From the NCBI GenBank assembly GCA_964006375.1, contig OZ023267.1, forward strand, positions 28,332,739 to 28,396,738: 64,000 bases of DNA, given 5' to 3'. A program made the translations under genes and the position numbers. Position 1 is the stretch's first letter, and every line of letters begins with the position of its first letter. The notes under the pieces were generated by a model. That model did no database searches, was not told where the DNA came from, and saw nothing but the letters and a program-made list of their open reading frames with translations. This document shows, one piece after another, positions 1 to 64,000 of this stretch. Source of the stretch: Tillus elongatus. Lineage: Eukaryota > Arthropoda > Insecta > Coleoptera > Cleridae.

Positions 1-1277
<1,277 letters not shown>

Positions 1278-1324
1278 TTCACAGAAGGCGTTATGGAAGT
1301 GAATTTTCATAGCAATGAACTACT

Positions 1325-1828
1325 AAGACCAACCTCGAATACTGCCTCCACATCTGGGGTGCCGCTGCCGCTTCTACACTCGCTATCCTGGAATCCATTC
1401 AGAAAAGAGCTATACGTCTCATCGGTGACCCGACCCTCACCCAAATGCTGCCATCCCTTGCCCACCGACGTGCCGTTGGTGACCTCTATCTCTTTTATAG
1501 ATATCTGCACGCGCACTGCTCAGAGGAGCTTTCTTCCATAGTTCCTCCACCTGCTGCCCCCAACAGATCTACCAGGGGAACAGAGCGAATGCACCCTTTT
1601 ATTGTCCAGGTCACCAGACATTGAACATCTTGTAATGACCGCTCTTTTGTCCCGAGGGCTTCCAAGTTGTGAAATTCCTTGCCGGCACATGTTTTACCTT
1701 CTCCTCCGAACCTCCAAACCTTCTAGTCCAGAATTAACAAGTTGCCTCTTTCCTCATTGTCGACACCCACAGTACGATAGTATTTAGACTGTAAGCCCTC
1801 GTGGTGTGTTGTTGTAATAAAAAAAAGC
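1325..1828 (+). mobile_element. LINE-A 3' end, truncated copy 1
   Basis: This matches the 3' end of the longer LINE at 31195-31703: the region coding for the C-terminal part of the reverse-transcriptase ORF2 and the 3' UTR ending in GTGGTGTGTTGTTGTAATAAAAA. It is 5'-truncated and starts right after a (TA)n tract. Frames are broken. The A-rich tail places it in + orientation. Confidence 0.8.
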
Positions 1829-2868
1829 CTAATGGGAAAATTCTCTACCAAACGTATTTGCTGCACCCACTTATTTACTGTTTATCTATCCATACTCTTT
1901 TCAAATGATAAAATATTGTAGCTCTCTATGTGAGACTGACAAACAAGGCAACCTCAAATTCATTTTTGGAAAAATATTTTAAACAAATGAACTGAGGTAA
2001 GAATTTAAACATAATTTGAAAATCTTGGTTCGCTGCTTCGTCGCGGAGATTCTTCTCTCCCTTCTGTGTGCCTACAGCCACCCTCAATGCGTAAAAATAA
2101 CAATGTAAGCAAGAAAAATTTCTTGCGACCAACTCCCAAGAAAGTTGCGGGATCTGCGGTAACTATGGGTTCTAGGGGGAGTAAACAAGCTTTTAAGGAA
2201 GTATAGCTGCAAAATGGGATAAAGGCAGCTTATACAGGTCCAACGCAGCTGGTTTTTGTCGCACTTTTCATTCACATTTCGTTTTCATCTTCTTCCCCAC
2301 CCAGGATCTCTATTAACTCCTGGTCCCGTAACTTTCTTGTGGGCTGTTTGCAGAAAATTTTGCTTGTGGTTATCCAGAAAGGGTTCTATCCATGTTTCTG
2401 TAAAAATTCTTCGAAAGGTCCCCCATGTGCTAAACTGCCAATTTACCGAAAATCTAATTTGCATTTACAAAAGGAATGTACCTGCGAAATTATCAGGTGT
2501 TTTCCCTACTAATCGCTGAGATGATCCGTTTTAGTCAACTTAATCGAACCAGTTTCTGCAAACAAAATTTTACAAAATGTTTTTTAAAACAAGTTTGTAG
2601 CAATTATTTAAACACAGTACACACGCTGCCTTTATATGGGTTTTACTATGTATCAAAACTAATTATTATTTAATGGGAAATTGAGTTATCACCATTTGAA
2701 ATATTTTTAGAAAAATTCGCTACCATAACGCACTTGTTGCACCTAAGCTCTCTTCAACACTAATAGTACTATTACTGTATTCATACTTTTTGTAAATGAA
2801 ATAAATATAAACAATAAAAATTTTGAAATTAAAATTTTAATAATTTACAATGAACATAAGTACACTTG
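1829..2868. other. No recognisable gene
   Basis: AT-rich, with only short open frames and no family resemblance that I recognise. At about 2722-2752 there is an inverted copy of the GCAAGTGCGTTATGGTAG terminus, a relic of the TIR repeat seen at 41.7 and 43.1 kb. Confidence 0.4.
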
Positions 2869-2996
2869 GAGAACCCAAATCAATAAAGCACATATTTTTA
2901 AAGACCTGACGATCGTCTCATTAACACAGTTAGCGTCATCAGAGAATCAAAAATTATTTATCTGATGACGCTAACCTTGTTAGTGAAAGTGTAAGT
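2869..2996. repeat. MITE relic with ACCTGACGATCG arm
   Basis: This starts like the complete copy at 59296-59490 (GTACACTT-GAGAACCCAAAT followed by ACCTGACGATCGT), then folds back through GATGACGCTAAC. The right arm is incomplete. The same arms occur at 33787, 34791 and 35160-35258. Confidence 0.6.
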
Positions 2997-3884
2997 ATAT
3001 TTATTCTTGAAATAGTTTTGTTACACTTTAGTAATACAGCACCTACATGCATTAATTATCATTTTCTTATTTTTTTGATTGGATGTTAGAATCATAATAT
3101 TATAGTACAATGGGCGGCCGAAGGCATCTGTTAAAGTTAGCTTAAAATTATAAGTTGGGTTGCGGAGTCGATTTAGAGGTTGTCTTCTTCTTTTTCTTTG
3201 TTAATGGCGTCTGTTAATTTCGAGGTTATTCTTAGAACGCACACGTTTCTTTCATGGCCCCTGTCAGTTAACAAATGACAAATAGTGGTGCTGTCAGATT
3301 AAACTAGGGGAGGGAGATGGCTTTTAACTACCATGAAAATAGGAGGCTTAATATTTATACATAATACAACGTAGTCCTAGATTGCTTTTAAACAAAACGA
3401 ATAACGAATGTTTAATTATATTTTTGTTTATTAACATTTTTCTGATATCTTCAGATTCAGATGAATGTTGTCGTAGGTGGCAACCCCGCTGGTTCTTTAT
3501 TGTGACATAGTTTCGTAGCCTGTCCGTTTAAAACTTAATTTGCAGATTTTGTTTGCGATGGTAGCGGAGCTCTGATATATCTGTCTGACATTATAGGCAT
3601 CCATTCAGAGATAATTTCAGGTCATATATTAGATTATTTATTTTTTAATTCGTTTTAACTCAAGATTTACTAAACCGATTAAGTTAAAAGTTGATAGGTG
3701 GAACCACTTATATAATATCTAGGTGCTTGTAAAGTTTTAGTTTAATACTTTTAGTAGTTTAGAAGATATTGCGGTTTCAAACAGTTTTTTGGATTTTTTT
3801 CTAAAAGTAATTGAGTGTCAAAGCTGTCTAACGAACTCATCTAAGCTATTCACAATATGAAAGGGATTTCCAAATTTCGGTTGG

Positions 3885-3888
<4 letters not shown>
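2997..3888. other. No recognisable gene
   Basis: No coding signature is seen on either strand. The last 40 bp before the (TA)n tract (ending TTGGATACATA) resemble the left flank of the dispersed microsatellite-bearing repeat. Confidence 0.35.

Positions 3889-3975
<87 letters not shown>
3889..3975. repeat. (TA)n microsatellite
   Basis: Pure TA repeat followed by AACTTTTTAACTGACCTTGG, a diverged version of the right flank (AACTGACCCCGGATATG) seen after the tracts at 42.9, 44.3 and 44.8 kb. Confidence 0.95.
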
Positions 3976-3979
<4 letters not shown>

Positions 3980-4099
3980 TTTTAACTGACCTTGGATTTA
4001 GGTTCTAGTGGCCCTAATTCGCCCTCATTTAAAGAAATTTTCCAAAATCTTACCATTGATACCTCCCTATTAGTGAATTTTCATAATTAAAATTCAAAT

Positions 4100-4710
4100 T
4101 CACTAAAAAGTATACAACCTGATGAACAGTGTAGTGTAACAGTTTTGAATATTAGAAATATCTGTATAAAGGTGAACTTGAAAGAAATACTTTCGGACAC
4201 GTGAATTTTATTTTTAATTCTGCATTTTTTTAGCTCATACTAGTATATAGAGGGTGTTGCATAAATAAAGTATCACGTCAACGACACCAAGTTAACCTGT
4301 TCACAGATATTCCAGACTTTTTTCCATTTGTGGATAAATTCGGGCATTGTGAAGCTGCGAACAGGTTAACTCCTTAGAGAATGCACAGACAATTCGATTT
4401 TACTTTTCATTGAAGATGTCTAATTTTCAATTGTCAATAATTCGTAAACCATTGAAGATAGGTATAGCAATCATACATGAAACATATCTAGAATTTTCCA
4501 AGGAATCCACAATAACAATATATAGGGTGTTCCATTTAAAAAAGGTGACTTTGACGTGATATTTCATTTATGCAGCACCCTCTATATACTAGTATTAGCT
4601 TAAAATGCATAATTAAAAATAAAAATTGACGTGTGCGAGCGTGTTTCTTTTAAGTTCACTTGTATACAGATATTTATATTATTCCAAACTGTATCACCAG
4701 CCTGTATATA
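4100..4710. mobile_element. Foldback (MITE-like) element
   Basis: The inner arms read TACTAGTATATAGAGGGTG near 4239 and its reverse complement near 4575-4593. Pairing continues outward, with the arm at about 4130-4255 matching about 4580-4700 in inverted orientation. No ORF is present. It is a non-autonomous palindromic element of about 0.6 kb. Confidence 0.65.
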
Positions 4711-5531
4711 GTTCATCAAATTAATGTTGCGTTTTCTCCGGGTTCTGGATAAGTGAGACTTTTAAATTTTAACAAAACAACTTTATTTACTCTCTAAATA
4801 TGGATACAATAAAAGTTCTAGAATGTCTCTCCCACAAAACATTTAGTTTATCTGGCCTTACAATCACTAATCTGGACAAAAGTCACTACACTGTAACTGC
4901 AGTCGCTACTCTGTAACACTTCACACTGGTTACTGCTTCTTAGAGTCACTTTAACATTATCTAACTGTACTCAACTGCCTGAGCTGGCTTGCTTTCGCCT
5001 TTATATACCTGTCGTACCTTCCACTACGTTTCGGGAGTGTTCCATTCCAGAATGTTCCAGGACCTTCTTTTGCTAGAAGGTTCTGTGAATACAGATCGGC
5101 CCCGTGTGTATACAGGGGGATGTATATACAGGCTGATTCAAATGTGACCATCACTCTTATGTTACACAAGAGGTGTTTCTCGTACTATAAGAGTTCTCTG
5201 CGTATACAGGGTGTAAGGGTTCTCTGCGTATACAGGGTGTATATACAGGGTGTTCGGAATGCGCTGATCTCATTTATCTGTTCCGACGGTGTATAAGTTG
5301 GCAACTTCGTTATTTTTTGTCCTAGAGGGTTAAGATTTCGCCTGTGGGGGGTCACCCCAGGCACCACCAGAGGAGGCGGGGAGGCGGTGTTGCAAGATTT
5401 TGCAAGAATTCCCAGATGTTGGGGAAGTTTTGGAGATGTGACAACACCGCACCTACATCTATTAAAGTGCTTTTTAACATTAATAACAGAAATGAATTTT
5501 TTCTATTATTTATTACTGTTTTTGTTTACAG
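4711..5531. other. Non-coding, with short tandem repeat near 5190-5260
   Basis: No exon is seen. A 23-bp unit containing TTCTCTGCGTATACAGGG occurs twice, with further partial units (GTATACAGGGTGT) between 5110 and 5260. The end of the segment supplies the polypyrimidine tract and acceptor (TTTGTTTACAG) for the exon at 5532. Confidence 0.4.
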
Positions 5532-5758
5532 GTATGCAACACTTGGTTATTCTGGCTCCTGAACCATGGGGTTTGCCGTTAAATGAGACTCTGTTGCCGC
5601 AATATTTAAAAAGAAACGGATACCGAACTCATGCAGTTGGTAAATGGCATTTGGGTCTGTTCAAAAAAGAATACACACCAACATTCCGTGGGTTCGATAC
5701 TCATTTTGGATACTGGCAAGGTTTCCAAGATTACTACACACATGAATCACATGCTACA
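5532..5758 (+). CDS. ARSB: Arylsulfatase B-like, internal exon 1 in this window
   Basis: First visible exon of a secreted or lysosomal sulfatase (alkaline-phosphatase-like fold) that removes sulfate from sugar or phenolic substrates. It encodes about 75 residues with the GKWHLG motif, whose Lys and His are sulfatase active-site residues, followed by RGFDTHFGYWQG as in arylsulfatase B. The acceptor is TTTACAG before 5532 and the donor GTAAGT at 5759. The reading enters with two bases of a Gly codon and leaves in phase 0. Exons for the N-terminal Asp pair and the formylglycine Cys (CxPSR) are not visible in 1-5531 and must be upstream. Insects have many ARSB paralogues, so exact orthology is open. 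Confidence 0.9.
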
Positions 5759-5976
5759 GTAAGTGTTATTAAAAATGCTTTCTAGTTAAATCAATGTAAC
5801 TATGCACGATTTGAAGAAATGCAACTAATCAAGCGCCGGTGTTGTCACTACCAGATTTTGTTTTGTTTGCATCACACTGAGCTTTGCTTTAGGTATTAAT
5901 TATTAAAAGAACTAATAAAAGAACGTCCCCTGTGAGTTCGGGGACTAACTAAAAGAATAGGCACAAAGTAACTCCT

Positions 5977-7718
5977 GCCTGCAAGAGCACGTTCCCACCT
6001 CTTGTTTCAGGGGATTAAATTCTTTCTACCGCCCTGGGCAAGGCTGAACTTTTTTCCTCGTTGTTCGCCGGCAATTCTACTCTCAACCCACCTCCAAAAG
6101 TTCAACCACCAACAGTCCCCAATGTCGCGCATAAAATGACGGATATCATTTTCAAAACTAAAAAGGTACGAAAAATGTTCTCTTCTCTTAATACCAGGAA
6201 AGCCTCTGGCCTTGACGAGATCCCTGAAATTGTTCTCAAAAAATACACACCAGAACTTGACCCCGTCCTGACTCGTCTGTTTCAGACATCTTACAATAGA
6301 GGCATATTCCCTAGTAACTGGAAAACTGCTCGAGTTCAACCCGTCCCCAAGGAAGGATCCAAAGCGCTTCCTATAAACTACAGGCCTATTTATCTCCTTT
6401 CAGTCGTCTCTAGAGTGATGGAAAAATATATAAACACCAAATTACTAAAATTTCTTGAAAAACACAGTCTAATCCACGACAGGCAGTATGGATTCCGTCA
6501 GCGCAGATAAACTGCCGACCTCGTTTCTTTCTCACCCATTCTTGGAACAAGTATATGGATCTGAGCGTTGAATCCCAGATTGTCGCTCTAGACATATCCA
6601 AAGCATTCGACCAGGTCTGGCACACAGCGCTGATTAATAAACTTCTGGCCTATGGCCTACCACCAAAACTCTGTACCTGGACAGCAAATTTCCTCTCCGA
6701 CCGGAGCATTTCTGTTGCCATGGATGGCCATTCCTCTAAACTGTATCCAATTAATGCAGGAGTCCCTCAAGGTTCAGCTTTATCCCCTAGTTTGTTTCTT
6801 ATCCACATCGATGACCTCCTCTCTAGCACATCCAACCCAGTTCACAGTTACGCGGACGACAGCACCCTCTACTCAAATATGCAATATTCTAAGCATGTCT
6901 CTTTAGCCTAATTAGATGAGAGAGACTCATGGAGGGTTCTGTCTTCGTGGATCTCCAAAAAATATTAGACTGGGGAAGTAGAAATCTTGTACAATTCAAC
7001 TCCACAAAATCTCAGTCTTGCTTTCTATCTTATAAGAGATACACCAGCCCTAGACCCATCACAATGAACGACCAAGTTATTCAAGTCCTTTTCACTCAAT
7101 TGGCACCAACATGCCACATCAATTGCAGAAGCGGCTGCTAAGAAATTAGGTTTCCTCTTCCGGGCTCGCAAATACATTTCATCTGTTAATGTCTATACCT
7201 TATCTACTTTACAAATAAGGCCAAACTTTGTATACTGCACCTACATCTGGGGTTCCGCTGCCGCTTCCACACTCGCTATCCTGGACTCTATTCAGAAGAG
7301 AGCTATATGTCTCATCGGTGACCCCACCCTCACCCAAAGGCTGTCATCCCTTGCCCACCGACGTGCCGTTGGTTACCTCTCATTCTTTTATAGATATCTG
7401 CACGGGCACTGCTCAGAGGAGCTTTCCTCCATAGTTCCCCCACCTGCTTCCCCCAACAGATCTACCAGGGGAACAGAGCGAATGTACCCTTTTACTGTCC
7501 AGGTCACCAGACATAGAACATCTTGTTATGCCCGCTCTTTTGTCCCGAAGACTTCCAATTTGTGGAATTCCTTGCCGGCACATGTTTCTCCCTCTCCTCC
7601 GAACCTCCAAAACTTCAAGTCCAGAATTAACAAGTTGCCTCTTTTCTCCTTGTCGACACCCGCGGTACGATAGTATTTAGACTCTAAGCCCTCGTGGTGT
7701 GTTGTTGAAATAAAAAAG
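5977..7718 (+). mobile_element. LINE-A copy 2 (RT domain to 3' end), broken
   Basis: 5'-truncated non-LTR retrotransposon in the arylsulfatase intron 5759-7843. It runs from before the reverse-transcriptase fingers (RKASGLDEIP) through PQGSALSPSLF and the catalytic YADDST box, to the 3' end GTGTGTTGTTGAAATAAAAAA. Several frame breaks and a stop after FRQRR (about 6508) inactivate it. It is close in sequence to the copy at 28760-31711. The clade looks Jockey/BS-like; this is family recognition by eye. Confidence 0.85.
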
Positions 7719-7843
7719 TCCCAATGTACTTTGACAAAATGTCGTCCCTCCATTCATTTCACTGTTTTCATTGGAATTTAATTTCAGTGAATAATATATA
7801 CATACAAACATCCAATGTTAATTTTTTTTTTGCTGTTTCATAG

Positions 7844-8099
7844 TCTACACCTGAGCACGGTTATGATATGAGACGAAATATGACAGTGGACTGGAGTGCA
7901 AAAGGACACTACGCCACCACATTATTTACCGGCGAAGCTGTAAAACTGATTCAAGAGCATAACACAGAAGATCCCATGTTCATGTATCTCTCACATTTAG
8001 CACCACATTCTGGTAACATGAAGAATCCTCTGCAGGCTCCAGATGAAGAAATAGCCAAATTTGCTCACATAAAGGATCCAGAGAGACGTGTGTATGCAG
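7844..8099 (+). CDS. ARSB: Arylsulfatase B-like, exon 2 in this window
   Basis: This encodes about 85 residues and joins in frame to the exon ending 5758. It contains the active-site region HLAPHSG, which aligns with the ARSB segment whose His contacts the substrate sulfate, and ends in RRVYAG, typical of the helix before the DNG motif. The acceptor is TTTCATAG and the donor CAG/GTAAGT, leaving phase 1. The next exon is 20 kb away because the intron holds nested transposons and a virus-like element. Confidence 0.92.
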
Positions 8100-8117
8100 G
8101 TAAGTTTACAGACAAAA

Positions 8118-9120
8118 ATCTAAATATATGTCGTCTAGTCGATGGGCCACTCCAACCTCCCCTCCATACCCAACGATTTTCAAAGGTTGCATTTAGTGAG
8201 TCTCTGGTTACTGCAGCATAATGAGGTGTAGCACCATCCTGCTGAAAATAGACTGTCCCCCAACAAATTATCCTGTTGAAGTTGAGTGTAAAATAAATTT
8301 GCTGACATGACTAGATATGATAAAGCATTTACAATAGGATGGTTGAAAAGAAAGGGACCCTATAATTTTTGTTTTGATACCGCACACCAAACTGTAACTT
8401 TCGGAGAGGATCTGACGTACTGAACAACATTTGAGGGATTTTCCGATGCCCAAATTCTACTATTATGGTTATTTACCTTACCATTTAAGGAAACGAAGTT
8501 TCGTCGGACAAAATTAGATTATCGAGAAAATGCATATCTCGTAAATTACGAATTAGTGTACAAAACTGTAATCGTTCAGGTAAATCAGTTTCCTTTAGTT
8601 CTTGATGGGTCTTAATTTTATAAGCATTCAAGTTTAGTATTTTTTTCATAATAGTATGAACAGTAGTTTTCGGAATACCTGTTGCAGATGACATTTTTCT
8701 TGTTGATAACGTAGGATCGTTTTCTGTTTTTTTCTAAAATTTCAATCGCCCTATTAAGTCTGCTTTCACCATTTGAAGTTCTTTTTTTACGCTCTATACA
8801 ACCCGAATTCCAAAAGTTTGTATACCATGTTTTGTTTCAATTTTTTGTTGGAGGTTCCTTGTTAAACATAATTCTAAATCTTTTTTGAGTTGTTATATAA
8901 GATTTAGTTTCAGCATAAAAGATTACACACTTGGCTTTTTCATTTAAAATTAACATTTCTCTTACAATAATTCACGTATCTGTGTTGTCATTAAACTAAT
9001 TTGACGTTTGCAAGTGTTGCTGTCTTTAAATTCCAAAGTCGACTTTCCGAAACATTCATTTTTTTGTAGATTTCAGCTAAAACGCAATATTTAATTTAAA
9101 GGCGTGTAAAACCATCACTC
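8118..9120 (-). pseudogene. Decayed Tc1/mariner-superfamily transposase
   Basis: Reading on the minus strand, short blocks of one transposase can be followed. They are SSATGIPKTTVHTI (helix-turn-helix region, about 8690), LILSDETSFP (first catalytic Asp, about 8500), and near 8150-8250 FQQDGATPHY followed by RWVWRGGW (second Asp region). Frames are interrupted throughout. It begins about 20 bp after the exon donor at 8100. It belongs to the same broad family as the genes at 12052-13278 and 61790-62415. Confidence 0.6.
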
Positions 9121-9620
<500 letters not shown>

Positions 9621-9623
<3 letters not shown>

Positions 9624-11452
9624 GCTGTCCCAAAAGTCGTCAATCAAACGTCACGTAAAGATAGGCTAGCTCAAGCCCTTTCAGAAAACCCCATATGATC
9701 TTATCAAAAAGTTTACGGTTTTCAAGATATTGACAATTTTATGAAAAAAATGAAAATTGTCAAATTTTAACGTACAATAATTATTCTATCCATAACAGAT
9801 GCTCTATTTGACGGCCATTCTATCTTACACATAAATGATATCGTCTTAGGAACGATCCTCTTAGTCTTCTTAGACTGCTTCGTGAAATTTCTTGGGCTGC
9901 TGTTCTGATTCTTTGACGTCCACCTGCCCGAATATGTCTGATTCAAGTATTGTCTTACTTCTAAGGCAGAGATGGCTGGGCATCCATCATTTTGAAGCCA
10001 CATTGTTATCCGAAGTTCTAATGGGGTGTCTTCTAGCAGTTCTGGCAAATTGTTTTGTAAAAAGCCCAAATATCTTTGGCCATTTAACGTAGAACGCAGT
10101 TCCACTGGTCGCAAAAGTGTTCCGTTAAAATACCGGCCCAAAGATTTATCTTAAATTGATGCTGGGACCGATCCTCTCTCAGCTCATCTGGATCTTCAAT
10201 TTTACAACCATCAAAGTTATGGGGGTTCATGTAACAAATCATTTGTACATGCTGACTCGCCACTTCATAAAACTTAATCGAAGAAATTGGGTTCTTGTAT
10301 GATTTGTCTTAATATGATTTCGTTAAATCGCTTGCGCCTTGAGATTTCACGCAGTTTCAAAATTTGGACCGTCTGAATAGGGTACCCATACCTTTTAAAA
10401 ATTCTATGAGTAGTAGACGTTGAGACACCAGTTCGGTTCGTCTCTGTACTTTCCGCGTCGATGTACCAGGTTCTTCGATAACAGCATCCAAAGCATGATC
10501 CTCGTCTGCAGTTCCCGGTCGTCCAGTTCGATCAACACGATCGATGCCAGGCATTCTAACAGCGCTGTTATCGAATAATCTGGTACCTCGACGAGGAAAG
10601 TACAGAGACGAACTGGTCGTAGAACGTCTACTACTCACAGAATTTTAAAACCGTATGGGCACGATATTCAGACGGACCAGATTTTGGAACTGCGTGAATA
10701 CGCAAGGCGCAAGCGATTTTGCAAAATTATGTTAAGAAAAATCATACAAGATCCCAATTTCTTCGATATAGTTTTATGGAGTGACGAGTCAGCATGTACA
10801 AATGATTTGTTACATGAACCTCCCTAACTTTCATAGTTGGAAAATTGAAGATCCACATGAGTTCAGAGATGATCGGTCCCAGCATCAATTTGAGACAAAT
10901 CTCTGGGCCGGTATTTTTAACGGAACACTTTTGGGACCAGTGGAACTGCGCCCTATGTTAAATGGCCAAAGATATTTGGTGTTTTTACAGAATAATTTGC
11001 CATAACTGCTGGAAGACACCCCATTAGAACTTCGAATAACAATGTGGCTTCAAAATTATGGGTGCGCAGCCCACTCCGTCTTAGCAGTAAGGCAATAATT
11101 GAATTAAACATACCCGGGCAGGTGGACGTCAAAGAATCAGAACAGCAGCTCAGGAAATTTCACGAAGCTGTCTAAGAAGACTAATAGGATCGTTCCTAAG
11201 ACGATATCGTTTATGTATAAGACATAATGGCCGTCAAATAGAGCATTTGTTATGAATAAAATAACTTTTGTAAATGTCACAATCTGCTTATAAAAAATAC
11301 CTTAAAATTTGACAATTTTCATTTTTTTCGTAAAATTGTCAATATCTTGAAAACCGTAAACTTTTTGATAAGATCATATGGGGTTTTTCTGAAAGGGCTT
11401 GAGCTAGCCTATGTTCATGTGACGTTTGATTTACGACTTTTGGGGCTCCCTG
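9621..11452. mobile_element. 1.8-kb foldback of two inverted mariner-type copies
   Basis: The ends are inverted repeats: CAGGCTGTCCCAAAAGTCGT at the left, and the complement of CAGGGAGCCCCAAAAGTCGT at the right. Pairing extends through GCTAGCTCAAGCCC and the 3' UTR-like sequence to transposase fragments on both arms. The minus-strand fragment at 9767-10140 (FNGTLLRPVEL, NGQRYLGFLQNNLPELLEDTP) and the plus-strand fragment at 10903-11050 (FNGTLLGPVEL) are the same protein region in opposite orientation. The centre is near 10530. Both outer ends abut (TA)n tracts. No intact ORF remains. Confidence 0.75.
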
Positions 11453-11456
11453 TATA

Positions 11457-11460
<4 letters not shown>

Positions 11461-11534
<74 letters not shown>
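11461..11534. repeat. (TA)n microsatellite between two transposons
   Basis: Pure TA tract that separates the foldback (ending 11452) from the transposon terminus CAGGGTGTCCC at 11535. Confidence 0.95.
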
Positions 11535-11537
<3 letters not shown>

Positions 11538-13507
11538 GGTGTCCCTCTAACAATGGGCCAACCCATATATTCGGATAGAGAATCAAAAATTAAATAGACT
11601 TTTATTAATACGTTTTGTCCAATTGTTGCTTGTTTTCGATATACAGTGTGTTAAATTTGACTTTGAAAAAAATTAAATCGCTCGTTTTTCTGCTAATTAC
11701 TGGAATATTAATTTGGAACTTTGTAATAGGGGGTTATCGAGGATGCCGCTTCCAACCGTGATACCTATTTTGAGCTACATCATAGTTGGCGCCACCTACA
11801 CTAAACCCGAATGTTTTACAGGGGCATAACTTTTTCGATGATCAACTTTCTGCAAATCTGTTCAGAAAAACTGAAAACTACTAATTTTTTGTTCGAAAAA
11901 GGTATACTTAGTTGACACTCATAAAGTGGGTGGTTACCGAGATATTGCGGTTTTAATAATGGTGTGCATTGAAAATCTCTCAAATCTGAAATTTTATTAA
12001 CATTATTATTATCACTAAATTATAAGAAAAAATTGACAATTATCGAACAATTCACTTAATAAGATTCTCAAAATGGCCTCCGCCTACTTCAATACATTTT
12101 TCTAGTCTCAACCCAAAATTTTGCCTCACCTTAAAAAAAGTTTGATAATCGTTTTTCAATATATCACTGGATTCGATTATTCTAGCCCAAAGTTCATCTC
12201 TGGAGTTACAAATATTCTTGTATACTAATTCTTTCAAGTGACCCCAGAGGAAGAAATCTAGAGGATTGAGGTCGGGGCTACGTGCAGGCCAAGGAAAATC
12301 TCCACCTCGACCTATCCATCGGCGCGGATAATTTTGGTTCAGAAATTCTCTGACAGGAAGTCCATAATGGGCAGGTGCCCCGTCGTGAATGAACCATAAT
12401 CTCCTGCGCACGTCTAGAGGGACATCTTCCAAGAGAATAGGAAGTTGATCTCTCAAGAAAATTGAATAATTCTCCACATTGAGCCTTGCAGGAAGTTCTA
12501 TTGGTCCCAACAACACGTCGCCTAGTATGCCACACCAGACATTAATAGAGAACTCATGTTGAAAATGGTGTTCTCGCGTCAAATGAGGATTGCTGCTGTC
12601 ATATGTGTGAGCATTTTTGAAATTGAAAACTCCTCTTCTTGTGAATGTCGCTTCGCCAGTGAATAGAATGTTGTTGAAGAAAAACGGATCGTCATTCTGA
12701 TACCGACGAATGCGTTCACAAAAATCAAATCTAGATAGAAAATCTAGAGGTAAAAGATTCTGCACTGGTGTGAAGTGGTAAGGATGTAACTTTTCTTTTC
12801 TGAGAAGTCTACCAGTACTTGATTTATTTATTCCAGTTGCTGCAGAGAGGCGTCTTACGCTTGTTTCCGGATCTTCTGCAAGGCGTACTAATATCTCTTC
12901 CTCTTGATGTACAGGACGTCTTGATCCACCAACTTCCGACTTCGAATTGAAAGAACCAGTTTCACATACGAATACATTAGGACGAAATGATACGCATCCG
13001 TGTAACAAAATGTGTATTTCACGATTTTTCCAGCCCTCAGGTGTGAATTTTGTCAAAACTTTCGTTTCAGAAATAATCAATGGCAATGAGTGCATATTAC
13101 TCTTTTACATACCTAATTTATCGTATAATCTTCTAAAGGTCTTGTGATCTGGTTGGCTACGACTAGGATATAATTCCAAGTATCTGGCGGCGGCTTGGTG
13201 GATACGGAAGTTTAATTGCGCATAAACGCAGATCATATCTCTCTTCTCAATATTGCTAAACTCATTATGGCGAGGCATTTCAGAAATAATAACTACCTAC
13301 TGCTCTTAATTGAAAAACCATGTGCTTGTCAAAATTGACAAATTATGTTTATTGTGTTACGCAAATGACATCCCTATGAAAACGAAAAACAAAAGATATT
13401 TCATCTACTTCATTGACAGTTGTTGACCCGGCCAATCAACTGCTATAGTTATTAGCGCCGTGATATGTCCACAGGAATACATATTTTATTTGCCAAAAAC
13501 ATACTTA
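11535..13507 (-). mobile_element. Tc1/mariner-superfamily transposon, 3' half
   Basis: Terminus CAGGGTGTCCCTCTAACAAT at 11535, directly after (TA)n. It is followed by about 500 bp of non-coding sequence, the transposase gene on the minus strand (12052-13278) and 230 bp of 5' sequence, up to the nested element that starts at 13508. The 11540-12000 segment reappears inverted at 16730-17173, with a short transposase fragment next to it at 16640-16730. The two may be remnants of one element opened by the insertion plus an inverted duplication, or two head-to-head copies. Confidence 0.7.
12052..13278 (-). pseudogene. Transposase with DUF4817-like N-terminus, near-intact
   Basis: The long open frame (12052-13095, 347 codons) has the IS630/Tc1-mariner layout: a helix-turn-helix (SVRRLSAATGINKSSTGRLL), then LFTGEATF where the first catalytic Asp is expected, WFIHDGAPAHY with the second, and SPDLNPLDFFLWG with the third. 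The first Asp reads Gly here (FTGEATF), so the DDD triad is broken. Upstream in another frame, 13278-13140 encodes MPRHNEFSNIEKR...AARYLELYPSR, the DUF4817-like N-terminal domain of this family, so the true gene began at 13278. The two parts are separated by about 150 bp bounded by GTATGT on both sides, which could be an intron or a small insertion. Inactive or barely degraded. Confidence 0.75.
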
Positions 13508-13614
13508 CCCAGTAAACACATGTTCGTTAATTAAACGTTTAAAAGTAAACTGCTACCTTACGTTTAATTTTGGTAAAAATGTCGCCCGAATAAACATATA
13601 ATTAAACCAATATA

Positions 13615-13935
13615 AAAACGTTTTTATACATGTATGTTTTAACGTTTAAATATACGTTTTTCTTACATGTTTATTAACAAGGATTTTACAACGTTAATTC
13701 AACCATCATCTGTAATGGAGAATATACGTTTATAATTACCGTTTATCAACGGGAATTTGTAACGTTAAACTATTTGCCGTTAATAACGTAAAATATACAT
13801 TTTTTATACATGTTTATTAACAAGGGTTTTGCAACGTTGATTTAACCATCATCTGTCATGAAGAATATACGTTTATAATTAATGTTTATCAATGGGATCT
13901 GTCACGTTAATCTGCTTGTATTAACGACGTATAAT
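13615..13935. repeat. Tandem repeat, about 141-bp unit, two copies
   Basis: The block CATGTTTATTAACAAGG, then ACAACGTT, CAACCATCATCTGT and ATATACGTTTATAATTA, recurs with a period of about 141 bp inside the non-coding TIR element, near its left end. Confidence 0.65.
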
Positions 13936-15589
<1,654 letters not shown>

Positions 15590-16490
15590 ATAATATAATG
15601 TATCACATAATATCTCACGCTAAAATAATATCTAGTGAGATACGTATATTTTATGTATAAATCCCTACTTCATGTATATTTTTATAGGCGAACCTTGTTG
15701 AAACTACGTCTAAATATTATGTTTAAAAACACTAATTAATAACGTCTTTTACAACGATAATTTGTTAAGTAATTTGCTTTTTAACAAAAATCAGAAAAAT
15801 AGTGGTTTTAAATATATCGTTTATATCACATAAAATATCTTTCGCTTAAAAATGTCTGGTAATATACGTATATTTTATGTATGAATCCCTACTTCGTGCA
15901 TGTGTTTCATAGGCGAACTGTGATGAAACAACCTTTAAATATTATGTTTAAAAACACTTAATTAATAAGGTCTTTTACAATGACAAATTGTTTCGTTACT
16001 TTTTTTTTACAAAAATTAGGAAAACAGTTGTTTTAAACATAACGTTTATATCACATAAATATCTCTCACTTATAAAATGTCTGATAAAATACGTGTATTT
16101 TATGTATGAATCCTAACTTCATGTAGGTTTTTGGTAGGCGAACTGTGTTGAAACAACGTTTAAATATTATACCCTTCATCAATAAAGTCTTTACAACGAG
16201 AAAATGTTTACCTAATTTTTTCACAAAAATTAGGTAAATACCTGTTTTACATATAACGTTTATACCACACAAAATATCTTTCGTTTATAAAATGTTTAAT
16301 AAAATACATATATTCAACGTATTAATCTCAACTAAACGTAGTTTTTTGATAGGCGAAATGTGTTTAAATAACGTTTAAATATCATGTCTAAAAACTCTTC
16401 ATAATTAACGTCTTTACAACGAAGAAATGGTAACGTTGCTTTTTTAGCCTAGAATTGAACGTTAATTTTTATAACCGATAACGTTTTTTC
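15590..16490. repeat. Tandem repeat, about 224-bp unit, four copies
   Basis: The phrase TACGTATATTTTATGTAT occurs at 15641 and 15865, with diverged forms at 16089 and 16305, giving spacings of 224, 224 and 216 bp. Each unit also carries TAGGCGAA, AACGTTTAAATATTATG and a run ending ACAAAAATTAGG. It lies near the right end of the non-coding TIR element. Confidence 0.75.
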
Positions 16491-16548
16491 AACGGTCTTT
16501 ACGTAATATAGGCGTTTATTAAACGCACGTGTGTTTATTGGGTATTCT

Positions 16549-17173
16549 ATGAAATCGAATTAAATCCAGAGAAACTTCCCAATTTTTAGGAATTGATTTA
16601 GAATTAGAAAATTATGATTAAAATACACCGACCTCAATCCTCTAGAATTTTCCATTGGGGTTACTTGAAACAACTGGTACATACATAATAATGTTTGTAA
16701 CTCCAGAGATGAACTTTGGGCCAGAATAAAATTTCAGATTTGAGAGATTTTCAATGCACACCATTATTAAAACCGCAATATCTCGGTAACCACTCACTTT
16801 ATGAGTTTCAACTAAGTATACCTTTTTCGAACAAAAAGTTAGTAGTTTTCAGTTTTTCTGAACAGATTTGCAGAAAGTTGATCATCGAAAAAGTTATGCC
16901 CCTGTAAAACATTCGGGTTTAGTGTAGGTGGCGCCAACTATGATGTAGCTCAAAACAGGTATCACAGTTGGAAGCGGCATCCTTGATAACCCCCTATTAC
17001 AAAGTTCCAAATCAATATTCCAGTAATTAGCAGAAAAACGAGCGATTTAATTTTTTTCAAAGTCAATTTTAACACACTGTATATCGAAAACAAGCAACAA
17101 TCGGACAAAACGTATTGATGAAAGTCTATTTAATTTTTGATGCTCTATCCGAATATATGGGTCTGGCCCATTG
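16549..17173 (+). mobile_element. Inverted partial copy of the 11535-13507 transposon
   Basis: 16640-16730 matches the C-terminal part of the transposase gene in + orientation (CCTCAATCCTCTAGA, GTAACTCCAGAGATGAACTT). 16730-17173 is the inverted counterpart of 11540-12000, ending ATATATGGGTCTGGCCCATT. The last 15 or so bases of the expected terminus are missing. Homology stops near 17173, where the virus-like element begins. Confidence 0.7.
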
Positions 17174-17204
17174 TAGTAGGTAATGCGGCACTTTGAGCAG
17201 ACAG

Positions 17205-17227
17205 TGACGTCACAGGAAGTGACGTCA
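17205..17227. promoter_or_regulatory. Two CRE palindromes TGACGTCA at the left end
   Basis: TGACGTCA at 17205-17212 and 17220-17227. Another lies at 17524-17531 and one in the right TIR at 27440-27447. This is the consensus site of CREB/ATF bZIP factors. Function here is inferred only from the match and from its repetition in both TIRs. Confidence 0.5.
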
Positions 17228-17460
17228 CGGCGCCGGCGCCACGCCCTGGCGCCGGCGCCACGCCCTGGCGCCTGCCCTGGCGCCGGCGCCACGCCCTGGC
17301 GCCTGCCCCGGCGCCGGCGCCTAGCCACGCCCTGGCGCCGGCGCCTGCACTGGCGCCTGCACTGGCGCCTGCCCTGGCGCCTGCCCCGGCCCCGGCGCCT
17401 AGCCACGCCCCCGGCCCAGGCGCCAAGCCCCGGCGCCAGCCCCGGCGCCCAGCCACGCCC
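17228..17460. repeat. GC-rich GGCGCC array, left
   Basis: Imperfect short units such as GGCGCCGGCGCCACGCCCT and GGCGCCTGCCCT repeated for 230 bp, in an otherwise strongly AT-rich window. The Ala/Gly/Arg-rich open frames here are compositional artefacts. Confidence 0.9.
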
Positions 17461-17618
17461 TGGGCCAGACAGTCACATCCGTGTTATTCTGCATTCTAAG
17501 GTCATTGACCTGTCTAGGAAACTGTGACGTCACACGACTTGGGCCAGACAGTCACATGCAAACATTTCAAAGTGTCTAACCTATTACTTCAAATTATTAT
17601 ATTTTGAAAAAAACCATT

Positions 17619-17690
17619 TGGTGCAGGTGAGTTTCGAACCCGGGGCATTCAGATGGGAGGCAACGATGCTACCCGTTGAGCTAAGCAGAC
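17619..17690 (-). tRNA. tRNA-Gly(CCC)-like sequence in left TIR, degenerate
   Basis: On the minus strand there is an A-box-like TTAGCTCAACGGGTAGC, an anticodon-loop-like CCTCCCATC (CCC), a B-box GGGTTCGAAAC and an encoded CCA end, 72 nt in all, the size of a tRNA. Acceptor, anticodon and T stems pair poorly by eye, so this is a tRNA-derived sequence rather than a sound tRNA gene. It is identical or nearly so to the copy in the right TIR. Confidence 0.45.
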
Positions 17691-17955
17691 GCTTATTAAT
17701 TTATTGTTTTAGGTTGGTATATATATATACGACTACAAACAAACCATACATGTAACATAATTAAAGTTTATTATTAGACAAATGGATGATTTACAAAATA
17801 ATGTTTAATATTAGAGGCGGAACCAAAACGGAAGAACCAAAATGGCGGAATGAAAGATGGAAGCCTGTGATACCTTAAGCTGACATTATAAAAATGGCGG
17901 CTTTCTTTCTTAAAGAGAAGGAAGTTCAGAAACAAAATAGACAACAGGTTCAACC

Positions 17956-19130
17956 GTGAGATGTACGATGGAACCAATACATGCACGGTGTTAAGGAGGC
18001 CAAATCAAATTGGAATATACAATAAAATGGCCACTTCCGGTCTAAACTTTAAATCGTTATATCTTTTGAAGGACAAGTGATAGAAATGAACTGACTTTAA
18101 AAAATGTATGTTTCATAACAAGGTCTACAAGAAACTGAGATAAAAAACTTTAAACCCTTATCGCGGAAGATCCGTGAGACGTACGCAGGAACCAATACAT
18201 GCACGGTATTAAGGAGGCCAAATCAAATTGGAATATACAATAAAATGGCCACTTCCGGTCTAAACTTTAAATCGTTATATCTTTTCAACGACAAGTGATA
18301 GAAATGAACTGACTTTAAAAATATATCGTTTCATAACAAGCTCTACAAGAAAATGAGATAAAAAACTTTAAACCCTTATCGCGGAAGATCCGTGAGATGT
18401 ACGATGGAACCAACACATGCACGGTGTTAAGGAGGCCAAATCAAATTGGGATATACAATAAAATGGCCACTTCCGGTCTAAACTTTAAATCGTTATATCT
18501 TTTCAACGACAAGTGATAGAAAGGAACCGACTTCAAAAATGTATGTTTCGTAACAAGCTCTACAAGAAAATGAGATAAAAAACTTTAAACCCTTATCGCG
18601 GAAGATCCGTGAGATGTACGAGAGAACCAACACATGCACGGTGTTAAGGAGGCCAAATCAAATTGGAATATACAATAAAATGGCCACTTCCGGTCTAAAC
18701 TTTAAATCCTTGTATCTTTTCAACGACAAGTGATAGAAAGGAACTATCTTCAGAAATGTATGTTTCGTAACAAGATCTACAAGAAACTGAGATAAAAAAC
18801 TTTAAACCCTTATCGCGGAAGATCCGTGAGATGTACGCTGGAACCAATACATGCACGGTGTTAAGGAGGCCAAATCAAATTGGAATATACAATAAAATGG
18901 CCACTTCCGGTCTAAAACTTTAAATCGTTATATCTTTTCAATGGAAAGTGATAGAAAGGAACCGACTTCAAAAATGTATGTTTCGTAACAAGGTCTACAA
19001 GAAACTGAGATAAAAAACTTCAAACCCTTATCGCGGAAGATCCGTGAGATGTACGATAGAATCAATACATACACGCTGTTCAGCAAAGCAAACTCTATAA
19101 GCATATTCAATAAAAATGTTACTTCCGGTA
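17956..19130. repeat. 218-bp tandem satellite, five full units plus a partial
   Basis: The unit start GTGAGATGTACG recurs at 17956, 18174, 18392, 18609, 18826 and 19044, a period of 217-218 bp. Each unit includes CATGCACGGTGTTAAGGAGG, AAAATGGCCACTTCCGGTCT and TTATCGCGGAAGATCC. Units differ by only a few bases. It lies just inside the left TIR of the virus-like element. No coding frame is conserved. Confidence 0.92.
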
Positions 19131-19643
19131 GACACTTCCGGTATAGCTATTCTTAGAGCTACATACATGTGTGACACATCAAAATAATCGTCTTGTTGAA
19201 CAGAAGAAATATAATATTTAAGTAAGTTAGAACAAGCTGTATTAACACCTAAAACCAACACACACTCTCTTGTACAGGCTGATTACCCTGCCATCCAATT
19301 GTTAGTAAGGTTATGTTTGTATTTGTTATTTGAATACAAACAGACATAATAAGAAGAGTGTACTTACATACAGCAAGACACGTCATCCTTGTTTCACGAC
19401 TTAACACATACTGAACAAGTGTCTCTCTCTCTTGTATTGAGGAAACAAACTGATGTAAGAGAGAGGGGGTCTTACAAAGGATAAACAACGTTTTTTACAG
19501 TTGTTAACCTTACAGAAAGGGGTTAATAAAAATGCAACAAAATAAAAATAAAACAACTGATTTACATACAATAAAAATTTATTAGGATTAATTAAGTTGT
19601 ACATATTGATACATAAATGACATACATAAATGACATACTATTA
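19131..19643. other. Subterminal spacer, no convincing gene
   Basis: This lies between the satellite and the capsid gene. Short frames are unrelated to anything I recognise. It contains GTCTCTCTCTCTTG and, inverted, AAGAGAGAGGG, a possible hairpin at 19420-19470, and an AATAAA on the minus strand (TTTATT at 19576-19581) just downstream of the capsid gene stop. Confidence 0.45.
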
Positions 19644-20849
19644 TTACATAATGGCTCTAACGATACCCGTTAGAGGTTTATATTCCATTACACTGTCATG
19701 AATAACCAGACAATAAACACGAGTATTTTTTGGGAAGTTGGCGTGACTCATAAACTCCACCTTAATGTCCACCGTTGAAGACTTGATTGACTCGTTCTGG
19801 TACTGACAGTCAATCACAAATAGAGCTCTGTCTTTAAACTCGTCATAATTCAAGATAGGCTCCGACATGTTTTTATAACAGAAGCTTTTTTGAAAATCTG
19901 TATACATGTTATAGGCTTCTGCATATTTCGATTTCTCAAAATCCATATTCATAGATTCATAAGGGTAGCATTCTGAATTTAGAAACACTCTGAGGTCCAA
20001 CATACCAATGTTATCGAAATAGTCTGACCTCTTCTTCACGTTATCCTTACGATCTGTTTGAAATGCTATAATCACATATCGAGGTCTTTCCAAGTTGGTT
20101 GCAGTTTTAACAGCCCACACATCTCTGTTGATATCTCTGAGTGCTGGTAACTCATATATGTCCCATTTGCGGTATGCGAGAAATATAGAGGTGTCTTTGG
20201 CTATTTTATCCATCAGTTCCAATTTCATTTTATCATTGGGAAATACATGTTTTACCTTTAAAAACATATTGGTTACGGTAATTTTTGCTCGTGCCGTACC
20301 TGTGCTGTAATAGCCGTTGGAATCGTTTCGACTTCTTGTAAAGCGGAAAGTATGTTTGCCACAGAGAACTCCTTTGAAATGATGAAAGAAACTGAAGAGG
20401 AACCAGACAGGTATGAGCATGTGAAACTTGTTATCATTTAAGGTGATGTGCTCCGACGACACATTCAGACCGGCGTTGCTAAGAGATTGGGCTTCATTCT
20501 TACTGAACGATAGCAGACTTTTGATGATGGTTGTGGTGTATGGGTCTCGCACTCGTTCCACTTCCTTGTTATTTAACTCATAGGTCATTGATTCAAACAG
20601 AGCTGCTCCTCCATTATTTGACAGATAACAAGCACCAGTGGCATTTTGGATTGCTACAGGTTCCAGAGCACCTTCGATTATTAGAGCTGACTCGGCCAGA
20701 CATACGAACGCATCTTGTTGGTTGATGGCTATTTCAATTTCATCGCTGTTACCAAACGATTTAGTTGGTGAATAGTAAGAACGCAGCTCTTCTCGATCGA
20801 TGCCATCATCAAACACGGGTTCTTTGAATATTTCTAGTTTTGACGACAT
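19644..20849 (-). CDS. Candidate double-jelly-roll major capsid protein
   Basis: 401 codons from the ATG at 20849 (an in-frame extension to 20942 starts upstream, but MSSKLEIF is the better start). The protein is beta-rich without membrane segments or signal peptide. It has a block around residues 85-105 (FESMTYELNNKEVERVRD) and an internal segment around 147-170 (VWFLFSFFHHFKGVLCGK), in the positions and style of Polinton/adintovirus major capsid proteins. The position, directly downstream of the penton candidate on the same strand, fits a late capsid operon-like cluster. Assignment is by pattern, not alignment; a structural comparison could still swap the roles of this and the neighbouring capsid protein. 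Confidence 0.7.
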   Translation of the reverse strand: MSSKLEIFKEPVFDDGIDREELRSYYSPTKSFGNSDEIEIAINQQDAFVCLAESALIIEGALEPVAIQNATGACYLSNNGGAALFESMTYELNNKEVERVRDPYTTTIIKSLLSFSKNEAQSLSNAGLNVSSEHITLNDNKFHMLIPVWFLFSFFHHFKGVLCGKHTFRFTRSRNDSNGYYSTGTARAKITVTNMFLKVKHVFPNDKMKLELMDKIAKDTSIFLAYRKWDIYELPALRDINRDVWAVKTATNLERPRYVIIAFQTDRKDNVKKRSDYFDNIGMLDLRVFLNSECYPYESMNMDFEKSKYAEAYNMYTDFQKSFCYKNMSEPILNYDEFKDRALFVIDCQYQNESIKSSTVDIKVEFMSHANFPKNTRVYCLVIHDSVMEYKPLTGIVRAIM

Positions 20850-20971
20850 GATAACCCAGGCTTTGCAGGAACTCAATATTATCGGGACGAAGCGTACCCT
20901 TTGACGTGTCTGACTCAACTGAATTTGATGTGGTAGATGCACTTGATTTTATATCCTTGAAGACCAACATA

Positions 20972-21682
20972 CTAAGCAACTTTTATAAGTTTTAAGCGAA
21001 CAGACACCTCTTCACCTTGAAAGTTGACAGGAACTGAATCTTGGTCGACGATGTCGATGCTTATATTGGAAATCTCTTGCTTGTTCACCGGCAAGTAAAT
21101 TAAATTGTTAGGTTCTATGTCGATTGCGTAGCCAGGATCAACCATCGGAGCAAACTCATACAGCGTATGTGAGGGTTGTCCGTTATAATAGGAACCAGAC
21201 ACAATATTGGTTTCGATGCGAATCTGTCTAACATCCACTATATCAACAGGTAAATCAGATTCATAAAAGGTGTCCGGCTGAAGAACTTGTTTTGAAAAGC
21301 CCAACATTCGCCCAATCGAACCATCAAATTCAAAACTGACATTTGTATAACACTTTAGTCTACATTTGATGGTGTTCGGATTAGGTCTCAGAAGCAGAGC
21401 CTGTTGCTTTTGTTCGTGTGTTGCTGTAGCACCAACAAGTTCATTTTGAAGTAACTCTTCCAAGTGTGTTATTTCATAAGCACCGGTGGGTATCGTGATG
21501 GTTCGCCAACCGGTTCCTTCTTTTACATGAAATTTGTTTTTACCTTCATAGATGTTGGGTATGTTGTTGTAGGTGTGAAAGCCTATCAAGGCAACAGCAT
21601 AATTACCATCCAAAACAATTGGTGGATGGTAGTCTGACGACAGATGGGAGCTGCGGTCTTTCAACACAAAGGTGTGCGCCAT
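20972..21682 (-). CDS. Candidate penton/minor capsid protein
   Basis: 236 codons, ATG at 21682. The start MAHTFVLKDRSSHL and the segment ITIPTGAYEITHLEELLQNE (about 64-83) resemble the small single-jelly-roll vertex proteins encoded next to the capsid gene in Polintons and adintoviruses. It is rich in predicted beta strands, with no Cys-rich or helical-coil regions. It is 122 bp upstream of the major capsid start and 16 bp after the protease stop, all on the minus strand, suggesting one transcription unit. Confidence 0.65.
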   Translation of the reverse strand: MAHTFVLKDRSSHLSSDYHPPIVLDGNYAVALIGFHTYNNIPNIYEGKNKFHVKEGTGWRTITIPTGAYEITHLEELLQNELVGATATHEQKQQALLLRPNPNTIKCRLKCYTNVSFEFDGSIGRMLGFSKQVLQPDTFYESDLPVDIVDVRQIRIETNIVSGSYYNGQPSHTLYEFAPMVDPGYAIDIEPNNLIYLPVNKQEISNISIDIVDQDSVPVNFQGEEVSVRLKLIKVA

Positions 21683-21698
21683 GACTGATACACACAGG

Positions 21699-22151
21699 CT
21701 ACTGTTTAAGGCTTTTATTTAAAAATTTTAAACATAAGTGACCACAATTATAAGTATTATATTTCTGATACACATCATGATTGTACATTAAAGTAGAGTT
21801 TTTAAGGTAACGCTGCAGCTCAACTGGTGGTTTCAAGTTTCCATATGAGTCAAAGTACACGGCTGTGTCACCACGTTTCTTAACTGCAACCCAATGACTG
21901 CCAGGTTCCTTGTTTGTTTGCAAATTCATGATAAGTGATTCATTCTTGCGTGGCCCATTCGATGGCAAAGTATCTCGCATGTATACACCTCTAAAATATG
22001 GAATTTTCATTTTACCAGCAAATTTCACAAGGTCTTCATTTGTTAGAGGTCTTGCTGGTAAACATCTTACTCGTTTTTTGGTTTCTGCAGATACAACCCA
22101 TAACCGGAGCGCTGTTTCTTGAGATACATGCCTGTGCCCAGTCTCTTGCAT
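21699..22151 (-). CDS. Adenain-type cysteine protease (virion maturation)
   Basis: 150 codons, ATG at 22151, overlapping the upstream pX-like gene by 85 bp in another frame. It has the adenovirus-protease/Ulp1-like triad in the right order and context: His86 in GSHWVAV, Asp101 in VYFDSYG, and Cys136 in the NCGHLC box. LTNEDLVKFA near residue 36 is the usual N-terminal block of Polinton proteases, so the functional start may be further in. The role inferred from the family is to cleave capsid and core precursor proteins during assembly. All catalytic residues are present, and length and spacing are normal for Polinton proteases. Confidence 0.9.
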   Translation of the reverse strand: MQETGHRHVSQETALRLWVVSAETKKRVRCLPARPLTNEDLVKFAGKMKIPYFRGVYMRDTLPSNGPRKNESLIMNLQTNKEPGSHWVAVKKRGDTAVYFDSYGNLKPPVELQRYLKNSTLMYNHDVYQKYNTYNCGHLCLKFLNKSLKQ

Positions 22152-22579
22152 TTTGGCTTAAATTTCAAGCCACTCCCTCTCCTACCCATCGCGATGGCTT
22201 CCATTGTTTTGTTGTGCCGTTCTTCCTCCTCTAGTTTCTGTTTCGCAGACTTGGCATCGTTCACGGCTTTGGCAATACCTGCAGCACCACCACCCAGAGC
22301 TCCTAGTGCTGACAGCCCACCAAATATCAGAGGCAACAGCGGAAGGAAGCCTCCACTTTTAGGTATTGGAATAACTCGAGGTTTCTGCACATTCTTACGC
22401 CCACCAATGTTTCTAACGATTGTATGAGCTATATCAAATACGGCGTTCGCTGTTGGAATAAGATTTCTATCTTTTATAACTTCCTCAATCAGACTTAGTA
22501 TGTTTTTAAAGGGAACCTTCTTCTTTGGCTTCGAGTTGATTACATAAAACCCCTCATTAAGTTTTCTGTTAACTTTCAT
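22067..22579 (-). CDS. pX-like core/membrane-active virion protein
   Basis: 170 codons from the ATG at 22579 (MKVNRKLNEGF). Residues about 78-107 form a Gly/Ala-rich hydrophobic stretch (FGGLSALGALGGGAAGIAKA), followed by a charged helix (KSAKQKLEEEERHNK) and a basic, Gly-rich tail. This is the layout of adenovirus pX/pVI-like minor core proteins and their Polinton counterparts, probably DNA-binding and membrane-disrupting during entry (family inference). It heads the minus-strand capsid cluster and is divergent from the ATPase across a 158-bp intergenic region. It ends inside the protease gene. Confidence 0.75.
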   Translation of the reverse strand: MKVNRKLNEGFYVINSKPKKKVPFKNILSLIEEVIKDRNLIPTANAVFDIAHTIVRNIGGRKNVQKPRVIPIPKSGGFLPLLPLIFGGLSALGALGGGAAGIAKAVNDAKSAKQKLEEEERHNKTMEAIAMGRRGSGLKFKPKCKRLGTGMYLKKQRSGYGLYLQKPKNE

Positions 22580-22737
22580 GGTGTTTGTAACGCCCCGCAA
22601 CGTTTCAGCAAAACCTGTATCTGTCTTTGTTAATAACAGCCCTCACTCTGTGACACCAACATGCATACTGACTGGGTGTCTCACTTGCATTCATATATAT
22701 ACACACCCAAATAAAATATAGTTTAGTTTAAGTTAAG
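22580..22737. promoter_or_regulatory. Divergent intergenic promoter region
   Basis: 158 bp between the pX-like gene (minus) and the packaging ATPase (plus). It includes a TATA-like run CATATATATACACACC at 22691-22706, about 40 bp before the ATPase ATG, and ACACCCAGT-type short repeats. It probably drives both late-gene clusters. Confidence 0.5.
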
Positions 22738-23433
22738 ATGCGTACCAGCAAACACGCTTCTGCCTTACCCATTACAAATATAGACGATGTTGTTACGGAC
22801 ACAGCTCAACAACAACTGAGGCATGGTCCTCTCTTTCCAAACACCGTTCGCTGTATCATATGTGGTCCCAGTGGGTGTGGTAAAACTAATGTCATGCTGA
22901 GTTTGTTGTTTGAAGCAAACGGTTTAAAATTTGATAACGTGTATGTGTATTCAAAGTCTCTGTATCAACCGAAATACAAGATGTTAAAGGAGGTGATGAA
23001 TGCCACAAAAGGTGTTGGTTACTATCCTTATCGAGAAAACGATGAAATATTAGATCCGGAAGATGCCAAGGACAACTCTGTGTTTATATTTGATGATGTA
23101 GCTTGTGACAAACAAGATAAAATAAGAGCATACTTCAGTATGGGCAGACATAAGAATATTGATTCATTCTATCTCTGTCAAACATATACACGAATACCCA
23201 AACATCTGGTACGTGACAACACCAATGTTATTGTGTTATTCAAGCAAGATGAAACCAATTTAAAACATGTGTACGACGATCATGTGACCACCGATATGGA
23301 CTTTAAACAATTTAAAACTATCTGCCACCAATGCTGGAAAGATAATAAGTATGGTGTGTTGGTGATTGTGAAGGAAAACGATGTACACAAAGGTCGATAT
23401 AGAAAAGGATTCGATAGATATATATTATTCTAA
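22738..23433 (+). CDS. FtsK/A32-type genome-packaging ATPase
   Basis: 231 codons, ATG at 22738. The Walker A motif is GPSGCGKT at residues 43-50 (Lys49, Thr50). The Walker B is VFIFDD at 115-120 and is followed by the sensor-like region YLCQTYTRIPKHLVRDNTN, all typical of the HerA/FtsK-clade ATPases that package DNA in Polintons, virophages and nucleocytoplasmic DNA viruses. Size and order are complete with no frame break, so the protein looks functional. It starts the plus-strand cluster. Confidence 0.92.
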   Translation: MRTSKHASALPITNIDDVVTDTAQQQLRHGPLFPNTVRCIICGPSGCGKTNVMLSLLFEANGLKFDNVYVYSKSLYQPKYKMLKEVMNATKGVGYYPYRENDEILDPEDAKDNSVFIFDDVACDKQDKIRAYFSMGRHKNIDSFYLCQTYTRIPKHLVRDNTNVIVLFKQDETNLKHVYDDHVTTDMDFKQFKTICHQCWKDNKYGVLVIVKENDVHKGRYRKGFDRYILF

Positions 23434-23456
23434 CAAACGATGATAGACAGGACAGT

Positions 23457-23645
23457 CAGCTGTCTAACACAGGTGTCTAACACAGATGTCATACAAGTGT
23501 CTAACACAGCTGTCATACAGCTGTCATACAGCTGTCTAACACAGCTGTCTAACACAGCTGTCTAACACAGCTGTCTAACACAGCTGTCTAACACAGCTGT
23601 CTAACACAGCTGTCTAACACAGCTGTCTAACACAGCTGTCTAACA
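23457..23645. repeat. 13-bp tandem array CAGCTGTCTAACA
   Basis: About 14 units of CAGCTGTCTAACA, the last ten or so perfect, the first few shortened or altered. They lie between the ATPase stop (23433) and the next start (23685). Each unit has CAGCTG, a palindromic E-box-type hexamer. It could be a transcription-factor array, a replication feature or simple slippage. Confidence 0.95.
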
Positions 23646-23684
23646 AGACAGCCAGACATCGTGATAAATAAGAAGGCATGTACC

Positions 23685-24836
23685 ATGAAGGAGTCAGTAT
23701 ATGTTAAACCACCACACAACCTGTATCGCTCAAACAAATTATTAGACCAGCTGGTAATACCGACCAGTTGTAGCACAATGGAAGTGTTGGGTAAGGAAGA
23801 GCGAAAAGTTAAGAAAAGGATTTTACAACTTGCTGACAATATTCGAAAAAAACATTTAATGCTTAAACTTAACAGAGCCGAGAATGATGATGCTCTGCAA
23901 CGTTTATATAAACCACTTGTTGAGCCCCTAAGTGAAATATCTAAAAACACAGCAGCACAGCAGCAGCAGCAGCCCCAGCAACAACCAAAGGCTGAACAAA
24001 TCAAAGAAGAAGTGGTACCAGAAACGAAACCCCAAGTACAGTTCCTTAAAGACCATGAAGTTTTTGAAGCTGAACCTAGGGAAGAGGCTGAGGAGACAAG
24101 TTCCGATGAGGATATCCCAACATTTGAAGAGCTTGAGGCAGATCTACAAACTGTCACATCCAACCCTGCATATCAAGAATTTTTGGAGCAATATCCTGAA
24201 CGAGTTCGATATTATGTAGACAAGTATTTTACTGAACCACCAAGGCTCGCTACCATTGATCAAACGTATGGTGTTCGCTACGCTAAAGATACCGGTAGCT
24301 GGAGTCTTGGCAATAAACACTTGGATTTTACTGATAATGACATTCGACTAGGTCAACGGAGATATCCGCAAACACAAGGTCTGCTAGAATTGATATTTAT
24401 GAAAACACCTAGAGGGTATACCTATGACGATCTTCAACACTATAGAGATATTCTAGAAGCAACTAGTGTGCATAAAATGAACTATGATCCTAACGCACGA
24501 ACCAAGGGTTGTTCCTCTGAAAAGTACCTGACTCTAATAAAACCGGTGATAAATCCACGAGGTCGTAGATCCTCAACTCCTCAAGGTTTTGGTTACGACA
24601 CACATCATAACGCAGAACAAAAAACTGAACCTAGAGCTCAGAATGTAAGCAGCAACACTAACAACTATATGCTACAAAATAACAAACAAATAGAATATGT
24701 CTATTGGGATGACATAAATGAGCTGGTTGATAGACTTAGACTTTTAGTAGCTTCCCAGGCTGCTGGTAATAATGCTCATAACAATGAAATTCAGTCAATC
24801 ATTGAAGAACTGAAGGAGGTTGGTGTTATCGCCTAG
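23685..24836 (+). CDS. PY-like Polinton protein, Gln-rich linker
   Basis: 383 codons from ATG 23685 (MKESVYVKPP; the frame is open upstream but lacks another ATG). Layout: an N-terminal basic coiled region with KEERKVKKRI; a low-complexity Gln run (about residues 91-103); an acidic stretch (EAEETSSDEDIP); a central domain with SWSLGNKHLDF, TKGCSSEKY and TPQGFGYD; and a C-terminal helical end YVYWDDINELVDRLRLL. Proteins with this C-terminus recur in insect Polinton-like elements with the capsid genes (called PY by some authors). The function is unknown and a virion or assembly role is inferred from context. Confidence 0.75.
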   Translation: MKESVYVKPPHNLYRSNKLLDQLVIPTSCSTMEVLGKEERKVKKRILQLADNIRKKHLMLKLNRAENDDALQRLYKPLVEPLSEISKNTAAQQQQQPQQQPKAEQIKEEVVPETKPQVQFLKDHEVFEAEPREEAEETSSDEDIPTFEELEADLQTVTSNPAYQEFLEQYPERVRYYVDKYFTEPPRLATIDQTYGVRYAKDTGSWSLGNKHLDFTDNDIRLGQRRYPQTQGLLELIFMKTPRGYTYDDLQHYRDILEATSVHKMNYDPNARTKGCSSEKYLTLIKPVINPRGRRSSTPQGFGYDTHHNAEQKTEPRAQNVSSNTNNYMLQNNKQIEYVYWDDINELVDRLRLLVASQAAGNNAHNNEIQSIIEELKEVGVIA

Positions 24837-24885
24837 TATACCTACATATATCAAAGATATACCTACCTTAGTGCTTAGTATAAAA

Positions 24886-25335
24886 ATGTCTATCGATAAG
24901 TTCGGACGTTCCCAATCCAATAAAGGTTCTAAGTTTAAAATTATTGAAAGAGAGATTTTCCCAAGAACTACTAGTGGTGATTTTGATTTGCAAAGCCATA
25001 GATTGTGTAACATAGCTGATCCAGTCGATGCAACAGATGGTGTAAATAAAAAATTTGTTGATGTATGGATAGACGACTATCAGAAGAACAAAGATGAGGT
25101 AACACAAAGAATCATTGCCATACTACTTGAAGCTGTACACAAACCTGAGTTGGAAGATTTAAAAAACGAATTTGAAAATAAATTGAAAATTTTAGCTAAG
25201 AACATAACTGCTCAAGTTTTAAAAGATGTTGATGTATTAAAGAATAATAAGCTAAAGAATAAGCTGGGAGAAATAGACAGCAAACTAAAAGATTTACATG
25301 ATAAGTGGATACTTTTAAATCCAACATCGCCATGA
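24886..25335 (+). CDS. Small fibre/collar-like protein
   Basis: 149 codons from the ATG at 24886 in good context (AAAATG); the frame is open upstream but with no other ATG. The N-terminus has TTSGDFDLQSHRLCNIADPV, and VDATDGVNKKFVD follows, a repeat-like motif found in phage and viral tail-fibre or collar proteins. The C-terminal half is a charged coiled coil. It lies 49 bp after the PY-like stop. Its TGA overlaps the next ATG. Function not certain; a structural role fits context. Confidence 0.65.
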   Translation: MSIDKFGRSQSNKGSKFKIIEREIFPRTTSGDFDLQSHRLCNIADPVDATDGVNKKFVDVWIDDYQKNKDEVTQRIIAILLEAVHKPELEDLKNEFENKLKILAKNITAQVLKDVDVLKNNKLKNKLGEIDSKLKDLHDKWILLNPTSP

Positions 25336-25457
25336 AACAAACAGACATCTATCTGGTTGAACGCATCTTGAGGAAGAAAGGCAAGCAGCTCTATGTAAAA
25401 TGGCTGGGTTTTGATAAATCTCAGAATTCTTGGATAAATTCAGATGATGTTAAATAA
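25332..25457 (+). CDS. Free-standing mini chromodomain, 41 aa
   Basis: Too short for usual ORF filters. The frame reads YLVERILRKKGKQLYVKWLG and continues FDKSQNSW. Aromatic-cage positions of chromodomains are met by Tyr7, Trp24 and Phe27, with Trp34 in the place of the usual NTWEP Trp. The C-terminal helix of a full chromodomain is absent. Its ATG overlaps the stop of the preceding gene in the four bases ATGA, a termination-reinitiation arrangement. Polinton integrases end in a chromodomain; here no integrase core precedes it. It could be a chromatin-reading peptide, or a remnant. A -1 shift could also fuse it to the fibre-like protein. Confidence 0.7.
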   Translation: MKQTDIYLVERILRKKGKQLYVKWLGFDKSQNSWINSDDVK

Positions 25458-25566
25458 GCTTATATATTTAATGTATTAATGTACTTAGAATAAAATAAAA
25501 GTCTTTATTAAAATAATGTTATTTTATTTTTTCATCTGGTTACATACAATTAAGCTAAGTGAACAA
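25458..25566. terminator. Convergent 3' ends with poly(A) signals
   Basis: AATAAAATAAAA at about 25489-25500 serves the plus cluster. The run TTTATTAAAATAATGTTATTTTATTT (written as parts: TTTATT at 25504, TTATTTTATTT after 25518) offers AATAAA-like signals for the minus-strand gene that ends at 25567. Confidence 0.55.
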
Positions 25567-26505
25567 TTACAATTTATATCGTAAATCAATAATATCCTGA
25601 ATAAACTTCTCCTGAGGTACATCTGCTATCTGTAGATCGTTTCTCTTCGCCTTGAGGTATTCGACTTCGGTCTTTATTCTGTTAAAGAGATTTACAGAAT
25701 TTGGATCATACAACATGTTTAAAACTACTTCGGAATCAGGGTGTTTATTTTTAAAGTTCTTGACAGCTCTTTTAAAACTTTTCTTCTGAGTCCTTACAGC
25801 ATGATATGGATAGGTAGTATCCTTCTCATTTCTTGAAAGCAAACCAAAAACACAAAGTTTTCCAGGGTTGCTTGGTTTTGGAGATATATCTTCTAAATGT
25901 TCTGTGATTTTAGCATTTGTTTCTCGCATACGCTGCACTTCATCATCTATCTCCATTAATTTCACTTCAATTTCTTTGAGGTTATCCTTGTATTTTTGAT
26001 TAAATTCACTTACGAAAAAATCAAAAATAATTTGGTTGCACTTTTCATAGAAACTATTGGATATCCAACAAGCCAAATTTAATATCAAATCTTTACAGAC
26101 ATATGTACCAGATATCAAGTTGTTTTCAGTCTGTGTTCCACCAAAGTCCACCAAGTATGTAGCGGTTGTAGGTGTTAGTTGAGATGTTGCTTCCAGCACA
26201 TCTAGGGGGCCGGAATTCCGGCCCCCTAGATGTGACTCTAAGTGGACATCTTCGGTTGAAATATTAAGGTAATCGGTATTCTGGCTACCTAAATGTTTCT
26301 TCGCCTGACCGTTGTAATAGGTAATCAACTCTTTAGTTTTCTTATTTTCCAACCAATGTCTGAATCTTTTCTCACCATCTTTACACAGCTTAGTCGCATT
26401 AAAATAACCAGTGTTTTTATCAATAATTAATTGAAAGTCTGCAAATAAACCATACCAGAAGTTGTCTTTAATTTGCTGGTAGCACACATCATTTAATGTA
26501 GCCAT
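25567..26505 (-). CDS. KilA-N protein with DUF3627-like C-terminus
   Basis: 312 codons from ATG 26505 (MATLNDVCYQQ; an upstream non-ATG extension is unlikely). Residues about 15-75 carry the KilA-N/MSV199 DNA-binding signature (DKNTGYFNATKLC, RFRHWL). Residues about 130-165 contain LILNLACWISNSFYEKC. A coiled coil follows at about 170-200, and the C-terminal part has TYPYHAVRTQKKSFKRAVKN and LYDPNSVNLFNRIK, like the DUF3627 domain that accompanies KilA-N in insect iridoviruses and ascoviruses. Probably a DNA-binding regulator, possibly exchanged with large DNA viruses. Its middle is interrupted by a perfect 38-bp palindrome that is still in frame. Confidence 0.85.
   Translation of the reverse strand: MATLNDVCYQQIKDNFWYGLFADFQLIIDKNTGYFNATKLCKDGEKRFRHWLENKKTKELITYYNGQAKKHLGSQNTDYLNISTEDVHLESHLGGRNSGPLDVLEATSQLTPTTATYLVDFGGTQTENNLISGTYVCKDLILNLACWISNSFYEKCNQIIFDFFVSEFNQKYKDNLKEIEVKLMEIDDEVQRMRETNAKITEHLEDISPKPSNPGKLCVFGLLSRNEKDTTYPYHAVRTQKKSFKRAVKNFKNKHPDSEVVLNMLYDPNSVNLFNRIKTEVEYLKAKRNDLQIADVPQEKFIQDIIDLRYKL
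26197..26234. repeat. Perfect 38-bp palindrome within the KilA-N gene
   Basis: Two 19-bp arms with no spacer: CACATCTAGGGGGCCGGAA and its exact complement, centred at 26215/26216 (GGAATTCC). It encodes HLGGRNSGPLDV in the minus-strand frame without breaking it. GC content is far above the surroundings. Confidence 0.97.
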
Positions 26506-26964
26506 TTTAAACACACTACTGAGCACTTGGATACGTTAGAGTTAACTGAAGCACGTCTTACCTCTACGATAACTAAATTTTGAATGAGTTTAACAGTGTG
26601 TAGTGAACAATTTACATGGATGATGTCATCCTTTCGGTTTGTACTAGACAAGCTCAAACACGAGTAATGGGGGTGATTGAACAGATATAACACAAGATAA
26701 CATTCACCAAAGTCATCAACTGACACGTTATTTACCCTAAGCGGGCCTCTCTCTTGCGTATATTAAACAGATACACAGACAAGTTCAAACACAAATAATG
26801 GGGTGATGTCATTCAACGGAAATTACACTAGATAACAACCGTACAGACAAAACTCAAACAGGTTTGTGGAACAGGTTTGTGGATGATGTCATACTTCTAA
26901 CGGCTGTATTCTAGACAAGCTCAAACACGAATACCATTTACCCATCAAGGGGCCCCCTACAGTA
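26506..26964. repeat. Right subterminal region with short degenerate repeats
   Basis: No gene. The motif ACAAGCTCAAACACGA or close variants recurs at about 26648, 26773, 26851 and 26917, often followed by ATAATGGGGTGAT or GATGATGTCAT. Such subterminal iterons are common near transposon ends. The KilA-N gene promoter must lie at the left side of this stretch. Confidence 0.55.
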
Positions 26965-27280
26965 TGTTTCTGAACTTCCTTCTTTTGTTTGCTAACGACC
27001 TCTGTGTGTTATTTTTAAATAAGTCTTCAACCATCTTTATCAGCGAAAGGCACCATCTTTAAGAAAGAAAGCCGCCATTTTTTATAATGTCAGCTTAAGG
27101 TATCACAGGCTTCCATCTTTCATTCCGCCATTTTGGTTCTTCCGTTTTGGTTCCGCCTCTAATATTAAACATTATTTTGTAAATCATCCATTTGTCTAAT
27201 AATAAACTTTAATTATGTTACATGTATGGTTTGTTTGTAGTCGTATATATATACCAACCTAAAACAATAAATTAATAAGC

Positions 27281-27352
27281 GTCTGCTTAGCTCAACGGGT
27301 AGCATCGTTGCCTCCCATCTGAATGCCCCGGGTTCGAAACTCACCTGCACCA
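27281..27352 (+). tRNA. tRNA-Gly(CCC)-like sequence in right TIR, degenerate
   Basis: Plus-strand twin of 17619-17690: A-box-like TTAGCTCAACGGGTAGC, CCC anticodon context CCTCCCATC, B-box GGGTTCGAAAC and CCA at the 3' end, 72 nt. Stem pairing is poor, so a working tRNA is doubtful. The A and B boxes could still recruit RNA polymerase III. Confidence 0.45.
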
Positions 27353-27504
27353 AATGGTTTTTTTCAAAATATAATAATTTGAAGTAATAGGTTAGACACT
27401 TTTGAAATGTTTGCATGTGACTGTCTGGCCCAAGTCGTGTGACGTCACAGTTTCCTAGACAGGTCAATAGAATGCAGAATAACACGGATGTGACTGTCTG
27501 GCCC

Positions 27505-27692
27505 AGGGCGTGGCTGGGCGCCGGGGCTGGCGCCGGGGGCTGGCGCCGGGGGCCGGGGCGTGGCTAGGCGCCGGGGCCGGGGCAGGCGCCGGGGCCGGGC
27601 AGGCGCCAGGGCAGGCGCCAGGCGCGTGGCTAGGCGCCAGGGCGTGGCGCCAGGGCGTGGCGCCGGCGCCAGGGCGTGGCGCCGGCGCCAGG

Positions 27693-27696
<4 letters not shown>
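27505..27696. repeat. GC-rich GGCGCC array, right
   Basis: Inverted counterpart of the 17228-17460 array, with units such as GGCGCCAGGGCGTGGC. It is followed without a break by (GT)n. Confidence 0.9.
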
Positions 27697-27740
<44 letters not shown>

Positions 27741-27758
27741 ATATGTATATGTATATAT
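27696..27758. repeat. (GT)n(TATATG)n microsatellite
   Basis: GT dinucleotides, then TATATGTATATG units, at the junction between the right TIR and host intron sequence. Its growth probably erased the element's right terminus. Confidence 0.9.
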
Positions 27759-28074
27759 CAATACTCATCAACGTACGAAATCTTATTTTCTTACTAGCCG
27801 TTTACATGGTATTTTTAACTAGTTCTCAAACAAAACAAATCTATTTTTCTCTGCCTGTCACACGAACCCACATCGAAATAAACGTATCCAAGCTGAAAAC
27901 CTATAGTTATCCGGTTTGCACACAAGTATATTTAAAAGTTGTTGTAAATTAATAAAACCGTTTCCTATTACTATCTGCTAAGTCTAATACAAAATATAAA
28001 CAGACCCACTTCCTTTGACACGAATATCCTATGTTAGTATCTACTCTCGTTAATGATCAATAATTGAATTTCAG
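27759..28074. other. Host intron remnant up to the next exon
   Basis: No repeat or gene recognised. It ends in TTGAATTTCAG, the acceptor for the exon at 28075. Confidence 0.5.
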
Positions 28075-28232
28075 CAATGGTTTCAATGTTGGACAAGAGT
28101 GTCGGAACAGTGATAGCCGCACTGAGAGAAAAGCGTATGCTGGAAAACTCAATAATACTATTCATGTCGGACAACGGCGCCCCTACAGTGGGAATGCATG
28201 CCAATCATGGATCGAATTATCCAATGAGAGGG
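28075..28232 (+). CDS. ARSB: Arylsulfatase B-like, exon 3 in this window
   Basis: 52 codons joined in phase to the exon ending 8099: MVSMLDKSVGTVIAAL, then ILFMSDNGAPT. The Asp-Asn of SDNG are calcium/active-site ligands of sulfatases. The donor is GG/GTAAGA at 28233. The intron to the next exon is only 64 bp. Confidence 0.93.
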
Positions 28233-28296
28233 GTAAGATCCTTTTAATACTTTTTAAGTTTGTCCTTTTAAATGAATTACGTTGTTGAAACTACAG

Positions 28297-28432
28297 ATAA
28301 AAAACTCGGCGTGGGAAGGTGGTGTGAGAGGCGTCACTGCAATTTGGAGTCCTTTGATTAAGAAGCCTCAGAGAGTTGCAAATCAACTCATGCACATCAG
28401 TGACTGGCTGCCAACGTTCTATACAGCTGCTG
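28297..28432 (+). CDS. ARSB: Arylsulfatase B-like, exon 4 in this window
   Basis: About 45 codons beginning IKNSAWEGGVRGV, where the Lys corresponds to the conserved active-site Lys of ARSB, and ending in the typical HISDWLPTFYTAAG. The donor is G/GTAAGT at 28433, leaving phase 1. The following intron is 16.9 kb. Confidence 0.93.
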
Positions 28433-28759
28433 GTAAGTTTATTTTACATAGAAAACAAGATTTGTGCGATTGAGTTTAATGGAGCGTATTATTCGTGTGT
28501 TTAACCCTGACATATAGACTATTCATGAATATAATATTATTTATTTACCGATAATATACAGTTTGACTTTTACAACAGCAATATAACCGAATTAATATTG
28601 ACATTTTTTTCCACAATCAGCAAATAATAATAAACCGACAAAGTCAGAGACTGTGTGTCGATAAACTTCAACATACATTTGCCTACCTTGTAGGTGATTG
28701 AACAGAAATGTGTCCCGAAAACCAAACTCTCGTAGTGAACAAAATCGACAATACTTCGC
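28433..28759. other. Start of a 16.9-kb intron, nothing recognised
   Basis: AT-rich. It runs up to the 5' end of the LINE at about 28760. Confidence 0.4.
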
Positions 28760-31711
28760 ACTTTGGGGGCGCCAACATCGAAATTTAACATATCCTTTTC
28801 GAATATATGTGGCCTAAATTCTAACCTGAACTCCGTCCACCATTTCCTCCAGGCTAACAGGCCCCAACTCCTCTTCCTCACCGAAACCCAAATCAGTGCC
28901 AAAACAGCCACTAATCACCTTAATTTCCCGGGGTATGAGCTCCTTACTTTCTTTAGATTGCATGGAGGCGTGTGCGCATACGTACGTATCAATCTACCCT
29001 GCACCAGACTCCCCAATTTAGAGGCTGGAAGAAAAGACATACTATGGATAAAACTCTCTCTCTCTCAGGGCTGCAACTAAATTCATCTGTTGCATTTACC
29101 GGTCACCTTCTGACAACAACTTTCTCCAGCTCTTTGACTACCTTTCTGAAAAAACCGACTATCTGATTTCTGAATATCCTTCCTCCGACGTCACTATTCT
29201 TGGTGACTTCAATGTCCATAATAAGGAATGGCTAGGATCTTCAAAAACCGATCCACAAGAGAGAGCAGCGGAGGCCTTTGCAATCAGCAATTCTTTAGCC
29301 AATATGGTTCAGCAACCTACTTACTTTCCTCGTATCCCAACACACAGCTCAAATCCCTTGGATCTCCTTCTTACTACAAAACCTGAATGCTATAACATAT
29401 CAGTCACCGCCCCCCTTGGTCGCTCAGACCACGACATGGTGACTGCTTCCTGCGCAATGCAACCCGAGGTCACACAGTCATCACACCCACGTATCGTTTG
29501 GCACTACAACTCCGCAAACTGGGACGAAATGCGGGATTACTTTTCCTCATTTCCATGGGCGTCTGTCTGCTTCTCTCATCTAGACCCCTCTGATATCTCC
29601 CAAAACGTCACCGAAATTATCCAAGCTGGCATGGAATTATTTATTCCCCATACACAGAAAACTTCTTCAGCCACTCAAAAGCTCTGGTTCTCTAAATCCT
29701 GTGACAAGGCCAGACCTGAAAAGATCAAAGCTCACAAAACGCTTCTACACAATCCCAGTCAAGAAAATCGTCAAGCGTTTAACGACGCAAGAGACCGCTA
29801 TGTCCGCATTCTTTCTGAGGCAAAAAACTCGTTTAATAACCACATCAAAAACAAAGTCCTCTCAAGCTCCAACGTCAGCAAACCCTTCTGGACTCTTGCT
29901 AAATCTATTGGGAATAATTTCTGCAAAAGCACGTTCCCACCTCTTGTCTCAGGGGATGAAATTGTTTCTACCGCCCTGGGCAAGGCTGAACTTTTTGCTT
30001 TGTTGTTCGCCAGCAATTCTACTCTCAACCCACCTCCAAATGTTCAACCACCAACAGTCCCCAATGTCGCGCATAAAATGACGGATATCATTTTCAAAAC
30101 TAAAAAGGTACGAAAGATGCTCTCTTCTCTTAATACCAGGAAAGCCTCTGGCCTTGACGAGATTCCAGCAATTGTTCTCAAAAATTGCGCACCAGAACCT
30201 GCTCCTGTCCTGACTCGTCTGTTTCAGATATCTTACAATAAAGGCATATTCCCTAGTAACTGGAAAACTGCTCGAGTACAACCTATCCCCAAGAAAGGAT
30301 CCAAAGCGCTTCCTAGCAACTACAGGCCTATCTCTCTGCTTTCAGTCGTCTCTAAAGTGATGGAAAAGTATATAAACACCGAATTACTAAAATTTCTTTA
30401 AAAACACAGTCTAATCCACGACAGGCAGTATGGATTCCGTCAGCGCAATTCGACTGCCGACCTCCTTTCCTTTGTCACCCATTCTTGGAACAAGTCTATG
30501 GAACTACACGTTGAATCTCAGATTGTTGCTCTAGACATATCCAAAGCATTTGACCAGGTCTGGCACGCAGCGCTGCTTAATAAACTTCCGGCCTATGGCC
30601 CACCACCAAAACTTTGTACCTGGACAGCAAATTTCCTCTCCAACAGGAACATTTCTGTTGTTGTGGATGGCCATTCCTCTAAACTGTATCCAATTAATGC
30701 AGGAGTTCCTCAAGGTTCAGCTTTAGCCCCTACTTTGTTTATTCTCCACATCAATGACCTCCTCTCTAGCACATCCAACCCAGTTCACAGTTACGCGGAC
30801 GACAGCACCCTCCACTCAAATATACAATATTCTAAGCCTGTCTTTTTAGCCCAATTAGATGAGGATCGCAGACTCATGGAGGTTCTGTCTCCATGGATCT
30901 CCAAAAAATATTAGACTGGGGAAGTAGAAATCTTGTACAATTCAACCCCACCAAATCTCAGTCTTGCTTTCTTTCTCATAAGAGATACACCAGCCCTAGA
31001 CCCATCACAATGAACAACCAAGTTATTCAAAGTTATGAGTCCTTTTCTCTTGTTGGCATTTCTGTGGATCGAAATCTTAACTGGCACCAACATGTCATAT
31101 CAATTGCAGAAGCAGCTGCTAAGAAATTAGGTTTCCTCTTCCGGGCTCGCAAATACTTCTCACCAGCTAATCTCTATACCTTATACACTTCACAAATAAG
31201 GCCAAACCTCGAATACTGCTCCCACATCTGGGGTGCAGCTGCCGCTTCTACACTCGCTATCCTGGACTCCATTCAAAATAGAGCTACACGTCTCATCGGT
31301 GACCCTACCCTCACCCAAAGGCTGCCATCCCTTGCCCACCGACGTGCCGTTGGTGACCTCTCTCTCTTTTATAGATATCTGCACGGGCACTGCTCAGAGA
31401 AGCTTTCCTCCATAGTTCCCCCACCTGCTGCCCGCAACAGATCTATCAGGGGAACAGAGCGAATGCACCCTTTTACTGTCCAAGTCACCAGACATAGAAC
31501 ATCTCGTTATGCCCGCTCTTTTGTCCCGAGGAGTTCCAAGTTTTGGAATTCCTTACCGGCACATGTTTTTCCTTCTGCTCCGAACCTCCGGACCTTCAAG
31601 TCCAGAATTAACAAGTTGGCTCTTTCCTCCTTGTCAACACCCACGGTACGATAGTATTTAGGCTGTAAGCCCTCGTGGTGTGTTGAAAAGATTAAAAAAT
31701 AAATAAAAAAA
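28760..31711 (+). mobile_element. LINE-A copy 3, nearly full ORF2, inactivated
   Basis: Longest copy of the family. An apurinic-like endonuclease begins near 28784 (NICGLNSNLNSVHHFL), shifts frame near 29070, and continues with ILGDFNVHNKEWL and LGRSDHDMV. The reverse transcriptase follows: RKASGLDEIP (about 30140), the NYRPISLLSVV block, PQGSALAPTLF and YADDST (about 30795). A G-to-T change creates a stop at 30399 (GAA to TAA, against the 33.9-kb copy). A further shift lies at about 30905 in an A6 run. The C-terminal part continues to 31654, and the 3' tail is A-rich. It looks Jockey/BS-like; ORF1 is not seen. Confidence 0.87.
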
Positions 31712-31789
31712 AACTAATTTTCGTGGTACTGTAAGGAGCCAAGTTTGTACCCTGCTTCTGAAAACGAACTCCGATCTTAATTTTTTTTA

Positions 31790-32553
31790 TTTCTAGTAGT
31801 AGTATGTTGTACAACCTTGGCTAAATAAAGGTATAATACCTCTGTTCCACCGTTTTATGCACTCTAGGAACCTTCGTGTAATGTTCTCTTCGCCCTCCAT
31901 ACGTATGATCCACAATATCAAATTCACCCTTGTGCTTATAATAATATGCCAAGGCAGAATATGTGTACAACTCCCTCATGTCTAACACATTGGCCTCTGC
32001 GAATAACAGATCACTGGGATACACCGAAGGTTCACCATATATAATTTTTAAGAATAGATTGTGGATAACTTCCAAATGTTAAATATGGCTTGCCAGCATT
32101 CCTCACCTCGCCAAGATTCCATATCGAAGCAGATTTTCCGCCAGAGCAGAAAATATTATTTTTAGGTACTGCGTGTTGAGTAATTTTTTAAGTTGTTTTA
32201 CTTTACCAATGAGCCCCCTTAATTTGTTTACCAAATCTGCAGCATGTAAATCCCACCGTAGGTGTCTGTCTACAGTAATGCCAAGATATTTAATGGCTTT
32301 GGCACTACAAACGATAAAACTCTGATCAACAACAGGAGGACCCATCTCTTCAGTTCTGTAACCCGAGAACTGTATATATTTAGTTTTTTCACAGTTGACA
32401 GCCATTTTTTTACCGTTGAAATATTCCCACACTCTCCTCATCCCAACCTCAGCCTCAATTTTCAGATCATCTCAGTTTTTTGCAGAAAAGAATATGGCTG
32501 TATCATCAGCAAAGCTAATGATCTGTCCTGAGTGTTTAACCTGGTATAAATCA

Positions 32554-32597
<44 letters not shown>

Positions 32598-32603
32598 CTA
32601 TAT

Positions 32604-32673
<70 letters not shown>

Positions 32674-33185
32674 GTTGAATAAAATTGGTCCCAAAACAGA
32701 GCCCTGTGGGACAGCACACCTAATAACCGTGCTTTCACTTAAGACGCCTCCAACATTTGTGCACTGTTTTATATTATGCAAATTACTTTTCATTAAGGTC
32801 AAAGGAAGTCCCCTAAAACCCACCGATTCCAGCATTTGACAAAGAACCTCATGATCAATAGAATCAAATGCTTTCGATATATCCACAAAGACTACCAGTG
32901 CTGGCTCAGACCTATCAACAGACTCATATACATTTTCCATCAGCTTTGCTATTGCATCCTGGGTCGACCTTCCTTCTCTAAAGCCATATTGAAATTCAGA
33001 GAGTATATTGTTTTTTGACAGATAAGAGTTTACTCGCATTGCGATAACTTTTTCTATAATTTTTGTTATTACACTCAATAGAGATATTGGCCTATAGTTA
33101 CTGATACGTCCTCTACTACCACTCTTGAAAACAGGCTTAATGACCGACACTTTAAAAATGTCTGGGAACAGACCTGTATCAATTA
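31790..33185 (-). mobile_element. LINE-B reverse transcriptase fragment
   Basis: A second, distinct non-LTR element on the minus strand. PVFKSGSRGRISNYRPISLL near 33120 begins the RT. VDISKAFDSIDHEVL and PQGSVLGPILFNIYI follow (to about 32676). An (TA)n tract of 120 bp is inserted, after which the frame resumes with IISFADDTAIF (catalytic FADD) near 32510 and YLGITVDRHLRWDLHAADLV. The C-terminal part reaches about 31821. The endonuclease is missing, and the microsatellite splits the RT right before its catalytic box. Confidence 0.8.
32556..32675. repeat. (TA)n microsatellite inside LINE-B
   Basis: Two TA tracts separated by TTTTCTATATAGG. Confidence 0.92.
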
Positions 33186-33507
33186 TTATATTTATAATGT
33201 ATATATTTTTTAATAGTTCTAACAGTCAACGAATCGATTCCTGGGGATTTTCCCAATTTACGGTCTTCTACACTTTTTCGGACTTCGGTTCCGTCGGTAT
33301 GATTTGATATTTCAACATGTCTTTGTATATACTAGAAATTACATAAACTATACATATACAGACTTTATTGATGTTACTATCACAAGCTTGCGGTGTATAA
33401 TCACTTCCGTGGATTTTTCTTCCACGAGACAGGAAGATTAAAGAGAGTTAACAGCTAAAAAAAACAAGAAAGCATTTCAAACTAATTCTTCGACAGTCTT
33501 AAAAGTT
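33186..33507. other. No recognisable gene
   Basis: AT-rich and non-coding between LINE-B and the first 345-bp direct repeat. Confidence 0.4.
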
Positions 33508-33852
33508 TGACTCTAGTAGTAACATATTTTCTTAAATTGTGATGTCAAGACAAGTACCAGACAGGGAAAACAGTCCAATTTTATATCTTGAAAATACCGA
33601 CGAATAAAATTTTACAATATTTTGACTTAAAGTCTGTCGCTAAAACAATAAATTGTTAGAAGAAAGGTAGGTAACCGAAAGAAGTATATGGATGCAAAGA
33701 AATAGTGAAGAAATCGGAAATTGCTTCCAGTAAGAACGATAGGATCAAGCTTACGAACATCTTAGAAGAGGACAAGGTAGAGGATAAGTATACTTGAGGA
33801 ACCCAATTAATTACAGCACTTCTTTAACACCTAACGATCGCTTCGCTAACAA
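33508..33852 (+). repeat. 345-bp direct repeat, copy 1
   Basis: From AGTTTGACTCTAGTAGTAAC to TTCGCTAACAAA. It matches 34507-34857 in the same orientation with only scattered differences. Its last 65 bp are the MITE arm GTATACTTGAGGAACCC. Confidence 0.92.
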
Positions 33853-34505
33853 AGCCTCTGGCCTTGACGAGATCCCAGCAATTGTTCTCAAAAATTGCGC
33901 ACCAGAACTTGCTCCTGTCCTGACTCGTCTGTTTCAGATATCTTACAATAAAGGCATATTCCCTAGTAACTGGAAAACTGCTCGAGTACAACCTATCCAC
34001 AAGAAAGGATCCAAAGCGCTTCCTAGCAACTACAGGCCTATCTCTCTCCTTTCAGTCGTCTCTAAAGTGATGGAAAAGTATATAAACACCGAATTACTAA
34101 AATTTCTTGAAAAACACAGTCTAATCCACGACAGGCAGTATGGATTCCGTCAGCGCAGTTCGACTGTCGACCTCCTTTCCTTTGTCACCCATTCTTGGAA
34201 CAAGTCTATGGAACTACACGGTGAATCTCAGATTGTTGCTCTAGACATATCCAAAGCATTCGACCAGGTCTGGCACGCAGCGCTGCTTAATAAACTTCCG
34301 GCCTATGGCCTACCACCAAAACTTTGTACCTGGACAGCAAATTTCCTCTCCAATAGGAACATTTCTGTTGTTGTGGATGACCATTCCTCTAAACTGTATC
34401 CAATTAATGCAGGAGTTCCTCAAGGTTCAGCTTTAGCCCCTACTTTGTTTCTTCTCCACATCAATGACCTCCTCTCTAGCACATCCAACCCAGTTCACAG
34501 TTACT
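33853..34505 (+). mobile_element. LINE-A fragment (RT core) trapped between direct repeats
   Basis: 653 bp from ASGLDEIPAIV to SSTSNPVHSY, cut at both ends without a 3' tail. The reading frame is open and lacks the nonsense codon seen at 30399 in the neighbouring copy. It ends just before the catalytic YADD box. It is nearly identical to 30150-30795. It is not a normal 5'-truncated LINE insertion, as it has no 3' end. Confidence 0.88.
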
Positions 34506-34506
34506 A

Positions 34507-34857
34507 GTTTGACTCTAGTAGTAACATATTTTCTTAAATTATGATGTCAAGACAAGTACCAGACAGGAAAAACAGTCCAATTTTATATCTTGAAAATACC
34601 GACGAATAAAATTTTACAATATTTTGACTTAAAGTCTGTCGCTAAAACAATAAATTGTTAGAAGAAAGGTAGGTAACCGAAAGAAGTATATGGATGCAAA
34701 GAAATAGTGAAGAAATCGAAAATTGCTTCTAGTAAGAACGGTAGGATCAACCTTACGAACAGCTTAGAAGAGGACAAGGTAGAGGATAAGTACACTTGAG
34801 GAACCCAATTCATTACAGCACTTCTTTCACACCTAACGATTCTTTCGCTAACAAATA
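34507..34857 (+). repeat. 345-bp direct repeat, copy 2
   Basis: Second copy of 33508-33852. Downstream sequence continues uniquely with TATAATGTCATTAGAG. Confidence 0.92.
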
Positions 34858-35320
34858 TAATGTCATTAGAGTGGTGAATGAAGTAATCGAATAAAAACCA
34901 GAACTAATATTAATACATTAGTTGACAAGCGATTGCGAACAGCGCTCACTTCGAAGATATTCCTGCAGACAAACCCCCACTGTTTAGTCGAAAACGCCTG
35001 TAATTAAAATTCGATTACCTGATATTGACAAGACCGCGTGTCGTTATTAAGTAGTCTTTCTAAGAAGGAGACATTGATTATGAACATAGCAAACCCAACA
35101 ACGAACTATGCAGAATATTTAAAAAAAAACTGTTTCTGGTTTTTATTCTCTTAGTTTATTTATCCCTCTGATGACGATAACTTCGTTAGCAAAACGATCG
35201 TCAGGTCTGAAAATGTGTTGTGGTAAATGTGGTTCTCCAAAGTGTACTCATAGGTAATCATCATAGGTTCCAATCCTGACTCAACGACAATGTAGAAAAA
35301 ATAGGATAGATAAACCCAGC
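34858..35320. repeat. Non-coding, with MITE right arm at 35160-35258
   Basis: The arm GATGACGATAACTTCGTTAG, then AACGATCGTCAGGTCT and CAAAGTGTACT, is the inverted partner of the arm at 34791-34857, so the two bound a MITE of about 470 bp. No gene is seen. Confidence 0.55.
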
Positions 35321-38300
35321 CCTAACAGCACACAGAAGCGCATCCAGGGATGTCCGACGAATGTCCACCGAACATCCTAATGTCACAAATTTGGATGTCC
35401 ACAGGACGTCTGCCTGGGATGTCTGTGGAACATCCTTCTAGGACCTTTCTCTAGGGTGTCTATGCCATGGCTATCAGTAGTAGGTACCTAGTAAGGTACT
35501 TGTTACCATAGGTTAGGTTACTATAGTTGCCATAGGTACCATTAACTAGTCATTACTTCAGATTGCAAGCTGTAGATATAAATTAGTGCCAAATCATAGC
35601 ATTATAAACTTATATGTTGTAACCAAACTTCCGACACAAGACTCACAAGATCATAAACATATAGTCAGGAGGCTAATGTTAAAAACGTGCATTTTATAGG
35701 TAAAAGCATGAAACTTCTTAGTCTTGTAATATAGACGACAAGAGTCCTTTTGAGCGTTGTAGGCATCGCCGGAAGTTTCTAGGAGCCGCCATATTGGATT
35801 TCGACAGGAATAACTTCCGGGTACATTTTGACCGCATGTAACTTTTGAAGCAACAGTCCGATTTCAGTTTTCTTTAAAATAAAAAAAAACTATTCTAAAC
35901 ATGTTACTCGTAAGTCTTACGGTTTTCGCAAAATTTACAAAAGACGTAAATTGTAATTGTTTATTTTTACTTTTACGCAATTACGACAAACAATCTGAAT
36001 AAAAATAAAAAGAGGTTTTATTAGCATTCGGTACAACGTAATTAATTTATTTCATGATACCATTACAACAAATGCATATTTTGTGGTGAACAAAGGGCAA
36101 AAAGCACGGATTCAGCGTATGTTTCCATTCCACGGTTACATTTTCAATGTTTTAAAACGAGTCCTGATCACAGCCATCACACGACAAAGATGAGTACATG
36201 GTAAATCAGCTTTTACGCATTATCAACTCCGCGAACAAGAAACTTTGCACTTGCACCTGATAAGTTCCCGCGATTCTTCACCAGCTGGAGGTTGTGTGAT
36301 CCATAGTGGTCCCCATGAATTGGAATCCGAACGCCGCGTCCATCCAAACATTCGCAAATCAGGAAGTTAAGATGATGCTTCAAGAGCTCGACCCCAAACG
36401 TGGACGGCTTGGTATGTGGCTCTAAGGACATGCTGTTTTAAGGCACCTTGAGTAGGTGGAATGTTGTCCTAGTCATGGTTCTTTTGCGCAAACAACGCAA
36501 GCCTCGACTTATTTACCTCAGTTTCATCACTGCATCTGTCATACAAAAGTACAACAAATCTTTCGATCAGAGGCATCACAGAGTCGACATCTTCGGGCGT
36601 TGGGGAACGGGAAAGAACACACAGAGCTGCAGTTACTTCCGGATAGCTGGTCCATGTTGCCCAGCAGGTGACGTTGCTTCTTCCGGCGAATTTCGACGTC
36701 GTGTCGCAACCGGTTAGTGCGTGGAACGATAGGATAGCTTTACACTTTTCTTCGCCTAGTTCGTTTGCAATTTTGGCGATGTTGATTGTTCAAAACTTTA
36801 CCCCCCTACCTAAAGCGACCCAAAAATTGCAGTCCAGGATAGCGGAGTAGTAAACGGCTAGTGCTACAACATCCGTATCCACACTTCTAATGAGAATCTT
36901 CCTGTAGCCTTGACTGACTCCATGAGATGCATGCCGGAAAATTCGAGAGTCAGCCTCCTCTTGCATGCAGGGCGCTAGTCCATCCAAACTGGAAGATGGT
37001 AAAGAGGTTGATGAAGAACGCAGAACTTTTTCACCGGATGTTACTACGACGTATCCCTTGTAAAATACTGATACAATTTGCATGGCCAATATAAGGAAAA
37101 GTTCTTCTTTATTTCGTCTCTCCTTTAAAATGTCTGTCCAGTTTTTTTGGCACTTTCTTGGTATGTTCAACCCGACGACGTGTCCCTTTTCCTCTTTTTG
37201 CACAAGTGCCCGATTTAAGACTATCCTCCTTCAATTAGGTTTTTGAAACTAAGCTTCAATGTAATTAATAACTTGTTGACAGTATCCCAAGAAAGTGTCG
37301 TTTTCAGGCAAAAGCATATGTACTAAAGTCGGACCATCGACGAACAGCATGTCAATGTCAGGGTCGTCTTCCTGTGCTTCTGTTGAGTCCAAAGCCTCCA
37401 GGCATTTCATGAGATCAGCATTTCCTTTACATGTTAAATATCCATTCTCCGATAAGGAAGGGGGATAAATATCGTTTTCGTGCTGGAAAAATTCTTCTAT
37501 GTTCCCATCTCGAATCTATATAGAGTTTCAAAAACAAACTCCGGTCTTTCTTTAGACTCTTCACTTTTGTCTTAGTATCACTGCTTTGTGTCTTTTTCAA
37601 AGCAAAAATGTCGAGTTCAGTTTGGAGGATGAGGTTCCAGAAACGAAATTGAGGATGGTGTTCCACCTGTGATGAGCACCAATCCTCCATTGATTTACAT
37701 TCAACTCCTAATTCGAAAAACTCGTTGTAAGCTTCATCTCGAAGGGCGTACAGCGCACACGCTGTTACATGATGGGCGTGAAGAGTCTTCTTCACATAAG
37801 CAACTTTCAAGAAAGAGTCCGCCTTTCCAGGGAATGCGATTTGGCCCTCTTCCAACGCTGCTGTCCACCCGGTATTTTCCAGCAAGTTTCCTAAGCATTT
37901 CAGGAGTGACATTTTGACTTACAACACATGAGCAGTCACTACAGCGCAACATAAAGCAAAAATTCGTTTTCTAACCTTATGTATATAACCGTTTCAATTG
38001 TAGTCTGAGAGTACAGTAACGACGAATCACCTGTTCACTAGCAAAAACTCCTTTTTTATTTCAATAGCCACTACGGCGGAAGATTAAATACCGATATCAG
38101 ATTTACTGCAAAGAGGGTATTTAAATTTACATTCAGACGCCCGTCCGATCTAATTCGTTTCTATTTCTCTTTAGGATTTCTATTCTGTTAAAACCAACGG
38201 TGTTATACATCAATAGAAAGCTCATGCAATTCTGTTTTTAATCTTACTCATATTATTTATCGTTGTAGCTGCGGCAAGAAAGGAAGAAAAACAAATACAA

Positions 38301-38936
38301 CTTTTTTTATCGTTTAGAATTTACGTTTTCTGTAAATTGTGCGAAAACCGTAAGACTTACAAGAAAACGTTTAGAATATTTTTATTAGTTTTGAAAAGAG
38401 CTTTCAAACAAAAACAAAAAACTGAAATTGGACTGTTCGTTCAAGAGTTACATGCAGTTAAAGTGCAACCGGATGTTGTGCCGGTCGAAATCCAATATGG
38501 CGGCTCCTGGTCACTTCCGGCGATGCCTACAACGCTCAAAATGACTCTTGTGGTCTATGTTACAAGTCTGGAAAGTTTCATACTTTTACCTCTAAAATGC
38601 ACAATTATGACCGAAAGTGTACCTTGGCCTCCGGACTAATATACATGGCATATGACAAGACAGCATAATAAACATGCAGTGACAAGTGACAATAGGTGCT
38701 AGTCGAGCAAACGCGAACACACTCGGGGTAATATACTAAACTTGAAAGACGCAGCCGCGTCTTGACCTGAGCTGGCCTAACCATTCAATTACGTTCAAGG
38801 ATATCCTAGATCGGACGTCCTAAATCAGACATCTGCTGGATGTCTTAATTCAGAGATCCTTTGGACGTCTCAATAATGTCCGGGACATTCTGACCAAATT
38901 TGGGCCATAGACGGTCATGCCTCGTGTGCTGTTAGG
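35321..38936 (-). mobile_element. 3.6-kb DNA element with 13-bp TIRs, decayed gene
   Basis: The ends are CCTAACAGCACAC (35321-35333) and GTGTGCTGTTAGG (38924-38936). Longer subterminal inverted repeats are visible: GGTAAAAGCATGAAACTT near 35700 and AGCGTTGTAGGCATCGCCGG near 35755 have inverted matches at 38510-38600. No target-site duplication is evident. It carries the broken gene at 36200-37952. I cannot place it in a transposon superfamily. Confidence 0.65.
36200..37952 (-). pseudogene. Decayed protein with EEADSR / DTDVVALA / ALTGCDTTS blocks
   Basis: Reading on the minus strand through several frames: MLRCSDCSCVVSQNVTPEML at 37952; a long helical region (37912-37427); QEEADSRIFRHASHG and IRSVDTDVVALAV near 36960-36870; FHALTGCDTTSKFAG near 36740-36700; and a C-terminal segment with ALFAQKNHDWDNIPPT near 36480. 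Proteins with this EEADTR...DTDV...ALTGCDT order are highly repetitive in insects and other invertebrates. The acidic residues suggest a PIN/FEN-like nuclease fold, which is my inference. Stops and shifts make it inactive. Confidence 0.55.
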
Positions 38937-41704
<2,768 letters not shown>

Positions 41705-42819
41705 AAAAAAACTCTGGACGCAGCAAGTGCGTTATGGTAGTGAATTTTCATAAAAATGTTTTTATTGCAAATATGTGTGTTTTCTTTTTAAGAAAGCAGT
41801 CATCAATTTTGGTTACCAGTATAACCTATATAGTAAAAGCAATGTGCCATGTTTCATAAAAATAACTTTATTGTGTGAAAATGTACCAAGATTTCCAAAA
41901 GTAGACTTAAAGTGTTTCCGGAAAAACTCGTTTCTTGGTCAACCTTATAGGTTAATAGCAAATTGGGCTATTCAAATATGAAGCATTTGATCAAAGTTCG
42001 CTACCATAACGCACTTGCTGCATCCAGAATTTCTTTTCTTACAAACATGCATTATATTTCGATGGAAAATGCAATAACATAAGGCGTGTTTGATTAAAAA
42101 AAAAAAGAAAATTTGTATCACCAATGACTTATGGGCCATCCTGTGATTGTAGAAATATTTTTTTAAGATGTAGCTCAAGACACCCTATAATTAATATATA
42201 CAAATTTTTTTCAAATCTTGTATAATAACGGATATATTGAGCTTTATTGATTTTTTACGAAAATTCGACAAAAATTATATACCATTAAACGATAAACTCT
42301 AAAGCTAAGGCTACTGCCAAGCATCAGAGAAAGGGTCTATTTCAAATGAATTTTCTGGAAACATTTTAGTAAAATGAAGGACAATGACGGTTGAAACTAA
42401 GACTTCAGTGTTTGTAAAACATCCTTCTTGAGACATTTGATTTCCATAGCCCGTATTAGTTTCAAGTTATTTGCCAAAATGTTGCCGATTTTGACGTTTT
42501 AAGTCGCAACTTTGACGTTTTGAGGAAAACCCCAATTTATTTTTCTTTAAATGCCTATAACTTTTTTGTCTTTTGACATACAGAGCTAAATTTTGGTAGG
42601 TAACTTACAAATAAGGACATAAACCCGCGTACCAAATTTGGTTGCCCTTACTTTGTTAATTCGGGAGATATAAATTTTTTTCGAAAGAAAACACAAAATT
42701 TTCCGGGAAAACCTGGGCAGATTTTCCTGGCTAACGAACCTATCCAAGCCATTTGCAAAAGGAATTTATTCACCAAATTTAATCAAAATCGGCCCATTAT
42801 TTTTTGAGTTATCGGTGTG

Positions 42820-42931
<112 letters not shown>

Positions 42932-44170
42932 AACATATAAAAATTCAAACTGACCCCGGATATGTGTTCTGGGGGGCCTAATTAGCGCTCATTTGAAGAA
43001 ATTTTTTCAAAATTCAAAAGTCGAGATCTCCTCATTAGTGAATTTTTTTAAGAAAATTCACTAAAAACTCTGGACGCAGCAAGTGCGTTATGGTAGTGAA
43101 TTTTCATAAAAATGTTTTTAATAGCAAATATGTGTTTTTTTTTCAGAAAGCAGACATCAAATTTGGTTACCAGTATAACATATATAGTAAAGACAATGTG
43201 CCATGTTTCATCAAAATAACTTTATTGTTTGAAAACGTACAGAAATTTCCGAAAGTAAACTTAAAATGTAACCGAAAAAATCCGTTTCTTGGTCAACCTT
43301 ATAGGTTAATAGCAAATTGAGCTTTTCAAATATGAAGCATTTAATCAAAATTCGATACTATAACGCACTTGCTGCGTCCAGAATTTCTTAACTTACAAAC
43401 ATGCATTATATTTCGATGGAAAATGCAAAAACATAAGGCGTTTTCCACTAAAAAAAATATTATTTGTATCACCAACGACTTATGGGCCACCCTGTGATGG
43501 TAGCAATAATTTTTTAAGGTGTAGCTCAAGACACCGTATAATTAATGTATACAATATTTTTTCGTATCTTGTATAATAACGGAGATATTGAGCTTTATTG
43601 ATTTTTTACGAAAATTCTACAAAAATTATATACCATTAAACGATAAATTCTATAGCTAAGGCTACTGCCAAGCATCAGAGAAAGGGTCTATTTCAAATGA
43701 ATTTTCTGGAAATATTTTAGTAAAATAAAGGACGATGACGGTTGAAACTAAGACTTCAGGGTTTGTAAAACATTCTTCTTGACACATTTTCTTTCCATAG
43801 CCCGTATTAGATTCAAGTTCTTTGCCTAAATGTTGCGAATTTCGACGTTTTAAATTGTCACTTTGACGTTTTGATGAAACCCCCAATTTATTTTTCTTTA
43901 AATGCCCATAACTTTTTTGTCTTTTGACCTACAGAGCTAAATTTTGGTACGCACCTCACCTATAATGAAATAAACCAGCGTACCAAATTTGGTTGCCCTT
44001 ACTTTGTTAATTCCGGAGATATAATTTTTTTTTGAAGGAAAACCCAAAATTTTCCGGGAAAACCTAGGCCGAGTTTCCTGACTAACGAACTTATCCAAGC
44101 CATTCGCAAAAGGAAGGTATTCACCAAATTTGATCAAAATCGGCCCATTATTTTTTGAGTTATCGGTGTG

Positions 44171-44347
<177 letters not shown>

Positions 44348-44450
44348 AACATATAAAAATTGAAACTGACCCCGGATATGTGTTCTGGGGGGCCTAATTA
44401 GCGCTCACTTGAAGAAATTTTTTCAAAATTCAAAAGTCGGGATCTCCTCA

Positions 44451-44752
44451 TTAGTGAATTTTTTTTAAGAAAATTCACTAATAAATATATCAAATTTGAA
44501 TAGCTCAATTTTCTGTAAACCTAGAAAGCGTAATTTTGGCACATAGTTAGGTCTTTCCCAAAGCAATATGTGCACCAAATTTCATCGAAATATATTTGTA
44601 ATTTTCGGAGAAAAATTTTTTTTTCGAAAGGAAACTCAAAATTTTTCGGAAAACCTTGCCCGATTTTCCTGGCTAACGAACTCATCCAAGCTATTAATAA
44701 AAGAAAGGCGCTTGCCATTAAAATCGGTTAATTATTTTTTGAGTTATCGATT

Positions 44753-44836
<84 letters not shown>

Positions 44837-44900
44837 CGAAACTGACCCCGGATATGGGTTCTAGGGGCCCAAATTCGCGCTCATTTGAAAATTTTTTTGC
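44451..44900. repeat. Further copy of the microsatellite-bearing repeat
   Basis: The left part (44560-44750) is a diverged version of the same flank (CCTGGCTAACGAACTCATCC, GAGTTATCGATTGGATA). A (TA)n tract at 44755-44833 and the right flank AACTGACCCCGGATATGGGT follow. Confidence 0.7.
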
Positions 44901-45349
44901 AAAATGTCACCATCGATACCTATTAGTGATTTTTTTTTAATAAAAATTAACTTAAAACGATTTAGCATTATTTTAAATAAATTACTTTGTACCTGAGATA
45001 ATCAGCAAACGTAAAAACATTGCTTTAATAATTGCCAACTACCTACTAACTTCTGGCGTTTATTTTAACATAAGTATTCTGAAACTAGAACTAGAACGAA
45101 CTACAATAGATTCATCACTTCTATTTAAGAACCTTATATTATTTCTTCAAAATACCTACTTAATGCGGTAAAAAATATTTACGTAGCTCAAGAAAATGGA
45201 TGCAACAATACATTTTACCACGAAACTCAATAACTATTTTACAGTTTCAATAAAACAGCAAAGCCTTTTAGGGAATTGCACGCAAAAATAATTTCCATTT
45301 TACTCAGATCCAATGTTTCTGTAAGCAGTAATTGTTTTTTCCGTTACAG
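44901..45349. other. Intron end before the last arylsulfatase exon
   Basis: No gene or repeat recognised. It finishes with a pyrimidine-rich tract and acceptor TTTTTTCCGTTACAG. Confidence 0.5.
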
Positions 45350-46284
45350 GTCTAAATAAGAGCGAACTACCCTCCCACATGGATGGTCTTGACATGTGGC
45401 AGTCTATTTCTGAGGACACAAAAAGTCCTAGAACCGAAATGATTTACAACATAGATGATATTACAAATTATGGAGCCTTACGCCAGGGAGATTGGAAATA
45501 TGTTTATGGTTCAACCACCAAAGGCGCTTCTGATCTATGGTACGGAACAACTGGCAAAGATCCTGCTTACAGCTACGACATCCAGTCTATCCTAAACTCG
45601 CAGACAGCAACGTCTCTCGCAGGTCTAATAACTTATGAGCAAATCAGACAAAAGAACGACCAATTGGATCAAATAAGTGATAACTTTACAGATTTCTCAC
45701 TCAATCTTCTAAATGAAGAAAAAATAAGGGCTCTTAGGAGCGCTACGGAAATAAAATGCAAGGAATTCAACCCCGATGAACTACACGAAAATATGAGATG
45801 TGACCCCATACAAAGTCCCTGTCTCTTTAATATAAAGGAGGATCCTTGTGAAATGGTAAACCTGGCAAGCCAAAGACCTGTAATTGTAATGAACTTGGAG
45901 CAAGCGCTTACCAGAGCTCGAAAAACGGCTTTGCCTCCAAGAAATATACCTAGAGATCCAAAAGCAGATCCCTCTTTTTATAGCAACATTTGGGTACCAT
46001 GGCAAGACTGTGATATTATCGTGAGACATAACCTCACCTTTAATGCATTGTCCCCATTAACTATAGGGTTGATATCAGCTGCTTCTTTTGCATTTTTCAT
46101 CGTTGTGCTTATTTTAGCTTTAATTTCTTTTAAAAATAAATCCAAAACCAAAGACGCTCGCTTATCTGTAGATGTGGAAACGGTATACGAGAAAGTGGAC
46201 ACCAAACCAAAGACGCAATTCTTCGAAGACAAAGAGTTGCAGCTACATCAGTCGCTTAGAGATGATATTCGCACCTTAGAATAA
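45350..46284 (+). CDS. ARSB: Arylsulfatase B-like, last exon with C-terminal membrane anchor
   Basis: 310 codons and stop TAA. It joins in phase 1 to the exon at 28432. It contains HMDGLDMWQSISEDTKSPRT and MIYNIDD, matching the ARSB C-terminal domain (the GlyPheAspValTrp-like region and HNID), then ALRQGDWKYVYG and the Cys-containing CDPIQSPCLFNIKEDPCEMV, typical of arylsulfatase B-type enzymes. Near residue 235 of the exon a single hydrophobic helix follows (LTIGLISAASFAFFIVVLIL), then a basic, hydrophilic tail of about 50 residues. This makes a type I membrane-anchored enzyme likely, unlike mammalian soluble lysosomal ARSB. A poly(A) signal AATAAA lies at 46482. Confidence 0.92.
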
Positions 46285-47239
46285 TGTCACAATTATTAAT
46301 TGTTGTATTAATGTGATTTTTCTTTGGAAAAGACACATTTAATATTGTATTTTTTGTAAAGTTTAGTAATTTCTTATAGAAATTAACCTTAAACTTCCTA
46401 GTGTTAAGTTATTTATGAACATAAATACCTATCTATGTGTGCATGGCCTTATTTTGTTGTACCTACATTATCTGTAGTCAAAATAAATCGTTATTAAATG
46501 ATTTGTTTATTCTCTACCACATTAACCCTAAAACAATACCTATTTAGAGCAAAAGCAAGAGTGAGCCCGTGAGTTTAAGTGTATCTACGTTCACATCGGG
46601 TGAAACAATTTGTTATAAACTTTCTGACAAATTATCCATGATGATTTTTAATTAATACGTGATTCCTAGATCATCATATTGTCCTCTTATAGAGAAAATA
46701 CTTAATCGATGTGTACACCTGGCGCCATCTCAACCGAACAACTGCTTTTAATAACACTTGTCAAAGTAAATATCTTGGTAGGTCTAATGATCGCAAAATG
46801 ATTGGATAGCCATAATACTCGGTAGAGAAGTAGATCTAATAAACGATTTTAATGACAGTAGGCAGTAGGTAAACTTTGACAAAATTGACAAGATAAGATA
46901 ATAACATTATGATAATAATATTTAATATTATTTCATTCTTAAATTTATCGTTTGGTTTAGTTGGTTGCGAATCCCACACGAATGACAAGTAATGCAAAAT
47001 TTCCAGGAAAAGATAATGATACCGGGCTATTCTTTTATAATGATTAACGAAGTTTTGCATAGATACGAGAGAATCTCGTGAAACTCCTGTTGATAAGGAT
47101 TATCGTCATCAATATGTTAGTGTACCTACATCAGATATATTTAAATGTTATCAATTGCTGATATTTTAAACAGTGTTTGCTTTGTTTACTTAATGTTAAA
47201 TGTTTAGTGTTGAAGTTGAGACCTAACCACTGTTTTAGG
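46285..47239. promoter_or_regulatory. 3' UTR and intergenic region, sorting nexin promoter
   Basis: 46285-46500 is the arylsulfatase 3' UTR with AATAAA at 46482-46487. The rest, up to the sorting nexin ATG at 47240, has no other gene. The two genes are head-to-tail, 955 bp apart. No clear TATA or initiator decides the start. Confidence 0.5.
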
Positions 47240-47473
47240 ATGCATAAACCCATACAGTATTCCGCTGCAGTACTTGTTGCATTTATAAGCATTGCATTTA
47301 TTTATCCTCCTATTTGGTCTTACATATTCTTTTGCCTGGTTATAACAGTTGCAGTTCTTGGAGGTGTTGCTACAGTCTTTTGGATACACATCAGGCTTTC
47401 ACCAAAACACAAACCTTCTGTTGGTGCCCATAATACATTTAAAAAGTTGGAACACTACCGTTTAAAATTAATG
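47240..47473 (+). CDS. SNX25: Sorting nexin 25-like, exon 1
   Basis: First coding exon, 78 codons from ATG 47240, the only in-frame ATG (upstream codons lack one). It encodes two adjacent hydrophobic helices (AAVLVAFISIAFIYPPIW and FFCLVITVAVLGGVATVF), the N-terminal ER-anchoring hairpin of the SNX13/14/19/25 family, then a basic linker. The family (RGS-PX proteins) tethers ER to endosomes or lipid droplets; the Drosophila homologue is snazarus. Donor ATG/GTATGT. Confidence 0.85.
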
Positions 47474-47535
47474 GTATGTATTTAGTCAAAGTTGTATCGT
47501 TTGCTTCAAGTACGCTAAATCATTTGTATTCTTAG

Positions 47536-47711
47536 AGCGAATATGAATCATCGAAAGCCAAAGATAGTGTACAACAACGATATCCGGTTATATTAGGAAG
47601 AACTGTAGATAGTCTATTGCAACAAATTATGGACTTTGTTGTCAGAGATTACGTTGCCTTTTATTTGAAGGATCTGGCATTTGAATCAGATTCACTTTGT
47701 GACAATATCAA
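47536..47711 (+). CDS. SNX25: Sorting nexin 25-like, exon 2 (PXA start)
   Basis: 58 codons in phase. RYPVILGRTVDSLLQQIMDF, then VVRDYVAFYLKDL, is the beginning of the PXA domain (compare the SxxLD...RDYV..WY signature of the family). Acceptor TTCTTAG, donor AA/GTAAGT. Confidence 0.92.
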
Positions 47712-47944
47712 GTAAGTTAGTTTAGATTTTATTCCCTGTTGCTAATAGTTAATTTTGTTGACATTTAAAACCGGTCAACAGTAAAATGTAAATAACCTTT
47801 AAATCATATAATTTATGTTAACTTTAAGTGGGAGAATCTATTGGGCTGGATTAAATCTATTAGAAAACACAATCTTTCAACACATAGTGTATTTACTAAA
47901 GATGTTTTCACTAGCAAAAGGTGTTGACTGTAGCATATAGGGTA
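47712..47944. other. Intron start, nothing recognised
   Basis: AT-rich. Part of the 4.5-kb intron to 52193. Confidence 0.4.
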
Positions 47945-48125
47945 CAGAGACAGACAGATGTTTTTTTTTTGTTCCCTCAGGGCTCGTCCACGGCCTTGCC
48001 GCCCCGATAGCACCGCAACCCTTGGTTGATTGTGCATACCCTTAGTCTTACTCCACCCATTCCAAAATCACTGTGCCTTGAACTAGTCTGCACAGCGATT
48101 GATAGAGTGGTCTGACAAAATTCTC
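47945..48125 (-). mobile_element. LINE-D 3' end fragment
   Basis: Reverse complement of the 3' end of the RNase H-bearing LINE at 61030-61150: CCGCCCCGATAGCAC, CTCCACCCATTCCAAAATCA and TTCCCTCAGGGCTCGTCC. 5'-truncated, minus strand. Confidence 0.75.
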
Positions 48126-48199
48126 TTACAAACTGAATATTCCTTGCAGGATTGCCACTTTATTAAGTTTTGACATATTTCTATGCTATTTCCTACCAA

Positions 48200-50651
48200 C
48201 CCAACTAACAAAAATGTTCTATAATTTTTAAATAATAGTGCAAATTTGTTGTGTTACTGTTATATTACTGCTCTTCGAAAGCAGTTTTGTTCTATTAAGA
48301 CTGACAAGGTGAGTATTTAGCTTCTCGCAGCAAAATGCTTCTTTAAATTTATTGTTAGAATGTTCTTAGAGTAGAATTATAAAACATTTTAGAGATTTCG
48401 TTTTTTGTTGTTTTGTAAACGTCTATACAACAATTGTTATGGAATATATTAGCTTACAGAAAATTGTTCTGTAATGGCTTTATAACAACGATCTTCCAAA
48501 CATATCTGTCAACTTGCAAACAGCTTTTCTTTAAGTGATTATGTGAGCAATTATAAAACAGTTTTGTTAACATTTTCCACGATACAATATAGCTGCAAAT
48601 AGCATAGTCTACTTGAACGCAGGTTTTAAAAACTATTTTATTGTTGGATGGAACGCGACTGTAATAGAACACTTAGAAAACAATTATAGTACAAAATTAT
48701 TCCTTTGCATAAAAGTGTGTTCGCTGGGATCTTTATAAAACATATTATAGCTTTTGTAAGAAGCACCGTTATATATTCTTTATTTCGTGGCAAGTTGTGT
48801 ATTCTGTAGCGTGTAATTTCTAAACATGTCCAATTTTCAATAAATAAAGAAATGGAAACAGGTAAAAAGAAGCAGTGCTTTTCGAAGGAAAGTCAATAAA
48901 TATAAAAATATTTTAGAAAGTAGCAAATTTGTTAATAAACATGTTAGTAGTGTTTTACATAGTAAGCAGCACAACAAACAACAATTTGGGTTTGAGGATA
49001 AGTCACATTGCTACTACATTTATGTTGCATAAATATCGCAGCCAACGCGAGTTTAGCACTATACTGGTGTATAAGTGTTGCCAAAAATGCTTTTATAGAA
49101 CAATTAAATACACCATATGTGTTATAGAGCTACATGCAGATCTTTCTCAGTGCAGCAATGGAAAACATATTAATTTAAAGCTGTATAAGCGCTATTTGTG
49201 TAACAATCTGCTTACTGCACCATCTGAAGCCACACTGTCAATATGATTATCAGTTTGCCCAAATATTAGGGCACCGGACCGTACTTAGCCATAAATAGTT
49301 GTTAATGGTTAGTTACCCACGATCATGATACAACAAGTAGAGATATTACGTACACATCACATTACATATTACATACACATACACATCCTCACACATGCAC
49401 GTGCATGCATTAAGATCCGAAATTATTTTCTGACTTAAAATTAATTAAAGTGAAGAAATTGGCTTTGTTTTTATTAACTGCAGGGGATTATAGTAAAATG
49501 AAAATATCAAAATCCTAAAACTTTTTGATCGCTTGTAGGAATGGGGAGAAAAAATGTAGTAATAATGTAAAGCATAGATAGACTTGGCAAATATCGGTGG
49601 CACTAGTCTACTTTTACTGTAAAAGCCAAACTTTAAAATTCACAATAAAAGTCAATGCCAAGCCTACTTTATTTTTGTTTAAATACGTATCTGTTCATGT
49701 TACAGGTTTTAATATATCGTGTGTTTTGTAGCAGTGTCTTAAGAGATAAAATAGTTCTGTACTGGTTGCAGTTGTGATAAAAGTGATTTATAAAGCAGAC
49801 GCCATGTTTTTATGCAATTTCTGTATTTGTTTGGTAGCCATCTTGAACGAAAAAAATAATAATTAAGAAATATATAAATAATTGTGACCTGACAATTTTC
49901 ACAATATATTATGAATATAAAACATGCGAAATGTGTAACAGAATGGGTTTAGGTCAGTAAAATGAAAAAAACGAAAAACTTAATTTCGAGTTGATTTTTA
50001 CAAATTAAAGAAATATTCATTATTTCGAGGGCCCATCAAAATTTATCGTATATGTAGCATATTTTACACAGAAAATTTTTCTTCACAGGTGAAATCCATC
50101 TTGCTGTTAGCCAAAAGGAGACTTTTTGAGTTTAATTTTCACACCATACTAACTTTACTTCTTACGCCATCATATTTTAGTACTTATATTACTTTCATAA
50201 TATTAGAGAATAATTTTAGGATAAAATAGTTCTAACAAAAACATTTAAGACATATCACTCTTATAGGCATTGCAGTATGCAACAAAAAGTTGCAAAGTTA
50301 ACTATAAAGAAATTCTAATAAAACGTTTATAGTAACTCTATTAAGGCTCTATAACTGGCACCATGGTAAATGATTTTTAGTTTTATTATTGTTCCTTATA
50401 AAACTGTTTTATAAGTATTGTATATCATATTTTTTTACAGTTCGGTAAACATTTCTAAAACTATTCTATAACACCTTGAACATCCCTTATAAAATAAGCT
50501 AAAGAACTAAAGTGTATAAACCTGCGCCCATTTTGCGTTTATAAGCGTTGTATAAATATTACTAAAACGTTTATAGGAACAGTCATGTTTTATAAAAACT
50601 GTTTTATAAACGTTATTATGACTACAATAAAACATCAAATTGCTAGTTGGG
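48200..50651. mobile_element. 2.45-kb non-coding TIR element
   Basis: The left end is CCCAACTAACAAAAATGTT and the right end the complement of CCCAACTAGCAATTTGATGTT. No convincing ORF. The interior is full of short phrases such as TTATAAAACNGTTTTATAA and GTTCTATAA. It resembles in style the 13508-16542 element (CCCA start, dense ACGTTTATA-like motifs), but the ends differ. No clear target duplication. Confidence 0.5.
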
Positions 50652-51019
50652 AAATCTTTATTTATGTTTGTTGTTTACGACGTTTGTTTCTCTTGTTTAT
50701 CAAAATACGATTTGTCTGTTTTGTAGATTATCCCATGGTCAATTTAAGATACACTGATTCTTTACATGTATGTTAATATTATTTTGACCATTGTGGTTAT
50801 GTGCCAGGGGTATTTTTTTTTTCTGAAACAGGCTTAGAATCACCTGTGTGTATAAATCATGAAAATTATAAGACCCAGAATGAATAGCAACAGTTAATTT
50901 AGGATTTATTTCACCTGTTAGTATAATTTTGTTAAACAGGCCAGATATTTTAAAGTTTAATGATTTTAAATGAATTTGCTTGCCTATATTTTCACATAAT
51001 CAGTGAAAAGTGATTCTAA
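50652..51019. other. Intron, nothing recognised
   Basis: AT-rich, without coding or repeat signature. Confidence 0.4.
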
Positions 51020-51890
51020 GTGAGTATTCAATATAAATTCTAATAATTAGATTACATTCTAGTTTGTTACCCAATTCAGAGTAAAATGGATCTGTGTAAG
51101 ATTTTTAGGGAAAGGTTTACTTTTGGGGCGCGTGTTCGATTTGTATGAAATTTTGTATATAGGCGTGTTTTAAGATGTAGATGAAGAAAATCACAATAAA
51201 AATCAGCGCAGAAGCCAACTTTTGGAATTATTTGGACATTTTTGTAGGAAAAACGTAAGTTGTACTCACTTTGCGATATGTTTTACACATCTTCAGGAGT
51301 CGTTTGTTTTATATCAAGCTAAAGAAGGGTGTATTCCACTATTTTAATTCATTTTCACATACTTAGTGCACCCCCTTAACTGTTTATGTGTCTCTGAAAA
51401 TTACCCTTATTTTCATCCTATAAGTTGAAATTGTCATTTGACATTAAGTTGGCTTTATATGTCAAATGTCAATTTCAACTTAGGATCGGTTATACGATGA
51501 AAAGAAGGGTAATTTTCAGAGACACATAAACAGTTAAGGGGGTGCGCCAGCTATGTGAAAATGAATTAAAATAGTGGAATACACCCTTCTTTAGCTTGAT
51601 ATAAAATGAACGACCCCCGAAAATGTGTAAAACATGCCGCAAAAGTGAGTACAACATACGTTTTTCCTACAAAAATGTCTAAGTAACTTCAAAAGTTGGC
51701 TTCTGCCCTCATTTTTATTGTGATTTTCGTCATCTACACCCTAAAACATGTCTATATACAAAATTTCATAAAAATTGAACACACGCTCAAATGTAAACCT
51801 GTACCAAAAGTGTGTTCAATGTAAATTCTAATAATTAGATTCAGTTCTAGTTTGTTACCTAGTTCAGAGTAAAATGGATCTCGGTAAGAT
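51020..51890. mobile_element. 0.7-kb foldback flanked by 80-bp direct repeats
   Basis: Arms of about 330 bp (51115-51445 and 51455-51801) pair almost throughout. Examples are TTTATGTGTCTCTGAAAATT with its complement, and GCAGAAGCCAACTTTT at 51212 with its inverted match at 51680. The centre near 51450 is CAAATGTCA-rich. Outside the arms, about 80 bp (TTCTAATAATTAGATT... AAAATGGATCT) occur in direct orientation at 51030-51100 and 51822-51890. No ORF is present. Confidence 0.75.
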
Positions 51891-52193
51891 ATTTCTTGTG
51901 ATGGCAGAATTTGAAGATGTCCTGTGTGCCATGCAATGTCGGGTACATTAAAAATCCCAAGTTTCCTTACAGAAAGCCTGGGATTCGGCATAATTCCCTG
52001 GCTCCCTGGCATCAGTGATGAGCCGTTTTAAAAAATAAAAATAAAATATAAAAAACAAGATAAAGTCTTGTTGAAATTTCAGACTTCAACAATTAAACAT
52101 AAACAGCCTTTAAAAATAATAGAATTCATGTGAAAGCATAATTTTTTTGTTGTACAATTAACAACTTTATACAATGGTTATTTGTTATTTTAG
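51891..52193. other. Intron end, nothing recognised
   Basis: It ends with the acceptor TTATTTTAG for the exon at 52194. Confidence 0.45.
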
Positions 52194-52328
52194 GGAGGAC
52201 CTCTGGGGTGCATTTCAAGTATTACATGATAGGTTAGCTAGAATTGATCAAGTTAAGTTGATTGCTTGTGACATAACAAGCAAAATCACAGAGCATTTTG
52301 AAAAAATTAGGGAAGCCAAAACATTAAG
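52194..52328 (+). CDS. SNX25: Sorting nexin 25-like, exon 3 (PXA)
   Basis: 45 codons: EDLWGAFQVLHDRLARIDQV, then LIACDITSKITEHFEKIREA, the central helices of the PXA domain. Acceptor TTTTAG, donor AG/GTAAGT, reading frame kept with exons 2 and 4. Confidence 0.92.
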
Positions 52329-52692
52329 GTAAGTCATTGTATCACCATATTATCTATTTTTTTATCAATTTTATCTTTATGGAAAAACAATCATAATAAA
52401 AACCTTATCACTAAAAAATAGTGCTGAAAATTGAATCATAACTTCCACATAGCCGTGATGATCTAATCTCATCAGAAAGACATTCTCATGAAATGAATTT
52501 AGGGTCCATGGCTTGACCACAAAGAAAATATTCTTATTCCCATACCCATAAACTTCTGAAACATTATATTACTCGAGTTTTAACGAAAAAATGCCAATTG
52601 TTACCAATCACCCCTCATTTATCCCCTACCCCCTTAAGTGATCTTTCCCAAAAACAATTCAAAGCTTTCCTTTGTTGGGTGCTAAATGGATA
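52329..52692. other. Intron start before the pogo element
   Basis: No gene recognised. The final TA (52691-52692) is the left target-site copy of the pogo element. Confidence 0.5.
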
Positions 52693-55458
52693 CCGTCAAC
52701 TGGGGTGACTTCGGACAGATTTTGGACTTTTTTATCAATAACTTTTTTTCTAACGAAGCAATCGTTCTGAAATTTTAACTCAATATAGCTCCAACATTCA
52801 CCTACACGGTGATCAACTGAGATTGTTGATTTTTTAATCAAAAACATTTTTAAAAAAATTTTGAAAAGTGTCCGAAGTCACCCCATAGGGTGGGGTGACT
52901 TCGCACACGTATTTAAAACAACAAGAAATCGATGTCTTAGTGATTTAGGGGTGATTTCGGAAAAAAAAAATTTTTTTAATTTTTAAGGAAATAGGAAGTA
53001 ATTGGAAGGAATTGAAAGTCAAAATATGCATAAAAATAAACACTTTATTCTCAAAAAAAAACAAACAAAAAAAAACAAAAAAATCATTCTTATGAAATAT
53101 TTGGAAAAAAAAAACAAAAAAATCATTCTTATGAAATATTTGGCAGGTACAGTCACAGTCACTCTAAAATAATATTCTTTGGTAAATTCACAAACTTATA
53201 GTGATCTCTTCTAAATTCTTTAAATAACAGTCTCTGATAAAAATCTGTTGTCAGAAACATTTGGAAAATGGAAGTAAATTTCGTCACCAAATGTTTTCTT
53301 TCGAAGAAAACTAACTGAGTAACTTTGCCCTTCTTTCGCAAGAAGTTTTTCCACATAATATTTATTTTTGGAGGAATTTTCAACGGGAAATTCAACGACG
53401 ACAAAGTCATTTACAGCTAGTTCTTCTGAGATGTCTTGCTGAGAGATATTTTCAGAGCTTTCATCAGCCCCTTCTGTATTTTCTACTTCCATATCTAAGT
53501 GTAAATCAAAGAATGATTGAGAAGGATGCATCTTATTTATTTTTTTGATATGATTTGCTAGAAGAGATAATGGAAGATCATCCTCGACATCATCGGAATC
53601 GCCGTCGCATGCAATATCTATGGGTTTTTTACTCTGTTTTTTACCCATTTTTCTTTTAATCCCAGATACAGATGGAGTGTTTTCTGCACCCGGTTCACTT
53701 TGTCGATTATCTGGGATATCTAAAAGTGTGATCTCACGTCCAGGTGGAATATTGACATGCCTCCTTCTTTTGGGTTTTGTTTGTTCCGGCGTTCTATTTT
53801 CCTTCAAAAATTGTAGTAAGCTCTCGTCTATCTTATGAGGTAAATTAGTTTGGTCAGTCTCAGATATTTCTTCGGGTAGGCATTTTATAACCTGTTGAGG
53901 ACAGAGCGGAAAAATGCCCCCAGCTCTAAAACCAGACAAGATTATTTTTTTTGAGCTAGCTTCTATTGACGCTAATGTCCGTTTAAGGAGGTTTGGAAAA
54001 TCGCATTTTTGGAATGGCCCTCTTCTCTTTGTCTTCCATTCTGTGAGAATTTTTCTCCAGACTTTTTCAAAGGGCCAAAATAGGCAATGTCTAGCGGTTG
54101 GCAAAGATGTGTTGAATTTGGCGGGAGCAAGATAAATTTGATATTTAGGCGTTCACATTCTTCGATAACATCAACAGTAATGTGGCTTGACAAATTGTCA
54201 CCAATGAGCACTTTTGCTCCATCTTTTTTGTTGAAATATGGGATAGCTATTTGTGGAAACCATTCGCGAAATGTGACGGTCTCGAACCATCCTGACTTGC
54301 TTACACTATAGCGGCAACCATCTGGACCATTTTCTTCCCAATCCTCGTATCGATGTTTTGCCTTGTAAACTACGAACGGCGGTAATAATTCCCCACTTGC
54401 TGAAGCCGCCATCATAACGCTGATGCTGCTTTTTGATGTATCCATAACTCTGTCACAGTGTTTTGATCCCCTCTTACACACCACCTTAACTTTACCGGGA
54501 TCGTCTGAAAAATTTGTTTCGTCATAGTTGACGATTTTCTCGGGGCTAACACCTTCTAAAGAAACCCTTAACTCTTCGAAATAACTTGTCAAAGTTTGTT
54601 TATTGACTTGAGCCCTATATCTTTTGATATTCTGACAGCATCTTGTTGTCAGCCCTTTGTGGCGATTCAAAAACAATTTCATCCAGTCAGAGCCAGGTAA
54701 GTTATGTTTAAACTGTGGTATATTTACCCCTTTTTTGTCTAAATAACTCTTAACAATAGTTCGAATATCATATTGAGTTAGGGGAAATCCCCAATGCGCC
54801 GCGATATTTATTGTTGCAACCAGCATTTCCTCTTCTTCTTCCGGTATTTTTGTTTGGCCCCCAACAGATTTACCATGAATCCCCTTTATTCTGTCACTTA
54901 TGGTGGATTTGGGCACACCATAATATTCTGCCGCCTGTCGCACACTTTTTTTCTTACTTTGGACATCTTGGACTGCTTTCTCCAACTGCTCTGCACGATA
55001 ATATTGATATCGGCGGCCGCCTAAGACTTTTTTGTAGGTTCGTACCATGTCCGAAGTCACCCCCTATAATGGAGATATTTTTATTATCACCCTGTATAAT
55101 AAAAACTATTGAAAATAGAAAAACAACATATTGATGAAAATGTTCTTAAAACATTGGGCTATCACATAATAATAATGAAATAGACCTAAAGTGACCAATA
55201 TAAAGTGGAGAAAACTATCTTTTTCCACTTACTGTGTTAGCGAGAAAATCCTATATGCAGAAAAATGCGGTTAAATCGCCAAAACTCTCCCGAACAAGCA
55301 AACACGCGCCACGGACGTCTAGACGGAACTAAGAGGGACAGATTTGATCGAGAACAATCGGGATTTCGCGCATCGGTTTGCCGCTAGAAGGACGTGCGCG
55401 AAATTACCACGTATTGTCCGAAGTCACCCCGCCTGTCCGAAGTCACCCCAGTTGACGG
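52693..55458 (-). mobile_element. Pogo/Tigger-like transposon, nearly intact
   Basis: 2766 bp with TIRs CCGTCAACTGGGGTGACTTC at the left and the exact complement at 55439-55458, flanked by TA on both sides (52691-52692, 55459-55460), the pogo target-site duplication. The transposase is on the minus strand. GTCCGAAGTCACCCC, part of the TIR, recurs inside at about 52869, 55049, 55416 and 55434, likely extra transposase-binding sites. It inserted in the 6.5-kb sorting nexin intron 52329-58796. Confidence 0.93.
53220..55048 (-). pseudogene. Pogo-type transposase with one frameshift
   Basis: Start ATG 55048 (MVRTYKK). Domains: a psq-type helix-turn-helix at about residues 12-60 (SVRQAAEYYGVPKSTISDRI); a CENP-B-like second DNA-binding domain at about 65-140; and the DDE_1 catalytic domain with VNYDETNF, VLIGDNLSSH and LCQPLDIAYFGPLKK, all three Asp kept. 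Near 54070, within the Lys-rich codons after FGPLKK, the frame shifts by one. The remainder (EKVWRKILTEWK, a downstream helix, then an acidic tail to 53220) is open in the next frame. A single indel therefore separates this from a full protein of about 600 residues; it could be a sequencing slip. Confidence 0.88.
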
Positions 55459-55506
55459 TACCAAATTTGAAGATGATATCTCAATTCGTTCTAAGGTTAT
55501 TGCGCC

Positions 55507-55615
55507 TACTAACAGACAGACGTACAGACCAACTTACTGACCGACAGACCAACCGACCGACTGACAGACTGACCTACCAACAGACCAACCGACCTACCGA
55601 CAGACCAACAGACAA
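55507..55615. repeat. (GACN)n minisatellite
   Basis: Degenerate tetranucleotide run of GACA, GACC, GACG and AACC units (ACAGACCAACCGACCG-type). Confidence 0.85.
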
Positions 55616-55639
55616 AAACATTTTCGTTACAGAATGAAG

Positions 55640-58510
<2,871 letters not shown>

Positions 58511-58796
58511 ATTTTAACGGGCCTTGGTTCTGGTTTCTAGGGTCCCAAATTCTCGCTTATCTGAAGTAATGTTTTCAAAAACTTAATTGTGGCCTCTCTA
58601 TAAGCGAATTTTTCCATTATAGAGAGGCTTTATATGAAAATTCGCTAAAACAAAAGGAAATAAGCAGTTTTATTTATTACCCTCTACTTTGAATAGGTTT
58701 TAATACCAATAGGAATTAGTTTTTAAATTATACTGATTTAGCAAGCATGTTTTGAATAAGTTATGTCTTGACTTTACAAATATTTTTATATTTTAG

Positions 58797-58969
58797 CCAA
58801 GATACAAACAAATCCCCAATATTTTATCTTTCTCCATATGTTACCTCATCAGAAAAAGAACTTGAGCTTCTTAGGAGTCTAAGTGAAGTATTAATAATGT
58901 TTCTATTACCAAGGAGTTATTCTTTATCCCCTACAAAGTATTTCGTTCGGGAAGTTTTGTCCTGTCGGG
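58797..58969 (+). CDS. SNX25: Sorting nexin 25-like, exon 4 (PXA)
   Basis: About 58 codons: YVTSSEKELELLRSLSEVLI, then MFLLPRSYSLSPTKYFVREV, the conserved PXA stretch (compare the E-x-L-x-x-L...LLP...S...R...EIL pattern). Acceptor TATTTTAG, donor G/GTAAGT. Confidence 0.93.
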
Positions 58970-59028
58970 GTAAGTATTATTACATAAAAAATTAACACGA
59001 GAATAAATTGACGTTTAATTATTTATAG

Positions 59029-59215
59029 TGTTTTTGCCTATAATCGACAACCTAACAGACCCAGACTTCTTCAATCAAAACATTATCTATTATATTGAAG
59101 CACAAAAAATGGCCACAAATGTTCATCTCAAGGCTGTAGAATGTGCAGCAAATTTTGATGAGTTTGTGAAAATTATCAATAATACAACAGACATCGAAGC
59201 TCTGAAGTCAATAAG
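59029..59215 (+). CDS. SNX25: Sorting nexin 25-like, exon 5
   Basis: 62 codons: VFLPIIDNLTDPDFFNQNII at the end of the PXA domain, and FDEFVKIINNTTDIEALKSI as in SNX25 just before the RGS domain. Acceptor ATTTATAG after a 59-bp intron, donor AG/GTAGGG. RGS, PX and nexin-C domains are not in the window; the gene continues to the right, unless lost. Confidence 0.92.
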
Positions 59216-59295
59216 GTAGGGATTTGCTATTTCTTTATTGAGTATCTAATTTTCTATTACTAAGTGAAGATTGAAATCTGTGATGAGCACTGATA

Positions 59296-59490
59296 AGTAC
59301 ACTTCGAGAACCCAAATTACCACAACACATCCTTTAAAAACCTGACGATCGTTTCACTAATAAAGTTAGCATTTTTAGAGGATGAAAAACTCAGAATTTT
59401 CCATCCTCTGATGACGCTAACTTTGTCAGTGTAACGATCGTCAGGTCTTTAAAAAATTTGTCGTGGTGATTTGGGTTCTCCCAGTGTACT
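59296..59490. mobile_element. Complete MITE, 195 bp
   Basis: The left arm AGTACACTTCGAGAACCCAA pairs with the right end GGGTTCTCCCAGTGTACT. Inner arms ACCTGACGATCGT and ACGATCGTCAGGTCT, with GGATG/CATCC at the loop. Relics lie at 2869, 33787, 34791 and 35160. Confidence 0.8.
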
Positions 59491-59499
59491 TCATTTTCT

Positions 59500-61170
59500 A
59501 TACAACATACAAGAGCAAAATAAAATTCCTTGTTTGGGGTTACCAGAGCGAAACCACAATTGGTAAAGTTCGTAAACGTCATACCACTTAGGATGAGGAG
59601 GAAGTGGGAGAGCCACAGAACTCTCATTCTATATGGTGGAAACATTCCAATGACCAGGGAGGTAAAATATCTTGGGGTCGTATTGGACTCTAAGCTAACC
59701 TGAAATGGTCACGTTGAACCAATATAGCGTAAGGCAGTTATGACCCTAGCCATCACTAGGCGGCTATCTGGAAAAACTTGGGGATTAAGGACTAAAACCT
59801 AGTATGGCCCACTGGCTGTACACAAGGGTGGTCAGACAATCGTTAACATATGCGGCACTGGTCTGGTGGCCTAAGGTGACACAATCCAGTGCCAAACAAA
59901 AACTAGGCAAGATCCAAAGGATGGCTTGCCTCGGCATCACAGGGGCCATGATTTTAACTCCAACAATATGGAGGTGTTGCTGGATCTGACCCCCCCCCGC
60001 GCACCACTTAGTTATCATGGGGGAGGCCAGGCTAGGAGTATACAGACTAGCCTGCACTGATAGACTGAATATCAAGCCAGGTTGCAGGGGCCACTGCAAA
60101 ATTCAAGAGATCATGAAGGAGCCCATGCTTGAAATGAGGTCAGACTTCGCGAGCAGGGAAAACAACTTTACAGTGGAAATCCCCGACCGCGAGGCATGGC
60201 GGGGGGAGACGCCGGTCCTACCACGGGACGCGCTCGTCTGGTTGACGGACGGATCCGGCGGGGAGCGTTGGACGAGGGCAGGCGTTTATTTAGAAAGACC
60301 AAGGGTGAGTGACAGTATTTCCCTCGGAGCTCATACAACAGTCTTTCACGCCAAAATGTACGCCATCTTGCACTGCGTGCGAAAGAACAAGAGGAGGCGC
60401 TACACCAGCAAGCGGATCCTCATAGCCACAGCCAGCCAGGCAGCCCTTAAGGCCCTAAGTAGCCCACAGGTAAATTCCAGGCTGGTAAGTGAATACCGAG
60501 ACGAGACGAGCGACCTGACTAGGCAGAATGAGGTCACCCCCATCTGGGTGCTGGGTCACTCAGGGGTCAAAGGCAATGAAGAAGCTCGCGAAGAAAGGAA
60601 CAGTAGAACCATTTATGGGACCAGAACCAGTCCTGGGCCTGACGAAGAGCACTGCCAGGGATCCATCAAGTCCTGGGTCATCAATGAACATAATGTGTAC
60701 TGGGCAGACTGTCCAGGGCTCAGACATGGGAAGTCAGTAATTGAGGAACCCAATTCAAAGAAAGCTGAGGATCTGCTAAATCTTAGCAGAGGACAGCTCA
60801 GGAACATAACAGGACTCTTGACGGGACACATGACTGTCAAGAAACACCTGCATAAAATGGGGCGGTTCGAGGGGGACCTGGCATGCAGACTCTGCGGCGA
60901 GGGGGAAGAATCAGCCCAGCACATCTTGTGCCAGTGTAAAGCTCTGGACCGCAAAATAAACTGATCTACGGACAGCCTGGATCGGAGACTGAGCAATATA
61001 AACCTTCACCCTACCAATTGCTGCGCAGACTAGTTCAAGACACAGTGATTTTGGAGTGGGTGGAGTAGAAAAGACAAGGGGCATGCTCAATAAGCCAAAG
61101 GCTGCAGTGCTATCGGGGCGGCAAAAACGCGGACGAGCCCTAAGGGAGAAAAGAAAAATTGGTAAAGCCT
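59500..61170 (+). mobile_element. LINE-D 3' part with RNase H domain
   Basis: 5'-truncated I/R1-group-like non-LTR element. It starts in the RT thumb (NIPMTREVKYLGVVLDSKLT near 59640, a stop follows). The longest open frame, 60017-60964, encodes a ribonuclease H (VWLTDGSGGERWTRAG with the first Asp; FHAKMYAILHCV, where the usual Glu is Lys; VLGHSGVKGNEEA with a His/Asn-Glu block) and a C-terminal CRLCGEGEESAQHILCQC zinc-knuckle-like motif. The 3' end ACGAGCCCTAAGGGAG is repeated at 47960. Confidence 0.82.
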
Positions 61171-61789
61171 GATAGATAATTCATAAATGCGTTTTTTAAT
61201 TTTTTCAAGAAAAAAGCTCGGACAGGTTAATTTTATCGTTTGAGTTGCCAACTTATGACGTAACAATTATATTTATGACGTCACCTATTTATGAATGATG
61301 ACATCACAAGTTTTTTGAATTGACAACCATATTTTTTTTATGTTTTCCATACACCTGCTTACTACTTAAATGGTGATGAAAATAAATTGGTACTTGACCT
61401 AACAATTTTCTTTTAATGGCATTATTTACTATAAAAAAATGGAAACTTAAATTTAATAAGAAATATTCTTCACCACTTTCATTTAGGACGAGTTTTCTTC
61501 AGAATAATGAGGTTTTTCTTCACTTTTCTAAAATAATAAACACATTATTTTGTGATTTTTGATACGTTGTCATGTAACTAATTGACCGGTGGAACAAAAA
61601 AGTCAAAATCAATTTTTAACAACACTCGTGATAATTTATTGATTATTTTGTGTTATCAGTATTTAGTTATCGGACTTTTATCGCAGTGTGGATTTGAAAT
61701 TCAGTGAATAAAGACAATAATGTTAAATTGTGAATTAATTTCAATTATTATACGCCGCTTAAATAAATTAATAGTCTTAAATAATAAAT
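61171..61789. other. Intron, nothing recognised
   Basis: AT-rich. ATGACGTAAC / ATGACGTCACC-type short repeats lie near 61255-61310. No coding signature. Confidence 0.4.
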
Positions 61790-62415
61790 AACAACTTGGA
61801 CCAATCTTTAGTGGTAAAATTATTCAAAGAAGAGAAGTATCATCCTTACAAAGTGCAATTGATACACAAGTTAAACGATGATGATTCAGACTGCCGTTTA
61901 CAGTCTTGTGAACAATTTTTGTTACGCTGCGATTAAGATCACCATTTTCTTAATAAGATTCTCGTTTCTGATGAAGCCACTTTTTGCCTGAATGGGACAG
62001 TATATCGTCACAATTCAATATATTGGTCACGGGAATATCATCATTGGACTTAGACATCCACAGTCAACGAATGTATGGATGGGAATAATCGGACAGCATC
62101 TCATAGGGCGTTACTTTTTAAGGAAAGCTTACAGCAGCATGTTACTTAAATTTCTTTGTATTGGATTTAGTTCCAGCTCTAGCAGTAACTTTTCCAAATA
62201 ATCACGACATAGAATGTTATTTGGTTTCAGCAAGATGGGGCGCCTCCTCACTTTGGTGTAGACATCTGTCAATATCTAGATACCATATTTCCTGAAAGAT
62301 GGATAGGGCGTCGAGAAGCAATTGAGTGGCCCCGCGTTCCCCAGTCTTGACTCTCTTGGACTTTTTCTGTGGTGTTATTTAAAATCAAAAGAATAGACCA
62401 AATAATTTAGAGGAG
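61790..62415 (+). pseudogene. Decayed Tc1/mariner-superfamily transposase
   Basis: Blocks in changing frames: EEKYHPYKVQLIHKLNDDDS; ILVSDEATFCLNGTVYRHNS (first Asp); FQQDGAPPHFGVDICQYLDT (second Asp) and FPERWIGRREAIEWPRVPQ near 62290. The third Asp region (SPDLTPLDFF type) is altered. Same family as the 8118-9120 relic. Confidence 0.72.
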
Positions 62416-62680
62416 CTACAGTAAAGAATTTGCGGTGAAGGACAAAGGGTGTACACACTCGTATCAGTCACTGCCAAATGATAGGTGGAGAACAATTTTA
62501 ACATTTGCTCAAAATTTTGTTTGTTTTCCTTGGTTCAATAAGTTTTTTCATCATCATCATCTCAGTAGTAAGCAGGTCTGTGGTAAAACATCAAGGCAAA
62601 ATATGGTTGTCATTTAAAAAGTTTATGATGACATTATCATTCAGAAATAGGCGACGTCGTAAATGTAATTTTACGTCATA

Positions 62681-63956
62681 CGAGGTCTCGCTATGAAATA
62701 ACGAGACTGCACGCGCAGAAGGCGTCCTAGAGGGGTAGGGAGGGAAATGAATACAGCGTTGGATAGCTGGAAGTGTCTACGTAGTGGAAGTGTCCAGTAC
62801 GAAAACAGGTTTTAGTCACTGTAGTAGTATTATTTCTATAGAGGTTAGAAACGACCGTGTTTTTCTCGTGCTGATAACAATGTGTGAAACACGAGCAATG
62901 GATCAATGTGGAATTTCTCGTTAAATTAAAAAAAAACAAAAACTCCAGCTGAGTGCTATGGTGAGAATTCTCCATCTCGTGTGCGTGTTTACGGATGATA
63001 TAGACTGTTTTCTAAAGGCTGAGAGAGCACCGAAGATGACCAACGTCCAGGTCGACCTGTCTTTGTTTCAACTTCGCAAACAGTGACCAAAATCAATGAA
63101 ATTGTGCGCGGAGATCGTCGTATGAGGATTTGCGTGATTGCGGAGACTGTAAACGCGATAAAGAAACTGTCAGAAAAATTTTACATGACGATTTGAACAT
63201 GAAGAAAGTCTGTGCGAATTTGGTTCCAAAAAATTTGACCCCTGACCAAAAGCTCGTCCGTCAACAGATCTGCTCAGATTTTCTTGAGAGGTTAGATGAA
63301 GAGCCTGAATTGATGCAAAAGATCATCACTTGCGATGAAACCTGGATATTCCAATACGAAGTTGAAACTAAGCGGCAATCCATGCAATGGAAAACTCCTG
63401 CTTTGCCAATAATGAAAAAAGCAAGGATGTCAAAATCAAAATTCAAAGACATGCTAATCGTTTTTTTCTTTTCGATATTGAAGGCATTCTGATGACTGAG
63501 TGGGTTCCAGAAGGTCAAACTGTAATCGAAATTTATTATTTGAAAGTTTTGGCAACACTACGAGAGCGAGTTCATAAGAAACGGGCAGAAAAACAAGTCG
63601 TGGATCTTGCACCAGGACAACGCACCAGCCCATAACGCGCTGTCTGTGAGGCATTTTTTAGCCTCTACAGGCACCCCAGTGTGCCCAGTGACTTTTTCCT
63701 GCTTCCAAAGATCAAGTCTGCCTTAAAAGGAACCAGGTTGCGAGTCGATGGAAGAGGTGAAGCGAAAATCGGTGGAGCTCCTAAAATCTCTTACAAAAGA
63801 AGACCTCCAGCATTGCTTTGACCAATGGAAAAAACTAATGGAACGGTATGTAGCAAAGGGAGGGTGTACATTGAAGGGGAGCATTCGAATGTAGAATAAT
63901 TTACAAAATAAAACTCTGCTTGATAAGCAGTATCATTATTTAATAGCCAGACCTCG
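62681..63956 (+). mobile_element. Mariner element, inactive
   Basis: 1276 bp, the classic mariner size. TIRs CGAGGTCTCGCTATGAAATA and, inverted, CGAGGTCTGGCTATTAAATA, with TA on both sides (62679-62680, 63957-63958). The coding region is broken: MENSHHS...FFFNLTRNSTL is not in frame with the rest. From 63130 the catalytic-domain blocks DDLNMKKVCANLVPKNLTPD, ITCDETWIFQYEVETKRQSM and SWILHQDNAPAHNALSVRHF can be followed through two frame breaks. The third catalytic region is shortened (PSDFFLLPKIKSALKGTR-like sequence near 63690). Confidence 0.87.
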
Positions 63957-64000
63957 TAAGTTGGCAATTGAAAAAATAAAGTTGCCCTCTCCAAGCGTTT

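What the first reader, a model, noticed from the sequence alone, without database searches (positions are those of the whole stretch)
17174..27696. Polinton-like capsid element with no DNA polymerase or integrase, in a host intron
Seen: 0.7-kb TIRs enclosing nine ORFs, including an adenain-type protease with His/Asp/Cys triad, a packaging ATPase with Walker A and B, a pX-like protein and two capsid candidates, all intact. Known: Polintons/Mavericks and adintoviruses are recognised by protein-primed PolB plus an RVE integrase. Neither is visible; the ten kilobases are otherwise accounted for. Inference: this is a satellite-type element that could form particles but borrows replication and integration from a helper, or a derivative that lost them recently, since the capsid genes are uninterrupted. 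Keeping the capsid genes while losing the mobility genes is the reverse of ordinary transposon decay.
Basis: partly seen in the sequence, partly recalled or inferred. Interest (0 to 1): 0.88.

Follow-up and report, generated by a model that had tools for sequence, protein, structure and literature searches.

The report
Capsid part of a split Polinton
This is one of many near-identical copies of a virus-like jumping element that carries capsid genes but neither a DNA-copying enzyme nor an integrase; both enzymes turn up on two other kinds of element in the same animal genome with the same end sequences, which suggests a virus whose genome is split into separately integrated parts.

Summary
In detail: a 10.5-kb element (17175-27697) with a full capsid module, no PolB and no integrase core, probably in a sulfatase-gene intron. 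It is not alone: 150 of 150 scored ATPase matches are identical in protein, and the 39-nt tip occurs 223+/224- times. Exact 6-bp target duplications flank 6 of 6 testable small copies and 10 of 10 large ones, the Polinton signature. Two other element types share these tips and the 218-bp repeats: B has PolB but no capsid gene or integrase where read; C has its own capsid genes and an rve-chromodomain integrase but no PolB. None of 77 PolB loci lies within 50 kb of any of 150 integrase loci (lists capped). The window's type A keeps an integrase scar, start codon fused in frame to the chromodomain end, so its integrase core was deleted. Capsid genes of A and C diverged under purifying selection, yet repeats and some stretches remain 93-99% alike. 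Best reading: a Polinton split over complementing elements, A being an amplified capsid-bearing dependent. Complementation is inferred, not shown.

The parts
17169..17174 (.). CATTGT, expected left target duplication; no partner, right tip lost
17175..17953 (+). left TIR: tip with TGACGTCA motifs, GC-rich variable block, inner arm
17954..19196 (+). 218-bp tandem repeats, also in types B and C
19644..20849 (-). [quoted passage not shown]
   Evidence: PF21738 1.7e-76; model and PDB matches
20972..21682 (-). penton / minor capsid protein, 236 aa
   Evidence: model pLDDT 93 and viral penton fold matches
21699..22151 (-). adenain/Ulp1-type cysteine protease, 150 aa
   Evidence: PF02902 1.4e-4; 84-86% identical pieces in type C
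22067..22579 (-). pX-like core protein, 170 aa; the type C homologue has an extra phospholipase A2 domain
22738..23433 (+). packaging ATPase, 231 aa
   Evidence: PF04665 6.1e-9; 150 identical matches in the genome
23457..23645 (+). 13-bp minisatellite, length varies between copies
23685..24836 (+). DUF8207-type protein, 383 aa
   Evidence: homologues carry PF26634/DUF8207; no direct Pfam match
24886..25335 (+). orf7, 149 aa, weak fibre-like N-terminus
   Evidence: PF03906 E 0.0029, below cut-off; 72% in type C
25332..25457 (+). integrase scar: start codon fused in frame to the chromodomain end, 41 aa
25567..26505 (-). KilA-N + DUF3627 protein, 312 aa
   Evidence: 8.6e-24 and 3.6e-20
26613..26978 (.). 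366 bp 99.2% identical to the type C element
27079..27697 (-). right TIR, outer tip lost into (GT)n

Best explanation
The window holds a type A element of a split (multipartite) Polinton system. Three element types with the same tips and 218-bp repeats coexist in one animal genome. A (window; mostly 10.5-11.0 kb): capsid module plus KilA-N, integrase core deleted in frame. B (18.4 kb in the one exact tip pair): PolB, a duplicate of its N-terminal domain, a matrixin metalloprotease. C (mostly 18.4-18.9 kb): a second, diverged capsid module plus an rve-chromodomain integrase. SHOWN: gene contents of the pieces read, shared tips and repeats, 6-bp target duplications, many near-identical copies of each type, the integrase scar, purifying selection on capsid genes between A and C, near-identical stretches shared between types. 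INFERRED: B's PolB copies all three from the shared tips by protein priming, C's integrase inserts them, and capsid proteins of A and/or C package them, so that A spreads as a dependent that still supplies capsids.
For: 39-nt tip 223+/224-, reversed control 0/0. TSD 6 of 6 A copies with both tips and 10 of 10 large elements incl. one B and one C. B. C. C1: of 36 tip pairs 11 carry ATPase-A only, 8 integrase only, 1 PolB only, 0 two of these, 16 none listed. 0 of 77 PolB loci within 50 kb of 150 integrase loci. At 100% protein identity: at least 150 ATPase-A, 49 integrase, 8 PolB matches, query loci included. Scar. dN/dS 0.06-0.26 for three capsid-module genes, saturated for MCP and penton. A-C 99.2% over 366 bp, B-C 98.4% over 312 bp.
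Against: No complementation, particle, expression or transmission data. All lists are capped: a complete element could be missed. 16 of 36 C1 tip pairs are unclassified, two of them 18.4 and 19.1 kb long. 28 of 39 ATPase-A loci listed on C1 are not inside an exact tip pair. Only one C element (15.0 of 18.8 kb) and two B regions (neither to its far tip; the C1 one lacks the exact tip and has stops in PolB) were read. TIR identity A-B is only 84-94%. One ATPase-A/PolB pair is 14.5 kb apart and one ATPase-A/integrase pair 18.4 kb apart.
Confidence: 0.7

Rival explanations
1. Ordinary non-autonomous derivatives: a complete Polinton (PolB + integrase + capsid) with these tips exists in the genome or existed until recently, and A, B and C are separate deletion products that it mobilised.
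For: The integrase scar shows that deletion happens; deleted and rearranged copies exist (L020, L021, L025); 16 of 36 C1 tip pairs unclassified and all lists capped.
Against: 0 of 77 PolB loci near 150 integrase loci; five PolB regions read, of three divergence classes, hold no integrase or capsid gene apart from a KilA-N fragment; A and C capsid genes are too diverged to be recent deletions of one parent.
Confidence: 0.2
2. A and C do not use B at all: the integrase of C moves them and host or other viral polymerases copy them; the similar ends of B reflect common descent only.
For: TIR identity between A and B is only 84-94%; PolB matches at 100% identity are few, 8 of 43.
Against: Identical 39-nt tips in A, B and C; B and C share 312 bp at 98.4%, which points to a common pool.
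Confidence: 0.07
3. Assembly artefact that removed several kilobases from the window copy.
For: Repeat-rich ends; this copy's right end runs into a microsatellite.
Against: 8 of 11 A-type tip pairs on C1 are 10.49-10.98 kb long; 26 of 30 fetched 3.7-kb pieces are collinear with the window; clean 6-bp duplications.
Confidence: 0.02

Closest known systems
Polinton / Maverick (Polintoviricetes)
   Same: TIRs, AGT-like ends, 6-bp target duplications (PMC8097293, passages), MCP, penton, protease, packaging ATPase
   Different: PolB and rve integrase, its hallmarks (PMC11071308, passages), are absent here and sit on two other elements
Adintoviruses and other meldviruses
   Same: virion genes, integrase with chromodomain in type C; PMC11071296 (passages) notes genomes with adenovirus-class virion proteins that lack recognisable PolB and integrase
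   Different: in the passages seen no partner elements with common ends and complementary genes are described
Polinton-like viruses (PLVs)
   Same: DJR capsid module without pPolB or rve integrase (PMC11071308, passages)
   Different: no other replication gene found here; a Polinton-type integrase scar and 6-bp duplications instead
Segmented bidnaviruses
   Same: genome parts; PolB of Polinton origin (PMC11071296 and PMC11071308, passages)
   Different: parvovirus-related, small ssDNA; here large integrated dsDNA elements

Membership tests
Polinton / Maverick | TIRs with 6-bp target duplications | tested here: met
   family level: 6 of 6 and 10 of 10; the window copy itself has lost its right tip
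Polinton / Maverick | MCP, penton, protease, packaging ATPase | tested here: met
Polinton / Maverick | protein-primed PolB in the element | tested here: not met
   PolB is on type B
Polinton / Maverick | rve integrase in the element | tested here: not met
   only a 41-aa scar; integrase is on type C
Adintovirus | OTU-PolB plus chromodomain integrase plus hexon in one genome | tested here: not met
   hexon relationship to adintoviruses not tested by sequence
Polinton-like virus | other replicase such as helicase or primase-polymerase | tested here: not met
   no such match for the eight ORFs above a curated cut-off
Multipartite virus | parts with common termini and complementary genes | tested here: met
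   for the elements read or listed
Multipartite virus | parts are packaged and transmitted and depend on each other | not testable with these tools
   needs virion, expression or population data

The most novel reading that the evidence does not exclude
A multipartite Polinton: a double-stranded DNA virus lineage of an animal whose genome is lastingly divided into separately integrating parts (a PolB part, a capsid-plus-integrase part, and a capsid part that shed its integrase), held together by identical tips, exchange of ends and complementation; a case of cheating turning a virus multipartite, readable in one genome.
Probability: 0.5. Interest if true: 0.92.

Novelty: new variant of a known kind. 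Interest (0 to 1): 0.85.

Why it matters
Polintons are seen as self-contained, with PolB and integrase on one molecule. Here the two lie on different elements with identical ends, and a third, very abundant type has neither but keeps capsid genes. If the parts complement each other, this is a split, large, integrating dsDNA virus system of an animal, and a record of how a deletion derivative that still makes a shared product (capsids) can prosper. Theory holds that cheating can produce multipartite viruses (PMC10159356, abstract); this genome would let that be examined. Screens keyed on PolB or integrase would miss such elements.

Tried and rejected
Rejected: lone decayed copy (150 of 150 scored matches identical); assembly gap; hidden PolB or integrase core in the window element; recent deletion of the one type C element read (MCP 42% identical).

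Led nowhere: IMG/VR scans with the MCP alignment and with the ATPase found no relatives; PHROGs and NCBIfam scans gave mostly weak matches. Ten literature searches listed no title or abstract start on Polintons split over complementing elements; I read passages of six papers and the abstract of one, the library holds open-licence PMC papers only, and the adintovirus paper is not held. L006 aligns only in part and was not followed. The protease gene is closer between A and C (87-90% in DNA) than its neighbours; not explained.
Full report
The thing itself. The window lies at G000:C6:28332739-28396738 of a 1.72-Gb, 30-contig genome. The element runs from 17175 to about 27697. From the left it has a TIR with a GC-rich variable block, 218-bp repeats (to 19196), then MCP, penton, protease and pX on the minus strand, ATPase, DUF8207-type protein and orf7 on the plus strand, KilA-N on the minus strand, and the right TIR. 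The MCP model (pLDDT 87) matches iridovirus, PBCV-1, Faustovirus, Sputnik and mavirus capsid proteins, TM-score 0.5-0.64 over the query. The penton model (pLDDT 93) matches a MELD penton, adomavirus LO5, mavirus minor capsid and an adenovirus penton among 48 matches at E 0.001 or better. The DUF8207 name comes from homologues, not from a direct match. Sulfatase sequence lies on both sides on the same strand, so an intron is likely.

One of very many. A whole-genome search with the ATPase scored 150 of 6083 first-look candidates; all 150 are identical in protein. In the 30 fetched, the 693-nt ORF has 3 alleles, 0-2 differences apart. 26 of the 30 3.7-kb pieces are collinear with the window; L020 and L021 carry internal deletions, in L025 the left part is replaced by inverted right-end sequence, and L006 aligns only in part.

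Ends. Of ten copies whose two ends were fetched, six had both tips in the pieces and all six have an exact 6-bp target duplication (two in TA runs, weak); two had one tip and two none. The true tip begins AGTAGGTAATG; the window copy has it on the left only. 6-bp duplications and AG/AGT ends are described for Mavericks (PMC8097293, passages).

The missing genes lie elsewhere, behind the same ends. The exact 39-nt tip occurs 223 times forward and 224 reverse; the reversed-pattern control gives 0 and 0; only the first 100 places are listed, all 90 of C1 and 10 of C2. On C1 36 pairs form (a 207-bp pair left out; 16 tips stay single): most are 10.4-11.0 or 18.4-19.1 kb, others 6.5-12.5 kb and two 16.8-16.9 kb. 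Type B: PolB of 1057 aa with a 256-aa continuation, a 141-aa protein 61% identical to PolB residues 3-132, a ~100-aa ORF and a matrixin (PF00413; hemopexin found in the longer piece). Two type B regions (C3 20 kb, C1 19 kb) share TIR and 218-bp repeats with the window and hold no capsid gene or integrase; neither was read to its far tip, and the C1 one has stops in PolB and no exact tip. The element C1:6657009-6675391 has exact tips, PolB inside and a 6-bp duplication but was not read inside. PolB: 43 scored of 2022 candidates, 8 at 100% protein identity; the query locus and four others agree at 99.97-100% over 3171 nt. Type C: one element, C1:15964333-15983116, read over 15.0 of 18.8 kb: MCP (PF21738, 4.6e-60), penton, protease pieces, pX with a phospholipase A2 domain (PF08398, 1.2e-11), ATPase, DUF8207-like protein, orf7 copies, integrase (rve 2.6e-11; chromo 8.8e-5, below its cut-off). 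No PolB in the part read; the unread 2.2 and 1.6 kb at the ends could not hold one of 3.9 kb. Integrase: 150 scored of 11466 candidates, 96-100% identical, 49 at 100%. Ten of ten large tip pairs on C1, among them this B and this C element, have exact 6-bp duplications; on C1 eight pairs carry the integrase.

Never together in what was listed. On C1 the 36 pairs hold ATPase-A only 11, integrase only 8, PolB only 1, two of these 0, none listed 16. 28 of 39 ATPase-A loci listed on C1 lie outside an exact tip pair, as the window's own copy does, by tip loss or tip variants. Genome-wide, 0 of 77 PolB loci are within 50 kb of any of 150 integrase loci; 0 of 150 ATPase-A loci are within 12 kb of integrase or of the 43 PolB loci, but one ATPase-A/PolB pair is 14.5 kb apart (an 89%-identical PolB) and one ATPase-A/integrase pair 18.4 kb. 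Three further PolB regions (PolB 57-68% identical to type B; 14-29 kb read) also show no integrase or capsid gene at E 0.001, apart from a 34-aa KilA-N match in two. The lists are capped and the integrase list covers near relatives only, so this is strong but not complete.

How type A arose. Where type C has its integrase, right after orf7, the window has the integrase's start followed in frame by the chromodomain end, a 41-aa ORF. A thus lost the integrase core by an in-frame deletion; whether the 41-aa ORF is used is unknown. It is no recent product of the C element read: MCP 42% and penton 51% identical with saturated synonymous sites; dN/dS 0.06 (ATPase, dS 2.5), 0.26 (DUF8207) and 0.20 (orf7). 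By contrast the 218-bp repeats are 93-96% alike between types, 366 bp beside the right TIR are 99.2% identical between A and C, and 312 bp 98.4% between B and C. TIRs of A and B are 84-94% alike. The simplest account is that the types share a replicating pool and exchange ends. Whether an A-line parent with intact integrase survives is unknown.

How it most likely works (inference). B's PolB copies linear genomes from the common tips by protein priming; C's integrase inserts them with 6-bp duplications; capsids of A and/or C package them. A is spared the integrase but keeps the capsid genes and is very abundant. L025 looks like a snap-back product of a linear genome with TIRs. The TGACGTCA motifs in the tip recall ATF/CREB sites of adenovirus ITRs (recalled, not tested).

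What is known. PMC4028283 (passages) reports Polintons that lost capsid genes, protease and ATPase together, the opposite direction. PMC11071296 (passages) notes genomes with adenovirus-class virion proteins that lack PolB and integrase; PMC11071308 (passages) says PLVs mostly lack both and encode other replication proteins. In ten searches I saw no report of PolB and integrase split over elements with common ends (listed under Tried and rejected). Homologues of MCP, penton and the DUF8207 protein occur in insect genomes and in assembled read sets, so the arrangement can be looked for widely.

Noticed in passing
L072:3642-5435; L063:1-1590: The PolB-type element carries a 598-aa matrixin metalloprotease with hemopexin match (PF00413 3.3e-28), perhaps a captured host gene.
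   Followed up: partly
L063:5501-5923: A free-standing 141-aa protein 61% identical to PolB residues 3-132, perhaps a duplicated terminal-protein domain.
   Followed up: partly
G000 places, e.g. C4:101722449(+) and 101735531(-): Eleven neighbouring PolB pairs 7-16 kb apart, many in opposite orientation, suggesting palindromic PolB elements.
   Followed up: no
L025 (C5:38333161): A copy whose left part is replaced by inverted right-end sequence, like a snap-back replication product.
   Followed up: no
L079:232-1044: Type C pX protein has a phospholipase A2 domain (PF08398 1.2e-11) that type A's shorter pX lacks.
   Followed up: partly
window 17184-17230: Tip carries two TGACGTCA motifs, possible ATF/CREB sites (recalled).
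   Followed up: no
window 12052-13104, 28739-31654, 53220-55063: Transposon-like ORFs, by eye mariner, non-LTR and pogo/Tigger types.
   Followed up: no
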